Of a stretch of DNA of 64,000 nucleotides, positions 1 to 64,000 are shown in pieces. This DNA comes from Acetobacterium malicum subsp. dehalogenans DSM 11527 (GTDB lineage Bacteria; Bacillota; Clostridia; Eubacteriales; Eubacteriaceae): the NCBI RefSeq assembly GCF_000472665.1, contig NZ_AXAC01000015.1, forward strand, positions 1 to 64,000, in the 5' to 3' direction. The first letter of the stretch is position 1. Each line of letters begins with the position of its first letter. The notes under the pieces were generated by a model. It was given only the letters and a program-made list of their open reading frames with translations. It did no database searches and had not been told where the DNA came from. Both the position numbers and the translations under genes were made by a program.

Positions 1-297
1 CGATACGGAGTTAAACAAACCCGGTTTGTTACAGTATTTCATCGATTCGATACAGGTATAGACATTGGGGCTGTCCACCGCAATCGGGGTGTCGGTGACT
101 TCCTGAACCAGATCAATCAACCATTTCATGGTTTCCAGTTCAATGTCGTCATCGACGGAAGCACAGACATCAATGTAATCCACGCCGGCTTCAGTTTGAA
201 TTTTAGCGAGGTTTTTAATAAATTCACCATCTTTGGCGGCGATTGCTTTTGCGGTGGAAGGAATCGCACCGTTAATTTTTTCTCCAATAATAATCAT
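1..297 (-). CDS. methyl-THF:corrinoid methyltransferase, N-terminal part (cut by window edge)
   Basis: The first 99 codons of a gene read leftwards and leave the window. The protein begins MIIIGEKINGAIPSTAKAI and continues with a TIM-barrel pattern (AGVDYIDVCAS, then TPIAVDSPN). This is the signature of the pterin-binding methyl-tetrahydrofolate methyltransferases (AcsE/MtgA/MtvA type), which move a methyl group between a corrinoid protein and tetrahydrofolate in acetogens. The start is well supported: an AAGGAG ribosome binding site lies about 7 bases before the ATG. A near-consensus promoter (467-495) lies about 170 bases upstream and is closely matched by the promoter of the corrinoid operon at 51.6 kb, which suggests joint control. 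The family is clear; which demethylase it serves cannot be seen. Confidence 0.85.
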   Translation of the reverse strand, partial: MIIIGEKINGAIPSTAKAIAAKDGEFIKNLAKIQTEAGVDYIDVCASVDDDIELETMKWLIDLVQEVTDTPIAVDSPNVYTCIESMKYCNKPGLFNSVS

Positions 298-945
298 GTT
301 TATTAATCTCCTTAAATTTATAATCTTAAGTAATTGCAAAATGCGGTGAGCTTAACGATCAGTTTTGAATTACTCATTTCTAATCTGAACCTGAAATCAC
401 TCCAAGGGCCTGCAGATTTTAGTTGAAACTATAACATATTGTAATTATAGTTCTATTTTCAATATTATTGTACTCGTATTCATTGTGTCTGTCAATCATT
501 TTTTAGTATATTTTATTAATTATACTGTTTTTTCCTTGTTGTAATCGTTAATATTAAGCTATTTATTTTATTATTACCCATTTTTATTCTTTTTAACTTT
601 TTTATTGTTTTAATTCTGCATTAACGCGACGCCCATTATATTATAATACTTTTCTATTTTATAATTTTATTTAGTAGTTATCTGGACAGCAAAATTATCC
701 TTTTTAACTACATTATCATTTGTACAGATTTGCTGATTTTACCTTTATCCTCCCAGTTACTCAAATTATTTTACAACTTTTAACCGGTCACCGGATTCAT
801 CACTTGTTTTGTTGCAGAAACCCCGGGTATAATAGGTTCATCTAGTATGGACACACAGATATTCCTCTTATGATTAATTATCTGGAATGAATTCACGGTA
901 ATAATACAAACCTTTATTTTGAAATAATGAATAGGAGATCAAATT
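298..945. other. AT-rich intergenic region between divergent genes
   Basis: No convincing reading frame is present. The left part holds the roughly 165-base untranslated leader and the promoter of the leftward methyltransferase gene. A possible -10 element (TATAAT at 828-833, with TTGTTT 18 bases upstream) may serve the rightward gene at 946. The rest (about 500-780) is very AT-rich and shows nothing I can name. Confidence 0.6.
467..495 (-). promoter_or_regulatory. sigma-A-type promoter P1 for the methyltransferase gene
   Basis: Read on the minus strand: TTGACA (490-495), a 17-base spacer, then TACAAT (467-472). Spacer and flanks are nearly the same as in promoter P2 at 51610-51638, including the block AATGAATACRAGTACAAT. 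Conservation beyond the two hexamers suggests a shared regulator site or recent duplication. Confidence 0.8.
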
Positions 946-1212
946 ATGAACGAAAAACTGTGTCAAAGCTGCGGCAAACCGATGGGACAAACCGATGAAC
1001 TCTATGGAACTGAAAAAAACGGCACTAAAAGCAGCGACTATTGTGATGATTGTTATAAGAATGGTGAATTTACAACTAACATCACCAAAGAGCGGATGAT
1101 TGAGGTAAGTGTTCCCTATCTCTTAAAAGAAAAACCTGGAATAAACGAAACTGAAGCCCGAAAAGAGATGGAAGCCTTTTTCCCCACCTTAAAACGATGG
1201 AAAAACACTTGA
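946..1212 (+). CDS. small zinc-ribbon protein
   Basis: An 88-residue protein with an N-terminal cysteine knuckle (CQSCGKP, residues 6-12) and a second pair (YCDDCY, about residues 32-37), giving a four-cysteine zinc ribbon. A helical tail with the stretch PGINETEARKEMEAFFPTL follows. This matches the 'putative zinc ribbon' proteins common in Clostridia, whose role is unknown. The ATG at 946 has the ribosome binding site AGGAG about 8 bases upstream. The gene stands alone upstream of the esterase gene, 85 bases away, and may be co-transcribed with it. Confidence 0.75.
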   Translation: MNEKLCQSCGKPMGQTDELYGTEKNGTKSSDYCDDCYKNGEFTTNITKERMIEVSVPYLLKEKPGINETEARKEMEAFFPTLKRWKNT

Positions 1213-1297
1213 ATCAATTCGATCGACCTGTTGTTTATAAACAAAGTGAAAAGGAGAGTGCCTGCAAGTTATCATAACTTTCAGGTCCAACACAACT

Positions 1298-2248
1298 ATG
1301 AGCGACTTAGAAATTGTCCTGCATAAAGACCTCACCGGATATGAGAAAACTGCCATGCCAAATTTAAAATTATCACCGTTTCTCATTAAAACGATCAATT
1401 CCATCGCCAGTATGAGCGTTGCCCTGTCACGACTTAAAAAAGGGTTGGTCAAACGAAAAAAATCCATCTCAGCCATAGACGGTGGCACTATCCAACTGAC
1501 CATCTATGAGCCCAATAACCCGGACCAGGAACAATTGCCCTGTCTTGTCTATTATCATGGTGGTGCCTTTGTCCTGCGGGATTTCGGCTACATGCATAAG
1601 AAAACCTGTGAATATGCTTTGCGATCCGGTTGTAAAATTGTCTTTGTCCACTATCGCCTTGCGCCAGATCATACCGCAACGATCATTCTTGAGGACTGCT
1701 ACACCAGCCTGGAATGGGTCAAAGATCATTCCCTCGAATTAGGAATTGATCCAAACCGAATCGCAGTTGGCGGTGACAGTGCCGGCGGTGCTTTGGCCGC
1801 TGCCGTCACCCAGTTATCCCGAGATCGAAGGGGACCAAGTCTCTGTTTTCAAATGTTGATTTATCCGGTGACGGATGCTTCACAGGAAACTGAATCCGCC
1901 CGTAACTTCGTCAATACTCCCGGCTGGAACGCCAACCTCAACAAACAGATGTGGCATTATTGTCTGGAAAAAGCTGATACGGAAATGATAAAATATATTT
2001 CCCCCATCAGCAATCCATCCCTCGAAAACCTGCCGGCCTCCTACATTGAAGTGGAAGAATGGGATTGCCTGAGAGATGAAGGCATTGCTTATGCAAAAAA
2101 ACTTGAAAATTGTGGCAATGAGGTTACTCTAAATTACCTGAAGGGGACTTTTCATGGTTTTGATATTAATCTGAAAAAAAGTATTGTTCAGGCTGCCCTC
2201 AATGCCCGAATCTCAGCTTTGCAAAACGCTTTTAAGTTGCCGACATAA
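1298..2248 (+). CDS. alpha/beta hydrolase, hormone-sensitive-lipase-type esterase
   Basis: This 316-residue cytoplasmic esterase has the HSL-family oxyanion motif HGGAF (about 87-91) and the nucleophile elbow GDSAGG (about 158-163, Ser about 160). A likely catalytic Asp lies near residue 252 (EEWDCLRDEG) and a His near 285 (FHGFD). The family hydrolyses short acyl esters; the substrate cannot be told. The start is uncertain. The only strong ribosome binding site, AAGGAG at 1251-1256, lies about 40 bases before this ATG, and the closest in-frame candidate just after it is a CTG at 1262. The gene is probably linked to the zinc-ribbon gene. Confidence 0.85.
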   Translation: MSDLEIVLHKDLTGYEKTAMPNLKLSPFLIKTINSIASMSVALSRLKKGLVKRKKSISAIDGGTIQLTIYEPNNPDQEQLPCLVYYHGGAFVLRDFGYMHKKTCEYALRSGCKIVFVHYRLAPDHTATIILEDCYTSLEWVKDHSLELGIDPNRIAVGGDSAGGALAAAVTQLSRDRRGPSLCFQMLIYPVTDASQETESARNFVNTPGWNANLNKQMWHYCLEKADTEMIKYISPISNPSLENLPASYIEVEEWDCLRDEGIAYAKKLENCGNEVTLNYLKGTFHGFDINLKKSIVQAALNARISALQNAFKLPT

Positions 2249-2421
2249 CTTGTGAATTTGTTCCCGATTTACAAATAAATTATTGTATTCTTTATTAAAA
2301 TTATGCATAATAGGAATATAAAATAGATCACATTTTATTCGTTGAAACAACGAATCCGACAAATACTTTTATGTTGAATAATTAAAGAAACCATTAACTT
2401 TTGTAAAGGAGGCCAGGGAGT

Positions 2422-4575
2422 ATGTCAAATAATTTTTATCATGAAATCATCAAAAATCTACATGTCGGCTATGCTTATCACCGAATTATTTGTAATTCAC
2501 AGGGCGCTCCCGTGGATTATGAATTTATCGAGGTTAATCACGCCTTTGAAACTGCAACCGGTCTAATCGGCGATGAAATAGTCGGAAAGACGGTTACTGA
2601 GGTTTTACCGGGAATTGGAGATTCAAGTTTTGACTGGATCAATTTCTACGGTGAAATTGCCCTTAATAATACCACTGGTGAAACGGAACAGTATTCACCG
2701 GTTTTAAACCGCTGGTATCGGGTCCAGGTCTATTCGCCCGCAATCAATTATTTTATTACCTTGTTTCATGATATAACCAGAGAGAAACAGGATCTGGCCG
2801 AAAAAAATCTACTGCTTACAACCCTCCACGATATCGTTTTTGAAGTCAGTACCGATTATCATTTCACCAATGTTATTGTACACGATGAGTCCACTCTTTT
2901 TATGCCGAAAGATATGATCATTGGAAGTCATGTTGCCGATATCTTCTCAAAAGAACTCGTTGACGAAATGCTTTTAATTTATCAGACCGCTTATGCGACC
3001 GGAAAAAAACAGGATTTTGAGTATAAGTCTCCGCTGCCTGGCGATGAACGATGGTTTTTGGCTGAAATTTTTTATCTCAAGGAAAATGAATCGCCCCGAT
3101 TTGTGGTCAGCATCCACGATATTACCCAACGTAAGACCATTGAAAAATCGCTCTTTATCGAAAAAGAACGTTTTCGAACGACCCTGTTATCGATTGGTGA
3201 CGGCGTCATTTCAACCGATGCCCGGGGCTGTGTCACCCTTATCAACAAGGTTGCCGAAAACTTGACCGGATGGTGCCAGCAGGAGGCTTATGGCTTACCA
3301 CTGGAACAGGTTCTCACGCTGGTTGACGAGTACACCCGGGAAAGCTGCGAAAATCCAGCCCGCCGGGTACTGGAAACAGGTGCAATCATCGAGCTGAATA
3401 ATCACACCATTCTGCTTTCAAAAGACGGCCGGGCGATTCCCGTTGAGGACAGCGCTGCCCCGATCCGAGATCCTGATGGTCATATCACCGGGGTTGTAAT
3501 TGTCTTCCGGGATTTTACTGATAAAAAAGAAAAACAGGAGCAAATTGAATACCTGAGTTTTCATGATCACCTCACCGGTCTATATAACCGCCGCTACTTT
3601 GATGAGGAACTGAAACGATTAAACACTCCAAGAAACCTCCCCTTATCCCTACTTATCTTTGATGTTAACGGATTAAAACTGACCAATGACGCCTTCGGTC
3701 ACATGGCCGGAGATCGATTGTTAAGAAGAGTTGCCCAGACGATGCAGGAGATCAGCCGAAGCGATGATATTATCGCCCGCATCGGTGGTGACGAATTTGT
3801 GATTCTGCTCCCCCAGACCGAGCTCCAGAAGGCTAAGGAATTGGCAAAGCGGATCAATACGGCTCTCAGCCACGAGCATCTGGAAGCCGGTCAGGTCTCT
3901 ATTTCCAGCGGCTGGAGTGTAAAGACCGTTGCGGACGAAGAAATTGCCGAAGTATTCAAAGCTGCTGAGAATAAAATGTATCAGTACAAAATTTCTGAAC
4001 GCAACAGCACCCGCAACGAAGCTATTCAGTTTATTATGAAGACGCTTTATGAAAAACTTCCCCGGGAGCAGGAACACTCGGAACGGGTGGGTAAGATCAG
4101 TGGCCTGATCGGTGCCTCAATGGGAATGACCAAAGAAGAAATAAACGAACTAAAGACTGCCGGGGCCTTACATGATATTGGAAAAATAGCCATTGGCAAC
4201 GAGATTCTCGATAAGGTAGACGACCTCAGTGATTTTGAATGGCTGGAAATCCGCCGACACCCGGAAATCAGTTTCAGCATCTTAAGTTCCCTCAATGATT
4301 ATGCCCCACTTGCCAATATCATTCTTGTCCATCACGAACGGTATGACGGCCAAGGTTATCCCAAAGGCTTAGTGGGCGAACAAATCCCCCTACCGGCCCG
4401 GATTATCGCCATTGCCGACGCCTATGATGCCATGACCTATGGCCGCCCTTATAAAGAACCCTTGACCCCAGAAGCGGCCATTCAGGAAATAATTGATGGT
4501 AAACTTACCCAGTTCGACCCAGAAATTGCTGATGTTTTTTTACGGATTATGTCAGAAAATAATAATGAACTCTAA
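2422..4575 (+). CDS. PAS-PAS-PAS-GGDEF-HD-GYP cyclic-di-GMP signalling protein
   Basis: A soluble 717-residue sensor with no membrane segment. Three PAS-like domains occupy about residues 1-375. A GGDEF domain follows, with FDVNGLKLTND near 412 and the intact catalytic motif GGDEF at about 454-458. The HD-GYP domain has LHDIGK near 583 and HHERYDGQGYP near 636. The sequence therefore carries motifs for both making and breaking c-di-GMP. Whether both halves are active cannot be told. AAGGAGG precedes the ATG. The gene is monocistronic, ended by the hairpin at 4571-4616. A second HD-GYP protein lies at 28.3 kb. Confidence 0.9.
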   Translation: MSNNFYHEIIKNLHVGYAYHRIICNSQGAPVDYEFIEVNHAFETATGLIGDEIVGKTVTEVLPGIGDSSFDWINFYGEIALNNTTGETEQYSPVLNRWYRVQVYSPAINYFITLFHDITREKQDLAEKNLLLTTLHDIVFEVSTDYHFTNVIVHDESTLFMPKDMIIGSHVADIFSKELVDEMLLIYQTAYATGKKQDFEYKSPLPGDERWFLAEIFYLKENESPRFVVSIHDITQRKTIEKSLFIEKERFRTTLLSIGDGVISTDARGCVTLINKVAENLTGWCQQEAYGLPLEQVLTLVDEYTRESCENPARRVLETGAIIELNNHTILLSKDGRAIPVEDSAAPIRDPDGHITGVVIVFRDFTDKKEKQEQIEYLSFHDHLTGLYNRRYFDEELKRLNTPRNLPLSLLIFDVNGLKLTNDAFGHMAGDRLLRRVAQTMQEISRSDDIIARIGGDEFVILLPQTELQKAKELAKRINTALSHEHLEAGQVSISSGWSVKTVADEEIAEVFKAAENKMYQYKISERNSTRNEAIQFIMKTLYEKLPREQEHSERVGKISGLIGASMGMTKEEINELKTAGALHDIGKIAIGNEILDKVDDLSDFEWLEIRRHPEISFSILSSLNDYAPLANIILVHHERYDGQGYPKGLVGEQIPLPARIIAIADAYDAMTYGRPYKEPLTPEAAIQEIIDGKLTQFDPEIADVFLRIMSENNNEL

Positions 4576-4616
4576 AAAACCGTGCATCCGTAATAGCTGC
4601 ACGGTTAATTTTTTAT
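4571..4616. terminator. bidirectional intrinsic terminator
   Basis: A 9-bp perfect stem AACCGTGCA (4578-4586) / TGCACGGTT (4598-4606) is flanked by an A run on the left and a T run on the right. It can stop both the rightward gene ending at 4575 and the leftward gene ending at 4621. Confidence 0.85.
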
Positions 4617-4620
4617 CCAT

Positions 4621-5142
4621 TTATTCTAGAGATGTATGTTTCAGGTCATCAATCAATTTTTCATGCCAGTTTAAAACCATCTCGTAATAGGTCCTGCCAA
4701 ACTGAAGACTGGCATATTCAAAGGGATCCATCCCATCGCCGATAGTTCTTTCGATTTCTGATAACTTTTCCATGGCATCCTGAACCGTCCCGCGAAACAA
4801 TTCGATATTGAGAATCGCATCATTTTTCTTTAAATGCTTGTAAAAAAAAAGTTTTGCCAGAAATTCCAGATTAAAAGGGGAAAATGTGCAGGGCGTTTGC
4901 AGCCATTCGATAAAATGATCCCGGCCTTTGGAGGTAATGGTATACATTTTTTTGAACCGGTTACCTTCGACAATTTCGGCAAAAGTAATCAATCCCGCCT
5001 TTTCCAGCCTTTTCAGCATTGGATAGATACTGCCGAAACTGGCATCAATAAAATTAGAGGTTCGCATTACCATCATTTGCTTGATATCATAACCGGTCAT
5101 ATCCCGGTCCAATAAAAAACCAAGGATTGCAAATTCTAACAT
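4621..5142 (-). CDS. PadR-family transcriptional regulator
   Basis: A 173-residue protein that opens with the PadR winged-helix signature (ILGFLLDRDMTGYDIKQMM, then FGSIYPMLKRLEKAGLI) and continues into a helical C-terminal domain (about residues 95-170) typical of the Vir/PadR-like_C2 dimerisation part. Such proteins repress efflux or stress genes and respond to small ligands. No obvious partner gene is adjacent, since both neighbours are separately transcribed. It ends at the shared terminator at 4571-4616. The family call is secure; the target is unknown. Confidence 0.85.
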   Translation of the reverse strand: MLEFAILGFLLDRDMTGYDIKQMMVMRTSNFIDASFGSIYPMLKRLEKAGLITFAEIVEGNRFKKMYTITSKGRDHFIEWLQTPCTFSPFNLEFLAKLFFYKHLKKNDAILNIELFRGTVQDAMEKLSEIERTIGDGMDPFEYASLQFGRTYYEMVLNWHEKLIDDLKHTSLE

Positions 5143-5408
5143 ATCGTTTTGCTCTCAGCGCTGTTTTTCTTTTCCAATTCAATCCACCTGATCATGCCTT
5201 AAGAGCATTATCTCTTTCCTTTTAAGTTGTTTTATATCCATTTCAATCGGACTCAAACCTATTGATGCATACTTCGTCCTAATATTGTCAGCGCTCCAGA
5301 CGATTGATTCTCTTAAGTGTACTCGAAAAAGGATCGATTCGCAATGCAATTGTATCTATTTTTTAATAAGTCAACAAAATTCTTTGCGAAGCTTTTTAAA
5401 AATCCTCT

Positions 5409-6203
5409 TTATATTTTTACGCCTTCAATGATAAACGACGCAACATAATCTTCAATTTTTTTACCTGGCAGCCAGGTGCCCAGAATTTCTTTGCTGTTAT
5501 CCTTTGGTATCAGCTTGATATTCTGAAAGCCGACTTCTTCCATCATCGCTCTAATTTTTCCCACATATTCAGCACCGGCAATACACCCAGCCACCATGGC
5601 CAGATCATTCTTTATTTCTTCCGGCAGTTCTGCCGTGGCAACCACATCGGACAACGCCAGCCGACCGCCATTTTTAAGGACACGATAGGCATCTTTAAAC
5701 ACCTTTTCCTTTTCCAAAGAAAGATTAATAACACAATTCGAAATTATTACATCAATCGCAGCATCGGCTACCGGCAAATGTTCAATTTCACCCAACCGGA
5801 ATTCCATATTGGTGTAACCGCTTTTGGCAGCATTATTCCGAGCCAGTTTGATCATTTCCGGTGTCATATCCACTCCAATGACATAACCTGCTGCCCCAAC
5901 CTGAGCTCTTGCCAGAAAGCAGTCAAAACCGCCGCCACTTCCAAGGTCCAAGACAACTTCCCCTTCTTTCAGGCTGGCAATGGCAACGGGATTACCGCAG
6001 CCCAAACCCATATTGGATTCTGCCGGTACATTAAGCAGATCAGCAGCATCATAGCCGATGGCCATGGTCGCCTTAATAATATCGATGGGATCACCGCCGC
6101 TACAACTACAGCTACCACCACAGCAGTCTCCTGCAGCTCCGCTTTGCGCCACCTGAGCATAGTTTTCTCTGATATATGCCCTTGCTTCTTCTTTATGATT
6201 CAT
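5409..6203 (-). CDS. arsM: arsenite S-adenosylmethionine methyltransferase
   Basis: A 264-residue Rossmann-fold methyltransferase. The SAM-binding motif is [11 protein letters not shown] (about 85-95). The three cysteines expected for As(III) binding are visible: C69 (GLGCGNP), C157 (ISNCVINLS) and C207 ([10 protein letters not shown]). An extra Cys cluster near the N-terminus (C27, C28, C32, C34) is common in bacterial ArsM. ArsM turns arsenite into methylated arsenicals. It is the last gene of arsD-sigma-arsM, but a hairpin terminator (6251-6285) separates it from the sigma gene, so its expression may be attenuated or have its own start. Confidence 0.93.
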
Positions 6204-6250
6204 TTCACAAACCTCCTTTTGAATTTTATTTCTTCACTTATAAAGACGCA

Positions 6251-6285
6251 AAAAAATAAAAAGGACGCATTTAAGCGTCCTTTTT
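6251..6285 (-). terminator. terminator hairpin overlapping the 3' end of the sigma gene
   Basis: On the minus strand an 11-bp stem AAAAAGGACGC / GCGTCCTTTTT (outer ends 6258 and 6285, loop 6269-6274) is followed by a T-rich run. The sigma factor stop codon (6271-6273) lies in the loop, so the last codons of that gene form half of the terminator. It sits between the sigma gene and arsM. Confidence 0.8.
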
Positions 6286-6834
6286 ATTGCAAAATTTGCA
6301 ATTTTTTTCTTTATGTTCGTAGTCAATCACATGACCGAGACTATCAAATTCAAGCTGACAACAACCCAGTAACATTTCTTTGAGCATTTTTCTGCCCCGT
6401 TGAACCCGGGACTTCACACCGGAGACAGAAATCCCCAGCTTTTCTCCTATTTCTTTGTGGGACAGCTTTTCAAACTCGGAAAGAAGAATTACCTCTTGAT
6501 ACTTCTCAGGTAAAACTTTGATCATCCCTTGGAGACATGCAGCAATTTCCAGGTTGGCCGTCAATTCCAATGAACGATTCTCCGAAATATTTTCGTCAAG
6601 CTCAATAAGTTCTGGCATTCTGCTTTTTTTTCGATAGTAATCTGTAATGGTATTTCGAGTGATGGTATAGATCCAGGCATGAATCTTTTTTTCATCTTCC
6701 AGATTCTTCAGGTTGTTATGGATTTTGAGAAAGACTTCCTGCAATATATCTTCAGCGTCCTCCGCACTGGCAACACGTTTGATAATATACCGTCTAAGAG
6801 GACCGCTGAATTCGTCCCATATACACCCAATCAC
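6271..6834 (-). CDS. ECF RNA polymerase sigma factor, SigZ-like
   Basis: A 187-residue ECF sigma factor. Region 2 is LRRYIIKRVASAEDAEDILQ with the following IHAWIYTITRNTITDYYRKK. Region 4 has PEKYQEVILLSEFEKLSHKEIGEKLG and GVKSRVQRGRKMLKEML. Its C-terminal tail carries cysteines (GCCQLEF, then NCKFCNKK), as in SigZ-type factors, and could sense thiols or metals. Translation seems to start at GTG (6832-6834); no clear ribosome binding site decides it. It lies between arsD and arsM in one direction, so it is probably made under arsenic stress. No anti-sigma gene is next to it. Confidence 0.85.
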   Translation of the reverse strand: MIGCIWDEFSGPLRRYIIKRVASAEDAEDILQEVFLKIHNNLKNLEDEKKIHAWIYTITRNTITDYYRKKSRMPELIELDENISENRSLELTANLEIAACLQGMIKVLPEKYQEVILLSEFEKLSHKEIGEKLGISVSGVKSRVQRGRKMLKEMLLGCCQLEFDSLGHVIDYEHKEKNCKFCNKKDA

Positions 6835-6874
6835 TTCATCACCACTTTTCAGTTCCGCTTAATTTTAATAAAAC

Positions 6875-7267
6875 TTAGCAACAACCACTGCCGCTGCCAC
6901 AGGAACAACCGCCACTTGAAGATGCTTTTTGAGTTTTAAGAACCATCTTGAGAATATCTTCTCTTGTCATTCCAGCCCATTCGGCAAAATTTGCATTGGA
7001 TGGATAAGACCCCTTTTGTCTGATTTCGCCATCTACAACTGTGATTGGCAGGGCTTCCGTTCCTTCGTTAGCAATGGTATCATTGACCTCTTTATTTGTA
7101 ACAAATACCATCGGATCACTGGAAAGATTGTAACGAATGATCTTTCGCCCTTCTCCTTCCAGTTCATTTAAAAAGGTTGAAACTCTTAACAGTTCCTGAT
7201 CGACACCTGGTCCGCAGACCCCGGTGGAACAGCACATGGCTGGCTCATAAATTTCTACTTTACTCAT
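6875..7267 (-). CDS. arsD: arsenic metallochaperone ArsD (copy 1)
   Basis: This 130-residue thioredoxin-fold protein has the N-terminal arsenite-binding cysteines C12, C13 and C18 (AMCCSTGVCGPG). A C-terminal set follows: C121, C123, C129 and C130 (CSCGSGSGCC). ArsD hands As(III) to ArsA and acts as a weak repressor. It is the first gene of the unit arsD-sigma-arsM, 40 bases upstream of the sigma gene. Its promoter carries the TTCATATGA-type operator (7327-7385). The second copy at 10.6 kb lacks the C-terminal cysteines. Confidence 0.95.
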   Translation of the reverse strand: MSKVEIYEPAMCCSTGVCGPGVDQELLRVSTFLNELEGEGRKIIRYNLSSDPMVFVTNKEVNDTIANEGTEALPITVVDGEIRQKGSYPSNANFAEWAGMTREDILKMVLKTQKASSSGGCSCGSGSGCC

Positions 7268-7326
7268 ATCTTATTCTCCATTTCATTTTTTCTGAATTTT
7301 ATAGAACTGAACTATCAAGAACAGCT

Positions 7327-7385
7327 ATTCATATATTCATATATCCATTTATTCATATGATAAACCATATCTGCAAGCTTGTCAA
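7327..7385 (-). promoter_or_regulatory. ArsR-type promoter/operator of arsD-sigma-arsM
   Basis: On the minus strand: TTGACA (7380-7385), 17 bases, TATCAT (7357-7362). From the -10 element downwards run repeated TTCATATGA/TTCATATA half-sites (7327-7360). The same layout occurs before arsA, before the PuuD-like gene and, with altered spacing, before arsR-arsP. Confidence 0.75.
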
Positions 7386-7456
7386 GTTTCTGCATTATAT
7401 CTTAATCATGACAACTAAACATCATAGTTCTTTCTTTGCTATTATAAAGAATTAAC

Positions 7457-7485
7457 TTGCTTTACTTTGCTTAATTTGCCATAAT
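7457..7485 (+). promoter_or_regulatory. probable promoter of the 108-residue protein gene
   Basis: TTGCTT (7457-7462), a 17-base spacer, CATAAT (7480-7485). It is 44 bases before the ATG at 7530, which has a strong TAAGGAGG ribosome binding site. Confidence 0.5.
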
Positions 7486-7529
7486 GCAAGTAACAGCTAA
7501 CCGCTGAAATTTCTAAGGAGGTACTTGTT

Positions 7530-7856
7530 ATGATATTAGAAGAAAATGATCTTGAAAAAATCGAACATTCATCTGGTGAAAGCTTAGTAAATTCATCGAA
7601 AGGTGAATTCAACATTATTAAAAACTATCTTACCCGTTCCTTTATTAAAAAACATACGCGTTTTGATGATTTCGAATTATTCCTGAATTCCGGTGGTTTT
7701 TCAGCGGCTTCAGAAGACGAATTCAAATCCATACCAGAAGCTGAGCTTGATTCCCTGGTTATGAAAAACAGTAAATTTAAAACCTGGTCGGAGATGGTTT
7801 CGTCAGCTGGTGATTATTTTTTTGTCACCCAGATGAAAGCGATTAAGTTTAAATAG
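7530..7856 (+). CDS. small acidic protein of unknown function
   Basis: A 108-residue soluble protein that I do not recognise. It begins MILEENDLEKIEHSSGES and is mostly helical by pattern. It contains FIKKHTRFDDFELFLNSGG in the middle and ends FVTQMKAIKFK. It has no cysteine, no signal peptide and no known motif. It reads as a real gene because it has a very strong ribosome binding site (AAGGAGG, 8 bases from ATG), a plausible promoter and ordinary codon use. It stands alone between the arsD unit and the TauE-like gene, facing the other way. Confidence 0.65.
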   Translation: MILEENDLEKIEHSSGESLVNSSKGEFNIIKNYLTRSFIKKHTRFDDFELFLNSGGFSAASEDEFKSIPEAELDSLVMKNSKFKTWSEMVSSAGDYFFVTQMKAIKFK

Positions 7857-7869
7857 GCATGATTTTAAA

Positions 7870-7893
7870 AGGCCTGCCATTTTTGGCAGGCCT
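7870..7893. terminator. intrinsic hairpin between convergent genes
   Basis: A perfect 10-bp stem AGGCCTGCCA (7870-7879) / TGGCAGGCCT (7884-7893) with a 4-base loop. It lies between the ends of the rightward gene at 7856 and the leftward gene at 8002. A short T run follows only on the minus strand, so it fits the leftward gene best. Confidence 0.6.
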
Positions 7894-8001
7894 AAATCAA
7901 TGGGTATAATCACAATTCCCGATGTTTCTATACCTTTAATATTTAGTGACTATTAACATTTGGCACAAATTTATTTAAACAAACATCTTTTCACTGCTCA
8001 A

Positions 8002-8742
8002 TCAGGCAATTAAAGTAAATATTTTATAAAAGGTAACAATCAATATCATCACAGCAAACATCTGTTTCATTCGACCACTGGGCATAAACAGGCTGGTAAT
8101 TCGCGCTCCGGCGAATGAGCCGATTGCGCCGGCGATCAGTAACGGTATCATCAATATTAAATCCCATTGAGCCGTTGCCAGATGGGGAATTAATGAAGAA
8201 AATGACGGCGCAATTACCGCAAAAGCGGTGATCCCGGCGGCTTTTTTGGGTTCAAATCCTACCAGTATTAAAGTCGGCATTAAAATAAATCCTGGTCCTA
8301 CTCCCATGAAACCTGCCAAAACAGAAATTGGAATTGCCAGAATTAAAGCCAGTTTAAAATTTTCTTGCTGTCCTTCGGTATGCTTAACAGGCTTAAATAA
8401 TCGGTAGGCCAGAAAAAAGACGGCGCCAAAATACAAAAACCAGACATAAATCTGAGGTACATAGTGGACAAGCCAGGCTCCAACCGGTGCTGCCAGAGTG
8501 GCAACAATAGTCAGATAAATCGCTTTTTTCCAATCCACATAACCACTTTTGGCAAAACCGAAAACCGCAAACAATGCTGTCACACCGTTTAGCAGCAAAC
8601 TCAACGGTTGAACCTGATTAACGAGATCAGGTAAAAACAACCCTAAAAATGGGATCGCCGCAAAAGCAACCCCTAAACCCAACATTCCTGAAATAATTGA
8701 AAGTAGAAATAAGCCAATTACCATTATTATTACTTCGTTCAT
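8002..8742 (-). CDS. TauE/SafE-family sulfite/anion exporter
   Basis: A membrane protein of about 246 residues with some seven to eight hydrophobic segments and the family pattern of two halves, each with a glycine-rich helix (SGMLGLGVAFAAIP near the start and AGFMGVGPGFILMP in the second half). The family exports sulfite, sulfoacetate or other small anions. I chose the start at 8742 because GGAGAGG sits 5 bases before it; an in-frame ATG 18 bases upstream has no binding site. It is divergent from nothing and follows the radical SAM and ArsR genes on the same strand. Its promoter is at 8783-8811. A role in moving sulfite or a thio-arsenic species is only inference. Confidence 0.8.
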   Translation of the reverse strand: MNEVIIMVIGLFLLSIISGMLGLGVAFAAIPFLGLFLPDLVNQVQPLSLLLNGVTALFAVFGFAKSGYVDWKKAIYLTIVATLAAPVGAWLVHYVPQIYVWFLYFGAVFFLAYRLFKPVKHTEGQQENFKLALILAIPISVLAGFMGVGPGFILMPTLILVGFEPKKAAGITAFAVIAPSFSSLIPHLATAQWDLILMIPLLIAGAIGSFAGARITSLFMPSGRMKQMFAVMILIVTFYKIFTLIA

Positions 8743-8766
8743 TCTCGCCTCTCCAATCATTAAATA

Positions 8767-8811
8767 ATTAATTGCTTAATTAATATTAAAACATCCATTA
8801 CATAATGTCAA
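8767..8811 (-). promoter_or_regulatory. promoter and palindrome of the TauE-like gene
   Basis: On the minus strand: TTGACA (8806-8811), 17 bases, TAATAT (8783-8788). Directly downstream lies a palindrome, ATTAATT-AAGC-AATTAAT (8767-8784). It shares the core AAGCAATT with the ArsR-type palindrome at 19932-19951, so the same kind of repressor could act here. Confidence 0.65.
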
Positions 8812-8894
8812 CTAATAAACTAAAAAAGCGCTGTGATATGAGGCACACCTCGCTTCATCGTACTTTTTTTAGTATACAATTTAATTTTTATTAC

Positions 8895-9911
8895 CTACGG
8901 ACAGCGGACAAAATTTCGCACCCACAAACAATCGGCACAGGATGGTGTGTTGAAATAACAGTCGTATTTAGTGTCTTCCACGAGACTGCAACCACCCCGG
9001 AGATCACAATCGATACAGGATGGATACTGATTGTTGTAGACGGTGTTCCAGAAATTCTGGTATTCTTTACCTTCAATAATCTCTTTTAGCGATTTTTCCT
9101 TGACATTACCAAAGGAATGTTTAATCACCCTTTTTTTATCCCCAAAGACATATTCATCATAACTGTTTGCCAGGCGATAACAAGATATGACTTCACCTCT
9201 GGCATCAATATAAACATATCCTTTATCAATGAAAGTACAACGTCGTTCGGTTTTTAATTCCATATCCGGAATATTTATTTTAATGTCACGATAGGTAAAT
9301 ATTTTTTCTAAATAAGCTTTACCTTCAGCATTTTCATAGCGGTTATAAAAAATATCATCGGTATCTTTTTCATTGATCGGCAACAGATGCGATAAAGACA
9401 GCCGATGAAAACCATAGTGCCTCATCATATCCATGATATCAAACAAGGCTTCTTTATTACTTTTTGTCAGTACATAGGCCACACCAACCTTTGGCGTCGA
9501 CGAATGCGTTTGCTTATGATATTTTGAAATTGCTTCAAAAGTTTTAATCAGCTGATCCTTCACACCCTGAGTATCTTCATGATATTGATCAGCAGAAAAA
9601 TAAACTTCTGTAAATTTTTCACAGATCAACTTCGCATTTTCTTCTGTCATAATCCCATTACTGGTCATTAAAAGCTTATAGCCTTCAAATAACTCAACTG
9701 CCTCTTTAAAATGCGGGTACACCGTCGGTTCCCCGATCCCGCCAAAAAAAACTTCTTCAAGTGACGAGAACTCTTTCACCTGTTCTTTGATGGACTTTAG
9801 TAATTCCAAATCCATGTCACCCTCAATGGTATCCCAGGTATGCCGAAAACACATCTCACAATTCAGATTGCATCGATTTGTGAGCTCGATATATAGCCGT
9901 TTAAGTTCCAT
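8895..9911 (-). CDS. radical SAM/SPASM maturase-like protein
   Basis: This 338-residue enzyme has the radical-SAM cluster motif CNLNCEMC (about 14-21) and the SAM-binding GGIGEP (about 58-63). A C-terminal SPASM region follows, with CIDCDLRGGC and further cysteines up to CADCLWVRNFVRCP. The overall pattern, including CFRHTW after the first motif and the terminal WVRNFVRCP, reminds me of maturases of tungsten-cofactor oxidoreductases, but no such oxidoreductase lies in the window. Peptide or cofactor modification is the family role; the substrate is unknown. It lies 83 bases downstream of an ArsR gene on the same strand and may be controlled by it. Confidence 0.75.
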   Translation of the reverse strand: MELKRLYIELTNRCNLNCEMCFRHTWDTIEGDMDLELLKSIKEQVKEFSSLEEVFFGGIGEPTVYPHFKEAVELFEGYKLLMTSNGIMTEENAKLICEKFTEVYFSADQYHEDTQGVKDQLIKTFEAISKYHKQTHSSTPKVGVAYVLTKSNKEALFDIMDMMRHYGFHRLSLSHLLPINEKDTDDIFYNRYENAEGKAYLEKIFTYRDIKINIPDMELKTERRCTFIDKGYVYIDARGEVISCYRLANSYDEYVFGDKKRVIKHSFGNVKEKSLKEIIEGKEYQNFWNTVYNNQYPSCIDCDLRGGCSLVEDTKYDCYFNTPSCADCLWVRNFVRCP

Positions 9912-9994
9912 GTTTACCTCGCTTTTCTATTTAATACAACCATCGCCAGCAACACCACCTTACTATGTTCGGTTAGTTCCTTATCATTTAGGGG

Positions 9995-10354
9995 TTAAAC
10001 AATCAACGCGGTAATATTATGGCAGGTTAGGTCGCTCTTCTGATAATTACTTAATTTATCTAATTCAGCCATTAAAAATTCTTCTTTTTTTAATTCCGTT
10101 TCAAAAATAGTAATTAAAAAGGGATGGTCGAGAAAAACGGACTCTTTTATTTTATAATAAGCAAATTTATTCTGCCGACGATTCTCCAAAAAACCTGAAT
10201 CACTCATCAGTCTGAGATGCTTCGATAAGTTGGATTGAGAAATACCCAATAGATACTCCAACTCACACACACATAACTCCTGAGCATGTAGTAGGTTAAG
10301 AATCCTTAAGCGATTATTATCTGATATAACTTTTAGTACTTCAATAATTGACAT
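9995..10354 (-). CDS. arsR: ArsR-family metalloregulator (copy 1)
   Basis: A 119-residue winged-helix repressor. It contains the As(III)-sensing pair in ELCVCEL (about residues 27-33), followed by the recognition helix LLGISQSNLSKHLRLM and the wing. It should leave DNA on binding arsenite or antimonite. A promoter was not clear in the 205 bases upstream. It follows the arsA-hesB-arsD2 unit and precedes the radical SAM gene on the same strand. Two other ArsR genes (20.0 and 27.7 kb) carry the same CVC motif. Confidence 0.92.
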   Translation of the reverse strand: MSIIEVLKVISDNNRLRILNLLHAQELCVCELEYLLGISQSNLSKHLRLMSDSGFLENRRQNKFAYYKIKESVFLDHPFLITIFETELKKEEFLMAELDKLSNYQKSDLTCHNITALIV

Positions 10355-10559
10355 TTTATCTCCCCTTCTATAATTGTAGCCAGTTCGCTTACACCAACAC
10401 CTTCAATTATGTTCTCCTGGAAATCAAATCAAAGGGTTGCTGGTAAAATTGCCTGTAGACAATATCCAAACAACCCTTACACTGATACTATTTCTGACTT
10501 TTTATTTTCCTCTGTTATTTTCACCAATTTTTATCGGCTTCTAAATGAAAATAACGATA

Positions 10560-10925
10560 TTAATTGTTTACGGTTACTGTTGCCATTTGGGCTTTGAGAA
10601 CCAGCTTCAGTAGTTCTTCTTCCGACAGTCCTGCCCAGGTTGCCAGTTCCGTGTTGGATGGATAACCTTTTTTCTTTTTTACTTCTCCATCTACAAGGGT
10701 AACCGGAAGTACTTCAACCCCTTCATTAAGAATGAGATCATTCACTGTTTTGCTCGCCACAAAAGCCATTGGATCTTCAGATAAACCATATCTCAGAATT
10801 TTTCTGCCCTCGCCTTCCAGCACATTTAACATCGCTGAAACTCTCAGCAACTCCGGATCGACGCCTGGTCCACAGACACCTGTTGAACAGCACATAGCTG
10901 GATCATATATTTCTACTTTACTCAT
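10560..10925 (-). CDS. arsD: arsenic metallochaperone ArsD (copy 2)
   Basis: A 121-residue ArsD with the required N-terminal cysteines C12, C13 and C18, nearly identical to copy 1 over the first 20 residues. It lacks the C-terminal cysteine pairs and ends MATVTVNN. It therefore keeps the part needed for arsenite transfer to ArsA. It is encoded two genes downstream of arsA, after the HesB-like gene, probably on one transcript driven from 13.1 kb. Confidence 0.95.
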   Translation of the reverse strand: MSKVEIYDPAMCCSTGVCGPGVDPELLRVSAMLNVLEGEGRKILRYGLSEDPMAFVASKTVNDLILNEGVEVLPVTLVDGEVKKKKGYPSNTELATWAGLSEEELLKLVLKAQMATVTVNN

Positions 10926-10991
10926 TTGGTTCTCCTTCTAAAAGGACAAGCCTTTTAATTTTAATCAGATCATTCGGTTAAATCCGTTGAA

Positions 10992-11270
10992 TTAACAACA
11001 ACCTGAAGCCTGAGCTGAATCTACTACTATTAACTTTCCTTCATCATCGGTTTTTAACGTAACTGTATTTGTTTTGAGTACCGCTTCGCCCTCCATTAGC
11101 ACATTGATACCATTGACAATAACTGGTTGATCGTCCGCTTTTTTATTTGTAAATGTAAAGTAAAGGGAGGTTCCACAGCAGCCCTGCTGTAGAGATGCCT
11201 GGAGTGAGTCTTGACCATTTTCTTTCAACATTTCTTCCAATACCACTTTTGCTTCATCTGTAATAATCAT
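10992..11270 (-). CDS. HesB/IscA-like small cysteine protein
   Basis: About 92 residues with a HesB/IscA-like fold pattern: MIITDEAKVVLEEMLKENG, a glycine-cysteine loop GCCG (C31, C32), beta strands, and a C-terminal CC pair (C91, C92). Short proteins of this kind are usually labelled IscA-like or 'HesB-like', and some are selenoproteins at the GCCG loop; here both positions are Cys. I take the ATG at 11270, since AGGAG lies 7 bases before it; an ATG 15 bases upstream overlaps that site. Its place between arsA and arsD2 suggests it binds arsenite or supports a cluster there. That is inference. Confidence 0.75.
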   Translation of the reverse strand: MIITDEAKVVLEEMLKENGQDSLQASLQQGCCGTSLYFTFTNKKADDQPVIVNGINVLMEGEAVLKTNTVTLKTDDEGKLIVVDSAQASGCC

Positions 11271-11342
11271 TTTGTTTCTCCTCATCGTTTTTATTTTTAA
11301 ATTTATTATCCTGGTTCTTCTTGACTGCCGAAACAGACTTAT

Positions 11343-13058
11343 TTATTTTTTCCAGGGAATAACCACATAGTTTCCTTTAGTATCTTCGGCGATTCGTTTA
11401 ATCCATTTTTCTTCATTATTCGCTCTTGCCCGTAAGAAGGCATCCTTAGTGTCAGTCGCCAAAAGGCTGGCGTTCATGACCCACCACTTATTCATAATAC
11501 CGGCACGTTTTAAGTCTGCTTCTAAGCGAAGGGCTTCAAAGACCGGGGTTGCTTCTGGCAATGCCACAATGACCACTTCAGTTTCGGCCTGATTTTGCAG
11601 ACGTGGTAATAGATTGACGACTGAATCGGGAATATCTGCATTGGAACGTTCCATTTCTTTATGGTAGCTTTCCGTGGAGTTAAGCAGAAGCAAGGTATGT
11701 CCGGTTGGTGCAGTATCTATTACGACTACCCCATCTTCAGCTTTTTCCACTTGTTCTGCAAAGGCTCTAAATACAGCAATTTCCTGAGTACAAGGGGATT
11801 CCAGATCTTCAACAATATAGTCAATGTCATCTTGACTCATGTTAGCAGCTTTTGCTTTTCCGATAACCTCATCCCGATATTTTTGTAGTTCTACTGCTTC
11901 ATCAATATTACTGACGGTGATATTTTCACCACCCATGGTTGCTGCACTCATATGGCCGGCTGGATCGGTGGTGGTCAGGTAAACCTTCTTTCCCATTTTC
12001 GAAAGGCCCAGCGCTATCGCGGCTGCAATAGTTGTTTTACCAACGCCGCCTTTACCCATGGTGAAGATTACTTTTTTATTTGAATCATACATGTCTTTAA
12101 CCAGTTTTTCCAAACCGGGTAAATCGCTGATTTCCTTGACTTTTTCCACTTCAATCACATCATCTTCGGTAAATAGACGGCGAATATTATCTACTCCGGC
12201 AACATTATAAGCTCGCAGTGGCAGGGTATAAATGTCCAGCGTCTTTAAGCTGTTAGGGATTTTACTGACAGCATCTTTTTGTTTGCTGTAGAATGCCGTT
12301 GCTATTTCATCGGTTTTGTCAAAGTTCTCAAGGGCACCATTGATAATCAGAATTTGATTTTCAACCCCGATTTCTTTTAATTCCTTCGACGCTCTGGCTG
12401 CTTCTGCCAGTGGCGATGGTTCTGGTCGCGAAACTAGAATCAATGTCGTCTTATCACCATCAGAAAGAGTTTGCACGGCTTTTTCATACATTTTCTTTTG
12501 TTCGGTTAAACCGGACAACTGTCCCAAACAAGAAGCACCATGGGTGCTGTCATCAATAAAGCTATCCCAAGCTGAAGGTAATTGCAGCATTCTGAGGGTA
12601 TGGCCAGTAGGAGCCGTGTCAAAGATGATATAATCAAACTCTTTGTTCATTTTTTCATCGGTGATGAAGCGGGAAAATTCATTGAACGCAGCAATCTCAA
12701 CCGTACAGGAACCCGCCAGCTGTTCTTCCATGCTGGCAATCGCAACATCTGGCAATTTTCCTCGATAAGGTCCGACTACAGATTCCTTATATTCTTCTGC
12801 TGCCTCGATAGGATCCAGATTTGCCACAATCAGGTTAGGAACAGCTTTGATCGGCACGCCTTGGCCAGTTAATTCTGTTTCAAATACATCCTGCAAATTT
12901 GAAGCCGGGTCGGTACTGACCAGAAATACTTTCTTTCCTTTATCGGCAAGACTCACTGCCGTTGCACAGGCAGTGGAGGTTTTACCGACACCACCTTTGC
13001 CGGTATAAAATAAATACTTGGTTAAATTAACATTATCGGGTGTAAAATTCTTGTACAT
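11343..13058 (-). CDS. arsA: arsenite-translocating ATPase ArsA (two-domain)
   Basis: The 571-residue fused form has two nucleotide-binding halves, with P-loops GKGGVGKTS (about 20-28) and GKGGVGKTT (about 335-343). Both halves carry a signal DTAPTGHTL. The three cysteines of the metalloid site are present: C118 (AGSCTVE), C177 (GASCLGQ) and C423 (SPCTQE), matching C113, C172 and C422 of the plasmid-borne enzyme. ArsA energises an arsenite efflux pump and receives As(III) from ArsD. No ArsB or Acr3 pump gene is in the window. It is first in the unit arsA-hesB-arsD2, from the operator-promoter at 13.1 kb. Confidence 0.96.
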   Translation of the reverse strand: MYKNFTPDNVNLTKYLFYTGKGGVGKTSTACATAVSLADKGKKVFLVSTDPASNLQDVFETELTGQGVPIKAVPNLIVANLDPIEAAEEYKESVVGPYRGKLPDVAIASMEEQLAGSCTVEIAAFNEFSRFITDEKMNKEFDYIIFDTAPTGHTLRMLQLPSAWDSFIDDSTHGASCLGQLSGLTEQKKMYEKAVQTLSDGDKTTLILVSRPEPSPLAEAARASKELKEIGVENQILIINGALENFDKTDEIATAFYSKQKDAVSKIPNSLKTLDIYTLPLRAYNVAGVDNIRRLFTEDDVIEVEKVKEISDLPGLEKLVKDMYDSNKKVIFTMGKGGVGKTTIAAAIALGLSKMGKKVYLTTTDPAGHMSAATMGGENITVSNIDEAVELQKYRDEVIGKAKAANMSQDDIDYIVEDLESPCTQEIAVFRAFAEQVEKAEDGVVVIDTAPTGHTLLLLNSTESYHKEMERSNADIPDSVVNLLPRLQNQAETEVVIVALPEATPVFEALRLEADLKRAGIMNKWWVMNASLLATDTKDAFLRARANNEEKWIKRIAEDTKGNYVVIPWKK

Positions 13059-13089
13059 AATAGTCCTTCTTTCTTATATGATTGCATTT

Positions 13090-13138
13090 TCATATGTCTT
13101 TATGTTCATATGATAACTCTTTCATGCGACTTTGTCAA
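13090..13138 (-). promoter_or_regulatory. ArsR-type promoter/operator of the arsA unit
   Basis: On the minus strand: TTGACA (13133-13138), 17 bases, TATCAT (13110-13115). An inverted repeat TCATATG (13090-13096) / CATATGA (13107-13113) runs from the -10 element into the transcribed region. Confidence 0.8.
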
Positions 13139-13170
13139 GAGTTTTTTATTTCTTAACTACTTATAAATTT

Positions 13171-14556
13171 TCACAAACGCATCTTTACTTTATTAATTGA
13201 TATCCCATGAATATCATGAAGGGCTTCCATGATCGCTTCGGACAGCGTTGGATGAGGGTGAATCACATCCCCAAGCACTTCTGCCGTTAATCCAAGGTGG
13301 ACTGCCATGGTTAACTCTGCCAAAAGGTCAGTTGCCTCAGGCCCAATAATCGAAGCTCCGATGATCACATCTTGTTCATCGACAATGATTTTAACCTGTC
13401 CCTGTATTTTCCCGATGATCTGGGCTTTTCCAAGGGATCTGAAATCAAAACTGCCGGTTTTATAAGGAATCCCCCTTTGCAGTGCCTCTTTTTCGGTTAA
13501 CCCCACCGCTGCAATCTGGGGATCCGTATACACGCATCGGGGGATCGCTTTATGAACAGCCGTTTTATTTTTTCCCAGCATGTTTTCTACTGCTATAATA
13601 CCTTCCTTCGAGGCGACATGGGCCAAATAAGGAGTATTAATAAGATCCCCAACGGCATAAATCCCTTTAACACTGGTTTCCAGTGACTCATCGACTTCGA
13701 TCTGACCCTTAGAATCCACTTTAATTCCTAATGCTTCCAGGTTAAGTCCTTTTGAAAAGCTGGCTCGCCCGATTGAAAGCAACAGCATTTCCGCTTCTAA
13801 AGTTTTGCCACTTGACAGTGTTACTGAAATCCCGGAGTCCTGAACCTTCACATCCGTAACGCTACTGGCAGTCAATACCTTTATTTTCTCTCGCTTAAAC
13901 TGGCGAAGCAATTGTTTCGTTACGCTTTCGTCCTCATAACTCAAAATCTGATCAGCCATTTCCACAATCGTTATTTGAGTCCCCATCCGACTAAAAAATT
14001 GTCCCAGTTCACACCCGATCACGCCGCCGCCAATAACAATCATCGATTTTGGTGGCGTTTTTAACGCTAACGCCTCAGTACTGGTAATTACTTTCTCACC
14101 ATCATAATGAAACATTTCTGGACAGACGGGAATTGAACCAGTTGCTAATAAAATTTCATCACTTACCAGTGTTTCAACCCCGCCATCATTACGCTTCACT
14201 TCTACCGTTTTTGAGTCGATCAGTTTGCCCACTCCGCGAACCAGCTTAACACCGTTTGATTCGAAAAGAAATTCGATCCCCTTGACTAAACCGAATACCA
14301 GCTTATCTTTTCGTTCAATAATTTGTTTTAGTTCAACGGTCGTATGATCATTAAAAACCCCAAACTTTTCGGCTTCCAATGAGGTCGTTAAAACATCAGA
14401 TGATGCCAGCAATGCCTTAGTAGGAATACAACCTATATTGAGACAGGTACCGCCAACCTCTTTTTTTTCAACAACTGTCACATCTGCACCTAATTTAGCT
14501 GCCATAATGGCGGCTTCATAACCTCCTGGGCCAGCACCAATAATCGTAATTTTCAT
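13171..14556 (-). CDS. lpdA: dihydrolipoyl dehydrogenase
   Basis: A 461-residue flavoprotein disulfide reductase. FAD-binding GAGPGGYEAA lies at the N-terminus and the redox disulfide is GGTCLNIGCIPTK (C38, C43). A second dinucleotide fold GGGVIGCELGQFF (about 178-190) binds NAD. The C-terminal active-site motif is HPHPT. It oxidises dihydrolipoyl groups with NAD. No 2-oxo-acid dehydrogenase or glycine-cleavage operon is present, but a lipoyl (GcvH-like) domain is encoded at 18.3 kb, a likely partner. It is the last gene of the unit that starts with the PuuD-like amidotransferase. Confidence 0.92.
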   Translation of the reverse strand: MKITIIGAGPGGYEAAIMAAKLGADVTVVEKKEVGGTCLNIGCIPTKALLASSDVLTTSLEAEKFGVFNDHTTVELKQIIERKDKLVFGLVKGIEFLFESNGVKLVRGVGKLIDSKTVEVKRNDGGVETLVSDEILLATGSIPVCPEMFHYDGEKVITSTEALALKTPPKSMIVIGGGVIGCELGQFFSRMGTQITIVEMADQILSYEDESVTKQLLRQFKREKIKVLTASSVTDVKVQDSGISVTLSSGKTLEAEMLLLSIGRASFSKGLNLEALGIKVDSKGQIEVDESLETSVKGIYAVGDLINTPYLAHVASKEGIIAVENMLGKNKTAVHKAIPRCVYTDPQIAAVGLTEKEALQRGIPYKTGSFDFRSLGKAQIIGKIQGQVKIIVDEQDVIIGASIIGPEATDLLAELTMAVHLGLTAEVLGDVIHPHPTLSEAIMEALHDIHGISINKVKMRL

Positions 14557-14614
14557 GATTTCTCCTTTTTTAATGTATTTTAAATCGCTTTCAATAATTT
14601 TCTTTTAATTTACT

Positions 14615-14737
14615 TTAACAACTAATGATACCGATTGCATAACTTCTGGCCACTGCTCCAGCATAAGCGATGGCAATTGGCTCTGTACAACCGGTTGCTA
14701 CAACCAGACCTTTTTTCATTACCTCTAATATTTCCAT
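14615..14737 (-). pseudogene. remnant of an L-cysteine desulfidase/UPF0597 gene (N-terminus only)
   Basis: A 40-residue frame containing VVATGCTEPIAIAYAGA, the conserved N-terminal loop of the UPF0597/CyuA family (L-cysteine desulfidase or serine dehydratase-like, normally over 400 residues with an Fe-S cluster). The frame ends at once in a stop, and no further part of the gene follows before lpdA. It sits between the PuuD-like gene and lpdA, on the same strand. It is a decayed gene rather than a small protein, though a short translated product cannot be excluded. Confidence 0.65.
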
Positions 14738-14766
14738 GTTTTCATCTAATCTGTCTCCATTTCTGA

Positions 14767-15489
14767 TCAACCTGGCTTTTGTGCTGCACTGACAAAGGCG
14801 GCAAATAATTTGCGCGCGTTATGATCGGTTTTTAACAGCTGTTCGGGATGCCACTGAACTGCAATACCAAAATCAAGAGCTTTTATCTCGACCGCCTCAA
14901 TCAGATCATCTACACTGGTTGCCATGGACAAAAGTCCATTTGCCAGATTTCCAATTCCCTGATGATGAACGCTATTTGCCAGTATTTTATCTTTTTCTAA
15001 TATTTGATGGAGTAATGTATTCTTTTGAATACTAATTTCATGCACGGGGATATCAAAGGGTGTTTTTTGAAAATGTTGAAGGGTCATCCCAATTTCTTTA
15101 ACTCCCAAAATGTCCTGTTTTAAAGTCCCCCCTAAAGCTACATTGATCAATTGCATTCCCCGGCAAATTCCTAAAACCGGCTTGTTTTCTTTGATAATCG
15201 CTTTAAAGATATTTAACTCCAGCTCATCGCGCTGGGGCGAAATTTCATCAGAACAATTACACAAAGGCTGACCATATAAACTGGGATTAATGTCCTGCCC
15301 CCCGGTAAAAAGAAAACCATCGAACTCTTTTACTAATGACTTGATATCTTTTTTGGTTTTTACAAAAGGTAGCAACACTGGTAAACCGCCACCTTCAATA
15401 ATCCCATTCATATAGGGTGGGGCAATATAAATCCTCTTTTCGATTGCATTGTATTGAGGCAACACCCCAATTATTGGCTTGTTTTTCAT
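14767..15489 (-). CDS. class I glutamine amidotransferase, gamma-glutamyl hydrolase (PuuD-type)
   Basis: A 240-residue peptidase C26 enzyme. The nucleophile elbow is GICRGMQL (Cys near 118) and the His/Glu dyad is QWHPEQ (about 211-216). The early motif LFTGGQDINPSLYG is typical of gamma-glutamyl-GABA hydrolases. It cleaves gamma-glutamyl amide bonds. In this setting, with lpdA, a cysteine desulfidase remnant and arsenic genes, a gamma-glutamyl-thiol such as gamma-glutamylcysteine is a possible substrate, but this is inference. It is the first gene of its unit, from the operator-promoter at 15541-15577. Confidence 0.85.
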   Translation of the reverse strand: MKNKPIIGVLPQYNAIEKRIYIAPPYMNGIIEGGGLPVLLPFVKTKKDIKSLVKEFDGFLFTGGQDINPSLYGQPLCNCSDEISPQRDELELNIFKAIIKENKPVLGICRGMQLINVALGGTLKQDILGVKEIGMTLQHFQKTPFDIPVHEISIQKNTLLHQILEKDKILANSVHHQGIGNLANGLLSMATSVDDLIEAVEIKALDFGIAVQWHPEQLLKTDHNARKLFAAFVSAAQKPG

Positions 15490-15540
15490 TTGCTTCCCCC
15501 TGTTAATTCATTTTTCCGAAAAAACGTTTCACATAACTCA

Positions 15541-15577
15541 ATATTCATATGATATAGCTTTCATATGAATATGTCAA
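15541..15577 (-). promoter_or_regulatory. ArsR-type promoter with perfect operator palindrome
   Basis: On the minus strand: TTGACA (15572-15577), 17 bases, TATCAT (15549-15554). A perfect inverted repeat with 12-base arms, ATATTCATATGA (15541-15552) and TCATATGAATAT (15561-15572), covers the whole core promoter. This is the clearest copy of the operator shared by four units here. Confidence 0.85.
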
Positions 15578-15656
15578 CTGTTATTTTTTACCTTAATTTA
15601 ACTCAAACTGCGGTGATTCTATTCTAAATCAACCCAAATTCTACCTGTTAATTTTA

Positions 15657-15685
15657 TTGACGTATTTACTTTTAGCGTCTATGAT
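15657..15685 (+). promoter_or_regulatory. promoter of the cysteine desulfurase gene
   Basis: TTGACG (15657-15662), 17 bases, TATGAT (15680-15685), 49 bases before the ATG at 15735. It diverges from the PuuD unit and lies 80 bases from the operator at 15541-15572. Confidence 0.7.
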
Positions 15686-15734
15686 AAAAGGTATAACTAA
15701 GCATATTATTATTTGATTATAGAAGGAGTGTATT

Positions 15735-16886
15735 ATGGATATTTATTTAGATAATGCCGCAACCACCTTTCCCAAACCGCTGGCAGTACCGGAAGCGATT
15801 TTTGATTATATTGTCAACAATGGCGGAACTTCTGGTCGTGGCTCCTATGAAAAAGCCATTTTGGCTGATGGTTTAGTTTATCAGACCAGGAAAAGTCTCG
15901 CAAAACTCTTTAACCATAATGATCCCAAAACAGTGGTGTTCACTTCATCAGTTACTGAATCTATAAATCTGGCGCTTCAGGGGATCTTAAAGCCTGGCGA
16001 TCACGTGGTGACCAGTGCTCTTGAACATAACGCCGTCTGGCGATGCTTAAAAACCCTGGAGCGGGATCAGGGAATTACTATTTCAGTGGTACCAGCTACC
16101 GAGCAAGGCGAAACAGATGTCCGAGATGTGGAAGCGGTTATCACTCCGTATACAAAAATCATTGTTTTTACTCATGCCTCCAACGTACTGGGAACTCTCC
16201 AACCGATTGGCGAGATCGGCGCCTTAGCCCGCGAAAAGAACATTCTTTTTCTGGTTGATGCCGCTCAGACTGCCGGGGTTATTCCCATTGATGTCCAGGC
16301 ACAGAACATTGATCTGTTGGCTTTTACCGGACATAAAAGCCTGTTAGGTCCGATGGGTACCGGCGGCCTGATCGTGAATTGCGATACTGAAATCCATCCC
16401 CTTATCTCCGGTGGCACCGGCGGTGACTCAGCCTATGAATACCAACCAGACTATTATCCTAACCATCTGGAAGCCGGTACCATGAATGTCAGCGGTATTA
16501 TTGGTCTGGGTGCGGCTCTTCAGTTTCTCGAAGCCGAAGGCCTGAAAACAATCCGCGATAAAGAGGATACCCTGATGGATTACGCGCTAAACGCATTAAG
16601 CACTGTTCCAGGGGTTGAAATTTACGGCCCTCGGGATTCTTCCAAAAGCGTTGGCGTGATTCCATTTAACCTCGAAGGTCACGTCCCGGAAGAAATCGCC
16701 TTTTATCTGGATCAGGAGTGCCACGTCATGATCCGTTCCGGTTTACATTGTGCCCCCAGTGCCCATCGGCTGATTGGTACGGTTACCCGGGGAACCTGTC
16801 GCATTGGCATCGGCTATTTTAATGAAAAGGCTCATATTGATGCCCTTGTTAATGGACTAAAATCTTATCTAAAGGAGAATAACTAA
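15735..16886 (+). CDS. class V aminotransferase, cysteine desulfurase family
   Basis: This 383-residue PLP enzyme begins MDIYLDNAATTFPKP. The PLP-binding lysine is in FTGHKSLLGP (about residue 201). The persulfide cysteine is in RSGLHCAPSAHR (about 339). It belongs to the cysteine-desulfurase-like subgroup common in Clostridia, which takes sulfur from cysteine as a protein persulfide or acts on a related substrate. AGAAGGAG precedes the ATG. The downstream Fe-S protein gene overlaps its stop codon (TAATG), so the two are made together. It is divergent from the arsenic-type PuuD-lpdA unit. Confidence 0.88.
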   Translation: MDIYLDNAATTFPKPLAVPEAIFDYIVNNGGTSGRGSYEKAILADGLVYQTRKSLAKLFNHNDPKTVVFTSSVTESINLALQGILKPGDHVVTSALEHNAVWRCLKTLERDQGITISVVPATEQGETDVRDVEAVITPYTKIIVFTHASNVLGTLQPIGEIGALAREKNILFLVDAAQTAGVIPIDVQAQNIDLLAFTGHKSLLGPMGTGGLIVNCDTEIHPLISGGTGGDSAYEYQPDYYPNHLEAGTMNVSGIIGLGAALQFLEAEGLKTIRDKEDTLMDYALNALSTVPGVEIYGPRDSSKSVGVIPFNLEGHVPEEIAFYLDQECHVMIRSGLHCAPSAHRLIGTVTRGTCRIGIGYFNEKAHIDALVNGLKSYLKENN

Positions 16887-17425
16887 TGTACCTCTCAACA
16901 ATCAGTCTTATTTACATCAAACCCTGTACCACCGGTGGTGGTCGGATTAAATTTAAGGCAAAACTCAGTAATCCGGTTCCTGAGGTGATGCCCTATCTCA
17001 ATACCGTGATTAAAACCGGTCTTTATATTCCATCAGCACATACTTTCACCTATAAGGTCGGTAGTCATATCATTAATATTCATGAACGAAATCTGACCTG
17101 CACACAGTTAACCAATGAAGCGGAGTGTTATGAAATGATTGATCATATCTATGATCTGATCAATGAGACCTGGGATAACAAAGATTCCATTGTGCCCAAC
17201 GAAGAAACCCGGGAACGCCCCAGCGCGATACAGCTTTATAAATTGTTGCCTAAGAAAATTGGCTGCAAGGTCTGTGGTCAGGGTTCCTGCATGGGCTTTG
17301 CTTCCAAATTGATATTAGGAACCAGTCGCCTGAGCCAGTGTACCCTGATGAAAGAGAAAGAATATGCTCCCAATTATCTGAGCCTGGAAGCACATTTACA
17401 GCTACTTGGTTATGAAACCGACTGA
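16886..17425 (+). CDS. Fe-S protein with a corrinoid-protein-type [4Fe-4S] motif
   Basis: The 179-residue product has, in its second half, C127, C130, C135 and C152 in GCKVCGQGSC...QCTLM. This is the four-cysteine motif found at the N-terminus of the large corrinoid Fe-S protein and in related reductive activators. The first 110 residues look like a small alpha/beta domain I do not recognise (IYIKPCTTGGGRIKFKAKL). It is translationally coupled to the cysteine desulfurase gene (start overlaps its stop). The pairing suggests sulfur or electron transfer to the cluster. The terminator at 17458-17495 ends the unit. Confidence 0.8.
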   Translation: MYLSTISLIYIKPCTTGGGRIKFKAKLSNPVPEVMPYLNTVIKTGLYIPSAHTFTYKVGSHIINIHERNLTCTQLTNEAECYEMIDHIYDLINETWDNKDSIVPNEETRERPSAIQLYKLLPKKIGCKVCGQGSCMGFASKLILGTSRLSQCTLMKEKEYAPNYLSLEAHLQLLGYETD

Positions 17426-17457
17426 TTATCTGATCTTAAAAAAATCCTCTGCAACGC

Positions 17458-17495
17458 AAAAGCCAGATCTTCGCTATCGTTGATCTGGCTTTTTT
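17458..17495. terminator. bidirectional intrinsic terminator between convergent genes
   Basis: Stem AAAAGCCAGATC / GATCTGGCTTTT with a 12-base loop, followed by six T on the plus strand and a TTTT run on the minus strand. It separates the rightward desulfurase unit from the leftward DGC operon. Confidence 0.85.
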
Positions 17496-17507
17496 CTTTG
17501 TAAAATT

Positions 17508-17918
17508 CTAAATTGACTTTATTAGAATGTCATCAAAGATTTCACAGGTTTTAGCTGCCGTTTTGTTGACATACTCCATATGTTCATCGGTGACATTACG
17601 TGTTGACAAGGGTTTTTCAAGAGCCTTAACTTCACCAATGATTTCTGCTACATCCACACTACCAGCTACTTTATTGCTGTATTTTTCAATGGCCCGTTTA
17701 GCACAGCATTTTGAGCACCCATCTACCGCAATAGTCGGATATTTTTCGGCAAATTCCCGTTCGCCGCCGTCACCGGCAATAAATAAGGGCAGACATAAGG
17801 TGGATACCATCCCGGGTTTCAGTTCTTCCATCATTTTACGCACCGCCAACCGGGAAATTGTCCCACCCAGACATTCTTCACCACTACATGAAATAACACC
17901 AATTTTATTTGTTATCAT
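17508..17918 (-). CDS. DGC-domain protein (third DGC gene of the operon)
   Basis: The 136-residue product carries the DGC signature: an early cysteine pair (ISCSGEECLGG), a central LCLPLF, then VDGCSKCCAKRAIE. The DGC family (Pfam 'DGC domain') is small, cysteine-rich and of unknown function, often called 'putative zinc-binding'. It is the last gene of the operon that begins at 19840. Its start is 2 bases from the stop of the preceding DGC gene. The tail ends in a helical stretch (THE/HMEYVNKTAAKTCEIF). Binding of a metal or thiol ligand by the cysteines is likely but not shown. Confidence 0.8.
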   Translation of the reverse strand: MITNKIGVISCSGEECLGGTISRLAVRKMMEELKPGMVSTLCLPLFIAGDGGEREFAEKYPTIAVDGCSKCCAKRAIEKYSNKVAGSVDVAEIIGEVKALEKPLSTRNVTDEHMEYVNKTAAKTCEIFDDILIKSI

Positions 17919-17919
17919 A

Positions 17920-18321
17920 TCAATTCACCCCTGCCTTTATTTCTTTGACGTCTTCGGCCAAAATTTCGGCCAGTTCTTCCGCATATTTCCAGCCATCGTC
18001 AGTGAGAGCGGTTCCGGTTCCGTGTTCTTCACCACGATGGGCTTTCATGAAATCTGGGACCTTGTGACTTTTTACGACGATCCCACCGGTTTCTTCGACA
18101 CTCTTCCGGGCACAGTATTTGGCACAGCCATCCATAGTAATACAGGTTTCACCTTTTATTTTTGCCACCACTTCGTCATCGCCAGTAACCACATGGGCCA
18201 GGCAGAGTGTTTCAGTATCACTGGGACATTTCTCCTCAGTTACCATTAAGACGGACTCCCGGGCCAATAGCCCAAATACTTTTCCAATCCCACTACAGGG
18301 AATTACTTTTATTTTAGACAT
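17920..18321 (-). CDS. DGC-domain protein (second DGC gene of the operon)
   Basis: This 133-residue protein has the same plan as its neighbours: IPCSGIGKVFG at the start, ETLCLAHVV, then MDGCAKYCARKSVEE. Its start codon lies inside the 3' end of the DGC-GcvH gene (8-base overlap), so the two are translated together. The repeated appearance of DGC units of similar size within one operon suggests a multi-subunit complex or a set of carriers rather than a lone enzyme. Function is unknown. Confidence 0.8.
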   Translation of the reverse strand: MSKIKVIPCSGIGKVFGLLARESVLMVTEEKCPSDTETLCLAHVVTGDDEVVAKIKGETCITMDGCAKYCARKSVEETGGIVVKSHKVPDFMKAHRGEEHGTGTALTDDGWKYAEELAEILAEDVKEIKAGVN

Positions 18322-19162
18322 CGATTTCTGCTACCTTTCGTTGTAAAAATTCAAAATAAGCCGGGCAATCATGGAGCAGATCCTGATCTTCTTCAAAATC
18401 ACTTAGGTGCACTTCCACCAGCCAGCCCTTTTCATAGGGGCTTTCGTTGACCTGTTCCGGGGCATCATTTAAACTGACATTAACAGCAACCACGGTACCA
18501 GAGACCGGAGAAATAATTTCAAAAACTGCTTTGCTGGATTCGATGCTGCCTAAATCGTCAAACTGTTCGAATTTATCGCCGATTTCCGGCGGATCCACAT
18601 AGAGAATATCAGACAGATTCTGTTGCACATAATCGCTGACCCCTACCCGAGCCATATTCCCAGATATCGTCACCCAACAGTCATTTTCATTGAAAAAGTA
18701 ATTGCTTTGTGGCACCTTGAAAATAAATTTGCCATGAGAAAAGGTATTATATTCAATTGAATCCGGTTCAATAAATTCAGATTCGGTCTGTTCTGCGGCG
18801 GAACTGTTGATTTTTTCCAGTACTTCCCGAACGACAGCCTGGGTGTCCTGATCATCCCGAATTTCGACCCCCAACTTGATATCCAGAGCCTTGGCAACAT
18901 CGCTGACATTGACTTTTTCTTTGATGGCAAGATCCAAATCCCCGGCCAATTTACTGGCACAGCGGGTATTGCAACCATCAATTACGGTTAAATCGCCGGC
19001 CGCCAGAGCTTTTTCGTAGCGGGTTTTGTTCTGATTTAATAAAACCGGACAGATAAGCTCAACTTCTTCCGACTGCGTCAGCTCCAGGGCCACCCGTCGC
19101 GACAGGTCACCGGCGCATTTATCCAAACCATTACAAGGTAATACACAAATAGACTCATTCAT
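18314..19162 (-). CDS. fusion of a DGC domain and a GcvH-type lipoyl domain
   Basis: 282 residues in two parts. Residues 1-80 form a DGC domain (C6, C10, C16, LICPVLL, IDGCNTRCASK). After a linker (100-140), residues 155-270 match glycine-cleavage H protein: CWVTISGNMARVGVSDYVQ, then LGSIESSKAVFEIISPVSG with the expected lipoylated lysine at K211. H proteins carry a lipoyl arm that swings between enzymes. No glycine cleavage genes are near. The DGC fusion and the ferredoxin/HdrA-like neighbours suggest a lipoyl arm used in thiol redox or sulfur transfer. The gene overlaps both neighbours by 8 bases. Confidence 0.88.
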   Translation of the reverse strand: MNESICVLPCNGLDKCAGDLSRRVALELTQSEEVELICPVLLNQNKTRYEKALAAGDLTVIDGCNTRCASKLAGDLDLAIKEKVNVSDVAKALDIKLGVEIRDDQDTQAVVREVLEKINSSAAEQTESEFIEPDSIEYNTFSHGKFIFKVPQSNYFFNENDCWVTISGNMARVGVSDYVQQNLSDILYVDPPEIGDKFEQFDDLGSIESSKAVFEIISPVSGTVVAVNVSLNDAPEQVNESPYEKGWLVEVHLSDFEEDQDLLHDCPAYFEFLQRKVAEIDV

Positions 19163-19457
19163 CAGTTGCGGCCTCTTTTTCTGCCTTACGGATGGCTTTA
19201 ATCATCTTGGTGGTTTCTGGTTTATCGGGAAAGGTAATCGCATCTGGTCCACATGTTTTACTACAGGCGCGGCAAAAAACAACGCAGTTATTGGGGTTTT
19301 TAACTTTTAGTTTTGGTTTGGCATTTTCATCCACTTCAAATACCTGATGGGGGCAAAATTCCACACAGTCCATACAATCGTTACATTTTGTAAAATCAAT
19401 TCGGGGCGACCAATCAATCCGATCCCGTTCGACACCCATAAAAGTTGATTCGCTCAT
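19155..19457 (-). CDS. 2[4Fe-4S] ferredoxin
   Basis: A 100-residue protein with two cluster motifs: CNDCMDCVEFC (C25, C28, C31, C35) and C58, C62, C65, C69 (NCVVFCRACSKTC). A short N-terminal extension of about 20 residues precedes them. It should carry low-potential electrons. Its start is 2 bases after the stop of the HdrA-like gene and its end overlaps the DGC-GcvH gene, so all are translated as a block. It is a natural electron partner for the HdrA-like protein. Confidence 0.88.
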   Translation of the reverse strand: MSESTFMGVERDRIDWSPRIDFTKCNDCMDCVEFCPHQVFEVDENAKPKLKVKNPNNCVVFCRACSKTCGPDAITFPDKPETTKMIKAIRKAEKEAATDE

Positions 19458-19459
19458 GA

Positions 19460-19840
19460 CTATACCTCGTATCCCATTTCTTCCAGTTTCTTTTCTACCA
19501 CTTCAAAGGCTTTTTCGTTGGTCATATCACGGATGTCCAGCATCACAGCATCTTCTTCAATATTAAGTCCCGCTTCTTTAAAGGCATCCTTAAACATCTT
19601 ACGCTGCATATTAGGCGCACAGGCACCAATGATCACTTTTCGATGGGACTTTAAAAAATCGGCTAAAAAACGATCCCCATCTTCCTCACATAGCTGCGGA
19701 TGAATAAAGGCGTATTCAACCGGTAACTCAACCCGAACCTGATTGATAAAATCCCAAATATCCATGGCCTGAAATCCAGGACATTTTCCGGTACAGACAC
19801 ACATAATAAAACCTGGTAATTCTTGACTCATATCTTCCAC
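19460..19840 (-). CDS. stand-alone HdrA N-terminal domain-like protein
   Basis: A 126-residue protein with cysteines C14, C16, C20 (MCVCTGKCPG), C51 (HPQLCEEDGD) and C74 (IIGACAPNMQRKMF). This order matches the N-terminal domain of heterodisulfide reductase subunit A, where similar cysteines hold an Fe-S cluster, but the FAD and ferredoxin parts of HdrA are missing. It is the first gene of the DGC operon, with a textbook promoter at 19879-19907. Hdr-like proteins together with a lipoyl protein recall the sHdr sulfur-oxidation system, which is an analogy only. Confidence 0.75.
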   Translation of the reverse strand: MEDMSQELPGFIMCVCTGKCPGFQAMDIWDFINQVRVELPVEYAFIHPQLCEEDGDRFLADFLKSHRKVIIGACAPNMQRKMFKDAFKEAGLNIEEDAVMLDIRDMTNEKAFEVVEKKLEEMGYEV

Positions 19841-19878
19841 CTCTTATGTAATATAATTATTTCCTTATGGATATAATC

Positions 19879-19907
19879 ATTATACGCCTCTCATTTATGG
19901 GTGTCAA
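19879..19907 (-). promoter_or_regulatory. consensus promoter of the DGC operon
   Basis: On the minus strand: TTGACA (19902-19907), 17 bases, TATAAT (19879-19884), an exact sigma-A consensus. The ArsR-type palindrome (19932-19951) lies about 25 bases upstream of the -35 element. Confidence 0.85.
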
Positions 19908-19931
19908 GCGCAAAAGATAAAGATTGCTTTT

Positions 19932-19951
19932 TTATAAGCAATTGCTTATAA
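19932..19951 (+). promoter_or_regulatory. operator palindrome overlapping the arsR (copy 2) promoter
   Basis: TTATAAGCAATTGCTTATAA is a perfect 20-base palindrome. Its right half contains the first five bases of TATAAT (19947-19952), which pairs at 17 bases with TTGCTT (19924-19929). That fits autoregulation of the arsR gene at 20014. It also sits between the two divergent units. Confidence 0.75.
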
Positions 19952-20013
19952 TGTTATTGAATAAACCGATTCTGATCGTCTTAAATACACTATCAAAAGA
20001 AAAGAGGTCGTTC

Positions 20014-20310
20014 ATGAATTCTGAAGATGTATCTGTTAAAATATTCAAAGCGCTGGGCCATCCCATTCGTTTACAAATAGTAAAATCACTACTGATCGAG
20101 TCACTTTGTGTGTGCGATCTTAACCTTTCTTTTGATTTCAGCCAGGCAAACTTATCCCAGCATTTAAAAATTCTCCGCGAAGCGGGAATATTGGAAAGTA
20201 AAAAAATCGGTGTTGAAATGCATTATCGTGTGAAGCTAAAAGGTATCTCAAGACTGCTAAATACCATGGATCAAACCGTGGCAGAATATTTCGAAACACT
20301 GGATTTTTAA
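20014..20310 (+). CDS. arsR: ArsR-family metalloregulator (copy 2)
   Basis: A 98-residue winged-helix repressor, starting at the ATG with AAAGAGG 5 bases upstream; an upstream in-frame ATG would run through the operator and is rejected. It has IFKALGHPIRLQIVKSLL, the metalloid-binding pair in SLCVCDLN, and the recognition helix FSQANLSQHLKILRE. It is divergent from the HdrA-like/DGC operon and probably controls both that operon and itself through the palindrome at 19932-19951. It is followed after 27 bases by another DGC-like gene. Confidence 0.9.
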   Translation: MNSEDVSVKIFKALGHPIRLQIVKSLLIESLCVCDLNLSFDFSQANLSQHLKILREAGILESKKIGVEMHYRVKLKGISRLLNTMDQTVAEYFETLDF

Positions 20311-20337
20311 TAAACCAAATGAAAGAAGGTAACCATT

Positions 20338-20700
20338 ATGAAACTTAAAATTTATCCCTGTCCCGGGCATTGCAATGTCAGTATGATGACCAAAACTGTT
20401 GCCCAGTATTTTGGAATCATTAATGAGGAGAATATCACCATCCTTCCCCATGTCAACATGAACATTCTCCAGGAAGTTGAAGCGGCCGGTGATAGTGAAA
20501 AATATATTTCGCTGAATGGCTGCCCCTCGACCTGTGCCTCCATGGCTTATGAAGACATGGGCTACGAACTTTACGATGAAATTGTGATGACCCCAGATTA
20601 TGATATTAAGCACAATGAAAAATATACCAATCTGGAAGATATTGATGAAGAAATCGAACATGTCCAGAAAGCCCTTGATAAAATATTAGCCCGTAACTGA
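20338..20700 (+). CDS. DGC-like small protein
   Basis: The 120-residue product has IYPCPGHCNVSMMTKTVAQYF near the start and LNGCPSTCASMAYEDMG in the middle, the latter a variant of the DGC motif with N in place of D. A charged helical tail follows. It is a relative of the three DGC proteins on the other strand and shares a transcript with arsR, placing it in the same system. A ribosome binding site AAGAAGG precedes the ATG. Function is unknown; metal or thiol binding by the four paired cysteines is inferred. Confidence 0.75.
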   Translation: MKLKIYPCPGHCNVSMMTKTVAQYFGIINEENITILPHVNMNILQEVEAAGDSEKYISLNGCPSTCASMAYEDMGYELYDEIVMTPDYDIKHNEKYTNLEDIDEEIEHVQKALDKILARN

Positions 20701-20763
20701 ATAATTGGATGAGCGAATTATTTTGCTCATGATATTAATGATTAAACTAAAGAATTCATCAGA

Positions 20764-20806
20764 ACGCCCGGCAGGCATAGCACAAGTCTGCCGGGTGATT
20801 TTTTTG
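20764..20806 (+). terminator. intrinsic terminator after the arsR-DGC-like unit
   Basis: Stem CGCCCGGCAG / CTGCCGGGTG (with G-T pairing), 13-base loop region, followed by GATTTTTTT. It ends transcription 60-100 bases after the gene at 20700. Confidence 0.85.
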
Positions 20807-20847
20807 TATGAAATTGTTTCTAATCAAATTTAAAAATTTAACACAAC

Positions 20848-20876
20848 TTGTCTCGTTCGCATTTTTTGATTATGTT
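20848..20876 (+). promoter_or_regulatory. probable promoter of the arsenate reductase pair
   Basis: TTGTCT (20848-20853), 17 bases, TATGTT (20871-20876), about 42 bases before the ATG at 20918. No TTCATATGA operator is visible here, unlike the other arsenic units. Confidence 0.45.
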
Positions 20877-20917
20877 ATGCTTATAGCCAAATCTTTATTT
20901 TACGAGGAGTCAGAAAT

Positions 20918-21349
20918 ATGATTAAAGTTCTTTTTGTTTGTGTTCATAATTCCGCCCGAAGCCAGATGGCTGAAGCTTTTTTAAATGATTTGGGGAAAGA
21001 CTACTTCATCGCCGAAAGTGCCGGCCTGGAACCGGGCACCATCAATCCCCTGATTGTCAAGGTGATGGCTGAAGTCGGCTATGATCTTAGTCAAAACAAG
21101 ACCAATTCGGTGTTTGACTATTTTAAAGAGGGGCGCCTGTATTCCATTATCGTTAAGGTTTGTGATCTGGAAAATGGTCAGCGCTGTCCAGTTTTTCCGC
21201 TGGCTATGAATGTACTTGACTGGACCTTTGAAGATCCGGCTGATTTTACCGGTACCGAAGCAGAAATGCTTGAACAGGCCCGTCATCTACGCTATAAAAT
21301 CCGTGAAAACGTCATTGATCTGATTAACACCTACAAAGATTCTTTATAG
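20918..21349 (+). CDS. arsC: arsenate reductase, low-molecular-weight phosphatase type (copy 1)
   Basis: A 143-residue protein with the P-loop CVHNSARSQ (nucleophile C8) and the redox pair C82 and C90 (KVCDLENGQRCPVFP), the plan of thioredoxin-linked ArsC. It reduces arsenate to arsenite, feeding ArsA, ArsM and efflux. In classic ArsC the two later cysteines are 7 apart (C82, C89); here they are 8 apart, a small deviation. CGAGGAG precedes the ATG. The second copy follows 37 bases downstream. Confidence 0.9.
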   Translation: MIKVLFVCVHNSARSQMAEAFLNDLGKDYFIAESAGLEPGTINPLIVKVMAEVGYDLSQNKTNSVFDYFKEGRLYSIIVKVCDLENGQRCPVFPLAMNVLDWTFEDPADFTGTEAEMLEQARHLRYKIRENVIDLINTYKDSL

Positions 21350-21386
21350 ATTATAAAAAACTTGATTACTAAAACAGGAGAAAATA

Positions 21387-21803
21387 ATGAATAAACCCAA
21401 AGTTGCCTTTATCTGTGTCCACAATTCCTGCCGTAGCCAGATGGCTGAAGCCCTTGGCAAAAAATTTGCCAGTGATGTCTTTGAAAGTTATTCCGCCGGA
21501 ACCGAGACCAAACCACAAATCAATCAGGACGCTGTCCGTTTGATCAAAGAACGGTACGACATCGATATGGAAGCTACTCAGCACTCAAAGCTACTAACGG
21601 ATCTTCCACCCATTGACATTGTCATCAAAATGGGCTGCAACGTGGTCTGCCCCTACTTGCCCAGCCAATATGTTGAAGACTGGGGACTGGAAGATCCCAG
21701 CGGCAAAAGTGATGAAGAATTTATGGCCATCATCGATCAAATCGAAGCCAAGGTAAAAATTCTGGCCGATACCATCAAAAATAACGACCTTGATCTTCAC
21801 TGA
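21387..21803 (+). CDS. arsC: arsenate reductase, low-molecular-weight phosphatase type (copy 2)
   Basis: A 138-residue paralogue with CVHNSCRSQM (nucleophile C10, extra C15) and GCNVVCPYLP (C84, C88). The second redox pair is only 4 apart, a different geometry from copy 1, so the two may use different reducing partners. AGGAG precedes the ATG. It closes the arsC pair and ends at a strong terminator. The family call is firm; whether it prefers arsenate is inferred from context. Confidence 0.88.
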   Translation: MNKPKVAFICVHNSCRSQMAEALGKKFASDVFESYSAGTETKPQINQDAVRLIKERYDIDMEATQHSKLLTDLPPIDIVIKMGCNVVCPYLPSQYVEDWGLEDPSGKSDEEFMAIIDQIEAKVKILADTIKNNDLDLH

Positions 21804-21804
21804 T

Positions 21805-21840
21805 AAAAGCCGGGAAATGTCGAATTTCCCGGCTTTTGTC
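21805..21840. terminator. intrinsic terminator after the arsC pair
   Basis: Stem AAAGCCGGGAAAT / ATTTCCCGGCTTT with a short loop GTCGA, flanked by AAAA on the left and TTTT on the right. It can serve both the arsC pair and the leftward Nudix gene ending at 21871. Confidence 0.9.
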
Positions 21841-21870
21841 TTGGATTTTTTATTTCTGATTAATATCTTT

Positions 21871-22470
21871 TTAAATCGTTTTTCCCGCCAGCGCTGATAA
21901 ATCAATTAACAAACTGTAAAAATAAGCAATCAATTGACAATTAGCATTAAATTTGGAAGAATACAAGAGATCTCTGACTTCGTTCGGAGTATAAAATCCA
22001 CCTTCAATGACCTCATGTTCATTGACATTTTTATGATCGAGATCACCGGAAACTTCAACTACAACAAAGGTTATCTTAAGGTCTGTCATGGAAGCTGCTG
22101 CAAAGGTTGGTGGCAGAATGGTAACAAATCGGTCAACTGTTAGCCCTGTTTCTTCAAATATTTCACGCTTAACACAGGCTTCAACCGTTTCGTTGGTATC
22201 CATGCTACCAGCGACCAGATTAAAAATATAGTCATTAACAGCCATACGAAATTCACGCAACAATAATAGTTTTCCTTTGTTAAAAGCGATGATTGCAACG
22301 CCGTTTTCAGATTGCCCTAATTCATGGGGATGGTCAATATCATTGTAACTGATCATTTCATATTTTTTATGATTACCATTTCTATTTTGGTAGGTTAATT
22401 GGTAGTTCTTAATAAATTGACCATTTTTAACCTTTTGTAAATCAATCAACTTCAGTTTATGATCCTTCAT
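21871..22470 (-). CDS. Nudix hydrolase, ADP-ribose pyrophosphatase-like
   Basis: A 199-residue protein with a complete Nudix box: GSMDTNETVEACVKREIFEE followed by TGL (about residues 87-109). The N-terminal ENGVAIIAFN and LREFRMAVNDYIFNLVAG fit the ADP-ribose/NDP-sugar pyrophosphatase group, which breaks down nucleotide diphosphate derivatives. ATGGAGAA lies before the ATG. It is transcribed towards the arsC pair and appears monocistronic. Confidence 0.85.
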   Translation of the reverse strand: MKDHKLKLIDLQKVKNGQFIKNYQLTYQNRNGNHKKYEMISYNDIDHPHELGQSENGVAIIAFNKGKLLLLREFRMAVNDYIFNLVAGSMDTNETVEACVKREIFEETGLTVDRFVTILPPTFAAASMTDLKITFVVVEVSGDLDHKNVNEHEVIEGGFYTPNEVRDLLYSSKFNANCQLIAYFYSLLIDLSALAGKTI

Positions 22471-22608
22471 CTGCTTTTCTCCATAATTTTTTTATTATAT
22501 TCTTACATATTAGATTTTTGATTACAAGAGCTAAATTCCGGCAAATAGATATAATATTTTACGATAATTAACCTGGCTACAGTATTCCTGCCCCTTTAAT
22601 TTGAAAAT

Positions 22609-22651
22609 AAAAGACCAGCTGGATAATAAAGTCCGTTTGAACCGGTCTTTT
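22609..22651 (-). terminator. possible terminator after the small thioredoxin-like gene
   Basis: Arms AAAAGACC (22609-22616) and GGTCTTTT (22644-22651) bracket a partly paired loop; on the minus strand TTTT follows. The long loop makes this a moderate call. Confidence 0.45.
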
Positions 22652-22676
22652 GTTCTTTACTAATATTGTTCTTAGT

Positions 22677-22907
22677 CTACTGCAGATATTTTTTTAACTC
22701 TTTAACTGAAGGGATCTTGCCTGAAAACTTGACCTTTTCATCAACCACTAATGCCGGCGTTGACATAATCCCATAAGCCATAATTTCTTCCATACTTTCG
22801 ACTTTTTCAATCGTGGCTTCAATCCCCAGCTCCTGCAAAGCTTCTTTTGTGTTCGCTTCCAACTTTTTACAATTTTTACAACCTGGTCCTAACACTTTTA
22901 CAATCAT
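22677..22907 (-). CDS. thioredoxin-like redox-active disulfide protein
   Basis: The 76-residue protein opens MIVKVLGPGCKNCKKLEAN, the CxxC active site of the small 'redox-active disulfide protein 2' family, with the cis-proline motif MSTPALVVD further on. Such proteins act as tiny thioredoxins or metal-binding carriers. It is 28 bases downstream of the universal stress protein gene and in the same direction as the CcdA-thioredoxin pair, so it likely joins one redox unit. Confidence 0.85.
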   Translation of the reverse strand: MIVKVLGPGCKNCKKLEANTKEALQELGIEATIEKVESMEEIMAYGIMSTPALVVDEKVKFSGKIPSVKELKKYLQ

Positions 22908-22934
22908 ATCATTTCTCCTTCAAACTATTTTATA

Positions 22935-23807
22935 CTATTCCCGATTAGCAGGAATTAACAGTATCGATGCTGATGAATGTCTGGCCACCTGGTGGCTGAC
23001 ACTCCCTAAAAAAACTTCATTTAAAAAGCCCCGCCCTTGTGAGCCCATCACAACCATTGAAATATTTTCATCCTTGACGGTATTTATGATCTCTCCTGAG
23101 GGTAAACCGATAGGCAGCTGCACATCCACTTCCACATTTCCCATTGTTTGCAGTTCCGCTTTCATCGTCTGAAGTCTGGTATTATCCAAACGGATAAAAT
23201 CCTCCAAACTTTCTTTGAGATAGGGATCCACCACCGCCTTGTCAATGACATGGATCAGGGTAACCTTTTTAACCCCGTCTACTACCATTTTTTTGACGAC
23301 TTCAAAGGCTTTTTTGGCGTTTTCGGAAAAATCAGTGGGAAACAGAACGTGTTCAATCAGATTACAGGATTCGATCAGTTTTAAACGCGCTTCCGGTTCG
23401 TTGACAATACGAATCAAAAGCACCGGTTTCTGCGCATGGAGAATCACTTCATGGGCGGTACCGCCAAAGAAAACTTCACCGACCATCGAGTGTTCCGGGG
23501 CCCCGACGACCATCATCGAATAATCTTCTTCGACAGCAATACGATTGATTTCGTTTTTAATATAACCGGTCGCCACCCGGATGTTGACTGTATACCCCAT
23601 TTTTTCCAGTAGTGCTTTCTGCTCATTGAGATTTTCTTGAGCAACAGCCGTGTAAAACGATGAGATCTTTGCATCCAGGTCATGGGGACTCAGGCATTGT
23701 ACCAGCAGACACTCTTTGACTCCCAAGCCTTTCATTCTTTCCAGACAATGCAGCATATTAAAAGCAGATGACGACATTTCTGATGCGATCACAATTCGAC
23801 TGAACAT
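22935..23807 (-). CDS. tandem universal stress protein
   Basis: About 290 residues with two UspA domains. The first begins MFSRIVIASEMSSSAFNML; the second begins near VLFPTDFSENAKKAF. The second half has the ATP-binding signature VMGSQGRGFLNEVFLGSVS (G-2x-G-9x-G pattern), and a related VVGAPEHSMVGEVFFGG lies at the end of the first half. The start was placed at 23807, with AAAGGAGG 7 bases upstream; an upstream in-frame start has no such site. It is grouped with redox genes. Confidence 0.85.
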   Translation of the reverse strand: MFSRIVIASEMSSSAFNMLHCLERMKGLGVKECLLVQCLSPHDLDAKISSFYTAVAQENLNEQKALLEKMGYTVNIRVATGYIKNEINRIAVEEDYSMMVVGAPEHSMVGEVFFGGTAHEVILHAQKPVLLIRIVNEPEARLKLIESCNLIEHVLFPTDFSENAKKAFEVVKKMVVDGVKKVTLIHVIDKAVVDPYLKESLEDFIRLDNTRLQTMKAELQTMGNVEVDVQLPIGLPSGEIINTVKDENISMVVMGSQGRGFLNEVFLGSVSHQVARHSSASILLIPANRE

Positions 23808-23905
23808 AATGATTCCTCCTTTGTAAATCTGTAAATACATTACTTTTTAACTACCCGATCTGCCGGGATTATAACTAGGTACTACGCAATCAAAAGAGAC
23901 TTATA

Positions 23906-24607
23906 CTAAAAGCCCAGATAAAACATATAAAATGCCAGTAGCAGTATTGCCGTACCCATAATAATTTTTAAAACGATGCTGACCTTTCCATATTGACCGC
24001 TGGCCGAGAGCTTTTGGACAAAACCGATGGATGTTCCCGCGGCTAAAACCAGGATACTGTGACCAAGCGAATAAAGCAGCAAAAGCAGGATGCCCCAGAT
24101 CAGATTACCCTGGTTGGCAACCATCGCCAGTAATACAATCAGCACCGGTGTTGCGCAGGGTGATGAAAAAAGACCGCCCAAGATACCAGCCAGAAATGCC
24201 CCGATATAACCCCGTTTGGTGCTTTTGCTTAAGGCGTTAGTGGCCGGAATGAAATTAAAAACTTCCCATGTTTGCAGTGCCATCAATACCATCAGAATAC
24301 CGAGTAGAATATACCACCAGGTTCCGGTACCCTGCATTAATTGACCCAGCAGCGACGCCAAAACCCCCAAAGCCGTAAAGGTGACTGCCATCCCCAGCGA
24401 AAAAACCAGTGAGAGTTTAAAAGCTTTTTTTGTTTCTCTCTGGGCAGTTCCCCCGACATAACCAATCACCAGCGGCACACTGGATAACGAACAAGGGGTA
24501 AACGCCGTGAGGACTCCGGCAATTAAAGCAAACAACGGGGCCAGCCAGATATTGCCGGCGATCAGTTCTGAAAGTGCCGTTAACCCCTGGTTAATGACAG
24601 CTTCCAT
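23906..24607 (-). CDS. ccdA: CcdA-type membrane thiol:disulfide transporter
   Basis: A 233-residue membrane protein of about six segments. It shows the CcdA pattern of proline-cysteine pairs in symmetrical helices: TAFTPCSLSSVPLV near the N-terminus and LFSSPCATPVLIV in the second half. CcdA passes reducing equivalents from cytoplasmic thioredoxin to outside proteins. Its start overlaps the stop of the membrane-anchored thioredoxin gene (TAATG), so the two form a donor-acceptor pair. Confidence 0.9.
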   Translation of the reverse strand: MEAVINQGLTALSELIAGNIWLAPLFALIAGVLTAFTPCSLSSVPLVIGYVGGTAQRETKKAFKLSLVFSLGMAVTFTALGVLASLLGQLMQGTGTWWYILLGILMVLMALQTWEVFNFIPATNALSKSTKRGYIGAFLAGILGGLFSSPCATPVLIVLLAMVANQGNLIWGILLLLLYSLGHSILVLAAGTSIGFVQKLSASGQYGKVSIVLKIIMGTAILLLAFYMFYLGF

Positions 24608-25149
24608 TACTGAACCCCCATGGCCTCGAAAATTTTTAGAAGATCTTCTTTAGTCAGACCCCCTTCATGGGTGGTAAAGACCAGTTCGCTGGTATCCTTG
24701 GTGACATACTGATTCAAAGAAAAGGCAGTGGGATTTTCAGGATTGAAAGGCTTACCATCAGCACCAATAAAAATCTGCGTTGGAATGAGACTGATCGGAT
24801 AACCCTCGGCAAGTTCCTGATATTTCCGGATATCAACAAACTTGATAATCACTTTGCCCTGATATTCTTCATTCATAGCTTCCAGAATCGGTGCCATCTG
24901 TTTGCAGGGGATACAGGAATCTGCCCCAAAATCGATCACAATCGGCAATCCATATGATTTGAGTTGTTCAAGATCCAACTTCTCGGCTACATGGAGTGCA
25001 AAATCCGGATTACTGCTACCAACCTGTGACTCTTGCCTAGTTTCTGAAACTTGAGCATTCTTTAATAACCATAACCCACCAATCAGACACACAATGACCA
25101 CCGGTATTATTATTTTTAACCATTTATTTTTATTCACATTCAATATCAC
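24607..25149 (-). CDS. membrane-anchored thioredoxin-fold protein
   Basis: 180 residues with an N-terminal signal anchor (about 12-30, IIIPVVIVCLIGGLWLL) and a thioredoxin domain outside the membrane. The active site is SCIPCKQM in VIDFGADSCIPCKQMAP and the cis-proline region is ISLIPTQIFIG. It should exchange disulfides with the CcdA protein encoded by the overlapping downstream gene. The start is a GTG or a nearby TTG; the ribosome binding site AGGGGG does not settle which. It could serve cytochrome maturation or defence of exposed thiols. Confidence 0.88.
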   Translation of the reverse strand: MILNVNKNKWLKIIIPVVIVCLIGGLWLLKNAQVSETRQESQVGSSNPDFALHVAEKLDLEQLKSYGLPIVIDFGADSCIPCKQMAPILEAMNEEYQGKVIIKFVDIRKYQELAEGYPISLIPTQIFIGADGKPFNPENPTAFSLNQYVTKDTSELVFTTHEGGLTKEDLLKIFEAMGVQ

Positions 25150-25424
25150 TTTCCCCCTTTTTGCTAATCGTCAAAATGTTCGGCATTTTCATAAATTTCT
25201 TTAATTTCATCCTCTTTCATTACCGCTGATAGGATAAAGCAATAATAATTCCGGGAATATCGATGAGCAACATGATTAGATATTTTTTACCTTAAGCAAA
25301 TGCTCAATTTCTTCACTTATCAAACAAACCTCAGACAATAGTATATCTTCTATTATATCTTTCTTCACTAACATTGATTTTGCGTTACCTTATATCTTAT
25401 CGACATGGGTTCAATTCGAATTTT

Positions 25425-26606
25425 CTAGTTTTCTTCTAACGACTGCTGACGCTTCCACACTTCAAATTGTGAAATAAATAAGGCTGCAACAATGCTAACT
25501 AAAAACAGAATAACAGCAGAACTTATATAAATTGTTGTTACACTACCTGTTTCTATCACCATTGCATTGATACTGGTACCAACCGCACCACCAACAAACA
25601 TGTTAAATGATGCTAGTGACATCGCTGTTCCCCGTCGTTTCGGTAGCTTCTCCTGAACTGTTGTGATCAGAGTGGATTGAAGAAAAATAAAGGCCATTCC
25701 AAAACCAAATAATGCTAGCGACAAGAGCCACGCATTTGTGATCACAGCCATACTTAACAGTGAAGCACCACCAATGATACCTGCCGAAACAAGAAACCCG
25801 CTTTTCAATTTTTTTCGCAATGCCGGGGCAATCCGTCCACCAACGACGGTACCGACCCCAAACAGCGAGAGAATTAGACCAACCACGAGTAGATTATACC
25901 CCGTAGCAGTTTGAATCAGTTTTCCAGTATAGGTAAAACTGCCAAAGACACTAAATCCGACAAAGAAAATTGTCATAACCAACTTCATGAAACTAAAATT
26001 CGACAGTGGTTCCTTGTAAGCCTCAAAAATATTAAGACGCTCAACCACCGGTTGATCTCGTTCTAAGGTTTTTAGCATAATCATGGCGATAATGAATTCT
26101 GTAATCCCGTAAACCAGATAAACGAAACGCCAGGAACCAAAATAGGCCAATGCCCCGCCAATAATGGTAGCCGTTGCGCCACCCAGAAACATCAACCCCA
26201 TTACTTTAGCAATCGCTTTTTGACGGTTCTGATCATCAAAACTTTGTCCTACCAGTGCCAGGGTTACCGGGAAAATTCCGGCTCCAAAGGCACCATTCGT
26301 GGCCCGAAAGAAAATCAGTGATGGCAGATTAAAGGCAAAGGCGCCCAAGACACTGAAGATGGCCGTTCCGATTGCCGCAATATTGATAATCTTTACCTTT
26401 CCAAACCGATCTGAAAGCGGCCCAAATATCAAAGTGAAGACTCCAAAAGCTAGCATGTATGCCGTTACCGACATCGCTGCAACACTAACCGTTAAATTGA
26501 GATCCGCCGCAATATTAATAATCAGCGGGGCCGCCGCATAATTATCACCATTGGCTAAAAAGGCCATTAAACCAAGGATGACTATCATTTTGTTTTTATT
26601 TTCCAT
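25425..26606 (-). CDS. MFS transporter, 12 transmembrane segments
   Basis: A 393-residue major facilitator with about 12 hydrophobic helices and the loop motif GPLSDRFGKVKI (about 62-73) between helices 2 and 3. It resembles drug or small-molecule antiporters of the AraJ/YdhP type. It is the last gene of arsR-arsP-MFS, 35 bases after arsP. Export of an organoarsenical or a related toxic compound would fit the context but is inferred. Confidence 0.8.
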   Translation of the reverse strand: MENKNKMIVILGLMAFLANGDNYAAAPLIINIAADLNLTVSVAAMSVTAYMLAFGVFTLIFGPLSDRFGKVKIINIAAIGTAIFSVLGAFAFNLPSLIFFRATNGAFGAGIFPVTLALVGQSFDDQNRQKAIAKVMGLMFLGGATATIIGGALAYFGSWRFVYLVYGITEFIIAMIMLKTLERDQPVVERLNIFEAYKEPLSNFSFMKLVMTIFFVGFSVFGSFTYTGKLIQTATGYNLLVVGLILSLFGVGTVVGGRIAPALRKKLKSGFLVSAGIIGGASLLSMAVITNAWLLSLALFGFGMAFIFLQSTLITTVQEKLPKRRGTAMSLASFNMFVGGAVGTSINAMVIETGSVTTIYISSAVILFLVSIVAALFISQFEVWKRQQSLEEN

Positions 26607-26641
26607 TTTTGTCCCCGATCTTTCATTTATGTCAAAATTTC

Positions 26642-27646
26642 TTACAAGAATAGATAACTAAAAGCATTAAAACTATAACCGATAATCAAAATTCCGGCCG
26701 TAACGATTCCCACAAAAATAACCAGCAATTTGGTTTTAACCACTTTTTTAAGCATAATTATCGATGGTAGCGACAATGCCGTAACTGCCATCATAAAGGC
26801 CAAGACGGTGCCAAGGCCAGCGCCTTTTGAAACCAACGCTTCAGCGATAGGGAGCGTCCCAAAGATATCAGCATACATCGGAATCCCGACTAACGTTGCA
26901 ATCAGCACCGAGTACCACTTATCTTCTCCCAGCACCGCTGAGATAATATCTTCCGGTATCCAATTATGAATCACGGCTCCAATTCCTACACCAATTAAGA
27001 CATATAGCCACACTTTTCTGACAATTTCTAGAACCTGGTCTTTTGCAAAACCCATGCGATCGCGTGTGGTCAAGGTTTCCTGATCCATTTCAACGATTTT
27101 GTTACTATAAACAAAGGGCTCCACGTAATCTTCAAGCTTAGCTTTACCGATGATCGTCCCGCCGAGGACCGCCAGGATCAGACCGACAATAACATAGGCA
27201 ATGGCAATTTGCCAGTTAAAAATGCTGGCTAGTAAAATTACTGAAGCCAGATCCACCAGGGGCGATGAAATCAAAAATGAAAAGGTTACGCCGATAGGTA
27301 ATCCGGCACTGGTAAAGCCGATAAAAAGCGGGATCGATGAACAAGAACAAAATGGTGTGATGGTCCCCAGCAACGCCCCTAATATATTGGCGGTAATACC
27401 GTTAAAACCACCTAGAATTTTACGAGTTCGTTCCGGTGGGAAAAAGCTTTGAATATAGGAAATCATAAAAATCAAAACTGATAAAAGGATAAATATTTTA
27501 ATGACATCGTAAATGAAAAAATGAATACTCCCTCCCAGTCGATCCTGGGTGCTCAGACCAAATACATTTTGCACCAGTTGAGCGACTAAATAGCTGAGCC
27601 ACTCCATTTTTAACAACTGATTATTTAACCATTCAAATATAAACAT
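26642..27646 (-). CDS. arsP: permease of the ArsP/DUF318 family
   Basis: A 334-residue membrane protein with about eight to ten segments and the family motif PFCSCSSIPLFIGF (about 100-113), whose cysteines are needed by ArsP for trivalent organoarsenical efflux. A second copy of the fold follows (YADIFGTLPIAEALV). Next to an ArsR gene and with an arsM gene in the same region, export of methylated arsenite is a sensible reading. Other members of this permease family move different substrates. AGGAG precedes the ATG. Confidence 0.85.
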   Translation of the reverse strand: MFIFEWLNNQLLKMEWLSYLVAQLVQNVFGLSTQDRLGGSIHFFIYDVIKIFILLSVLIFMISYIQSFFPPERTRKILGGFNGITANILGALLGTITPFCSCSSIPLFIGFTSAGLPIGVTFSFLISSPLVDLASVILLASIFNWQIAIAYVIVGLILAVLGGTIIGKAKLEDYVEPFVYSNKIVEMDQETLTTRDRMGFAKDQVLEIVRKVWLYVLIGVGIGAVIHNWIPEDIISAVLGEDKWYSVLIATLVGIPMYADIFGTLPIAEALVSKGAGLGTVLAFMMAVTALSLPSIIMLKKVVKTKLLVIFVGIVTAGILIIGYSFNAFSYLFL

Positions 27647-27672
27647 AAGATCATCTCCTAACTTTTTTAAAT

Positions 27673-28032
27673 TTACAATTGGATCGCATGATGGTTACAG
27701 CATTGATCCAATAGTTTTTGATTATCAATATTTTTGTTTTGATCAATAATAAGCTGCGGATAAACCGCAATATTATCTATTATATCTTTTACTATATGGT
27801 TCAAAATCTCATTATCAGTCTTTATCTTATAAAAAATAAATTTCTCTCTCCGTTGCGAAGTAACAAGATTTAGTTCCTTTAACTTTGTCAGGTTTTTTGA
27901 AATGTTGGGCTGAGAAACATCTAAAATATAACTGAGTTCACAAACACACAACTCAGTCTGGGCAAGCAGAACAATAATTCGAAGCCTTGTCTCATCTGAC
28001 AGGATTTTAAATATATTGATGAGTGGTTTCAT
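27673..28032 (-). CDS. arsR: ArsR-family metalloregulator (copy 3)
   Basis: A 119-residue winged-helix repressor with ELCVCELSYIL (metalloid pair), the recognition helix VSQPNISKNLTKLKEL and a C-terminal CCNHH run that may add ligands. It heads arsR-arsP-MFS and lies just downstream of the inverted repeat at 28073-28100, so it likely controls itself. As the operator has relatives at three other units, this is a candidate for the master regulator, although the three ArsR proteins cannot be told apart on sequence alone. Confidence 0.93.
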   Translation of the reverse strand: MKPLINIFKILSDETRLRIIVLLAQTELCVCELSYILDVSQPNISKNLTKLKELNLVTSQRREKFIFYKIKTDNEILNHIVKDIIDNIAVYPQLIIDQNKNIDNQKLLDQCCNHHAIQL

Positions 28033-28072
28033 CTGATACTCCTTTCACATTTACAGGTAGAACCTGTTCGTT

Positions 28073-28129
28073 AATCATATACTTATGTAAGCATATGATT
28101 ATATTATACCTGCTATTCCTTCTTGTCAA
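28073..28129 (-). promoter_or_regulatory. promoter/operator of arsR-arsP-MFS
   Basis: On the minus strand: TTGACA (28124-28129), then overlapping -10 candidates TATAAT (15-base spacer) and TAATAT (17-base spacer). Downstream lies an inverted repeat, AATCATAT (28073-28080) and ATATGATT (28093-28100), spaced by 12 bases. It resembles the TTCATATGA operators but is not identical. Confidence 0.7.
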
Positions 28130-28180
28130 GCTATTTATAAAAATCCTTCACCCTGGTGAGTCGCGAAGATACAGTGCAAT

Positions 28181-28222
28181 AAAAAAGCAGCCTTCTCTGG
28201 ATAATGTCCCAGATATAGCTGC
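28181..28222 (-). terminator. terminator of the chemosensory operon
   Basis: On the minus strand, nested stems GCAGC/GCTGC and TCTGG/CCAGA are followed by TTTTTT. It lies 32 bases after the HD-GYP gene ends at 28254. Confidence 0.8.
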
Positions 28223-28253
28223 CGATAGAATTTTATATTTTTCGCCCCAGTTC

Positions 28254-29087
28254 TTATGACGCCTTAAAATCATAAACCGGGATATTATTCAGAAAATGAA
28301 GCAATACCCGATTATCCAGCTGGCTCCGCCCTTGATGATTGAGATAGTCAATGGCTTCCAGAGCAGTTTTCCCTTTTTTATAAATCCGATTGGTGGTCAT
28401 GGCATCATAGACATCAGCGACTGCAATGATTTTTGGTAAAAGGCCCACGTAATCATCGGTGGCGCACAGCGGATAACCTTTGGCGTCAATCCGCTCGTGA
28501 TGAAACAGGACCGCTCGTTTAACCTCCAGATTGAAGGCACTGAATTCATTGAGTAGCGAATAGCCGTAAAGGGGATGTAACTGAATAATTTCATATTCCT
28601 GCTCGGTTAAGGGCCCGGGCTTATTTAAGATTGCCTCGGGAATATAGATCTTCCCGATATCATGCAAAAAACCGGCCTGGGTGGCATTGATGATGTCCTG
28701 TTCTGCCAAACCCATCCACATGGCGATAAACATCGCATAAAAGGCGGTGTTGACACTATGAGTAAAGGTGTACTCATCCATTTTTTTGATCTGATCCAGA
28801 GCTCTAAGAATGATCGGATTGCCTTCGATGCTTTCATACATATGGGCCAGAAACTGGGTTACATGAGTATAGGTGTACTGTTCCTGAAACAACACGTTGC
28901 TCAGGTTGTTTTTCAGTTCCACCAACATCTTGCGGTTGAGCTGTTCGGTCATGCTTTCGTTAAGATCACACAGATAATGAGACAGCGAATATCCCGTTTT
29001 TCCCCGTTTACTATCGTGATGCATTGTTTGACCAGCAGGCTGTTCAAACCGTGTATAATTATTAATGTGATCTTCTAAAACTCCCAT
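28254..29087 (-). CDS. HD-GYP cyclic-di-GMP phosphodiesterase
   Basis: A 277-residue protein with HD motif FLHDIGKIYIPEAIL (about 140-154) and GYP motif HHERIDAKGYP (about 198-208), both intact. The first 90 residues carry no recognised domain. It degrades c-di-GMP. It is the last gene of the chemosensory operon, 21 bases after the response regulator gene, so its activity is probably the output of that pathway, either through REC contact or transcription level. Confidence 0.9.
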   Translation of the reverse strand: MGVLEDHINNYTRFEQPAGQTMHHDSKRGKTGYSLSHYLCDLNESMTEQLNRKMLVELKNNLSNVLFQEQYTYTHVTQFLAHMYESIEGNPIILRALDQIKKMDEYTFTHSVNTAFYAMFIAMWMGLAEQDIINATQAGFLHDIGKIYIPEAILNKPGPLTEQEYEIIQLHPLYGYSLLNEFSAFNLEVKRAVLFHHERIDAKGYPLCATDDYVGLLPKIIAVADVYDAMTTNRIYKKGKTALEAIDYLNHQGRSQLDNRVLLHFLNNIPVYDFKAS

Positions 29088-29107
29088 TTTTCTACCCCAT
29101 TTTAGTT

Positions 29108-29518
29108 TTACTGATCGACTTTGATCACGCCCAATTTATTCATGACTTCAACCAGTTTATCGGTATCCACCGGTTTAGCGGCATAGGCTTCACAACCCAG
29201 ATCAAAGGCAGTATTGACAAACTCGGTATCGGCCAGAGCGGTGATGATAATAATTTTCACCTTATTTTCGGCCAGGATTCCCCGTTGTACTTCAAAATCC
29301 CGGATCGCTTTGAGTACTTTGACCCCATCCACTTTGGGCATCATAATATCCAGGCAGATCAGATCGTAGGGGTCTTCTTCTTTAATGGCAATGAGGTAGG
29401 CATCCAGGGCCTCCATTCCATCCACCACAATATCACACTCTCCATATTGGGCTAAAAATTTCCCTAAAAAACGTCGGCTTACCATGTCATCTTCCACAAT
29501 TAATATTTTCATTATCAT
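29108..29518 (-). CDS. single-domain response regulator (CheY-like)
   Basis: A 136-residue receiver: acidic pair in ILIVEDDMVSRRFL, phosphoacceptor in ICLDIMMPKVDGV (Asp near 60), the Thr in IIITALAD and Lys in AAKPVDTDKL. Nothing follows the receiver, so it acts by protein contact. The frame can start at 29518 or at a second ATG six bases later (29512). It lies between the hybrid kinase and the HD-GYP gene. It may be the CheY of this operon, since no other is seen. Confidence 0.88.
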   Translation of the reverse strand: MIMKILIVEDDMVSRRFLGKFLAQYGECDIVVDGMEALDAYLIAIKEEDPYDLICLDIMMPKVDGVKVLKAIRDFEVQRGILAENKVKIIIITALADTEFVNTAFDLGCEAYAAKPVDTDKLVEVMNKLGVIKVDQ

Positions 29519-29569
29519 TCCAACCTTTCGTTTGCTGTACTATTTTTCTGGCCATTTTATTTGTTGTAA

Positions 29570-32500
29570 TTATACTGTTTTTTTGTACACCGAGTAAATA
29601 TGATTCAGTTGATCAACCTTTTCGGCCGCTACTTCAAAATTACCCCGTCTGATGTCCAACTCGATTTTAAAGGCAACAACCTTTAAGTCTTCAATATCCA
29701 GAGCAATCGCAAGTTTCTTGATCCGATTCGCCAATTTTTCGAAATCTTCCAGCTTTCCTGCTGCTACTTGATCGTTTAACGCATTGATCAATTCAGCCAG
29801 TTGTTCTTCCTTTTCCTGATCATAAATCTTTCCGATCAAACCATCGGATGTGTTTTTTTCCTTAATAATGATTTCCCCATTGACGTCAATGTGCATTTCA
29901 AAATCACCGGACGTTCTTGCCTCTTCTTTACGACTGATGCATTTTTCAATCTCAGCGACCAGTTTTTCCACTTTAATGGGCTTGGAGATGTAGCCATCCA
30001 TTCCCTGTGACATAAATTTTTCCCGGTCCCCATGGAGAGCATAGGCTGTAATTGCCAGAACCGGCGTATCCTGATTGATTGCGCGGATTCGTTTAGTCGC
30101 TTCAATCCCATCCATTTCCGGCATTTGAATATCCATCAGAATAATATCGTAGTTATTTTGTCGGACCATTTCCACAGCCTCATAGCCATTACCGGCAATA
30201 TCGACACCATAACCGCATTCGTTGAGCATTCGGGAAATAACCAATTGATTGACCTTATCATCCTCAGTTAACAAAACTTTATACTGCTGATTGATTTTAA
30301 AATAGTCTGGATGTTTTTCCAGTTGGTCGTCTTCGGCCGACCCCGGCTCAAAGGCGAGCTGGAAATAGAAACGGCTACCAACGCCTTCGATGCTTTCAAC
30401 CCATATTTTTCCGCCCATCAGTTCCACCAATTGTCTGGTAATGGCAAGTCCCAAACCAGTGCCGCCAAATCGCCGGGTAAAGGAACCATCTACCTGACTA
30501 AAGCTTTCAAAAATCCGCTGCCGATTTTCTTCGGCAATGCCAATGCCAGTATCTTCAACAACAAAGAGCAACTCAACCCGTTTGTCGGTTACGGCCAGGC
30601 TTTTAACCTTGATCCAGACCTCACCGATATCGGTAAATTTGATCGCGTTGCTGATCAGGTTGTTGAGGATCTGCTGGATCCGATGGAAATCGCCCATGAC
30701 ATATTGGGGCACTGCAGCTGAAAAAGCATAGTTGAGTTCAATTCCCTTGCCAGCCGCCACTGGGGACTGGGCTTTAATCGTGTGTTCCACCAGTGCTTTG
30801 ATATCACAATTTTTCTTTCTGATTTCCAGTTTTCCGGCTTCCATTTTCGAGAAATCAAGGATATCATTGATCACATTGAGCAGCGCATTGACGCAGGTTT
30901 TGATGATTTTGATGTTCTCCTGCTGTTCCTGATTTAAGTTGGATAAACGCATTAAATTGACCATCCCCACAATCCCATTTAGCGGGGTTCTGATCTCATG
31001 ACTCATATTGGCCAAAAATTCACTTTTGGCCTGATTAGCTGTTTCCGCTTCTTCTTTGGCCAATTTTAAGGCCTGTTCCACGGCCAACCGCTCACTGATA
31101 TCGCGGACAATGGTAATGGCCACTTTTTTTTCATTCAAATAACAATGGCTGCATAAAACTTCAACGGGCAGTGTCGATCCATCCTTCCGTTTGGCCATGG
31201 TCTTAATTGCAACTTGATTTTTTTCCAGCAACTCATGACAATAATTCTGTCCTACCTCAGGTGAATCAATCAATTTAAAAACCGGATCCGTAAATCCAAA
31301 AAATTCCTCATACGAGTAGTTAAACATATCTCCGGCGGTTTGATTTACTTCAATCAATCGCCCATGACATCCGTCCTCATTGGTTTCCTGAACAAAAATA
31401 GCATCTGACGAATTATGAAAGACCTGACGAAACTTTTCTTCACTGTCGATGAGGGCATTTTCAGAATTTTTCCGTTCGGAAATATCCCGGACAATGCAGA
31501 TAATTACCCGTTTTTCATTGATTTTTGTGGTTTTCGCACTAACCTCAACAGGAAACGGGGTTCCGTCTTTGCGCTTATGGATGGTCTCAAAAAAGACCCC
31601 ATCCTTATCACCATGTTTCATTTCTTCAATCGCCACGGATTTTCCACCCTCGATCAAATCAAAAATTGAAAGCTCCAGTAACTCCCCGCGTTTGTATCCA
31701 TAGAGCTGGACGGCCGCATTATTGGCATCGATTATTTTACCGCTGATCTCCACAAAAACAATCGTGTCCCGGACCTTTTCAGCCAGCATTTTATAACGGA
31801 TCAATCCTTCTTCCAGACTTTTGCGATCAGTAATATCAATCCCAATACCGATATAACCGCCGTAACTTCCGTCTACCTCAAAGGATGGGCTGTAGATCCC
31901 TTCAATCCAGCGATAATTGCCACTGGCATGGCGAATTCGATACTGAATACTGAAGGATCTTTTGCTGTGAAAAGCTTTATTTTTCATTTGCATATAGAAC
32001 TTCCGGTCTTCAGGATGGATCAGATCCAGCCATTTTATCCCCAAATAATCTTCATTCTGTTTGCCAGTGAACAAGGACCAGCTGCGGTTAAAATAAACAA
32101 CGTTTCCTTCCAGATCGGTCTTCCAGATCAGGGTCGGAAAGTTTTCGAACATCCGGTAATAATAATCCCGGGACTGTTCCAGGGAGAGCTCTCTGTTTTT
32201 TCGCTCCGTAATATCCACAAAGGTTACCACGGCATTTCTTTGATGCTCCCGAAGCAGGGGCGCAATACTGACCCTGAACCAATAATCACTTTCTTCATCA
32301 TCAACAAAAATACTTTTTTTAAATTCTATTTTAATTGGTTCTGCTTCTGATTCCAGGACCTTTGAAAAAGCGTTTCGCAGCTCACAGAACTCACAGCTCG
32401 GGTCAAAACCGCAACCCAGTTTGTTTAACCGGCTACTTTTACACTGAACCGCATCACCAAACTGCCTGCCAATAAAATCTGCTCTTTTTCGGTTGAAATA

Positions 32501-32626
32501 ATTCAGCAATGGATCATTGACTTTGGTGACTTTGGCCTCTTCATCCAACACTACCACACCTACTGATATGGCATTAAACTCCTGAATGAAATTATCTTCC
32601 GTATCCAATCGCTCCTCCTTTGACAT
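29570..32626 (-). CDS. multi-PAS hybrid sensor histidine kinase with receiver and Hpt-like tail
   Basis: A soluble 1018-residue kinase. Four PAS domains: about 12-140 (with a cysteine-rich insert, [14 protein letters not shown] and SCEFC), 150-270, 275-390 and 395-515. The dimerisation domain has [13 protein letters not shown] (His 543). The ATPase domain has a complete N and G box, and is followed by a receiver ([24 protein letters not shown] with Asp near 830). The last 110 residues look like an Hpt domain, but the phosphorylatable His is absent: the site reads [11 protein letters not shown]. It lies downstream of cheD in the chemosensory operon. Confidence 0.9.
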
Positions 32627-32684
32627 TTCATCCTCCCTTTTTTCATTTTATCCGGTAGTTTTAAGTGCTCTGATCGATTGGCAG

Positions 32685-33155
32685 TCAGATGATCATATTC
32701 TGATGCCAGATGTTAATATCGCCGCTGGCTACTTCCAGCTCAATGGTACGGCTGACTTTTTCGCCAGTTTCAGCATAGTGAATGCCTAAATTCATATCTG
32801 TTAGAATCTTTTTTGTGATTTCCAGGTTGTGCCGACCGACGTTAAAGGTATCGTTCTGCCGCATCGATTCAGCCCCACCAAAAATACGGATCACCAGTTC
32901 TTTTTTCAAACATCCAAATTCGCTGGAAAACTGATGAATAAAATAAGGCAACCCTGTAGTGGCATAATAGCAATGGCGGTCGACAGCATCTTCCATCCGG
33001 GCTGGTCGAGGCAGCGCAATATGAATGATACCCCCAACTTTTCGGATTGGTGAATAGGCCGTGATCCCCAGACATGAGCCTAAGGCAAATGTCTTAATAG
33101 TATCGTTACGATTATTGGAAATGGCCATTTCGCCGATTCCGATGATTTTTGTCAT
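32685..33155 (-). CDS. cheD: chemoreceptor glutamine deamidase
   Basis: The product of about 156 residues contains LGSCLGITAYSP (catalytic Cys) and GGIIHIALPRP (catalytic His), then RIFGGAESM and NVGRHNLEIT, all CheD hallmarks. CheD deamidates receptor glutamines and can be regulated by other partners. The start is placed at 33155, with AGGTG upstream and 8 bases after the cheB stop; an upstream in-frame ATG lies inside cheB. Confidence 0.93.
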   Translation of the reverse strand: MTKIIGIGEMAISNNRNDTIKTFALGSCLGITAYSPIRKVGGIIHIALPRPARMEDAVDRHCYYATTGLPYFIHQFSSEFGCLKKELVIRIFGGAESMRQNDTFNVGRHNLEITKKILTDMNLGIHYAETGEKVSRTIELEVASGDINIWHQNMII

Positions 33156-33163
33156 AGCTTCAC

Positions 33164-34213
33164 CTATTCCTTTAGTGCTGAAAGTATGCAATGATGAATG
33201 TTTTCCAGAGCGGATTGAACTGCCACGGCCCCGATGTTATAGGCAACCTTGTTCATCCCATAGACCACCGAGGATGCCTCATCCTGGCCAATTGTGTGAC
33301 CGCCGTGGCGCCGGATATCCAGAAGGCCTTTGGCCCCGTCATTGCCCATTCCTGTCAATAGCACCCCAATCGCCTGCGGGCCGGCTTCCCGAGCCACTGA
33401 ATCAAAAAGCATATCCACCGAAGGACAATGGCCATTGACCTTTTCGCCGACAAACACTTCAACCCGATACTTGTGGCCGATCCGTTTTACCCGCATATGC
33501 TGATCGCCGGGGGCAATATATACCCTGCCCGGCTCCAGATAATCGCCGGATTGGGCTTCTTTACAACGTAAGGGAGTCTGGGTATCCAGCCGTTCAGCAA
33601 ACATTTTTGAAAACACCGGCGGAATATGCTGAACAATCAGGATTCCAGGGCAATCCGGATGCAAATTTTTAAGGATCTGATAAATTGCTTCAGTTCCGCC
33701 TGTTGACGCACCAATGGCAATGAGTCGGTCGGTTGTTGGCTGCCTACTGACTGATGATTGCAGGACGTGCTTGTGTTCAGTCTTCTGGATGCCTGAATTT
33801 TTTTCTGACAGGATAACCCCGGTTTTGACGGCCAGCCGGATCTTTAGAGTCAGCTCAACTAAAAAATCCTCAACCGCTTTTACTGACCGGAGATGGGGTT
33901 TTTTTACAAAATCGAGAGCCCCGGCCTTTCTGGCTGCTGCACCGGCTTGGGTTTCGCCGATCATCACCACCGGCAATGAATATTGCGGCAATAGCCGTTC
34001 AATAAATTCAACACCATTCATTTTAGGCATTTCCTGATCACAGACAATCAGGTCCAGATCGTATTTGAGAATTTTGTCCCGGGCTTCAAAAGCATCCCCA
34101 GCGGTGGCAATGACCTGGATCTGCGGGTCAGCGGACAATTTTCGGGCCATCATTTCCCGAAAAGACTTGCTGTCATCGACGATGAGAACGCTGATCTGAT
34201 TTTTCTTTTGCAT
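33164..34213 (-). CDS. cheB: protein-glutamate methylesterase
   Basis: A 349-residue CheB. Receiver domain at 1-125 (LIVDDSKSFREMM, then IVCDQEMPKMNGVEF). The methylesterase domain starts near residue 165 with IGASTGGTEAI (catalytic Ser), IVQHIPPVFSKMF (His) and GMGNDGAKGLLDIR (Asp). It removes methyl groups from the receptor or deamidates it. No cheR methyltransferase gene is in the window. It follows the receptor gene. Confidence 0.95.
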   Translation of the reverse strand: MQKKNQISVLIVDDSKSFREMMARKLSADPQIQVIATAGDAFEARDKILKYDLDLIVCDQEMPKMNGVEFIERLLPQYSLPVVMIGETQAGAAARKAGALDFVKKPHLRSVKAVEDFLVELTLKIRLAVKTGVILSEKNSGIQKTEHKHVLQSSVSRQPTTDRLIAIGASTGGTEAIYQILKNLHPDCPGILIVQHIPPVFSKMFAERLDTQTPLRCKEAQSGDYLEPGRVYIAPGDQHMRVKRIGHKYRVEVFVGEKVNGHCPSVDMLFDSVAREAGPQAIGVLLTGMGNDGAKGLLDIRRHGGHTIGQDEASSVVYGMNKVAYNIGAVAVQSALENIHHCILSALKE

Positions 34214-34381
34214 TTTTTCTCATCCTTTCTACCCGCTTGAGAAATCTCTAGTGCCCATTCGTGTTCCGCCAATGGGTACTAATATCCGGTCCATTATCCG
34301 GTGATATAGAGCCCGTAAATCTTCAGTCATGTTTTGTCACGCAGGACACTGTTTTATGTATACCCATTTTTAAACTATTCT

Positions 34382-36058
34382 TTAATATTTTCCAAATTCG
34401 TTATCAGTCAAAGCAATTCGGGTCGGCTTTGACACCGGATTATTGGCTGTTTCTCTCTGGGCACCGCGGTTTTCTGGTGCTGATTCTTCGCCTCCCCGGT
34501 AGGTGTAACGGCTTTTTTTGAGACTAAACCGGGCTGCCTGTTCTCGTAACAGTTCCGCCTGACTGGACAGTTCTTCACTGGCGGCAGCACTTTCTTCGGA
34601 GGTAGCAGAATTCATTTGAACAACTTCAGAGACTTGCATAATACCCTGATTGATCTGGGAAATGCCAATGGCCTGTTCGTTGGAAGCTGAAGCAATATTT
34701 CCGACAATTTCTGAGACCTTAGCCACATCATCAACAATCTTATTGAGGGCGGTAGCGGTGGTGGTCGCAATTTTGGTGCCGTCGTCAACTTTTTTTATCG
34801 ATCCTTCGATCATCCGGGTGGTTTCTTTCGCCGCATCAGCTGATCGGGCCGCCAGGTTTCTGACTTCTTCAGCGACCACCGCAAATCCTTTACCGTGCTG
34901 TCGGGCCCGAGCCGCTTCCACAGCTGCGTTCAAGGCCAGAATGTTGGTCTGGAAAGCAATCTCATCGATGACCTTGATGATTTTAGAAATATTGGCTGAT
35001 GATTCATTGATTTCTTCCATCGATTCCAGCATCCGTTTCATTTCGTTATTACCCTGAACAGCATTGGTTCTGGTGAGTTCCGCCAGTTCATTGGCCTCGC
35101 TGGCGTTATCGGCATTGAGCCGGGTCTGAGATGAAATTTCCTCGATGGAGGCGGTCAGTTGTTCAATTGAGCTGGCCTGTTCGGTGGCACCCTGAGACAG
35201 ACCCATACTGGAATCAGCAATCTGCTTGGAGCCAGCGGCCACCTGTTCAGCTGCCGAATCAATATTGGTCATGATTTCATTGATATGATCGGTCATTTTG
35301 ACAAAGGCCAGACCCAGCTCACCAACTTCATCGCGACTGTCAATTTTAATCGTTACATCGAGATTGCCATTGGCAATTTCCTCAGCTGAATCGACCATTC
35401 GTCGCAAGGGTTTGCTGATCATATTAGCAACCGTCAATCCCAGTCCCACCGCCAGGGCAATTCCGACGACAATGAAAATGATCATCACCGTGCTCTGGGT
35501 TTTGAAGTTGGCAGTATTCTGGGCTAAGATCTCTTCCGAAAGTTTTGTATTGTAGTCTATTAATGCTTGCAGATCGTTATCAACCGTTGTTCGCGCCTGA
35601 GTAACAGCAGTGAGACCCGCCAGCGCCTCATCATATTTTTGCACTTTGACCAGTTCCAGATTGGCATTACGCAATTCTCGGTAAGTCACCAGGTTTTCGG
35701 TCAGGGTTGTATACATCGCTTTGTTTTCGTCATCCTGAATTGTTGCTTCATACTCTTTTAATAACGCATTATCACTTTCTACTGCCGCATTAATGGCATC
35801 GAGCCGGGTTTGCAGGGTGCCTGGATTGCGTTCATAAACGGCCAACAACTGGTTGGCCCGAATATCTTCCATTGCTGATTGAATACTGGCCAATTTTTGG
35901 GAGGGAACCAGGTTATTGTAATACATGTTTTCCGACTGGGTGTTAATGGTATTCATCGTATAGATACCAAACACCCCGACAACTCCGGTGACCACTGCCA
36001 GCAAGATAAAACAGGTGACCAGCTTTTGTTTTATTTTCAGGTTTTTAAAAAATTCCAT
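34382..36058 (-). CDS. methyl-accepting chemotaxis protein
   Basis: A 558-residue receptor with a membrane segment near 12-32, an outside four-helix ligand domain (about 33-185), a second membrane segment (about 190-212, [21 protein letters not shown]) and HAMP. The long signalling coiled coil includes [22 protein letters not shown] and the tip [22 protein letters not shown]. It lacks a C-terminal CheR-binding pentapeptide. It is between cheW and cheB in the operon, so it is the likely dedicated receptor of this pathway. Confidence 0.93.
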
Positions 36059-36105
36059 TTTGTGTTTCCTCCATCAAAGTTTTTATTTTCTTACGCGTAT
36101 ACAAA

Positions 36106-36612
36106 TCAGGCTTCCTGACTGTTCTTTTCCATTTCATCGTCTTCAAGCAGTTTCTGGCAGTCCAGAATTAACTTAACCGCTGTTCCGACTTTCCCGATCC
36201 CGCTGACAAATTGCCGGCTGTCGGTTTCATCAAGATCCGGATGAGGAACAATTTCTTCCTCGGGAATGGCCACGACCTCGGCCACTCCATCGACGATCAG
36301 TCCGACAGTGATATCTGATATTTCGACGACGATCACACAGGTTCGCTCGTCGTAGTCGCGACCGGGTTTCCCAAACCTGAGCCGCACATCCACCACCGGA
36401 ATGATCTGTCCCCGGAGGCTCATAATTCCTTTGACATATACCGGCAGCTCCGGCACTTCAGTTATTTTCTGTATCCCGATTATTTCAGTGACATAAGTGA
36501 TTTCCAGTCCATAGGCTTCATTATCCAGATTAAAGGTTAAATACTTTCCTTCTTCGCTTTCATCATCCTCTTCGAACTCCAATTCATCAAATTCATCAAA
36601 CTCATCCACCAT
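36106..36612 (-). CDS. cheW: chemotaxis coupling protein
   Basis: A 168-residue CheW with an acidic N-terminal run (VDEFDEFDELEFEEDDESEEG), then a CheW domain: YLTFNLDNEAYGLEITYVTEI, VKGIMSLRGQIIPVVDVR and VGLIVDGVAEV. It links the receptor to CheA. The acidic tail is unusual for the family. It is 17 bases downstream of cheA and 47 upstream of the receptor gene. Confidence 0.92.
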   Translation of the reverse strand: MVDEFDEFDELEFEEDDESEEGKYLTFNLDNEAYGLEITYVTEIIGIQKITEVPELPVYVKGIMSLRGQIIPVVDVRLRFGKPGRDYDERTCVIVVEISDITVGLIVDGVAEVVAIPEEEIVPHPDLDETDSRQFVSGIGKVGTAVKLILDCQKLLEDDEMEKNSQEA

Positions 36613-36629
36613 CGTTTCGCCCCCTTTCC

Positions 36630-38708
36630 TTAGTTTCTAAATCGTTTCTGAGCGATCAGCCCGTTGACATCCAGAATCAGGCTGATGTTGCCATCACCCA
36701 GCAGGGTGCAACCGGCCAGCCCATCAATTTTTTTCATCCGCTGAATATATTTCGGCAGGGTTTTAACCACAACCTGCTGTTCGCCCAATAATTCATCGGC
36801 AAAAAGACAGGTGGTTTTGGTTTCTCCTTCCAGCATAATTAAAATACCATCCTCAATCTGGGTTGCTCCGGTTTTAACTTTGTAATGCTCTTTGAGGCGC
36901 ATGATCGGGTAGCACTGGCCCCTGATCATGATCATCTCATTTTCATCAGTATCCCGGAAGACCTCCTGCGACTTGGGAATAAACGATTCTTTGATGGACA
37001 TAATCGGCAGCGTATAACAGCTTTCCCCGACCCGGATATTCATCCCTTCAATGATTGCCAGGGTCAGGGGAATTTTCAGGGTAATTGTGGTGCCCCGACC
37101 TTCGACACTTTCAACCAGAATATTGCCACCCACTGCTTCAATGTTTTTGGCGACCACATCCATACCAACGCCCCGGCCGGAAAACTCTGTCACTGCTTCC
37201 TTGGTCGAAAAGCCGGGCAAAAAAATCAGGTTGAACACCTCGGTGTCAGTCATATTGGCCGCTTCATCGCCAACTACTCCATTTTCCCGGGCTTTCTCCA
37301 GGATTCCAGTCCGACTCAAACCCTTGCCATCATCCCGAATGATGATTAACACTTCACCACCGGCGTTTTTGGCTTCCAGGGTTATGGTGCCAGCCCGAGG
37401 TTTACCCTGAAGAATCCGCGTCTCAGCCGCTTCAATCCCATGATCGGCCGAGTTCCTGACAATATGCATCAGCGGATCACCGATCTGCTCAATGATATTC
37501 TTATCGACCTCGGTTTCTTCACCAAGAATTTTCAAATTAATTTCTTTGCCCAGTTTTTTACTGATATCCCGGACAATCCGGTTCATCTTAAAAAAAGTCG
37601 GTCCCAGAGGAACCATCCGAATCGACATGACCATATCCTGGAGTTCATTGGTGATTTTTTTCAGCTGCCGGGCGGATTTACTGAAATTATCCAGCACCAG
37701 TCCCTTGAGATCTGGGTTCTGGGTGACCATCGCTTCTGAAATAACCATCTCACCGACCAGATTCATCAGTTTATCCAGCTTTTCCACACTGACCGAAATC
37801 ATGCTCTGACTGTGGTTGCCATTGGCTACCGGGGTTTCTTTGGCTGAAGCCATTTCGATGGCCGGATTTTTAAGCTGGGGAACCATGATCGCTTCATCGG
37901 ATACGAGGATACTCAGTTCTTCCCGGATTTCCAGAAGATCCTCTGTTTCAGTTATTTCGATCCGATCAATAAAGGCCATGGTGCGGAAAAAGGCTTCCAG
38001 TTTTTCCGGGGATTCCGAAGTTTTTATCTCCAGGATAAAACCATCCCGCTTGATGATCTCCACACAATCCAGGTCGTTAATAACATCCTCGGGAGTACTT
38101 TTGAAGGTTTCTGTGATTTCCTTCAGATTATGAACCACGGTGAAAGCCCGGATATTTTCCATCCCGCAGTTTTCTTCAAATTGAAGAATGACCTGATAGG
38201 TTTTTGGTTCACTGATTTTTGCCGTTTTGCTGGAGCTGATATAGTACTTTTCAGTTAACGGCTCATTATTAACCGCCTGAGAGTCAGTCAGCTTATTATT
38301 CTCTTTGAGGATTTTCAGATGATCTTTGATCCTGTCAATCAGTATTTCCGGGTTACCATCAGCTTCCATTCCATTTTTTATTTTTTCCAGTTCCAGTTTC
38401 ATAAAGTCAATGCCTTCAAAGACCAGGTCTGAAAGGGTTGACACATCAATAAACTGCGGTTTTTCTTCCCGAATAAAGTAAAACATATCTTCGGTGGTAT
38501 GAGCCACCACCGACATATTATTGATCAGCATCATCGCCGCCGAACTTTTGATAGTATGCATAATTCTGAATATTTCATTGATGGTTTCACTGGGATAACT
38601 GCCCAGGGCTTCAGTCTTAATCACTGACTGTTCCATTTGTTCCAATTGCTGGGACGTTTCAAAAATAAAAACTTCCTGCATTGGATCATTTATAAATTGC
38701 TCTGCCAA
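36630..38708 (-). CDS. cheA: chemotaxis histidine kinase
   Basis: A 692-residue CheA. The Hpt domain has IMHTIKSSAAM (phosphorylated His about 51). A P2-like region lies near 165-250. Dimerisation helix VEKLDKLMNLVGEMVISE is near 300. The kinase domain has HIVRNSADHGIE, DDGKGL and GFSTKEAVTEFSGRGVGMDVV, and the last 130 residues are CheW-like. The start is a TTG at 38708 with GGAGG 7 bases before it, a strong fit. It heads the chemosensory operon, and no flagellar genes are near, so the output may be c-di-GMP rather than swimming. Confidence 0.93.
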   Translation of the reverse strand: MAEQFINDPMQEVFIFETSQQLEQMEQSVIKTEALGSYPSETINEIFRIMHTIKSSAAMMLINNMSVVAHTTEDMFYFIREEKPQFIDVSTLSDLVFEGIDFMKLELEKIKNGMEADGNPEILIDRIKDHLKILKENNKLTDSQAVNNEPLTEKYYISSSKTAKISEPKTYQVILQFEENCGMENIRAFTVVHNLKEITETFKSTPEDVINDLDCVEIIKRDGFILEIKTSESPEKLEAFFRTMAFIDRIEITETEDLLEIREELSILVSDEAIMVPQLKNPAIEMASAKETPVANGNHSQSMISVSVEKLDKLMNLVGEMVISEAMVTQNPDLKGLVLDNFSKSARQLKKITNELQDMVMSIRMVPLGPTFFKMNRIVRDISKKLGKEINLKILGEETEVDKNIIEQIGDPLMHIVRNSADHGIEAAETRILQGKPRAGTITLEAKNAGGEVLIIIRDDGKGLSRTGILEKARENGVVGDEAANMTDTEVFNLIFLPGFSTKEAVTEFSGRGVGMDVVAKNIEAVGGNILVESVEGRGTTITLKIPLTLAIIEGMNIRVGESCYTLPIMSIKESFIPKSQEVFRDTDENEMIMIRGQCYPIMRLKEHYKVKTGATQIEDGILIMLEGETKTTCLFADELLGEQQVVVKTLPKYIQRMKKIDGLAGCTLLGDGNISLILDVNGLIAQKRFRN

Positions 38709-38725
38709 TCGCGTTCCTCCTTATC

Positions 38726-39316
38726 TCAATTTTCCATAAAACCGCTTAGCAACATTTCAACCATCTCGGCGCTTTTTTCTTTGATCGAAAAACTGTATCT
38801 CGCCATTCGCCACTTCAGGCAGATTTCCTTGCTACCGCCGGTGAGAATATTTTCCAGCACCTCCGGATCCAGATTTGGGCGGACGATTCTCAGATCGATG
38901 GCTTCCTTTATGGTTTTGATAATAAAATCGGATCGTTTATAAATGATTGAACTGACTTTTTCCGACAGTTCCGGATCGCACATCAAGCTGTCATAAGCCT
39001 GAACCACCACGGTTATTTCGGGGTAGTTCTGATAATATTCGGCGTAGGCATTATAAAAATAACGAATCGCCTCCAACGGCGACAATTTCTTTTTTCGACA
39101 GGTTTCAATGATGGCATCATCATACTGCGAAAAATGATCTACCACTGCCAGCATAATATCGGTTTTAGTTTTAAAATGCCGAAACAGGGTTCCTTCGGAA
39201 ACACCTTCCTGATTAGCAATCATTTTGGTGGATAAATTTTGAAGCCCCACGGCATTCATAGTTTGAATGGTTGAGACGATGATGCTTTCATGCCTTTTAA
39301 TCAATGATTTTTGCAC
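38726..39316 (-). CDS. TetR-family transcriptional regulator
   Basis: A 196-residue protein with the TetR helix-turn-helix at 15-60 (MNAVGLQNLSTKMIANQEGV and SEGTLFRHFKTK) and a helical ligand domain. It starts at GTG 39316 with AGGAGG ahead. A palindrome GGAGTGATCACTTACTCC (39332-39349) lies between its promoter and start and is probably its own operator. It is upstream of cheA on the same strand, 17 bases before the cheA start, so it may control the whole operon. A divergent flavoprotein gene lies across the promoter. Confidence 0.88.
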   Translation of the reverse strand: MQKSLIKRHESIIVSTIQTMNAVGLQNLSTKMIANQEGVSEGTLFRHFKTKTDIMLAVVDHFSQYDDAIIETCRKKKLSPLEAIRYFYNAYAEYYQNYPEITVVVQAYDSLMCDPELSEKVSSIIYKRSDFIIKTIKEAIDLRIVRPNLDPEVLENILTGGSKEICLKWRMARYSFSIKEKSAEMVEMLLSGFMEN

Positions 39317-39331
39317 GTCGTTCCTCCTACC

Positions 39332-39386
39332 GGAGTGATCACTTACTCCTTTTTAAAAATTATACCCTTTTCAATTTAATTGTCAA
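39332..39386 (-). promoter_or_regulatory. promoter and operator of the TetR gene
   Basis: On the minus strand: TTGACA (39381-39386), 16 bases, TATAAT (39359-39364), followed by the near-palindrome GGAGTGATCACTTACTCC (39332-39349) centred on TGATCA. This arrangement fits repression by TetR, and it would also act on the che genes if they share the transcript. Confidence 0.75.
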
Positions 39387-39569
39387 CTTTTATGTGACTT
39401 TTTAAGGTTTTTTTATGACGTTTTACAAATCTTTTACAGAACACTGCTCACCGGACGGGACCGATCTCCCATTGATTAAATGATTTATAACTGCTGCACC
39501 AAATTTTTTATACTTTTGACAAAACCATGTTATAATAATTTCTGTCAAATAACACCACAGGAGGATCTG

Positions 39570-41192
39570 ATGATTCGAATTCCCAATCTCAAACTTGAAA
39601 TCCAGAAGGCTAAAAGCAGTGCTGCTGAAAAAGAGGCCTTGAAGAACGTCATTCTGTCAAAGCTTAAAGTTAATCCCAAGGATCTGCTTGCCTTTACCAT
39701 ATTTAAAAAGTCCATTGATGCCCGCAAGAAAAATGCCATCGTCTATATCTATACGGTGGATGCCAGCCTTAAAAATGAGGCGGCGATTCTCAAAAAAGGC
39801 TGCAAATCCGGCCTTACTCCCAGTCCCGATTTATCCTATCACGCAGTGACACCAGGAAGCGCCACCCTCGATCTCAGGCCGGTGATTATCGGTATGGGAC
39901 CCGCCGGTCTTTTTGCCGGCCTGATCCTGGCTCGAAATGGTTATGCCCCGATTATTCTGGAGCGGGGTGATGAGGTGACGATCCGGTCCGCTAAAATTGA
40001 CACCTTCTGGCAAACGGGCGAGTTGGATCCGGAGAGCAATGTACAATTCGGTGAAGGTGGCGCCGGAACCTTTTCAGACGGTAAGCTGACCACCCTGATC
40101 AATGATCCCCGCTGCCGGAGTATTCTGGAAGCTTTTATTGAAGCTGGAGCCCCTGAGGAAATCCTTTATCTCAGCAAACCCCATATCGGCACCGATCTAC
40201 TCCGGGAAACGGTACAGACGCTACGCCAAGAAATTATTAACAATGGCGGTGAGGTGCGGTTCCGGGCCCGAGTCACTGATTTTTTGATTCAAAATAATCA
40301 GCTAACCGGATTGATCATTAATGACTATGAAAAACTTGACTGCCGGGTAGCTTTACTGGGCATCGGTCACAGCGCCCGGGATACCTTTGCGACTCTTTAT
40401 GATCGGGGCGTCACCATGACTCCAAAAGCCTTTTCCATTGGCGTCCGGATCGAACATCACCAGAGCCTGATCGACAGCGCCCAATACGGATCAGCTGCCG
40501 GCACTACGGGACTGGGGGCTGCCGATTATAAGCTTTCCTATCATTCCCCCAACGGCCGCTCAGCCTACACCTTCTGTATGTGCCCCGGGGGCTATGTGGT
40601 GGCCGCTGCTTCTGAAGCCAACGGGGTCGTCACCAATGGTATGAGTGAACACCGCCGGGATGGCGAAAATGCCAATGCCGCGCTGCTAGTTGGAGTTCAG
40701 CCTGAAGATTTCGGTGACGATCATCCCCTGGCCGGTGTGGCCTTTCAACGACAATGGGAAGCCCGGGCCTTTGCCCTGGGCGGCCGAAACTACCACGCCC
40801 CGGCCCAGCTGGTAGGCGATTTTCTGGCGGATCGGCCGAGTACTAACTGGGGCAGCGTCAAACCAACCTATACCCCGGGTCTTAACCTGACCGAGCTAAA
40901 AGACTGCCTGCCAGATTATGTGGTCGCCACCATGAAAGAAGCGCTGCTCCATTTTGATCAGAAGATCAAGGGCTTTGCCATGGCTGACAGTATTATGACC
41001 GGCGTTGAAACCCGGAGCTCCTCACCCATTCGGATTAACCGCAATAACGATCATGTCGCCAATATTTCCGGACTCTATCCAATGGGTGAAGGTGCCGGTT
41101 ACGCCGGGGGAATTATGTCTTCGGCAGTAGACGGGGTTAAAACTGCCGAAAAAATTATTCAGCAATACGCCCGGTTCAGTTCTGAAAATTAA
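39570..41192 (+). CDS. FAD-dependent oxidoreductase (NAD(FAD)-utilising dehydrogenase family)
   Basis: A 540-residue flavoprotein. An N-terminal domain of about 100 residues (MIRIPNLKLEIQ, then KKSIDARKKNAIVYIYTVD) precedes FAD-binding VIIGMGPAGLFAGLILARNGY and VQFGEGGAGTFSDGKL. It ends GLYPMGEGAGYAGGIMSSAVDG. This is the conserved COG2509-type protein of anaerobes, whose substrate is unknown. The start at 39570 has GGAGG 5 bases before it; a longer frame begins in the promoter area and is rejected. It is divergent from the TetR gene. Confidence 0.85.
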   Translation: MIRIPNLKLEIQKAKSSAAEKEALKNVILSKLKVNPKDLLAFTIFKKSIDARKKNAIVYIYTVDASLKNEAAILKKGCKSGLTPSPDLSYHAVTPGSATLDLRPVIIGMGPAGLFAGLILARNGYAPIILERGDEVTIRSAKIDTFWQTGELDPESNVQFGEGGAGTFSDGKLTTLINDPRCRSILEAFIEAGAPEEILYLSKPHIGTDLLRETVQTLRQEIINNGGEVRFRARVTDFLIQNNQLTGLIINDYEKLDCRVALLGIGHSARDTFATLYDRGVTMTPKAFSIGVRIEHHQSLIDSAQYGSAAGTTGLGAADYKLSYHSPNGRSAYTFCMCPGGYVVAAASEANGVVTNGMSEHRRDGENANAALLVGVQPEDFGDDHPLAGVAFQRQWEARAFALGGRNYHAPAQLVGDFLADRPSTNWGSVKPTYTPGLNLTELKDCLPDYVVATMKEALLHFDQKIKGFAMADSIMTGVETRSSSPIRINRNNDHVANISGLYPMGEGAGYAGGIMSSAVDGVKTAEKIIQQYARFSSEN

Positions 41193-41253
41193 GTCTGTCC
41201 CATCGCTTCCGAACCATCTGGTTTTCTGAATATCGGCCCTTCTCGACACTCCC

Positions 41254-41291
41254 AAAAAAGCTCCTGAAGATTTTTCTTCAGGAGCTTTTTT
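41254..41291. terminator. bidirectional intrinsic terminator
   Basis: Stem AAAAAAGCTCCTGAAGA / TCTTCAGGAGCTTTTTT with a TTTT loop, between the ends of convergent genes at 41192 and 41339. It has A and T runs on both sides. Confidence 0.92.
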
Positions 41292-41338
41292 AAAACAAGT
41301 TACTTTTTTTCTGATCGCTAACCCAATCCGAACTATTC

Positions 41339-41806
41339 TTAAACGGCTTTGAGGATTTCGGCAACTAAGCTGGCGATCTCTTCATCTCTTTTTTTATTCT
41401 TCCAGCTGACAATGAAGGATTTTTCGACCGTACCGCCTTTTAACGCAACCGCTGACTTGATCTGTCGGTTCGCCTTGGTTCCGCCGGTAAATTTGGATGC
41501 CAGCTGTTTGGTAACAAAACTGAAGACCCGTTTACCCTGAAGGGATGAAACTTGTTCAAGATATTCTTTCATTACCACCGCCAATGAGAAGGCCCAAACC
41601 GGACTGGCAAAAATTATCACATCATAGGGGGATACTTCCGGCTGATTGGTAAATACAATCGGAGGCTTAACCCCGGGATCATCACTTTCAGGAATAATCC
41701 GCTGAATTTCAACATCCAGACCCTTTTCTGCCAGGGCCATCCTCAGCCTGTCGGCGACTGAAAACGTATTGTTGGTTTTAGAAAATACAATAATACCAAT
41801 CTTCAT
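41339..41806 (-). CDS. flavodoxin-fold protein
   Basis: The product of 155 residues begins MKIGIIVFSKTNNTFSVADRL, where SKTNNT fits the FMN phosphate-binding loop of flavodoxin, followed by VIIFASPVWAFSLAVVMKEYLEQV. It would carry electrons at low potential or act as an NADPH-quinone-type reductase. The start was placed at 41806, where GGAGAG lies 6 bases upstream; a longer frame starting at 41875 lacks a binding site. It is probably monocistronic and faces the flavoprotein gene. Confidence 0.82.
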   Translation of the reverse strand: MKIGIIVFSKTNNTFSVADRLRMALAEKGLDVEIQRIIPESDDPGVKPPIVFTNQPEVSPYDVIIFASPVWAFSLAVVMKEYLEQVSSLQGKRVFSFVTKQLASKFTGGTKANRQIKSAVALKGGTVEKSFIVSWKNKKRDEEIASLVAEILKAV

Positions 41807-41990
41807 TTCTCGCTCTCCATTCTCTTTAGACAGCCCATGTTTCGAATACGAATAATACACTGCCCTTATTATCATTAATTATTCTCTTGTTGACACTAAG
41901 GTACCTCATTTTGTTATTTATTTCAAGTCTTTTCTGTTACTCCTACAAAAGATTTTTATCTGTTGGCAATTAATCCATAAAATCCACTGC

Positions 41991-42030
41991 AAAAAAAACA
42001 GCCTGAGACCTTTTTCTGATTTCAGGCTGT
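41991..42030 (-). terminator. terminator of the clostripain-like gene
   Basis: On the minus strand, ACAGCCTGA / TCAGGCTGT with a 15-base loop, followed by TTTTTTTT. It is 37 bases after the gene ending at 42067. Confidence 0.88.
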
Positions 42031-42066
42031 TGGTATTGATTCGTCTAATTCACTATCATTTTCTGA

Positions 42067-44205
42067 TCATTGATTAAAGTAAATATCGCCATTGGCATCT
42101 ACCGAGAATATTTCGAAATCGGTATAAAGGGAGCTGCCAAATATATCATCAATCTGGAAAGAATAGTAGTAGTCTCCCACCGCCAGCGGTTCTTCGTAGA
42201 TCACCGGGTCATTATTAAAGGTGTAGGCGTCACCTTCGTAAATACCTTCTTCATCGGTTTTCATGCTATAGGAGTAATACATCGGGGTGATCAGATCGCC
42301 CTTTTTTAGCTTGATAATCTCTTTGGCCGATTGACCGGTGACCTCATCGATACCATCCCAGGCGCCGATAATGGTGATGACGTAATTGCCGTCACTGGCG
42401 AAATCAATTTTTATCCGCAAATTGGTTTCCACCCCATTCAGCATCACCGGTGAGGTGTAGATATTGTAGTTTTCACCCTGTTCGACAATATAGGTGGCCA
42501 GAGGCTGGCCATCAGGCAGGGACACCCAATAACCGCTGAAGTTATCTTCGAACTTTCCGGTATTCCAGTCAGCGGTAATATTATCGTCCAGCCCCAATTC
42601 AATCAGAGTTTCGCCGTCCCCGGCATCCAAAAACACGTCGCAGTAAACGGCATCGACATAGTCCAGCGTATCGGCGGAAATCGTAAAGCCGTACATCCCA
42701 TTGGCATTGATGGCTGGCGCTGATGAAAATGAAACTGAACTCTCATCTTCACTGAAATTATATACTTCGGTGGGTTCCTGATCCAGTTCCGACCAGTAAG
42801 CAGATCCGCCTGCTTCATCATAGCTGCCACTCCAGTATAGCGAGTTTTCGCCAAACCAGTCGGTATCGCTGTAGCTTCCAAAATCGCCGTTGGTATCGCT
42901 GCCGTAGGCCATTTTATCGACAAAGGACATGTAGTAAGGACTGACACAGATATCTTTGAAAATTGACAATTCTTCGGAGCCCTGAATGGCTAAGGGGTAA
43001 TAGATCGCCAAGCCGTGGGAATCGGCCTTATCGCTGCCGTTTTTCATATAGACGACGCAGTCCGCCAGGGCTGCCAAAGCTTGATCGGTACCGGCTATGT
43101 TACCGGTCATGTTTTTCAGCACCGAGCCCAGGTCGACCATATTGGTATAACCTTCGGATTTGCTGTTACCACCATAGTTTTCCGCCGATGTGATCCCCTT
43201 GACCATATTGGACAGGACCTCAGTTTTAGTGGTGGCACTGTACATTTCCCGGGCTACATCATTAAAAGCATAAACCAGTTCATCGATTTTAGACAGGTCG
43301 ATGCAGGACAGGGTTGCTTCGTTCTGACTGTCAATGGCCACACAGGCGTCGTAGAAAGAATCCACCACGACCTTGCCCAGTTCAGCCCCGCTGGCACCCG
43401 GATTGCTGCCGATAAAGTTACCCATGGCGGTGTAATCCCAACCGTAGCCAGGTTCCAGCTCTTCGGATGCGACCATATAGCGGGCGTGGGGCGCCAGCAT
43501 ATTTCCGGTTTCCACGGTACCCATCAGACAGGCGTCAAAGCCGATAAATTCAAAGGCATCGGTCATCTTAGGATAAACCGAAGTCAGGGCATTTTCAACT
43601 TCCAGCAAGGACAGACTATCACTTTCGTTTTGCTCGTCAAAGCAGACGCCGGTAATACTACCGCCACCGTGATTCCAGAAAACCAGTCCCATTTTTTCGG
43701 CGGGATAGGCAGACACCCCCCAATCCAGAAACTCGGCCAGCGTCTCAGCACTGCCCATATTGGTAACATCTGCTTCTTCAATCTGTTCCATATTCTGATT
43801 TTCAATCACAAAGCGCTGGGTCAATGAATCATCGACCAGATCATTATCCCAGGCATTGGCACCACCAGTCTGAACCACAAATTTAATCTTGTCGGATTGG
43901 GTCGAATCAATCATTTCCTGTAAGTCCATGGTGGCCAGGCCGCTTTCACTCTCCAGATCCGAACCGCACATGTAAACAAAAATGGTCCAGGTGCCGGATG
44001 CGCCCATTTTTTTTGTTTCGGTTCGGCTCAGCCGCTGAATTTCCAGATCACCGCTGGAACTTACCTTCATGTCAGTACTCCGCGCCAGGGATGTATCCAG
44101 GCCACTGTTTTTGTGGGTACTGGTTGCGCCACTATCATCTGAGCAAGCTGTCAAAGACAGTACCATGGCAAAGACGATCAGAAACGCTGTCAATCTTTTT
44201 TTCAT
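42067..44205 (-). CDS. clostripain-family (C11) cysteine peptidase, lipoprotein
   Basis: A 712-residue secreted protein with a lipoprotein signal ending LTACSDD (lipobox Cys about 21), so it should sit on the outer face of the membrane. The C11 catalytic pair is visible: His in LVFWNHGGGSI (about 178) and Cys in GFDACLMGT (about 224). The first part of the domain reads GTWTIFVYMCGSDLESE. The C-terminal 250 residues form a beta-rich region of unknown role. The start at 44205 has GGAGG upstream. It is monocistronic, ended by the terminator at 41991-42030. Confidence 0.88.
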   Translation of the reverse strand: MKKRLTAFLIVFAMVLSLTACSDDSGATSTHKNSGLDTSLARSTDMKVSSSGDLEIQRLSRTETKKMGASGTWTIFVYMCGSDLESESGLATMDLQEMIDSTQSDKIKFVVQTGGANAWDNDLVDDSLTQRFVIENQNMEQIEEADVTNMGSAETLAEFLDWGVSAYPAEKMGLVFWNHGGGSITGVCFDEQNESDSLSLLEVENALTSVYPKMTDAFEFIGFDACLMGTVETGNMLAPHARYMVASEELEPGYGWDYTAMGNFIGSNPGASGAELGKVVVDSFYDACVAIDSQNEATLSCIDLSKIDELVYAFNDVAREMYSATTKTEVLSNMVKGITSAENYGGNSKSEGYTNMVDLGSVLKNMTGNIAGTDQALAALADCVVYMKNGSDKADSHGLAIYYPLAIQGSEELSIFKDICVSPYYMSFVDKMAYGSDTNGDFGSYSDTDWFGENSLYWSGSYDEAGGSAYWSELDQEPTEVYNFSEDESSVSFSSAPAINANGMYGFTISADTLDYVDAVYCDVFLDAGDGETLIELGLDDNITADWNTGKFEDNFSGYWVSLPDGQPLATYIVEQGENYNIYTSPVMLNGVETNLRIKIDFASDGNYVITIIGAWDGIDEVTGQSAKEIIKLKKGDLITPMYYSYSMKTDEEGIYEGDAYTFNNDPVIYEEPLAVGDYYYSFQIDDIFGSSLYTDFEIFSVDANGDIYFNQ

Positions 44206-44407
44206 TTTCAACCTCCAGGTTAATATGGTTTTATTATCGATTTTATGCCTTAGCCATCAGCGGTCAAATTGGCACTATTTCGTAGTTGCTTCAAACGCTT
44301 TATCTGCAATCGATTTTTACATAATACTGCTTTATATTATACGCCACTGGAGTCGATTAGCAAACAAATTTCGCACCTAAAATCATTTTTTCGCGACCCT
44401 TTCACAA

Positions 44408-44443
44408 AAAAACGCAGACCCACAATAAAGCAGTCTGCGTTTT
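44408..44443. terminator. intrinsic terminator after fhs
   Basis: Stem AAAACGCAGAC / GTCTGCGTTTT with a loop of 13 bases, flanked by A and T runs. It lies 20 bases beyond the end of fhs on the minus strand. Confidence 0.88.
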
Positions 44444-44463
44444 TAATCGTTATTTTAGAGTGA

Positions 44464-46134
44464 TCAGGACAAACCGATGATTTCGCCGTCTTCGGTAATA
44501 TCCATTCCATTGGCAGCCGGCACTTTGGGTAGACCCGGCATGGTCATAATGGCACCGGTGATTACGACCACAAATCCAGCTCCGGCCGATAGTCGTACTT
44601 CTTTGACATGGATATTGAAATCCTGAGGGGCTCCCAACAGAGTCTGATCATCGGAGAAGGAGTATTGGGTTTTTGCCATACAGACCGGCAGGTGATCAAA
44701 TCCCAGGGCAACAATCTCGTCCAGTTGTTTTTTTGCTTCCGGTTCATATTCGACGCCATCCGCCCGGTAAATTTCGGTGGCAATAGTTTCGATTTTCTTT
44801 TCAATTGGCAGTTCCAGCGGGTATAGCGGTTGATATTGAGATTCACCCATATCACATAGTTTGACCACTTCGCGGGCAAGTTCTTCGCCGCCTTTGCCCC
44901 CCTGGGAAAAGACGTCTGAAAGGATCACCTTAACATTTTTATTTTCGCAGGCCTTTTTAACAGCAGCAAATTCTGCTTCGGTATCTGTCGGGAATTTATT
45001 CAGGGCGACGACTACGGGTACCTTGAATTTTTGCAGATTTTCCAGATGCTGGATCAGGTTGGCGCTGCCTGATTCCACGGCCGCCACGTTTTCGGTTGAT
45101 AATTCGGTTTTAACCACCCCGCCGTTCATTTTTAAAGCCCGGACAGTAGCCACAATAACCACGGCATTGGGTTTAAGCTCGGCATAACGGCATTTGATAT
45201 CAAAGAATTTTTCCGCGCCCAGATCGGCACCAAAACCAGCTTCGGTAACCACATAATCGGCCAGTTTCAAAGCCGTTCTGGTGGCCAGTACGGAGTTACA
45301 ACCATGGGCGATATTGGCAAACGGACCGCCATGAATAAAAGCCGGGGTATTTTCCAGGGTCTGAACCAGATTCGGTTTGATAGCATCTTTAAGTAGCAGA
45401 GCCATGGCACCGGTGGCTTCAAGATCAGCGGCAGTCACTGCCTTGCCCTCGGTGTTATAAGCCACGATCATCCGGCCCAGTCGCTCTTTGAGATCAGTAA
45501 GACTGGAGGCCAGACAGAGAATCGCCATAATTTCTGATGCCACGGTGATGTCATAACCAGTTTCCCGTTCCACTCCATTGGCCCGGCTACCCTGACCGAC
45601 GGTGATCATCCGCAGGGCCCGGTCATTCATGTCAACAACCCGGCGCCAGACAATCCGATCCAAATCAATGTTTAACAGATTTCCCTGGTGGAGGTGATTA
45701 TCCAGCAGGGCCGCCAGCAAACTATGAGCCGAGGTAATGGCATGGAAGTCACCGGTAAAGTGAAGATTGATATCATCCATCGGAACGACCTGAGCGTAAC
45801 CGCCGCCGGCAGCGCCACCCTTGACGCCAAAGCATGGTCCCAGTGAGGGTTCTCTCAAGGTGGTAATGGTTTTTTTGCCGATATAATTCAGGGCCATGGA
45901 AAGACCCACGTTGGTGGTGGTTTTTCCTTCACCGGCCGGGGTTGGGTTAATGGCGGTTACCAGAATCAGCTTGCCGTCTGGTTTGTCCTGGTTGTCTTTT
46001 AATACTGATAGGGACACCTTGGCTTTATGATTGCCATAAAGTTCCAGCTCATCTCCGGTAATCCCCAATTTTTCGGCCACCTGTGCAATCGGTTGCAATT
46101 TAGCTTCCTGTGCGATCTGTACATCTGTTTTCAT
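44464..46134 (-). CDS. fhs: formate-tetrahydrofolate ligase
   Basis: A 556-residue FTHFS of full length. The ATP-binding loop is [20 protein letters not shown] (about 63-82). Other signatures are [23 protein letters not shown] and [17 protein letters not shown]. It joins formate to THF with ATP, the first committed step of the methyl branch of the Wood-Ljungdahl pathway. It has its own promoter with an upstream inverted repeat (46258-46344) and a terminator on each side, so it is monocistronic. The upstream operon handles methyl groups on corrinoids. Confidence 0.97.
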
Positions 46135-46257
46135 CTTGTCTTTCTCCTTTTCAAAATAATTTCGTTATTCTCTGAGTTACCTTTTTAAATCTGAGCCAAC
46201 ACGCTACGGTTAATTTTTCACGAACATCCTGTGCACATGTATATACAGATTTTTCAT

Positions 46258-46344
46258 AGCTTAACATCTTTTATTCTCGATGTCAATATTTTTCTATGTT
46301 GAGACAATTTATTATCTTTACTTGTTTGTTATTTCTCAAACAAA
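46258..46344 (-). promoter_or_regulatory. promoter PA of fhs with upstream inverted repeat
   Basis: On the minus strand: TTGACA (46281-46286), 17 bases, TAAGCT (46258-46263). An inverted repeat, TTGTTTG / CAAACAA (46322-46328 and 46337-46343), sits 34 bases further upstream. The same pieces at the same distances occur at 52678-52764. Confidence 0.75.
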
Positions 46345-46467
46345 GTTTGATACTAGAAATATTTTGTTATATTTTTAACGTTCATCCTAGTTATGCTCGT
46401 ATATTTTGGCCATTTTTTACACTTTTTCTTTTTTTACAAATCTTAACACTTATTTTCTGTAAACGTA

Positions 46468-46504
46468 TAAAAAAAAGCCCTGAACAGCTTCACTGTTCAG
46501 AGCT
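46468..46504 (-). terminator. terminator of the corrinoid/transporter operon
   Basis: On the minus strand, hairpin AGCTCTGAACAG / CTGTTCAGGGCT followed by a run of eight T. It lies about 200 bases beyond the end of the last transporter gene. Confidence 0.8.
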
Positions 46505-46695
46505 CCTTAAAACCTATTCGTAAAATCGATTTTTTTATCATTCTGTTTTTGTCATTTTTATAACAAGAATATTGCAAAACGCTAATGTATTTTTTAGAAC
46601 TGTCTATTTTACTCCGGCAATTTATAAAAGCACCTCGTTATAATTTAAAAAACAAAAACTTTTTTTATTTTTTTGTAAAAATTAAAGCGCTTTTT

Positions 46696-48054
46696 CTAGT
46701 TTTCTGCCGATGCTTTTTGGGCCGCCAGATCATTCTCCATGTCTTTGAGTTTTCGTGACAGGATCACAAAGACCACCAGACCAAAGATCATCACTAATGC
46801 CGGGTATAAACAAAACCCGTTTTTAATGGCTTGGATCAGTTCCGGGGTCGGGGTCATGTCGGCCACGTAACTGGCCGAAGCCAAAGCGGTGGTAATAATG
46901 ACGCTTTTAATGAAGTTCCCAACTTTAATCGGGGTAGTCAGCAGGGCCATAATAAAACCACGGACATTTTTCCCGGTGCGCCATTCCCCGTAATCAACAC
47001 AGGTGGCATACATTGCGACCACCAGCGCATCTGGCAAGCCGTAGCCAATAAAGGATATCAGCATGACGATTTTGAAAGCGGTGGCACTCATCGGCACCAG
47101 CCAGGTAATCAGCAAGCCGGCGATGAAGATGCATAAGGCCCCGACATAAGCCTTCCGCGGTCCGAATATTTTTGAGACGGTGGTCGCCAGGGTGGCCGAA
47201 ACCAGCATGACGACGGTCAGACCGGTCATGAAAATAGCCATTCCCGGGAGATCATTGAGAACATATTTAAAATAGTAGAAGGCCAGACCCAGCACAACAA
47301 ACTTGCCGACATAGCGGCCCAGATCGATTAACAGCAATCCGATCAGTGGTGGGTTATGGAATAACTCCTGGAGAATTTCCGGAATCGACATACTTTCTTT
47401 TTTCTGGGTTACCGGTACGGTTCCCCGGAACGCATATTCTTTTGTTAAAAAGAAGAATATCCAGTAACACAGGACCATAAACAGAGCAACCATAATAACT
47501 ACTGTGGTGTAACCCAACGCCGGATCATTCAGGGCTTTGCTGATCTCCTGGATCGCTCTGACCCCGACATAGGAGAAGGTCAATGAGCCAAGGGCGTTGA
47601 AGATCCCGCGGTTGGCGGACATTTTAACCCGTTCGTCGACCCGGTCTGTCAGGGCGCTGTTCATGGCGATATGGGCGGAATAATAAACATCAAAAACCAG
47701 ATGGCCAACGATAAAGCCAGCACAGGCGGTGATAGCATTGGTCATCGGATCGCCGATTTTGAGGAATTGGACCACATAGAGCACGGCGGCCACCGGCGGG
47801 CCAATCAGCAGCCACGACCGGAATTTACCCCACTTGAGATTGCTTTTTTGTAGGATGATCCCGGCCACCGGCACCCAGATCAGATCGAAGATACTGGTGA
47901 TCATCAGAACTGACCCCGCCAGCGCCACCGGCATCTTGACGGCATCGGTCAGGAATGCCGAAAAAAACATCAATTCGACATAAATAAAAATCTGAAAGCC
48001 AAACGAAGGCAAACCATAGAGATAAATAACACTTTTCTTTAACTTATCGGCCAT
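46696..48054 (-). CDS. GPH-family (sugar:cation symporter-like) transporter, copy 2
   Basis: About 452 residues with some 12 membrane helices. It starts MADKLKKSVIYLYGLPSFGFQ, and motifs such as LQKSNLKWGKFRSWLLIGPP and KNVRGFIMALLTTPIKVG match the GPH family. It is a close paralogue of the transporter at 49914. The start at 48054 has GGAAAGGA upstream; a longer frame would read through the hairpin region and does not fit its paralogue. It probably imports the methylated substrate or exports the demethylated product of the operon. The substrate is unknown. Confidence 0.85.
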   Translation of the reverse strand: MADKLKKSVIYLYGLPSFGFQIFIYVELMFFSAFLTDAVKMPVALAGSVLMITSIFDLIWVPVAGIILQKSNLKWGKFRSWLLIGPPVAAVLYVVQFLKIGDPMTNAITACAGFIVGHLVFDVYYSAHIAMNSALTDRVDERVKMSANRGIFNALGSLTFSYVGVRAIQEISKALNDPALGYTTVVIMVALFMVLCYWIFFFLTKEYAFRGTVPVTQKKESMSIPEILQELFHNPPLIGLLLIDLGRYVGKFVVLGLAFYYFKYVLNDLPGMAIFMTGLTVVMLVSATLATTVSKIFGPRKAYVGALCIFIAGLLITWLVPMSATAFKIVMLISFIGYGLPDALVVAMYATCVDYGEWRTGKNVRGFIMALLTTPIKVGNFIKSVIITTALASASYVADMTPTPELIQAIKNGFCLYPALVMIFGLVVFVILSRKLKDMENDLAAQKASAEN

Positions 48055-48082
48055 TTTTGATTCCTTTCCAAATTGAAGAAAT

Positions 48083-48159
48083 CGTCCCCAAAAGCGGCGA
48101 TTATTTATTGGAACTTTTTTCAGAAAATCCATTAATAATTCCCGCTGTTTCTGGGGACG
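48083..48159 (-). other. intercistronic inverted repeat
   Basis: CGTCCCCA (48083-48090) pairs with TGGGGACG (48152-48159), and AGCGG (48093-48097) with CCGCT (48142-48146). It lies in the 155 bases between the UroD-type gene and the second transporter. It could set different mRNA levels for the two genes. No T run follows, so termination is doubtful. Confidence 0.55.
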
Positions 48160-48209
48160 AATCTGTGACTCCTTCCTTTGGGAAGATACGTCACTGGTGA
48201 TTATTTAAT

Positions 48210-49190
48210 TTAGAACAATTTCTCTGACATCTTGTCGATTTCTTTATTGATGGTTTCATAAACACCCGGGAATGAGTCAATTGGTAAACCCGAGGTCTGT
48301 GATGGGATAAAATGCAGTTTGCCATTTTCCTGACAGGTTTTTTCAACATACTCAGCCACGATTTCCGGGGTCCAGGTTGGGAAATCCACCAGGCCGCTGT
48401 GAATACCACCCATAAAGGTAATTTTTTCGCCGTATTGCTTGATCAGTTCCGGAATGTTATTGGTGTTCATAACTCCCTGCCAGATATCAATGCCCATTTC
48501 GATCATCGATGGCACCAGATTAGCGGCATAACTGTCACTGTGATGGATGATCAGTTCGACACCGTTTTCCTTATAATAGCCATAAATTTTCTTATAGGCC
48601 GGTTCAAAGAATTCTTCAAACATAGCTGGTGAAATAAAGGAGTTAATCTGGCTGCCCCAGTCATCATGATGAAAAACCGCGTCGGGATGAAGATGCTTGA
48701 TAAACTCTTTGGCCAGACGCAGTTCAAAATCGACCAGGTAGTCAATCAGTTCATGCATCGCTTCTGGTTCTTCATAATAGGCCATTAACGCCTCTTCCAT
48801 GCTCATCAGATAATGAACGTGTTCGAACAATCCCGGTGCCACAAACACCGTAACGTACTGATCATTCCGATCAACCGCATTGGCATCAGCAACGGCCGTC
48901 GCCCAGGCTTCATCAGGATAATCAAGATTGGGAGCTTTAACATAATCCCGCCATTTGGTAATATCCTTGATGACAATGTGCTCCTTGTCATGAACCGGGA
49001 ATGAACCTAACTGCCCTTCCGGCCAGCTCAGAGTAACTCCCCATTCATTAACGATCGACCCACCCACTGGTGGTTTTAAACGGGTAATCGGAGTTTTCAT
49101 CATTAACGCAAACGCTTCATATTGTTTGACAAAGCGATCCGGATTACCACCCTTCATCACTTCCACTAAATTCTGTCTTTTTGTTAACAT
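48210..49190 (-). CDS. UroD-superfamily methyltransferase
   Basis: A 326-residue uroporphyrinogen-decarboxylase-fold protein. It begins MLTKRQNLVEVMKGG and has FHHDDWGSQ, IIHHSDSYA and ITFMGGIHSGL, a pattern seen in MtaA/MtbA and in O-demethylase methyltransferases that act on corrinoid proteins. The Cys residues expected for the MtaA-type zinc site (HxC...C) are not apparent; the His motif reads HHSD. It lies 12 bases after the corrinoid gene, so it most likely moves a methyl group to or from that protein. The methyl donor is unknown. Confidence 0.85.
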   Translation of the reverse strand: MLTKRQNLVEVMKGGNPDRFVKQYEAFALMMKTPITRLKPPVGGSIVNEWGVTLSWPEGQLGSFPVHDKEHIVIKDITKWRDYVKAPNLDYPDEAWATAVADANAVDRNDQYVTVFVAPGLFEHVHYLMSMEEALMAYYEEPEAMHELIDYLVDFELRLAKEFIKHLHPDAVFHHDDWGSQINSFISPAMFEEFFEPAYKKIYGYYKENGVELIIHHSDSYAANLVPSMIEMGIDIWQGVMNTNNIPELIKQYGEKITFMGGIHSGLVDFPTWTPEIVAEYVEKTCQENGKLHFIPSQTSGLPIDSFPGVYETINKEIDKMSEKLF

Positions 49191-49202
49191 TTTTCTCTCC
49201 TT

Positions 49203-49832
49203 TTACGCTGTTGCCAGTTCTTTAGCTTTAACGGCCGCACTTCCGGCATCCGGGGCGTATCCGTCAGCACCAACTTCAGCTGCGTATTCTGGTGTTACCG
49301 GAGCGCCGCCAACAATAACTTTCATATCCGGATAAGCTGCTTTAATGGTTTGAACGGCTTCTTTTAAGGCTGGCATGGTCGTGGTCAGCAGACCAGAACA
49401 GGCCACCAGTTTGACATTGGTGTTATCTTTAACGGCCTGAACAAAGGTATCGGCCGGAACATCCACACCGAGGTCAACCATATCAAAACCGGCACTTTCG
49501 ATCATCATCGAAACCAGATTTTTACCGATGTCATGAAGATCGCCGGCCACCGTACCGATAACACAGGTACCCAGTGAGGCAGAGCCGTCGCCAGCCATCA
49601 GTGGTTTTAAAACTTCCACGCCCTTAGACATGGCTTTGGCGGCGATCAGCATTTCTGGGACAAAAATTTCGCCGGATGAGAATTTTTCCCCCACCACGCC
49701 CATGGAATCGACCATTGCCTGAAGAATTTCGCCTGGGGCACTACCTTCATCCAGGGCCTCCTGGACCAGTCCGGGGACCAGTTTTGACTTTCCAGCTTCG
49801 ACCTTTGCTTTGACTTCTTCAATTTTTGACAT
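49203..49832 (-). CDS. methyltransferase cognate corrinoid protein
   Basis: A 209-residue two-domain corrinoid protein. The N-terminal helical cap (residues 1-85, SKIEEVKAKVEAGKSK... SGEIFVPEMLIAAKAM) is followed by the B12-binding Rossmann domain with GDLHDIGKNLV (cobalt-ligating His about 105), then VPADTFVQAV and IVGGAPVTPEYA. It carries the methyl group on cobalt between a substrate methyltransferase and a second enzyme. AAGGAG precedes the ATG. It belongs to the operon transporter-corrinoid-UroD-transporter, with the first methyltransferase gene presumably the neighbour UroD gene. Confidence 0.95.
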   Translation of the reverse strand: MSKIEEVKAKVEAGKSKLVPGLVQEALDEGSAPGEILQAMVDSMGVVGEKFSSGEIFVPEMLIAAKAMSKGVEVLKPLMAGDGSASLGTCVIGTVAGDLHDIGKNLVSMMIESAGFDMVDLGVDVPADTFVQAVKDNTNVKLVACSGLLTTTMPALKEAVQTIKAAYPDMKVIVGGAPVTPEYAAEVGADGYAPDAGSAAVKAKELATA

Positions 49833-49913
49833 AATTTTCTCCTTATTATCTTTATGAATTCAGCATTTCATACCGGAGCGGTGTGTGTGCAACGCTCCGG
49901 TTCAAAATAAGAT

Positions 49914-51290
49914 TTATTCCAATGGTGCCTGTCGTCGTTCAGCGACTTCTTTACTCATTTCAGCCATTCTTTTTGGTGTTAAGGTATACAATCCAAACAT
50001 TAACACGAGTCCGATAACCATGATGATCGCAGGATATAAAGCGATCCCGTTTTTAATCGCCTGAACTAATTCTGGAGTTACGGCCATATCGGCGACGTAA
50101 CCAACTGAACCAAGAACCGCGGCAATGATAACCGAACGGACAAAGACGGAAATTTTAATTGGAAAACTGATCAGTGACATAATGAACCCACGGGCATTTT
50201 TGCCGGTTTTCCACTCACCATAATCAACCGTTGCAGAGTACATGGCAACACCCAGAGAATCTGGCAAACCATAACCAATGTAAGCAACGAACATAATAAT
50301 TTTGAAAGCAGTAGCTTCAAGTGGCATGAACCATACCAGCAGTAAGCCGACAACTAACAGACTGAGAGCCAACATGTAGGTTGTTTTTTCACCCAATCGT
50401 TTGGCAATTGGTGCCGCAATCATGGCGGCAAAGAAGCTGGAAATTGTTAATCCAGTCATGAACAGTGCCAGTCCGGGTAAATCATTGATGACATATTTAA
50501 AGTAATAAAACGCCATTCCGAAAATAATGAAGCGCCCTAAATATCGCCCCAGTTCCACCAGCATCAAGCCAATCAGTGGCGGATTGACAATAATCTGTTT
50601 GAACATTTCACCAACTGACATCTTTTCGGCTGGTTTGCCGGCCTGCGCTTCGCAGCCGTTTTGAGCATAGTCTTTAGTGAGGATAAAATAAATGATATTA
50701 CAAGTGATCATAATACCACCGGTGATGGCGGCCATAATAGTATAACCTAAAACCGGGCTACCAACGCCGGCACCAATGGCGGCAATGGCTTTTACGCCAA
50801 AGTAAGAAAATACCAGCGCCCCAGCAGCATTGAACATCCCCCGGTTACTGGCCATGGAGATTCGTTCTTCCCGGACCGTGGTCAGGGCGTTGTTCATCGA
50901 AATATGGGCGGCATAAAAAGTATTCCAGACCAGATGACTGACAACAAAACCGATAAAAATGATAACGGCACTGATCTCTGCAGCTCCGCCAAGTTGCGAA
51001 AACTGGAGAATATAAAAGAGTGCCGCAACGGGTGGACCAACCAGCAGCCATGAACGGTATTTACCCCATTTCATGTTGCTTTTTTCTAAAATGACCCCGG
51101 CGGTGGGTACTGCCAAAATATCAGCAATACTGGTTGCCAGCAAGATGGTGCTAACTAATGCCAGTGGTATTTTGGCAAAATCAGTAAGGAAAGCTGCGAA
51201 AAACATAACTTCGATATTGACCATAGTCTGAAATCCAAATGATGGCAATCCGTAAAGATTAATGGCAGACTTTTTTAATGGCTTGTTCAT
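49914..51290 (-). CDS. GPH-family transporter, copy 1
   Basis: A 458-residue membrane protein with about 12 helices, starting MNKPLKKSAINLYGLPSFGFQ. It has LEKSNMKWGKYRSWLLVGPP and KNARGFIMSLISFPIKIS, matching its paralogue at 46696 across nearly the whole length. It is the first gene of the operon, with a long leader (51291-51603) and promoter P2 upstream. Two related transporters flanking a corrinoid/UroD pair suggest uptake of a methylated substrate and release of a product, or uptake of two related ones. Confidence 0.85.
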   Translation of the reverse strand: MNKPLKKSAINLYGLPSFGFQTMVNIEVMFFAAFLTDFAKIPLALVSTILLATSIADILAVPTAGVILEKSNMKWGKYRSWLLVGPPVAALFYILQFSQLGGAAEISAVIIFIGFVVSHLVWNTFYAAHISMNNALTTVREERISMASNRGMFNAAGALVFSYFGVKAIAAIGAGVGSPVLGYTIMAAITGGIMITCNIIYFILTKDYAQNGCEAQAGKPAEKMSVGEMFKQIIVNPPLIGLMLVELGRYLGRFIIFGMAFYYFKYVINDLPGLALFMTGLTISSFFAAMIAAPIAKRLGEKTTYMLALSLLVVGLLLVWFMPLEATAFKIIMFVAYIGYGLPDSLGVAMYSATVDYGEWKTGKNARGFIMSLISFPIKISVFVRSVIIAAVLGSVGYVADMAVTPELVQAIKNGIALYPAIIMVIGLVLMFGLYTLTPKRMAEMSKEVAERRQAPLE

Positions 51291-51603
51291 AATTCTTACT
51301 CCTTCTTAGTTTAATACTTAATAACAATAACAAGATAACAATGACAATTCCTTCTTAAATGACTGTCCGCAGTTCATACCTGAACAGTCAGTCCCCATAT
51401 TCCGACAATTAACGCTTGTTTAATTTATCCAGTCGTTCCTACTCCCGGGATTTATTTTGCACTGTGCTTTCAGTTTAGCGTGCAATCCTTTCGATAATGC
51501 CTTTCTTCATTATTAAAACACCCCCAGGGAGGCCCTAAAGATTCTCTGACTCCTTGTGCTTTTCGTAAACCGTAAATAAAATTGTAATTACTATTGCTTT
51601 TTC
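51291..51603 (-). other. long structured leader of the corrinoid operon
   Basis: About 310 bases separate the promoter from the first start codon. Two hairpins are visible: GACTGT...ACAGTC (51361-51389) and TTGCAC...GTGCAA (51457-51485). A C/G-rich stretch at 51520-51535 stands out. I could not match it to a cobalamin riboswitch or another known class. A regulatory leader is possible. Confidence 0.5.
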
Positions 51604-51609
51604 AACATC

Positions 51610-51638
51610 ATTGTACTTGTATTCATTAAGACTGTCAA
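51610..51638 (-). promoter_or_regulatory. sigma-A-type promoter P2 of the corrinoid operon
   Basis: On the minus strand: TTGACA (51633-51638), 17 bases, TACAAT (51610-51615). The spacer and about 60 flanking bases closely match promoter P1 (467-495). Confidence 0.82.
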
Positions 51639-51810
51639 TGGTTTTTTTAGTAAATTTTAACATTTAATCTATTTGCAATGGTTCTGTACTCGTTTACTTT
51701 TTATTTTTATTTGATAATTTATGTTTTTTTTGTTATCCCCCCAGTTATTAATCCTGCTGTTCCGTCATCCATCAATTACTGATTATTATCTTTTTCATTT
51801 TTTTACAAAA

Positions 51811-51857
51811 TATGTCCACTCAATTTTTGCGCAATAATCAAAAATTGAGTGGACATA
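51811..51857. repeat. perfect 19-bp inverted repeat
   Basis: Arms TATGTCCACTCAATTTTTG (51811-51829) and its exact complement (51839-51857), with a 9-base loop. No T run follows on either side, so it is not a typical terminator. It lies about 170 bases upstream of promoter P2 and about 120 bases from the terminator at 51973. Its role is unknown. A remnant of a mobile element end is possible. Confidence 0.75.
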
Positions 51858-51972
51858 CTTATGGCTATCTCCCCTGATCTGAAGAAAAGCTACTGCCTGT
51901 ATCTAATATTCCCCGAAAAACATATATTAAACCTCTTTTCCCGCTTTTCCTGACACCTAATTTATTCCCAAA

Positions 51973-52002
51973 CAAAAAGAACCTCCTGAGAGGTTCTTTT
52001 TG
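51973..52002. terminator. bidirectional intrinsic terminator
   Basis: Perfect 13-bp stem CAAAAAGAACCTC / GAGGTTCTTTTTG with loop CTGA. It follows the GNAT gene (ending at 52094) on the minus strand. Confidence 0.82.
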
Positions 52003-52093
52003 TTTGACTTATCTTGTCTTTCGATGACACCGACGGCTGTTTATATCTGTTTAACCAACTGAATTCCTCAAGCCACGGTACGCTGCGATGATT

Positions 52094-52597
52094 TTATTTT
52101 GTCAACGCATACATGCAGGAATCCTGGAGTTTACCATTTTTATAAATACTCTTCTGGAAAATACCTTCCAACTCAAATCCGGCTTTCTCGATGGTTCTTC
52201 TGGCCTTCTGATTTTCAGCAAAGGGGCGGGCATAAATTCTCACCATATCTGACTCCTTAAAAGCATTTTCGCAGATTTGCTTAATCGCCTGAGTCATGAT
52301 CCCCTTTCCCCAATAGGGTTCGCCTAACCAAAATCCCAGTTCTCCGCTTTTGCAACTAACATCTTCCTGCATCAGCAGGCTGATTGCTCCGACTGGTGAA
52401 TCGTCGATTGTGATCGCTTTGTTCAAATGCTTTCTTTTGTTTTGGTGAATACTCTTAGTAATAAAAAGATGAGCGTCGTCCAGAGTATAGGGATAGGGAA
52501 ATGTGTTTCTCAGATTTCCGGCTATCTTCTCATTATTGGCCAGGGGCACAATGCTTTCCGCATCACTTAATTTCCATTCTCTTAGTCCAAATTCCAT
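52094..52597 (-). CDS. GNAT acetyltransferase, RimJ/RimL type
   Basis: A 167-residue protein opening MEFGLREWKLSDAESIVPL and containing ELGFWLGEPYWGKGIMTQAI (acetyl-CoA loop) and FAENQKARRTIEKAGFELEG, as in Acetyltransf_3 members that acetylate protein N-termini or small molecules. AGGAGG precedes the ATG. It is monocistronic. Its promoter PB (52678-52764) shares sequence and upstream inverted repeat with that of fhs, which is unexpected for this gene. Confidence 0.85.
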   Translation of the reverse strand: MEFGLREWKLSDAESIVPLANNEKIAGNLRNTFPYPYTLDDAHLFITKSIHQNKRKHLNKAITIDDSPVGAISLLMQEDVSCKSGELGFWLGEPYWGKGIMTQAIKQICENAFKESDMVRIYARPFAENQKARRTIEKAGFELEGIFQKSIYKNGKLQDSCMYALTK

Positions 52598-52677
52598 TTT
52601 CTTGACCTCCTTTAATCATTGCCACGCATTTTTTTGTTAAAACCTAATTTGTGCACGTTTGTTTTATAATTTTCATA

Positions 52678-52764
52678 AGGTTAACATCTTCCGTTATTTA
52701 TGTCAATATTTTTTCTTTCTGTGGCAATATATTGCATTTACTTGTTTGTTATTTCTCAAACAAG
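52678..52764 (-). promoter_or_regulatory. promoter PB of the GNAT gene with upstream inverted repeat
   Basis: On the minus strand: TTGACA (52701-52706), 17 bases, TAACCT (52678-52683). A perfect inverted repeat, CTTGTTTG / CAAACAAG (52741-52748 and 52757-52764), begins 34 bases upstream of the -35 element, exactly as in the fhs promoter PA. Confidence 0.75.
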
Positions 52765-53420
52765 TTACTAAGCAAGAAATATATTGTTCGTTATTTAACA
52801 AATCATTTTAAAAATGAATCGCGTGATTTTGATGATTATTATTCGGGTAACCTTAATATCTTTGTAGACGAATTCAATTAAAAGACAGAGTGCTTTTTAT
52901 CCTGCTTCTGATATCGGTCGCCGATCTTTTTAATTTTTTTATCTATTCCCAAAAATAAATGCACCTGTTTAATGATCTTGATGTTTAATATTCGCTTTTA
53001 TCCATCACATTGACAGCTGGACTCTAATCACGATTGACGAATCAATTTTTCTATATAAAACCCCTGGACAGGCAATAGATTAAATGCATTTAAATAAAAA
53101 AGCAGCCTTAAAACGACCCTAAATTACGATCAAAATTTAATTTTTCTGGTGCTTAAGGCCCAAATTTCTTAACATTTAGAATCTAAACAAGTTAATAATT
53201 AAGCATTCTTTAAGCTATTTTTATAAAAAAGCATGCCTGTTTCTAATTCAATATCGGCTGAGCTACTCTGATTCTGATCATTTGCCCAGCCTATTGCTGC
53301 GGCAATAGTCACCGATTCATCCCGATCATAAACTGGCGGCAAATCTGCTATACTTTCTCCGCCTTTTAGCATAAAATTGAAACTATCAAAGCGCTATCAA
53401 AAAAAATTACAGGTGAAACG
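52765..53420. other. AT-rich intergenic region before the nuclease-helicase
   Basis: No gene is supported. There is a weak pairing GCCTTAA / TTAAGGC around 53113-53157, and a small hairpin CTATTGC/GCAATAG near 53300. The promoter of the gene at 53421 could not be placed with confidence. Confidence 0.5.
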
Positions 53421-55793
53421 ATGATCAATCAACCCGAAATAAAACTATCCGTTCGAAATCTGGTCGAGTTTATGCTCCGTTCCGGAAATATCGACTCCCA
53501 ATTCATCAGCAACGCCAGCGCTCTGGAAGGAACCCGAGCCCACCAGAAGGTTCAGAAGGACAATCGGGACAAGGGCTATACCCCCGAGGTATCGCTAAAA
53601 TACAGCTTCGCCTATGAAGGTTTCAACTTCCGGATCGAAGGCCGGGCCGACGGCATCATCGCCAGCGCGACCGGGATTATTGTCGACGAGATCAAGTCTA
53701 CTAACCGGCTCCTGGAATCCATCGACGCCGATTACAGCGAAACCCATTGGGCCCAGGCCAAATGCTACGCTTTTATTTACGCCGTCCAGAATGAGCTGCC
53801 GGAAATCAGCGTTCAGTTGACCTATTTTCAGTTGGACAGCGATGAGATCAAGCAGTTTCTAAAAGTCTTTAACCAAGCCGAACTGACCACTTTCTTTTAC
53901 GAGCTGATCGATCAGTACCTGATCTGGGCCCGTCTGACCAGCGACTGGGTGGCGAAGCGAAATACTGCCATCAGGGCTCTGGATTTTCCCTTTGCAAGCT
54001 ATCGCCGGGGCCAACGGGAACTGGCGGTGGCGGTTTATAAAACCATTGCCGAACAGCAAAAACTGTTTGTTCAGGCTCCTACCGGAATCGGGAAAACGAT
54101 GTCGACCCTATTTCCCGCTATCAAATCAATGGCTGAAGGGCATACGGCCAAAATTTTTTATCTGACCGCCAAAACCATTGTCCGGGAGGTAGCCGAGGAA
54201 GCCTTTGCCAAAATGGCGGAGCAGGGGCTGGCTTTTAAAAGCGTCACCCTCACCGCCAAGGATAAAATCTGTTTTCAGGCCGAAACCATCTGCGATCCCG
54301 ATCACTGCGAGTACGCCCGGGGTCATTTCGATCGGGTCAACGGCGCTATTCTTGATCTGCTGGAGCAGGAAAACCGCCTGACCCGGCCACTCATTGAAGA
54401 CTATGCCCACAAGCATCAGGTCTGCCCCTTTGAATTTTCCCTGGATTTAACGCTCTGGTGTGACTGCGTGATCTGTGATTACAACTATGTCTTTGATCCC
54501 CGGGTTTATCTCAAGCGCTTTTTTACCGATAACGGCGGCGACTACACCTTTCTGATTGACGAGGCCCACAATCTGGTGGACCGGGCCCGCTCGATGTTTT
54601 CGGCGGAGCTTTATAAAAAACCATTCCTGGAGCTGAAGCGCCTGTTTAAGGATAGCGATCCCGGCATCGCCAAGGCGTTGGGGAAACTCAATACCCATAT
54701 GATCGGGCTACGGAAACTGGCTGAGACCAGCCAGCATTATCGCCAGTCGGAGGCGCCCAAAGATTTTTTACCGCTACTGCTTACGTTTATTAATCTGGCT
54801 GAAGCATGGCTGGTCAAAAACGAGGGCAACGACTCCCACGAACAGTTGCTAGAACTGTATTTCAACGCCCTGACCTTTATGCGTACCGCCGAGTTTTACG
54901 ACGACCGCTTTCTGACCTATGTGGAAAACGGCAACGGTGATACCAAAATAAAGCTCTTTTGTCTGGACCCCTCCCACCTGCTGAACGAAGCCATCAAACG
55001 GGGGCGGGCGGCGATCTTTTTTTCCGCCACGCTGTCGCCGCTGGACTATTTTGCGGAAATTCTGGGCGGCGACCCCGACAGCTATAAGATCAGCCTGCCC
55101 TCGCCCTTTGATGTCAAAAACCGGGAACTGCTGATCGCCGATACCATCTCCACCACCTTCCGGAACCGCGAAAAAACCTACCCCGTCATTGCCGACCGGA
55201 TCAAAACAGTATTGGCGCAACAACCGGGCAACTATCTGGTCTATTTTCCCTCTTATAAATATATGAACGCAGTGTTTGAGATTTTTAGCGCCAGCTACCC
55301 GGAGGTCGCCACCATCCGGCAGGCTCCGGAAATGAATGAGGAGGACCGGGAGCTGTTCCTGGCTCAGTTCCGACTGGCACCCGGTGCTGCCCCGGCCGGG
55401 ATGCTGGGCTTTGCGGTGCTGGGCGGGATCTTTTCCGAAGGCGTGGACTTAAAGCACGAGGGCCTGATCGGCGCCATTATTGTCGGAGTGGGTCTGCCCC
55501 AGATCTGTTTTGAGCGCGACATCATCCGCGATTATTTTAATGAGAAAAACCACGCCGGCTATGAATATTCCTACCTCTACCCCGGCATGAACAAGGTCCT
55601 CCAAGCCGCCGGACGGGTGATCCGGACCGAAACCGACCGCGGCGTAATCGTCCTGATTGATGAACGCTTCAGCAGCCCCAGCTATCGCCAGCTGTTTCCC
55701 CGGGAGTGGTTTCCCCATCGCCGGATCCGAAATGCGGCCGAGCTGGAAAAAGCTTTGCAGGATTTCTGGGCGATGGCTGAATCGCAAAATTGA
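53421..55793 (+). CDS. DinG/XPD-type helicase fused to a PD-(D/E)XK nuclease-like domain
   Basis: A 790-residue protein. Residues 1-180 look like a Cas4/RecB-type nuclease domain: IEGRADGIIASATGIIVDEIKST and HWAQAKCYAFIY. Then an SF2 helicase: motif I APTGIGKT (about 219-226), DEAH (about 380), and a late motif GRVIRTETDRGVIVLIDER. Cysteines around 284-335 (KICFQAETIC, PDHC, VCPFEF) look like the XPD-type [4Fe-4S] site. It should unwind DNA with 5'-3' polarity and perhaps trim it. Codon use is GC-richer than in the genes to the left. It stands alone. Confidence 0.9.
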   Translation: MINQPEIKLSVRNLVEFMLRSGNIDSQFISNASALEGTRAHQKVQKDNRDKGYTPEVSLKYSFAYEGFNFRIEGRADGIIASATGIIVDEIKSTNRLLESIDADYSETHWAQAKCYAFIYAVQNELPEISVQLTYFQLDSDEIKQFLKVFNQAELTTFFYELIDQYLIWARLTSDWVAKRNTAIRALDFPFASYRRGQRELAVAVYKTIAEQQKLFVQAPTGIGKTMSTLFPAIKSMAEGHTAKIFYLTAKTIVREVAEEAFAKMAEQGLAFKSVTLTAKDKICFQAETICDPDHCEYARGHFDRVNGAILDLLEQENRLTRPLIEDYAHKHQVCPFEFSLDLTLWCDCVICDYNYVFDPRVYLKRFFTDNGGDYTFLIDEAHNLVDRARSMFSAELYKKPFLELKRLFKDSDPGIAKALGKLNTHMIGLRKLAETSQHYRQSEAPKDFLPLLLTFINLAEAWLVKNEGNDSHEQLLELYFNALTFMRTAEFYDDRFLTYVENGNGDTKIKLFCLDPSHLLNEAIKRGRAAIFFSATLSPLDYFAEILGGDPDSYKISLPSPFDVKNRELLIADTISTTFRNREKTYPVIADRIKTVLAQQPGNYLVYFPSYKYMNAVFEIFSASYPEVATIRQAPEMNEEDRELFLAQFRLAPGAAPAGMLGFAVLGGIFSEGVDLKHEGLIGAIIVGVGLPQICFERDIIRDYFNEKNHAGYEYSYLYPGMNKVLQAAGRVIRTETDRGVIVLIDERFSSPSYRQLFPREWFPHRRIRNAAELEKALQDFWAMAESQN

Positions 55794-55816
55794 CAAAAAA
55801 AACACCTGCTGTCGCA

Positions 55817-56107
55817 CTACGACAGCAGATGTCTGATGACCATGACAGGATGATAAAAAATCAGCCGTGGTCCGCTAAAACCCATCACTTTTCGAATCTT
55901 CGCCTGATTCGCCTGATTATAGCAGGGGCTTGGACAGTGATTGCAAAAACCCTTGTTTGCACCATAACGGCAATGATCCAGACGGTTCAAGGCATAGTTT
56001 AACAGGGCCCGGCACTCCTCACACAGATCTTGTGATCGATGTTTTTTTCGGCAATAGATTTTTATCATCACGATGAGGATTCTTTTTTCTTTATCTATTT
56101 TTCGCAT
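55817..56107 (-). CDS. YgbA/NO-stimulated-promoter family protein
   Basis: A 96-residue protein with the family's spaced cysteines: IYCRKKHRSQDLCEECRALL, RLDHCRYGANKGFCNHCPSPCY, then IRKVMGFSGPRLIFYHP. This pattern matches the 'nitrous-oxide-stimulated promoter' (YgbA) family, thought to help in nitrosative stress. It may bind Fe-S or zinc. The start could be the ATG at 56107 or one 39 bases further in. It lies just upstream-oriented with the polymerase IV unit, 13 bases after the 80-residue gene's stop, so it may share its transcript. Confidence 0.75.
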   Translation of the reverse strand: MRKIDKEKRILIVMIKIYCRKKHRSQDLCEECRALLNYALNRLDHCRYGANKGFCNHCPSPCYNQANQAKIRKVMGFSGPRLIFYHPVMVIRHLLS

Positions 56108-56120
56108 CCGGCTTTATTCC

Positions 56121-56363
56121 CTATCTTTCCTTGCCTTCGACAAACCATTTGGGTTCTTCATAATAGAGACAGACTTCCTTATTCTGGATCCGACAGGTAT
56201 AACGAATCCCCTGTCCGCCGACCTTCAAGGAAACCCCCGGGCGCATATCCAGAACCCGGTCAATGTCAAAAACCCGACCGTCCTCCCATAACACCTGGAG
56301 GGGAATAATTCTGCCATCTTCTTCAAATTTTGCAATCACCTGGACAAATTTTTTTATCGCCAT
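56121..56363 (-). CDS. small conserved partner of DNA polymerase IV
   Basis: 80 residues: KKFVQVIAKFEEDGRIIPL, VLWEDGRVFDIDRVLDMRP, GIRYTCRIQNKEVCLYYEE and FVEGKER. I recognise it as the small beta-rich protein that often sits next to Y-family polymerase genes in Clostridia. Its role is not established. The ribosome binding site AAAGGAGG is excellent and the start is 15 bases after the polymerase stop. It belongs to the SOS-type unit. Confidence 0.75.
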   Translation of the reverse strand: MAIKKFVQVIAKFEEDGRIIPLQVLWEDGRVFDIDRVLDMRPGVSLKVGGQGIRYTCRIQNKEVCLYYEEPKWFVEGKER

Positions 56364-56378
56364 TCTCTAACACCTCCT

Positions 56379-57632
56379 TTAAAAATAACCAATCGGATGG
56401 ATGATGTGATCTTTTTTGGGGTCCAGACCGCTCATCGAATCGCCGATGGTGACGGCTCGCCGCAGGGCCAGATTACCAAAACGCTTGCGCAAGTCATCGA
56501 CCGTCTCATCAAGCCGGGCCTGCCGAACCCGAACTTCTTCATTGCCGAACAGATCGAGCTGAATCGGGGTTGAGTCCGGCACCAGATCGGTGACCCGCAC
56601 CCCCATGGAGCGGATATCCGAGCTAAAATCATAATTTTTTTCAAACAGTGCGATGGCCGCTTCGGCGATTTCCCGGGTCAGATTTGAGGGTTTGGCCAGT
56701 TTTTGCTGCCGGGTGAAGCTATGCAATTCTTTGTTGCGCACATGGATAGCCACGGTCAGACAATAACAACCAGTTTCCCGTAACCGCATCGCTACACTTT
56801 CAGTCAGCATATAGATGATCAATTTGACATCCTTCAGGTCTTTTAAATCCCGGGGAGTGGTGATGCTGTTGCCAATGCTTTTAAGGATCCGTTCGTTGCC
56901 GTTATAATGCTCATCAAAGGATTTGACCGGGCTGTCATCCAGACCATTGGCAAACCGCCATAACACCGCCCCTATTTTACCAAATTGAAGCACCAAAAAA
57001 TCAAGGGATGTTTCGGCCAATTGTCCGATCGTGTAAACGCCGTATTTTATCAGCTTTTTCTTGGTGGCCGGACCCACATAGAGGAGATCTCCGACTTCCT
57101 GCGGCCAGATAATTTTTTTATAATTATCCCGGGTAATCACGGTAATGGCATTGGGTTTCTGATAGTCTGAGCCAAACTTGGCAAAGATCTTGTTCCAGGA
57201 AACCCCGATCGACACGGTAATCCCCAGTTCTTCCTGAACATCCCGGCTGATTTTTTCGGCGATGGCCAAGCCGCTACCGTGAATCCGGGCACTAGCGGTG
57301 ACGTCGAGCCAGGCTTCATCGAGGCCGAAGGACTCCACCTGATCAGAATAACGGTTGTAGATCTTCCGGACCAGCCGGGAAAAGCGCAGATACAATTGAT
57401 AATTGGGGGGCATCACCACCAGCCCCGGACATTTTCCCCGGGCCTGCCATAACGCTTCCCCGGTTTTGACCCCAGCTTCCTTGGCTTTCTGGTTTTTAGC
57501 CAGAATAATCCCATGGCGTTTTTCCGGATTTCCGCCCACCGCCACCGGGAGATCTCTGATTTCAGGATGATATAAACATTCTACATTGGCATAAAAGCTG
57601 TTTATATCCGAGTGTAAAATAATCCGTTCCAT
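56379..57632 (-). CDS. dinB: DNA polymerase IV, Y-family translesion polymerase
   Basis: A 417-residue enzyme. It opens ILHSDINSFYANVECLYHPE with catalytic Asp, and has YSDQVESFGLDEAWLDVT with the catalytic DE pair, then helix-hairpin-helix DLLYVGPATKKKLIKYGVYTIGQLA. The little-finger region spans about 250-360. It copies past damaged bases at low fidelity. A LexA-type box overlaps the downstream side of its promoter (57667-57714), as expected for an SOS gene. The downstream 80-residue gene follows after 15 bases. Confidence 0.93.
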   Translation of the reverse strand: MERIILHSDINSFYANVECLYHPEIRDLPVAVGGNPEKRHGIILAKNQKAKEAGVKTGEALWQARGKCPGLVVMPPNYQLYLRFSRLVRKIYNRYSDQVESFGLDEAWLDVTASARIHGSGLAIAEKISRDVQEELGITVSIGVSWNKIFAKFGSDYQKPNAITVITRDNYKKIIWPQEVGDLLYVGPATKKKLIKYGVYTIGQLAETSLDFLVLQFGKIGAVLWRFANGLDDSPVKSFDEHYNGNERILKSIGNSITTPRDLKDLKDVKLIIYMLTESVAMRLRETGCYCLTVAIHVRNKELHSFTRQQKLAKPSNLTREIAEAAIALFEKNYDFSSDIRSMGVRVTDLVPDSTPIQLDLFGNEEVRVRQARLDETVDDLRKRFGNLALRRAVTIGDSMSGLDPKKDHIIHPIGYF

Positions 57633-57666
57633 GACTCACCTGCTTAATCCAGCCCCTTCTAAATTA

Positions 57667-57714
57667 GTACATATGTTCTATCGTTATTCTATACCCACCG
57701 ACGCTCTTTGTCAA
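57667..57714 (-). promoter_or_regulatory. SOS promoter with LexA-type box for dinB
   Basis: On the minus strand: TTGACA (57709-57714), 17 bases, TAGAAT (57686-57691), then GAACATATGTAC (57667-57678). The last differs by one base from the Firmicutes LexA palindrome GAACATATGTTC. It sits just past the -10 element, where a repressor would block transcription. Confidence 0.8.
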
Positions 57715-57762
57715 TGACTAAATTCTTAACCTCATCCGCGGAAATTTTTTCTTCATAAAAAA

Positions 57763-57788
57763 CAGGACCAGCGCATTTACTGGTCCTG
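57763..57788 (-). terminator. terminator of the double-cubane operon
   Basis: Perfect 9-bp stem CAGGACCAG / CTGGTCCTG, followed on the minus strand by TTTTTT. It lies 11 bases beyond the end of the gene at 57799. Confidence 0.88.
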
Positions 57789-57798
57789 GAGAGAGGGG

Positions 57799-58320
57799 TT
57801 AGCTGTAGGTGGCATAATACTCAGCTTCGGCCTGCTGGGCTTTCTGGTTGCCGACGCCGCAGCGGGGGTTAAGCAATGAACAGTTTTTACCGCAACCGCC
57901 GCAACGCAATTGGGACATAAATTCGCTGAGGCTGGGGACATCGGGTTCGGGTTCGGTGACTACCGGTTCCGTGACGGCCGGGGTTGCTTCGACTAGCGCC
58001 GGGGTTTCGACTGGTGCCGCCGCCACAACAACCGGAGTTTCCGGTTCCACAGCGATTGCCACCGTCGTTGTTTCAGGCACAGTCGCAGTGACCGTTTCGG
58101 TGGTTACTGCGGCCACACTGGCGGTATTGGCCGCGACTGTTGTGACGGTACTTTCGGTTTCACCATCCGCCACAGTATTCTTGACCACAATTGCCGGGGG
58201 AATTTCCACCTGGGCGGCCAATACCTGTTCATAGCTGCGGTAGGTCGTGGCCACCACCCCATAGACAATCAGCAAAGCCGCAATGGCCGCACCGAATTGC
58301 TTAATAATCTTGATTTTCAT
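57799..58320 (-). CDS. membrane-anchored Cys-rich protein with Val/Thr/Pro-rich stalk
   Basis: 173 residues that I do not recognise as a known family. A single membrane segment near 8-26 (FGAAIAALLIVYGVVATTY) is followed by about 105 residues rich in Val, Thr, Ala, Pro and Glu, probably an extended stalk outside the cell. The C-terminal end is a cysteine site: RCGGCGKNC and NPRCGVG (C-x2-C-x3-C-x6-C). The site could hold zinc, an Fe-S cluster or exchange disulfides. It is encoded last in the operon, 27 bases after the CcdA-like gene, a natural source of electrons for external cysteines. Confidence 0.7.
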   Translation of the reverse strand: MKIKIIKQFGAAIAALLIVYGVVATTYRSYEQVLAAQVEIPPAIVVKNTVADGETESTVTTVAANTASVAAVTTETVTATVPETTTVAIAVEPETPVVVAAAPVETPALVEATPAVTEPVVTEPEPDVPSLSEFMSQLRCGGCGKNCSLLNPRCGVGNQKAQQAEAEYYATYS

Positions 58321-58347
58321 TTAAACACCTCGTTTTTAAATACCTTC

Positions 58348-59043
58348 TCATATCAGATTGAACATTGCCCCGACGGAAAACAGGGTTAATAATACGTAAC
58401 TACCGAGCCGAAACCACTGCAGCTGCTGGGGGATTTCTTTGACAATCGCTGCTGAAAGGACCCCCGACAGCAGCACCATCAGCAGCACCGGGGTCAGGGT
58501 GCTGGCGGCGGCAAACACGCCGCCAACCAGAGCCGCAGTGGCAACCGGCAAAGTAACCGCCACCCCCATCATCAGCAGTAACGGGGCACAGGGGGAGGCT
58601 CCGTAGGCAAATCCAGCTGTAAACAGCGGAATCAAACCTTTTTTTTCCTCCTTTCGTTCTTTTTTTCCCCCCGCACAACCGGAACAGTTGCCGACAGACT
58701 GGGGCTTTTTAAAATCCATCAGCCATTTGACAATCAGCACTAACCCCAGGGCGACCATCGCCAGCTCCATAATCAGACTCAGGTTGACCCCGAACACATA
58801 ACCAGCGGCGTCAATAAACTGACTACCAACCAACGCCGCCAGGGTACACAACAGCACCACTGCTGCGATTTTGCCAATAAAAAAGCTGAGAAATGCAAGC
58901 AGTGATTTTTTCATCCCGCCGGCGTGGGTAATGATGTAGCTGGACAAAAAGACTGTAACCACCGGACTGCAGCAGGTGCCGCAGCCCAGCCCTACCGACA
59001 GCGCTGTGGCCAGCACTGGAATCAGTAATGCAACTGTCATCAT
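58348..59043 (-). CDS. CcdA-like membrane protein (thiol/sulfur transporter)
   Basis: A 231-residue protein with about six membrane helices. Each half carries a Cys-Pro near the helix start: GCGTCCSPVVTVFLSS near residue 20 and YGASPCAPLLLM near 150. A cytoplasmic loop contains CSGCAGGKKERKEEKK, another cysteine pair. This is the CcdA/DsbD-like plan, in which electrons or thiols cross the membrane. Its start overlaps the stop of the activase gene (TGATG). It is next to a Cys-rich stalk protein, a possible acceptor. Confidence 0.8.
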   Translation of the reverse strand: MMTVALLIPVLATALSVGLGCGTCCSPVVTVFLSSYIITHAGGMKKSLLAFLSFFIGKIAAVVLLCTLAALVGSQFIDAAGYVFGVNLSLIMELAMVALGLVLIVKWLMDFKKPQSVGNCSGCAGGKKERKEEKKGLIPLFTAGFAYGASPCAPLLLMMGVAVTLPVATAALVGGVFAAASTLTPVLLMVLLSGVLSAAIVKEIPQQLQWFRLGSYVLLTLFSVGAMFNLI

Positions 59044-59831
59044 CAGGCCCTCTCGCTGGCAATCAGCGCCGCCCCGATGGCCCCATTAAACTGCGGATAT
59101 CTGGCCACATAGACATCACGCATCATCTCTTCTTCAAAAGCTTTGTGGACCCCGATGTTCAGGGCACCGCCGCCAGTCATCAGGATGTCGCCGCCTTTTT
59201 CGGCTTTTTTCATCATTTTAATGATCCGTTTGGCCATCGATAAATGCATCCCCGCCAGTATATCCCGACGGTCATATTTCCGGGCCACCAGCGAGACCAC
59301 TTCCGACTGGGCAAAGACCACACAGGTACTGTTGATGTCACAGGGCGCTTTGCTTTCCAACGACAGCGGGCCGACCTGATCAATAGTGGTTTCCAGGATC
59401 TGGGCAATGACCTCCATGAATTTACCGGTGCCGGCAGCACATTTATCGTTCATGGTAAAGTTTTTGACAGCATAATTTTTGTCAAGATAAATGATCTTAC
59501 TGTCCTGGCCGCCAATATCAATGATCATCCCTGGCCGGTAATCCCGGGGCGCAGTTAAACGCACCCCATAAGCATGGGCAGTGATTTCCGAAATATCGTC
59601 ATCAGCGATGTCAAAGACCTTGCGGCTGTAACCGGTGGCCATGGTATAGCGTACTTCAGCACGGCTGATCCCCCGGCGGCTACACATTTTTTCAATCAAG
59701 GCACTGGCTGAGGCATTGTTATCAATCCCGGTATTGGTGACCATCGCATCGACCACCTGGTTCTGACAGATCAATGCCGCCTTGGTATAAGTTGATCCAC
59801 CGTCTAATCCGGCGTAATAATTTCTGTTCAT
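59043..59831 (-). CDS. 2-hydroxyacyl-CoA dehydratase activase-type ATPase (DCCP reductase-like)
   Basis: A 262-residue member of the BadF/BadG/HgdC ASKHA ATPase family. It begins NRNYYAGLDGGSTYTKAAL (phosphate loop), then IIDIGGQDSKIIYLD, and NDKCAAGTGKFMEV, whose Cys together with another (SKAPCDINSTC) binds a [4Fe-4S] cluster at the dimer interface. ATP drives electron transfer to an HgdB-type partner. The start at 59831 has AGGAG 6 bases before it; a longer frame with a TTG start is rejected. The partner is the next upstream gene. Confidence 0.9.
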   Translation of the reverse strand: MNRNYYAGLDGGSTYTKAALICQNQVVDAMVTNTGIDNNASASALIEKMCSRRGISRAEVRYTMATGYSRKVFDIADDDISEITAHAYGVRLTAPRDYRPGMIIDIGGQDSKIIYLDKNYAVKNFTMNDKCAAGTGKFMEVIAQILETTIDQVGPLSLESKAPCDINSTCVVFAQSEVVSLVARKYDRRDILAGMHLSMAKRIIKMMKKAEKGGDILMTGGGALNIGVHKAFEEEMMRDVYVARYPQFNGAIGAALIASERA

Positions 59832-59960
59832 GTTATTCTCCTGTTTTCTCGTCTCGTTCAAAACCTAACCCCGTACCGACCACTTATTACATGATGTTGT
59901 CCGCATTGCAGCAAACAAAAGCTTAACAATTGGTCGGGACAGCCGTTCAGCGTTATCCTG

Positions 59961-61340
59961 TCAATCGGCTATTTCCGCTTTTTTCGGCCGCGCGGCCAGA
60001 TCTTTCAGTTTGATCAGCTCAATAAAGGCCTCGATCCGGATCCGCAATTGTTCAATATCTTCCTCATTATAATCACTTTCGACTCGGACCACCGGAATTC
60101 CCAGTTTACCTAGCTCGTCTTCGAGGGTCTGGTACTCAAAATCGTAAACCAAACAGCCCCGCAAAACGTGGTACACCACGCCCTGAACCTGGTGGTCGGC
60201 TATCATCTGTTTGATCCGGTAAATCCGCTGGTCATTGTCGACAAAGGTCGGACAAGTGCAAGGCCGGGTGTAGCGGTTGGCCAGGGAGCGCATTAAACCG
60301 TCAAAGCTTTGATCCACCACGACGGTGGGATCATAAATCGAACGCTCGCCCATACAGGTTTCGTCCCCCACCAGAATGCCCCCGGTTTCTTCAATGAGCA
60401 GCGGAATTTTGATGTTCGGGAATATAATCGGTGACCCGGTAACCATAATCCGGGGCTGCTTGTCTTTACTGACAAATTGCCTGTCTTTTTTGCGCCGGGC
60501 CAATTCCCGGTTAAGCAGGTGCAGCTGCTGACTCCACTGTGCCACCGGCATGTACGAAAAAGCATTCATTAAAGCCATCGCATGGGTCCCTTTTATTAAG
60601 GCCGGAACGTGCTTTTTGTAATCATTGAATTTCGACATTTCGTACTGGGCAAAACCCATCTGATCAATGCTTTTGGCCAGACCCTGATAGGTAATGGTCT
60701 GGCCGGTGACCGCTTCCAGCTCCGGAATCAGCTGGTAGAGTTCCTGAACATACTGCTCCATATCGGTGTCATCACTTTTAGACGTCGGCACGTGCAGCGA
60801 ATAAGTTGGGACCATTTCTTTTAACATCCCGGCCATTTTCTTTTTGCAGTCACAGGTGATCGGCACCACCATCAGGGCGCAGTCTTCGTAAATCGGCATT
60901 ACTTCCATGGCCTGGAAACCCATCACCGCTTTGATCAGCGGACAGGCATCCCGAGGCACCAGATCGTCGCCAATCGCAAAGGCGGTATAACTGCCGCTGC
61001 ATAATTTTACTGGCTGGGCTCCGACGGCGTAAATCAGTTCATGAGGCACCATCACACAATAGGTGCCGACAATTTTTGTTTCGGCCGCTTTTTCGACATT
61101 TTTCATCTCAACATAGATGTCTCTGAGAACCTTGAAAAATGGCTGCATGGCTGCTGGCGCGCCGGGTAATTCTTCCAGTCGCCGCAGATATTTACCCGAC
61201 ACCTTGGTGGCTTTATCAATAAAGCGCTGGCGTTGCCGTTGTTCCATGGCCGTCAGCTCTTTTGTTTTGTTTTCAGCGACGCCGTTAGGATCGGCTTGAT
61301 TGTCTTCCTGACTATTTCTCTTATTCTTGATCAGACTCAT
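59961..61340 (-). CDS. HgdB-type 2-hydroxyacyl-CoA dehydratase family, double-cubane-cluster-like protein
   Basis: A 459-residue protein. Cysteines C95 (GTYCVMVPHELI), C133 (DACPLIKA), C163/C165 (ITCDCKKK), C361/C363 (RPCTCPTF) and C396 (VLRGCLVYDFE) fit the ligands of the DCCP/YjiM group or the HgdB fold. DCCP proteins hold an [8Fe-9S] cluster and, with an activase, reduce small low-potential substrates. The true substrate is unknown. The first 60 residues are charged and poorly conserved. Its start overlaps the polyferredoxin gene by 20 bases. Confidence 0.85.
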   Translation of the reverse strand: MSLIKNKRNSQEDNQADPNGVAENKTKELTAMEQRQRQRFIDKATKVSGKYLRRLEELPGAPAAMQPFFKVLRDIYVEMKNVEKAAETKIVGTYCVMVPHELIYAVGAQPVKLCSGSYTAFAIGDDLVPRDACPLIKAVMGFQAMEVMPIYEDCALMVVPITCDCKKKMAGMLKEMVPTYSLHVPTSKSDDTDMEQYVQELYQLIPELEAVTGQTITYQGLAKSIDQMGFAQYEMSKFNDYKKHVPALIKGTHAMALMNAFSYMPVAQWSQQLHLLNRELARRKKDRQFVSKDKQPRIMVTGSPIIFPNIKIPLLIEETGGILVGDETCMGERSIYDPTVVVDQSFDGLMRSLANRYTRPCTCPTFVDNDQRIYRIKQMIADHQVQGVVYHVLRGCLVYDFEYQTLEDELGKLGIPVVRVESDYNEEDIEQLRIRIEAFIELIKLKDLAARPKKAEIAD

Positions 61341-63147
61341 TTTTTTCTCTTTTCTTAATAAAACGTTTCAATTTCTTTTCGGTTTTTTTATGACCGGACA
61401 TAAAGGTCTTACGGGACGCCCGGTAAAATTTCAAGCCGCCGAAACTCATCGACAGTGCTTTGTTTTCCGGGCATTTATCGATGCATTCGCCGCACATAAT
61501 ACAGTCGACGGTGGTAACATCGGTCTTTTCCCGTTCGGTATAGATGGTTTTAATCCCCATCGGACAGGCTTCGTAGCAGGCCCCGCATTCGGTACAGGCC
61601 TGACAGTCTTTTTTAATGCGAAACAGCGAAATCTTGTGTCCCAACCCGATTAAATAACCGAGCGGGCAAATATTGCAGAAAAACCGACGTTTGAAAAAGC
61701 TGCCGATAAGCACTATGATCATGAAGAAGCCCCCTAAAAAAAGCGACACCTTAAAGCCGGCAAAGGCCGGAGACACGGTAATCGCCGGGCAAATGTCACA
61801 AAAATTGCCGCCGACAAAACTAAGTCCCAGAAATAACAGCAACAGCGTCCATTTGATCGGTTTTAAACGGCTGTAAAGTTTTTCGTTTAAGGACAATCCT
61901 TCAATTTTTAGACCCTGCCGGGTTTCGTGGGTGAGATCCTGAATCAGTCCCATCGGGCACAGGAAGCCGCAGATAAAGCGGCCCAGAACCACAATTGAGA
62001 ACAGCAGCGAGGCCAGAAAGATGCCAATCTCAGCCCAGCTCATATTGACCAGGGAATTTAAATGGGCCAGGGTATAACAACTGCTGGCAATCAGCTGATC
62101 CTGATTGATGGGACAGGCAAAAATCGGAATTTCGATATTGCCAACCCATTGGCCCAGCAGTTTACCGCCATAGATCAAGGCAAAGAAGCTGACAATCATG
62201 GTGCTCCAGCGTATCGTCATGAATCCGAATTTCCGCTGACCCTTCATCGTCCCCACCGGCCCCAAGCTCATTCGCCCATTGGCAAAGCGGCCCATTACCG
62301 GATCTTTTGTGACAATCCGGCGGCGCAGCCATAGACACAGGATGATGCCGACGGCCGAAAGCAGTACAATGATCATAAACGGCGTCAATGCCGCCAGATA
62401 TCGGTTGGAAAACAGAGTGTTGTCTTCAACCTGATAACTCATCTGATAGACGTTGTCACCATTGTCTGCGGCATAGGTAACCGTGATGCCGCTGCGAATA
62501 TCCAACAGTGACAAGCCTTCAATAACCCCCTCGCTATTGGTAGTTACCTGGCTTGTCCCGCTTCGCTGCGAGGTTAGCGTCACGGCTTGATCGGCCAGAG
62601 GCTCACCATCAAACTGCACACTGACTGTTGTCCGATCGGTGAAAATAATTTCCAGCGGAAACAGTTCATGTTCAAAGGTCGGCGGATTAGGCATATAACC
62701 TTGGGTAAATTCCATATCGGTTTTGGCTGCCAGATAAAGGGCTTCGGCGGTGCCATCACCATCAAGATCGGTGCTTTGTTGCGGCAGGGTGGCAATAAAG
62801 CTACCTAAATAATCCGGGCTCATCACCGCCATATTATCGGCGGTCATTTCGGTAACCCCGTTAACACTGAGCGCATAAATCATTGCGGCAGCTGCGTCCT
62901 GATTACTAACGGTGTTTAAAGTAACCTGGTTATTGTCATAACTGAAGTATAGCCTGCCGGTAGTGCTGGTCTGTTTGGCTTCCGCCTCGGCACTGACTGC
63001 GGTGGTCATCGTGTAGCCGCTGGCATCAGTACTGAACTGATAAAACACCAGATTATAGGCAGAGAATGACAGCAGCGTCAGCACTACGCAAACGAGCAAG
63101 ACCGCAGGGGTAAATATTTTTTTCATAGTGAGATCGTTTTTTTTCAT
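61321..63147 (-). CDS. membrane polyferredoxin, NapH/NosR-like, with an outside domain
   Basis: 608 residues. A signal anchor at 11-33, then about 215 residues outside the cell with a beta-sandwich-like stretch (VSVQFDGEPLADQAVTL). Membrane segments follow near 252-274, 312-328, 372-390, 432-447 and 465-483. Cytoplasmic cluster motifs: ICGFLCPMG (393-400), FCDICP (449-453), FCNICPLG (490-497), then CQACTECGACYEACP and CIMCGECIDKCP (515-560), two [4Fe-4S] ferredoxin sites. NapH/NosR proteins pass electrons from membrane carriers. It may feed the ATPase. The start overlaps the upstream paralogue gene by ATGA. Confidence 0.85.
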   Translation of the reverse strand: MKKNDLTMKKIFTPAVLLVCVVLTLLSFSAYNLVFYQFSTDASGYTMTTAVSAEAEAKQTSTTGRLYFSYDNNQVTLNTVSNQDAAAAMIYALSVNGVTEMTADNMAVMSPDYLGSFIATLPQQSTDLDGDGTAEALYLAAKTDMEFTQGYMPNPPTFEHELFPLEIIFTDRTTVSVQFDGEPLADQAVTLTSQRSGTSQVTTNSEGVIEGLSLLDIRSGITVTYAADNGDNVYQMSYQVEDNTLFSNRYLAALTPFMIIVLLSAVGIILCLWLRRRIVTKDPVMGRFANGRMSLGPVGTMKGQRKFGFMTIRWSTMIVSFFALIYGGKLLGQWVGNIEIPIFACPINQDQLIASSCYTLAHLNSLVNMSWAEIGIFLASLLFSIVVLGRFICGFLCPMGLIQDLTHETRQGLKIEGLSLNEKLYSRLKPIKWTLLLLFLGLSFVGGNFCDICPAITVSPAFAGFKVSLFLGGFFMIIVLIGSFFKRRFFCNICPLGYLIGLGHKISLFRIKKDCQACTECGACYEACPMGIKTIYTEREKTDVTTVDCIMCGECIDKCPENKALSMSFGGLKFYRASRKTFMSGHKKTEKKLKRFIKKREKNESDQE

Positions 63148-64000
63148 ACGGCTCTTTTTTCCTCACAATAGCGATTATGGGCTAACATTTCCATAAATGC
63201 TTCCATTCTGATTCGTAATTGTTCCACATCCTGATACTGATAATCGGTTTCCAGCCTAAATACCGGAATATTTGCAGTTCCAAACAGCTGTTCAAAACGT
63301 TCCAGTTCAAAATCATATTCAATCTGGCCTTTCAGCACATGAAAGACCACCCCTTCAATCCCACCCTGCTCCAGATACCAGCGGGCACTCTGATAAAGCA
63401 TCTCATTCTGGGCGTAGGCGGCTGAGCAATCATAGCGGTAATGGGTCTCGATGATGGCGGAAAAGGGATCTCGCTTACTGGCTTTGTGGCGGGTGCTGCT
63501 GGCGTATATTTTTTGAATACTGCTGTCCAGAGTGGCCCCGATTGTAAGACTAATGTCGCCAATCAGAAAGGGAATCTTATAATTGGGTAACACCACCGGT
63601 GAGCCCATCAATAAAACTTTGGGCTTGCTTGTGGCGGCCGCCGAGATCACCTGGCGGTTGGCCAGCAGTTCCAGATTCAGTTTGCGCAAATGGCCGCACC
63701 AGCCTTTGAGATCGGTGGTGTAATAATAAGAATTAAGCACCGCCATCCGCAAGGCGCCGGAGATCAGGCCGTCCTTTTGACGACAGACCTGGATAAAATC
63801 GCGCATCAGTTTCCGGGCCGTTTCGACCAGTTGGGTGGCCTGGACGAGGTTCTTTTTCGACAGCCGCCGCCCGGTATGGTCCGCCAGTTTTTCGCCCAGT
63901 TGCTCCATCTGACCCTGCCATTTAAGCCCGGCCAGGGGATCGCTTTTGTCCGGGGGAATATCCACGGTGACCACTTTTTTCCCGGCCGCCCGCAGCAGAT
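63144..64000 (-). CDS. second HgdB-type protein, C-terminal part (runs off the right edge)
   Basis: At least 284 residues; the open frame continues to base 64000, so the start lies beyond the window. It matches the C-terminal half of the protein at 59961: GSPVVLPNYKIPFLI, then VEQLRIRMEAFMEML. The equivalent of C396 is replaced: GVVFHVLKGQIEYDFE has Gln in place of Cys. So this paralogue probably lacks one cluster ligand or binds something different. It is the most upstream gene visible in the operon and overlaps the polyferredoxin gene by ATGA. Confidence 0.85.
   Translation of the reverse strand, partial: LLRAAGKKVVTVDIPPDKSDPLAGLKWQGQMEQLGEKLADHTGRRLSKKNLVQATQLVETARKLMRDFIQVCRQKDGLISGALRMAVLNSYYYTTDLKGWCGHLRKLNLELLANRQVISAAATSKPKVLLMGSPVVLPNYKIPFLIGDISLTIGATLDSSIQKIYASSTRHKASKRDPFSAIIETHYRYDCSAAYAQNEMLYQSARWYLEQGGIEGVVFHVLKGQIEYDFELERFEQLFGTANIPVFRLETDYQYQDVEQLRIRMEAFMEMLAHNRYCEEKRAV

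Follow-up and report, generated by a model that had tools for sequence, protein, structure and literature searches.

The stretch of DNA analysed here (the window) comprises 64,000 nucleotides of Acetobacterium malicum subsp. dehalogenans and carries on its minus strand an operon of five genes (17508-19831), which encode a protein resembling the N-terminus of HdrA, a 2[4Fe-4S] ferredoxin, a DGC-GcvH fusion and two DGC proteins. The first gene, HdrN (19460-19831, 123 aa), stands alone and was recognised by its similarity to the HdrA profile and to PDB 7bkb_A. It is followed by the ferredoxin (19155-19457; Pfam Fer4 domains, motifs CxxCxxCxxxC and CxxxCxxCxxxC) and by the fusion (18314-19162, 282 aa), in which a DGC domain (64.6 bits, residues 6-94) precedes a GCV_H domain (110.5 bits, residues 156-273). 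The codon of its lipoyl-type lysine, Lys211 in IESSKAVFEII, lies at 18530-18532, and this lysine is present in 62/62 fusions. DGC2 (17920-18321, 133 aa, 50.1 bits) and DGC1 (17508-17918, 136 aa, 67.3 bits) complete the operon, both well above the 27-bit cut-off of Pfam DGC (PF08859). On the plus strand, arsR (20014-20310; HTH_5 match in the ORF 19924-20310, CVC motif in SLCVCDL) and a fourth DGC gene 3' of it, DGC4 (20338-20700, PF08859, 68.9 bits), diverge from the operon. The first-pass annotation had named and placed these genes in the same way, and the open reading frames and the Pfam and HdrA matches agree with it. It had also given the spacing as 2-base gaps or 8-base overlaps: the overlaps of 8 bases (DGC2/fusion, fusion/ferredoxin) and the 2-base gap between ferredoxin and HdrN are as it described, but DGC1 and DGC2 are separated by 1 base.

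Between the two divergent units we found the perfect 20-base palindrome already seen in that annotation, TTATAAGCAATTGCTTATAA (19932-19951), a presumed ArsR operator. It is the sole match at ≤3 mismatches in the 64 kb (mean of 0.02 in shuffled sequences). Its half-sites recur in the corresponding intergenic region of loci L006/L035, L011/L044 and L012, and L039 and L041 have similar palindromes. HdrN probably starts at ATG 19831 rather than at GTG 19840 (a 126 aa ORF), because this Met is nearly invariant among homologues and AGAGGTGG lies just upstream; arsR probably starts at ATG 20014. A promoter-like TTGACA-17-TATAAT of the five-gene operon (19879-19907, minus strand) matches at 12/12 positions, in a scan that overall was not above chance (9 found versus a shuffle mean of 9.8), and a terminator-like hairpin with a T run follows the operon (17446-17462, minus strand), also from a scan not above chance.

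HdrN gave no significant Pfam match when 27 members were scanned. The 126 aa ORF matched the N-terminus of the HdrA model NF041778 (E 3e-6, far under the whole-protein cut-off) and aligned with residues 9-95 of 7bkb_A (E 3e-5); sequence comparison makes it a homolog of the HdrA N-terminus, and at this length it is not a complete HdrA, whose single chain also holds FAD and ferredoxin domains. The aligned homologs are likewise stand-alone and of similar length, and 26 sampled rows, reaching into Lokiarchaeota, are 64-98% identical to the window protein. Five cysteines (14, 16, 20, 51 and 74, counted from the start of the longer ORF) are all kept in 60/62 rows, and the eight cysteines of the ferredoxin in 63/63. 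All DGC families score above the PF08859 gathering cut-off and have four invariant cysteines each, which in 63/63 rows are C11, C42, C68 and C72 of DGC1 and C9, C40, C66 and C70 of DGC2. The AF2 model of DGC1 has a pLDDT of 93.5; a comparison of the DGC fold with solved structures gave no confident relative, and HdrN and DGC showed no profile homology to each other.

The first-pass annotation had allowed that the fusion might not be conserved beside HdrA-N and ferredoxin genes elsewhere; they are adjacent in every locus with available flank. The five-gene order is present in 59/64 fetched genome loci, and the remaining five are cut by contig ends. At 20/20 places with a full-length fusion (window included, two being second copies) the set of five was complete and ordered as in the window, and among the 398 genomes of a phylum sample full-length HdrN and full-length fusion occurred in the same 9. 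The HMMs used for counting were built partly from the loci counted, and controls were scored with identical HMMs. Hosts of the module belong to Bacillota, Bacteroidota, Actinomycetota, a Desulfovibrio and Lokiarchaeota; cultured ones include Clostridium ljungdahlii and Acetobacterium species. A divergent ArsR lies upstream of the module in 7/7 stretches of family members outside the genus, and in the Lokiarchaeota locus L087 a DGC gene is again found beside the divergent arsR. The halves of the module also recur separately, as ferredoxin-HdrN' stretches (arsenic genes in 9/11) and as Acr3-GcvH-DGC2-DGC1 in one genome (G163), while another (G430) has kept LPD, a truncated HdrN and arsR, the rest of the module being absent.

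The window contains further arsenic genes: two LMWP-fold ArsC-like proteins (20918-21803, plus strand; Pfam LMWPc), which NCBIfam matches best to arsenate reductases, with scores below the cut-offs, an ArsA ATPase (11343-13058, minus strand; TIGR04291, 813 bits), ArsD at 10560 and 6875 (NF033727, 126 and 130 bits), another arsR at 9995 and ArsM at 5409 (NF008823, 338.8 bits). Acr3 was not found in the window's own genome. We counted Acr3, ArsA, ArsM, ArsC-like, ArsD, ArsF and ArsG genes, with arsR excluded, within about 10 kb: 43/63 module loci had at least one, compared to 0/20 control loci with a canonical gcvH (Fisher 1.7e-8, loci counted without correction for relatedness). Outside Acetobacterium the fraction was 37/55, and with Acr3, ArsA, ArsM and ArsD only it was 37/63. 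ArsR itself was near the module in 52/63 loci and in 0/20 controls, and a C[VAI]C motif was seen in an ArsR of 37/53 loci that have one. None of the listed arsenic genes occurred in the fetched stretch of 20/63 loci, of which 8 are shorter than 12 kb, 12 have longer flanks and 12 carry ArsR. The module stretches of the phylum sample, some from the same genomes as the named loci, had an arsenic gene in 5/8.

Could the fusion be an ordinary glycine-cleavage H-protein, fused and misplaced by chance? Its H domain is canonical in fold, superposing on bovine H-protein 3klr with an rmsd of 1.0 Å and a TMt of 0.95, and in sequence (NF002270, 118.7 bits, cut-off 117; TIGR00527, 114.8 bits, just below 115.85). 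However, the glycine decarboxylase P-protein of the own assembly is encoded on contig C76 only, with a canonical gcvH (the window's contig is C5), the P-protein scored above the cut-off in 12/19 module-bearing genomes searched and nothing passed it in 7/19, and the gene partners of the fusion are constant. We therefore regard this explanation as very improbable; the genome comparison indicates that the module is independent of glycine cleavage. This is in agreement with the first-pass annotation, which had reported no glycine-cleavage partner nearby, at least with respect to the P-protein; its candidate undescribed redox system stands because the neighbours proved conserved and the P-protein is not close. 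The gene of dihydrolipoyl dehydrogenase (LPD; 13171-14556, minus strand; TIGR01350, 506.5 bits), a putative functional partner, is separated from the near end of the operon by about 3.0 kb and not by 3.6 kb as first estimated. LPD was no more frequent near the module (31/63 loci within about 10 kb) than near canonical gcvH (10/20), whereas LplA was near 14/63 modules and 0/20 controls; the genome of the window carries LplA on contig C6.

We propose, with a probability of roughly 0.4, that the module is an arsenic-induced, lipoyl-dependent dithiol carrier or relay of anaerobes. Genome comparison shows the unit to be conserved, with invariant K211 and cysteine sets and an arsenic neighbourhood, and supports the arsenic link and a role outside glycine cleavage; we infer lipoylation, arsenic binding, Fe-S occupancy of HdrN and the DGC proteins, the direction of electron flow and the substrate. 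When As(III) appears, repression by the CVC-type ArsR would be lifted and lipoate ligase would attach lipoate at K211 of the fusion. LPD (NADH), the ferredoxin/HdrA-N pair or both would keep the arm as dihydrolipoyl; the pair may be an Fe-S disulfide reductase that draws its electrons from low-potential ferredoxin. The vicinal dithiol of the arm would then trap trivalent arsenic, or become oxidised in reducing an arsenical, and exchange arsenic with DGC2, DGC1 and the DGC domain of the fusion through their four-Cys sites, from which the arsenical might pass to export (ArsA, ArsP, Acr3) or methylation (ArsM). Lipoic acid is normally the victim of arsenic, and arsenite classically poisons this cofactor. 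PMC10138600 states that arsenite binds lipoic acid.

Does arsenic ever reside on the arm? In a pure electron relay it would not: the lipoyl arm would replace thioredoxin, with electrons running from ferredoxin through ferredoxin/HdrN (or from NADH through LPD) to the lipoyl disulfide, then to DGC disulfides and on to arsenate reductases or ArsM. The two ArsC-like genes adjoining the window operon, the ferredoxin-HdrN' pairs that adjoin Acr3 and ArsC-like genes where a lipoyl-DGC protein is lacking, and a ferredoxin-DUF2703-ArsM fusion adjoining the module in L058 all fit such a route. However, ArsC-like genes occur in only 11/63 and ArsM in only 10/63 of the stretches, three DGC domains with four invariant cysteines each are more than a relay requires, and the loci already have thioredoxin-like genes (Trx3 in 29/63); we consider this relay a serious but rather unlikely alternative. 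We consider it improbable that the module answers to other thiophilic toxicants (antimonite, bismuth, mercury) or to general lipoyl poisoning, protecting or repairing lipoyl enzymes instead of dealing with arsenic as such. In favour of this view, neither ArsR-family repressors nor DGC and Trx3 genes are known to be arsenic-specific, and most ArsRs of Bacteroidota loci are without CxC. Against it, the neighbours Acr3, ArsA, ArsM, ArsD, ArsG and ArsF are arsenic-named families, and the module occurs in genomes without glycine decarboxylase over the cut-off and therefore need not protect that lipoyl enzyme.

The first-pass annotation had suggested that the lipoyl arm may shuttle electrons, thiols or sulfur, and that its pairing with Hdr recalls the sHdr pathway with a different protein set. 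The difference is real: CCG (HdrB-type, PF02754) matches of the own genome lie at C29, C46 and C5:84773 and none in the window, and a pattern for the CCG motif turned up no convincing protein there or in any of the 64 module loci (two matches, in L043 and L070, fell in short reading frames); the pattern did recover the known protein of L161. With no CCG gene found nearby, sHdr as defined is ruled out. A variant adapted to arsenic, in which the arm bears sulfane sulfur and makes or breaks thioarsenicals, with electrons passing via LPD to NAD+, seems unlikely, if slightly less so than the response to other toxicants. The combination of a GcvH-like carrier, an Hdr-related protein and lipoate ligase genes recalls shdr-lbpA loci (PMC6067878), a cysteine desulfurase/SclA-like gene is found at 15735 and also in 11 loci, and pyridine nucleotide-disulfide reductase/rhodanese proteins lie near the L046 and L097 modules. 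The unit, however, lacks a full-length HdrA as well as a nearby CCG gene, and its hosts are, we take it, mostly fermenting or acetogenic anaerobes and not sulfur oxidisers. Arsenic is, we think, the likelier cargo or substrate.

A literature search found no description of the module. In its strongest form, which we hold a little more tentatively than the carrier or relay itself, our proposal is a dedicated lipoate-dependent arsenic pathway of anaerobic bacteria and Lokiarchaeota, in which the arsenite-poisoned cofactor would be used purposely as an arsenic-carrying or -reducing arm, driven by low-potential ferredoxin via an Hdr-like Fe-S protein, and the DGC proteins would accept the arsenic. 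If true, protein-bound lipoate would gain a role in addition to those in oxidative decarboxylation/glycine cleavage and in sHdr sulfur oxidation, and an unrecognised arsenic pathway would exist in sediment, gut and acetogenic anaerobes. For the DGC family this would be the first hint at a function.

Among known systems, the ars operons (ArsR-ArsD-ArsA-Acr3/ArsB-ArsC-ArsM) share with the module control by an ArsR-type regulator and a place beside arsenic genes in arsenic islands, but its five conserved proteins match no arsenic-named NCBIfam model. Genes of the ArsE/ArsF/ArsG aromatic-arsenical system are neighbours in Bacteroidota loci (ArsG in 16/63 loci overall; NF040495, 313 bits in L063; ArsF NF040494, 89 bits in L082); the proteins differ, and most Bacillota and archaeal loci have the module without ArsF/ArsG. 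The glycine cleavage H-protein shares the fold and the ESxK lipoylation motif and differs in lacking the DGC fusion and in its partners, the P-protein being distant from the module or absent altogether. The lipoate-dependent sulfur oxidation system sHdr-LbpA (Hyphomicrobium and others; PMC6067878, PMC10332631) likewise has a GcvH-like lipoyl carrier outside glycine cleavage, linked to Hdr-related and lipoyl maturation genes; the module instead has an HdrA N-terminal-like protein only, a lipoyl domain fused to DGC, an LplA of TIGR00545 type where checked (L056 and the own genome) and an arsenic, not a sulfur, context. Unlike the HdrA of heterodisulfide reductase, which it resembles over residues 9-95 of the N-terminal domain, HdrN stands alone without FAD and other domains and has an extra cysteine in CVCTGKC. 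Finally, DGC1, DGC2, DGC4 and the N-terminus of the fusion are members of PF08859, and what sets the module apart from other DGC proteins is the fusion to GcvH and the fixed place in the operon.

The five genes of the module lie on the minus strand of the window at 19831-17508 and, from gene calls and domain searches, are transcribed in the order HdrN (a stand-alone HdrA N-terminal-like protein), Fdx (a 2[4Fe-4S] ferredoxin), DGC-GcvH fusion, DGC2 and DGC1. The first-pass annotation had described tight packing with 2-base gaps and 8-base overlaps; we found two 8-base overlaps and one 2-base gap, but the other gap is 1 base. The arsR gene (probable start ATG 20014) runs in the opposite direction to the operon, as does a fourth DGC gene, DGC4, and the 20-base palindrome reported between these divergent units was confirmed on the sequence as perfect (19932-19951). 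Its half-sites are present at the same position in some other Acetobacterium loci. No further copy of this presumed operator was found anywhere in the 64-kb window. A consensus-type promoter is predicted ahead of the five-gene operon, in a scan that overall was not above shuffles. Four DGC domains were found in the window's own genome, all in this module region, and the closest relative of the fusion is 94% identical (Acetobacterium sp., L035). Elsewhere in the window, 15735-17425 (plus strand) carries a cysteine desulfurase/SclA-like gene and a PF04060 Fe-S protein, with relatives near 11 and 10 module loci, respectively. A second unusual redox cluster occupies 57799-63974 (minus strand): two of its proteins are nearest to double-cubane reductases (NF040772, below cut-off), and it also encodes an activase of CoA_E type (over cut-off) and a NapH-like Fe-S protein. 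By reading only, it further has a CcdA-like gene product and a small protein rich in Cys.

A search for co-occurrence of the fusion with HdrN and ArsR had been called for, and it showed that the unit is conserved. Among 64 loci obtained in one fusion-query scan of genome contigs, with HMMs run on six-frame translations, the five-gene order recurs in 59; in the remaining five (L084, L090, L092, L093 and L098) the contig edge falls inside the operon. An apparent lack of HdrN or Fdx at L007, L018, L019 and L022 was ruled out, as the six-frame HMM search detects them. In the taxonomic order of the host, a full-length fusion is encoded in 18 of 67 genomes. It occurs at 20 places including the window, and the five genes are complete at all 20, among them second copies in the genomes G041 and G042 (L208, L210). 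Other genera of the host's family have the five genes and a divergent upstream ArsR in 7/7 stretches (18-20 kb). Across a phylum sample of 398 genomes, HdrN (>200 bits) and the full-length fusion (>390 bits) occur in the identical nine genomes, a count that leaves out 26 weak HdrN matches (26-36 bits, mostly longer HdrA-like frames). The exception is genome G430 (L206, 8936-11474), which has LPD (lipoamide dehydrogenase), arsR and an HdrN truncated at residue 70, without Fdx, fusion or DGC, probably a decayed copy of the module.

By record title, hosts of the module include Acetobacterium, Clostridium ljungdahlii, Clostridium ragsdalei, Caloramator, Sedimentibacter, Fusibacter sp. 3D3, Acididesulfobacillus and Lucifera, as well as MAGs of a Desulfovibrio, Bacteroidales, Actinomycetota and Lokiarchaeota. 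The fusion tree has Promethearchaeota and Actinomycetota each as one side of a branch and needs two changes for Bacillota and two for Bacteroidota; L079, labelled Alphaproteobacteria, falls within Bacteroidota and may be misbinned. No plasmid-borne fusion was seen: none of 142 records reached 80% query coverage, the best 20 of the 142 being matches to the GcvH part, and a plasmid search with HdrN gave zero matches. At L181, an extra DGC2-DGC1 pair with LplA (lipoate ligase) lies downstream of a complete module (16620-19077).

The residues expected to carry the chemistry are likewise conserved. The lipoyl-type lysine of the fusion, K211, is kept in 62/62 fusions (ESxK being the setting of the commonest forms), and the H domain and bovine H-protein agree to 1.0 Å. 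Four cysteines are invariant in the DGC domain of the fusion (C10, C38, C64 and C68; 62/62), in DGC2 (C9, C40, C66 and C70; 63/63) and in DGC1 (C11, C42, C68 and C72; 63/63). HdrN has five cysteines in 60/62 rows, and its identity to the window's copy is 64-98% in the 26 bacterial and archaeal rows sampled; the ferredoxin has eight cysteines in 63/63 rows. A structural model of DGC1 (pLDDT 93.5) places the four cysteines after strands 6-10, 38-41 and 62-66, which we read as the placement that would be expected of a metal or cluster site. As for the DGC fold, Foldseek of the PDB gave zero matches at E <= 0.001 and the DGC1 profile found nothing significant among PDB sequences. The best VIA match, the uncharacterised Wolinella protein 3pu6 (Z 8.5, rmsd 3.2, 117 residues), does not suffice to assign a fold or ligand. 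We also rejected a single superfamily of DGC and HdrA-N: their cysteine spacing is similar, yet profile-profile comparison gave no support.

Next to the module we counted neighbours over 63 loci (L035-L097; the 3.2 kb fragment L098 was excluded, as were 177-179 aa 'ArsP' matches at ~20 bits). ArsR was found at 52 loci, LPD at 31, Trx3/ArsE-like at 29, LplA at 14 and CcdA at 10, together with Acr3 (26), ArsG (16), ArsF (14), ArsP (14), ArsA (11), ArsC-like (11), ArsM (10) and ArsD (8). At least one of Acr3, ArsA, ArsM, ArsC-like, ArsG, ArsF and ArsD is present at 43/63 loci (Acetobacterium 6/8, others 37/55), and at 37/63 when only Acr3, ArsA, ArsM and ArsD are listed. As a control, we used 20 stretches around canonical gcvH in related genomes with identical HMMs. 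There, listed arsenic genes were found in 0/20, ArsR, Trx3 and LplA each in 0/20, and LPD in 10/20 (Fisher, 43/63 vs 0/20: 1.7e-8, relatedness ignored). The LPD that had been singled out near the module is frequent at other modules but equally common near canonical gcvH; such a neighbour of a lipoyl gene is ordinary, and we do not count it as support. What distinguishes the module is LplA and the arsenic genes.

The listed arsenic genes are all lacking at 20 loci, of which 12 carry ArsR and eight are stretches <12 kb. Module stretches of the phylum sample have a listed gene in 5/8 cases (some genomes overlap the named loci). In the 1 kb ahead of HdrN, the closest scanned family is LPD at 24 loci, ArsG at 11 and divergent ArsR at 8; after DGC1 it is LplA at 11. 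Representatives checked with NCBIfam scored over cut-off for LplA (TIGR00545, 429 bits), Acr3 (TIGR00832, 401), ArsG (313), ArsA (TIGR04291, 830), ArsM (NF008823, 334), ArsD (132) and LPD (TIGR01350, 508); the ArsC-like protein of L049 (80 bits) is below it. ArsR is present in 53/61 stretches with HdrN and has a C[VAI]C motif at 37 of the 53 loci, a looser CxC count of 40/53 taking in 2-3 outside the usual motif. In ArsR, a CVC motif is expected to bind As(III). Lokiarchaeal L087 (8065-8541 and 11770-12495) has a DGC gene beside a divergent arsR, and its DGC1 is followed by a DUF166 gene; a DUF166-type cluster is found at 7 loci. Pyridine nucleotide-disulfide reductase/rhodanese fusions lie close to modules at L046 (13566-15215) and L097 (14420-16087) and resemble a protein discussed for Fusibacter in passages of PMC5525254.

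The halves of the module also occur apart. In 14/398 phylum genomes a ferredoxin is paired with a divergent HdrN' (111-123 bits; of VCQGTCPSF type where rows were read), and the 3.3 kb loci of these genomes contain no DGC or lipoyl-DGC gene. When 11 of the 14 pairs were viewed in 20 kb stretches, ArsR was present in 11/11, a listed arsenic gene in 9/11 and one of the narrower list in 8/11. Such pairs (L109-L122, L189-L199) adjoin ArsR, and Acr3 or ArsC-like genes are often there too; the pair is preceded by a NifX-like gene (PF02579) at L112 and, by reading, at L120. The other half is seen in genome G163 (L138, L200): directly after Acr3 come a lipoyl H-like protein that has no DGC domain, then DGC2, DGC1 and an OsmC-like gene. 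LPD and ArsM are in this stretch too; HdrN and Fdx are absent. In addition, a ferredoxin-DUF2703-ArsM fusion of 550 aa adjoins the module at L058 (12769-14421). From the arrangements of the Fdx-HdrN' pairs, the G163 half and the L058 fusion, we reason that arsenic is what both halves serve, and that their shared neighbourhood is not a matter of chance.

How the proteins might work together can be sketched from these features. The LplA neighbours and the ESxK lysine suggest a lipoylated arm, which LPD could cycle; HdrN and Fdx may be where low-potential electrons meet disulfide or Fe-S chemistry, and the four-Cys DGC sites could bind a metal(loid) or cluster. Arsenite binds lipoic acid, according to a passage of PMC10138600, and a dedicated protein with a dihydrolipoyl arm could therefore plausibly accept As(III). 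An arsenic-induced lipoyl dithiol carrier or relay is our best, still tentative, wording of the mechanism.

Finally, we compared the module with glycine cleavage and sHdr. The first-pass annotation saw no glycine-cleavage genes. The own genome's P-protein lies, with canonical gcvH, on another contig (C76). Among 19 chosen module genomes, P-protein scores over cut-off in 12 and is below cut-off or missing in 7, including the isolates behind L050, L053 and L059 (L053 and L059 with sub-threshold matches only). The protein set was also said to differ from sHdr, whose loci are defined by an hdr gene set (PMC6067878, section 5), and here we agree. Own-genome CCG/HdrB matches lie on contigs C29 and C46 and at 84773 of the window's contig, with zero inside the window, and a CCG-motif pattern run on the window and the 64 loci, which recovered both motifs of a known CCG protein in L161 as positive control, found only two short frames (L043, L070). 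With no CCG/HdrB in the window and no convincing CCG-motif protein at the loci, the defining hdr set was not found. L161 itself (4489-9306, own contig C29), where a further gcvH adjoins a 389 aa CCG-domain protein, an FAD-linked oxidase and LPD, is another lipoyl/Fe-S group and does not look like glycine cleavage. No published description of the module was found in open-access full text, although one may exist in subscription papers or preprints, which were outside this scope; the main text of PMC5525254, on Fusibacter sp., contains neither lipo- nor glycine cleavage nor heterodisulfide. Since one tested defining feature of sHdr and one of glycine cleavage fail, and the five proteins match no arsenic-named family, we rank the module as a new kind; if every ArsR-controlled set counts as an ars operon, it would be a variant of that. 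With a probability of roughly 0.75, this is an arsenic-linked lipoyl module distinct from both glycine cleavage and sHdr.
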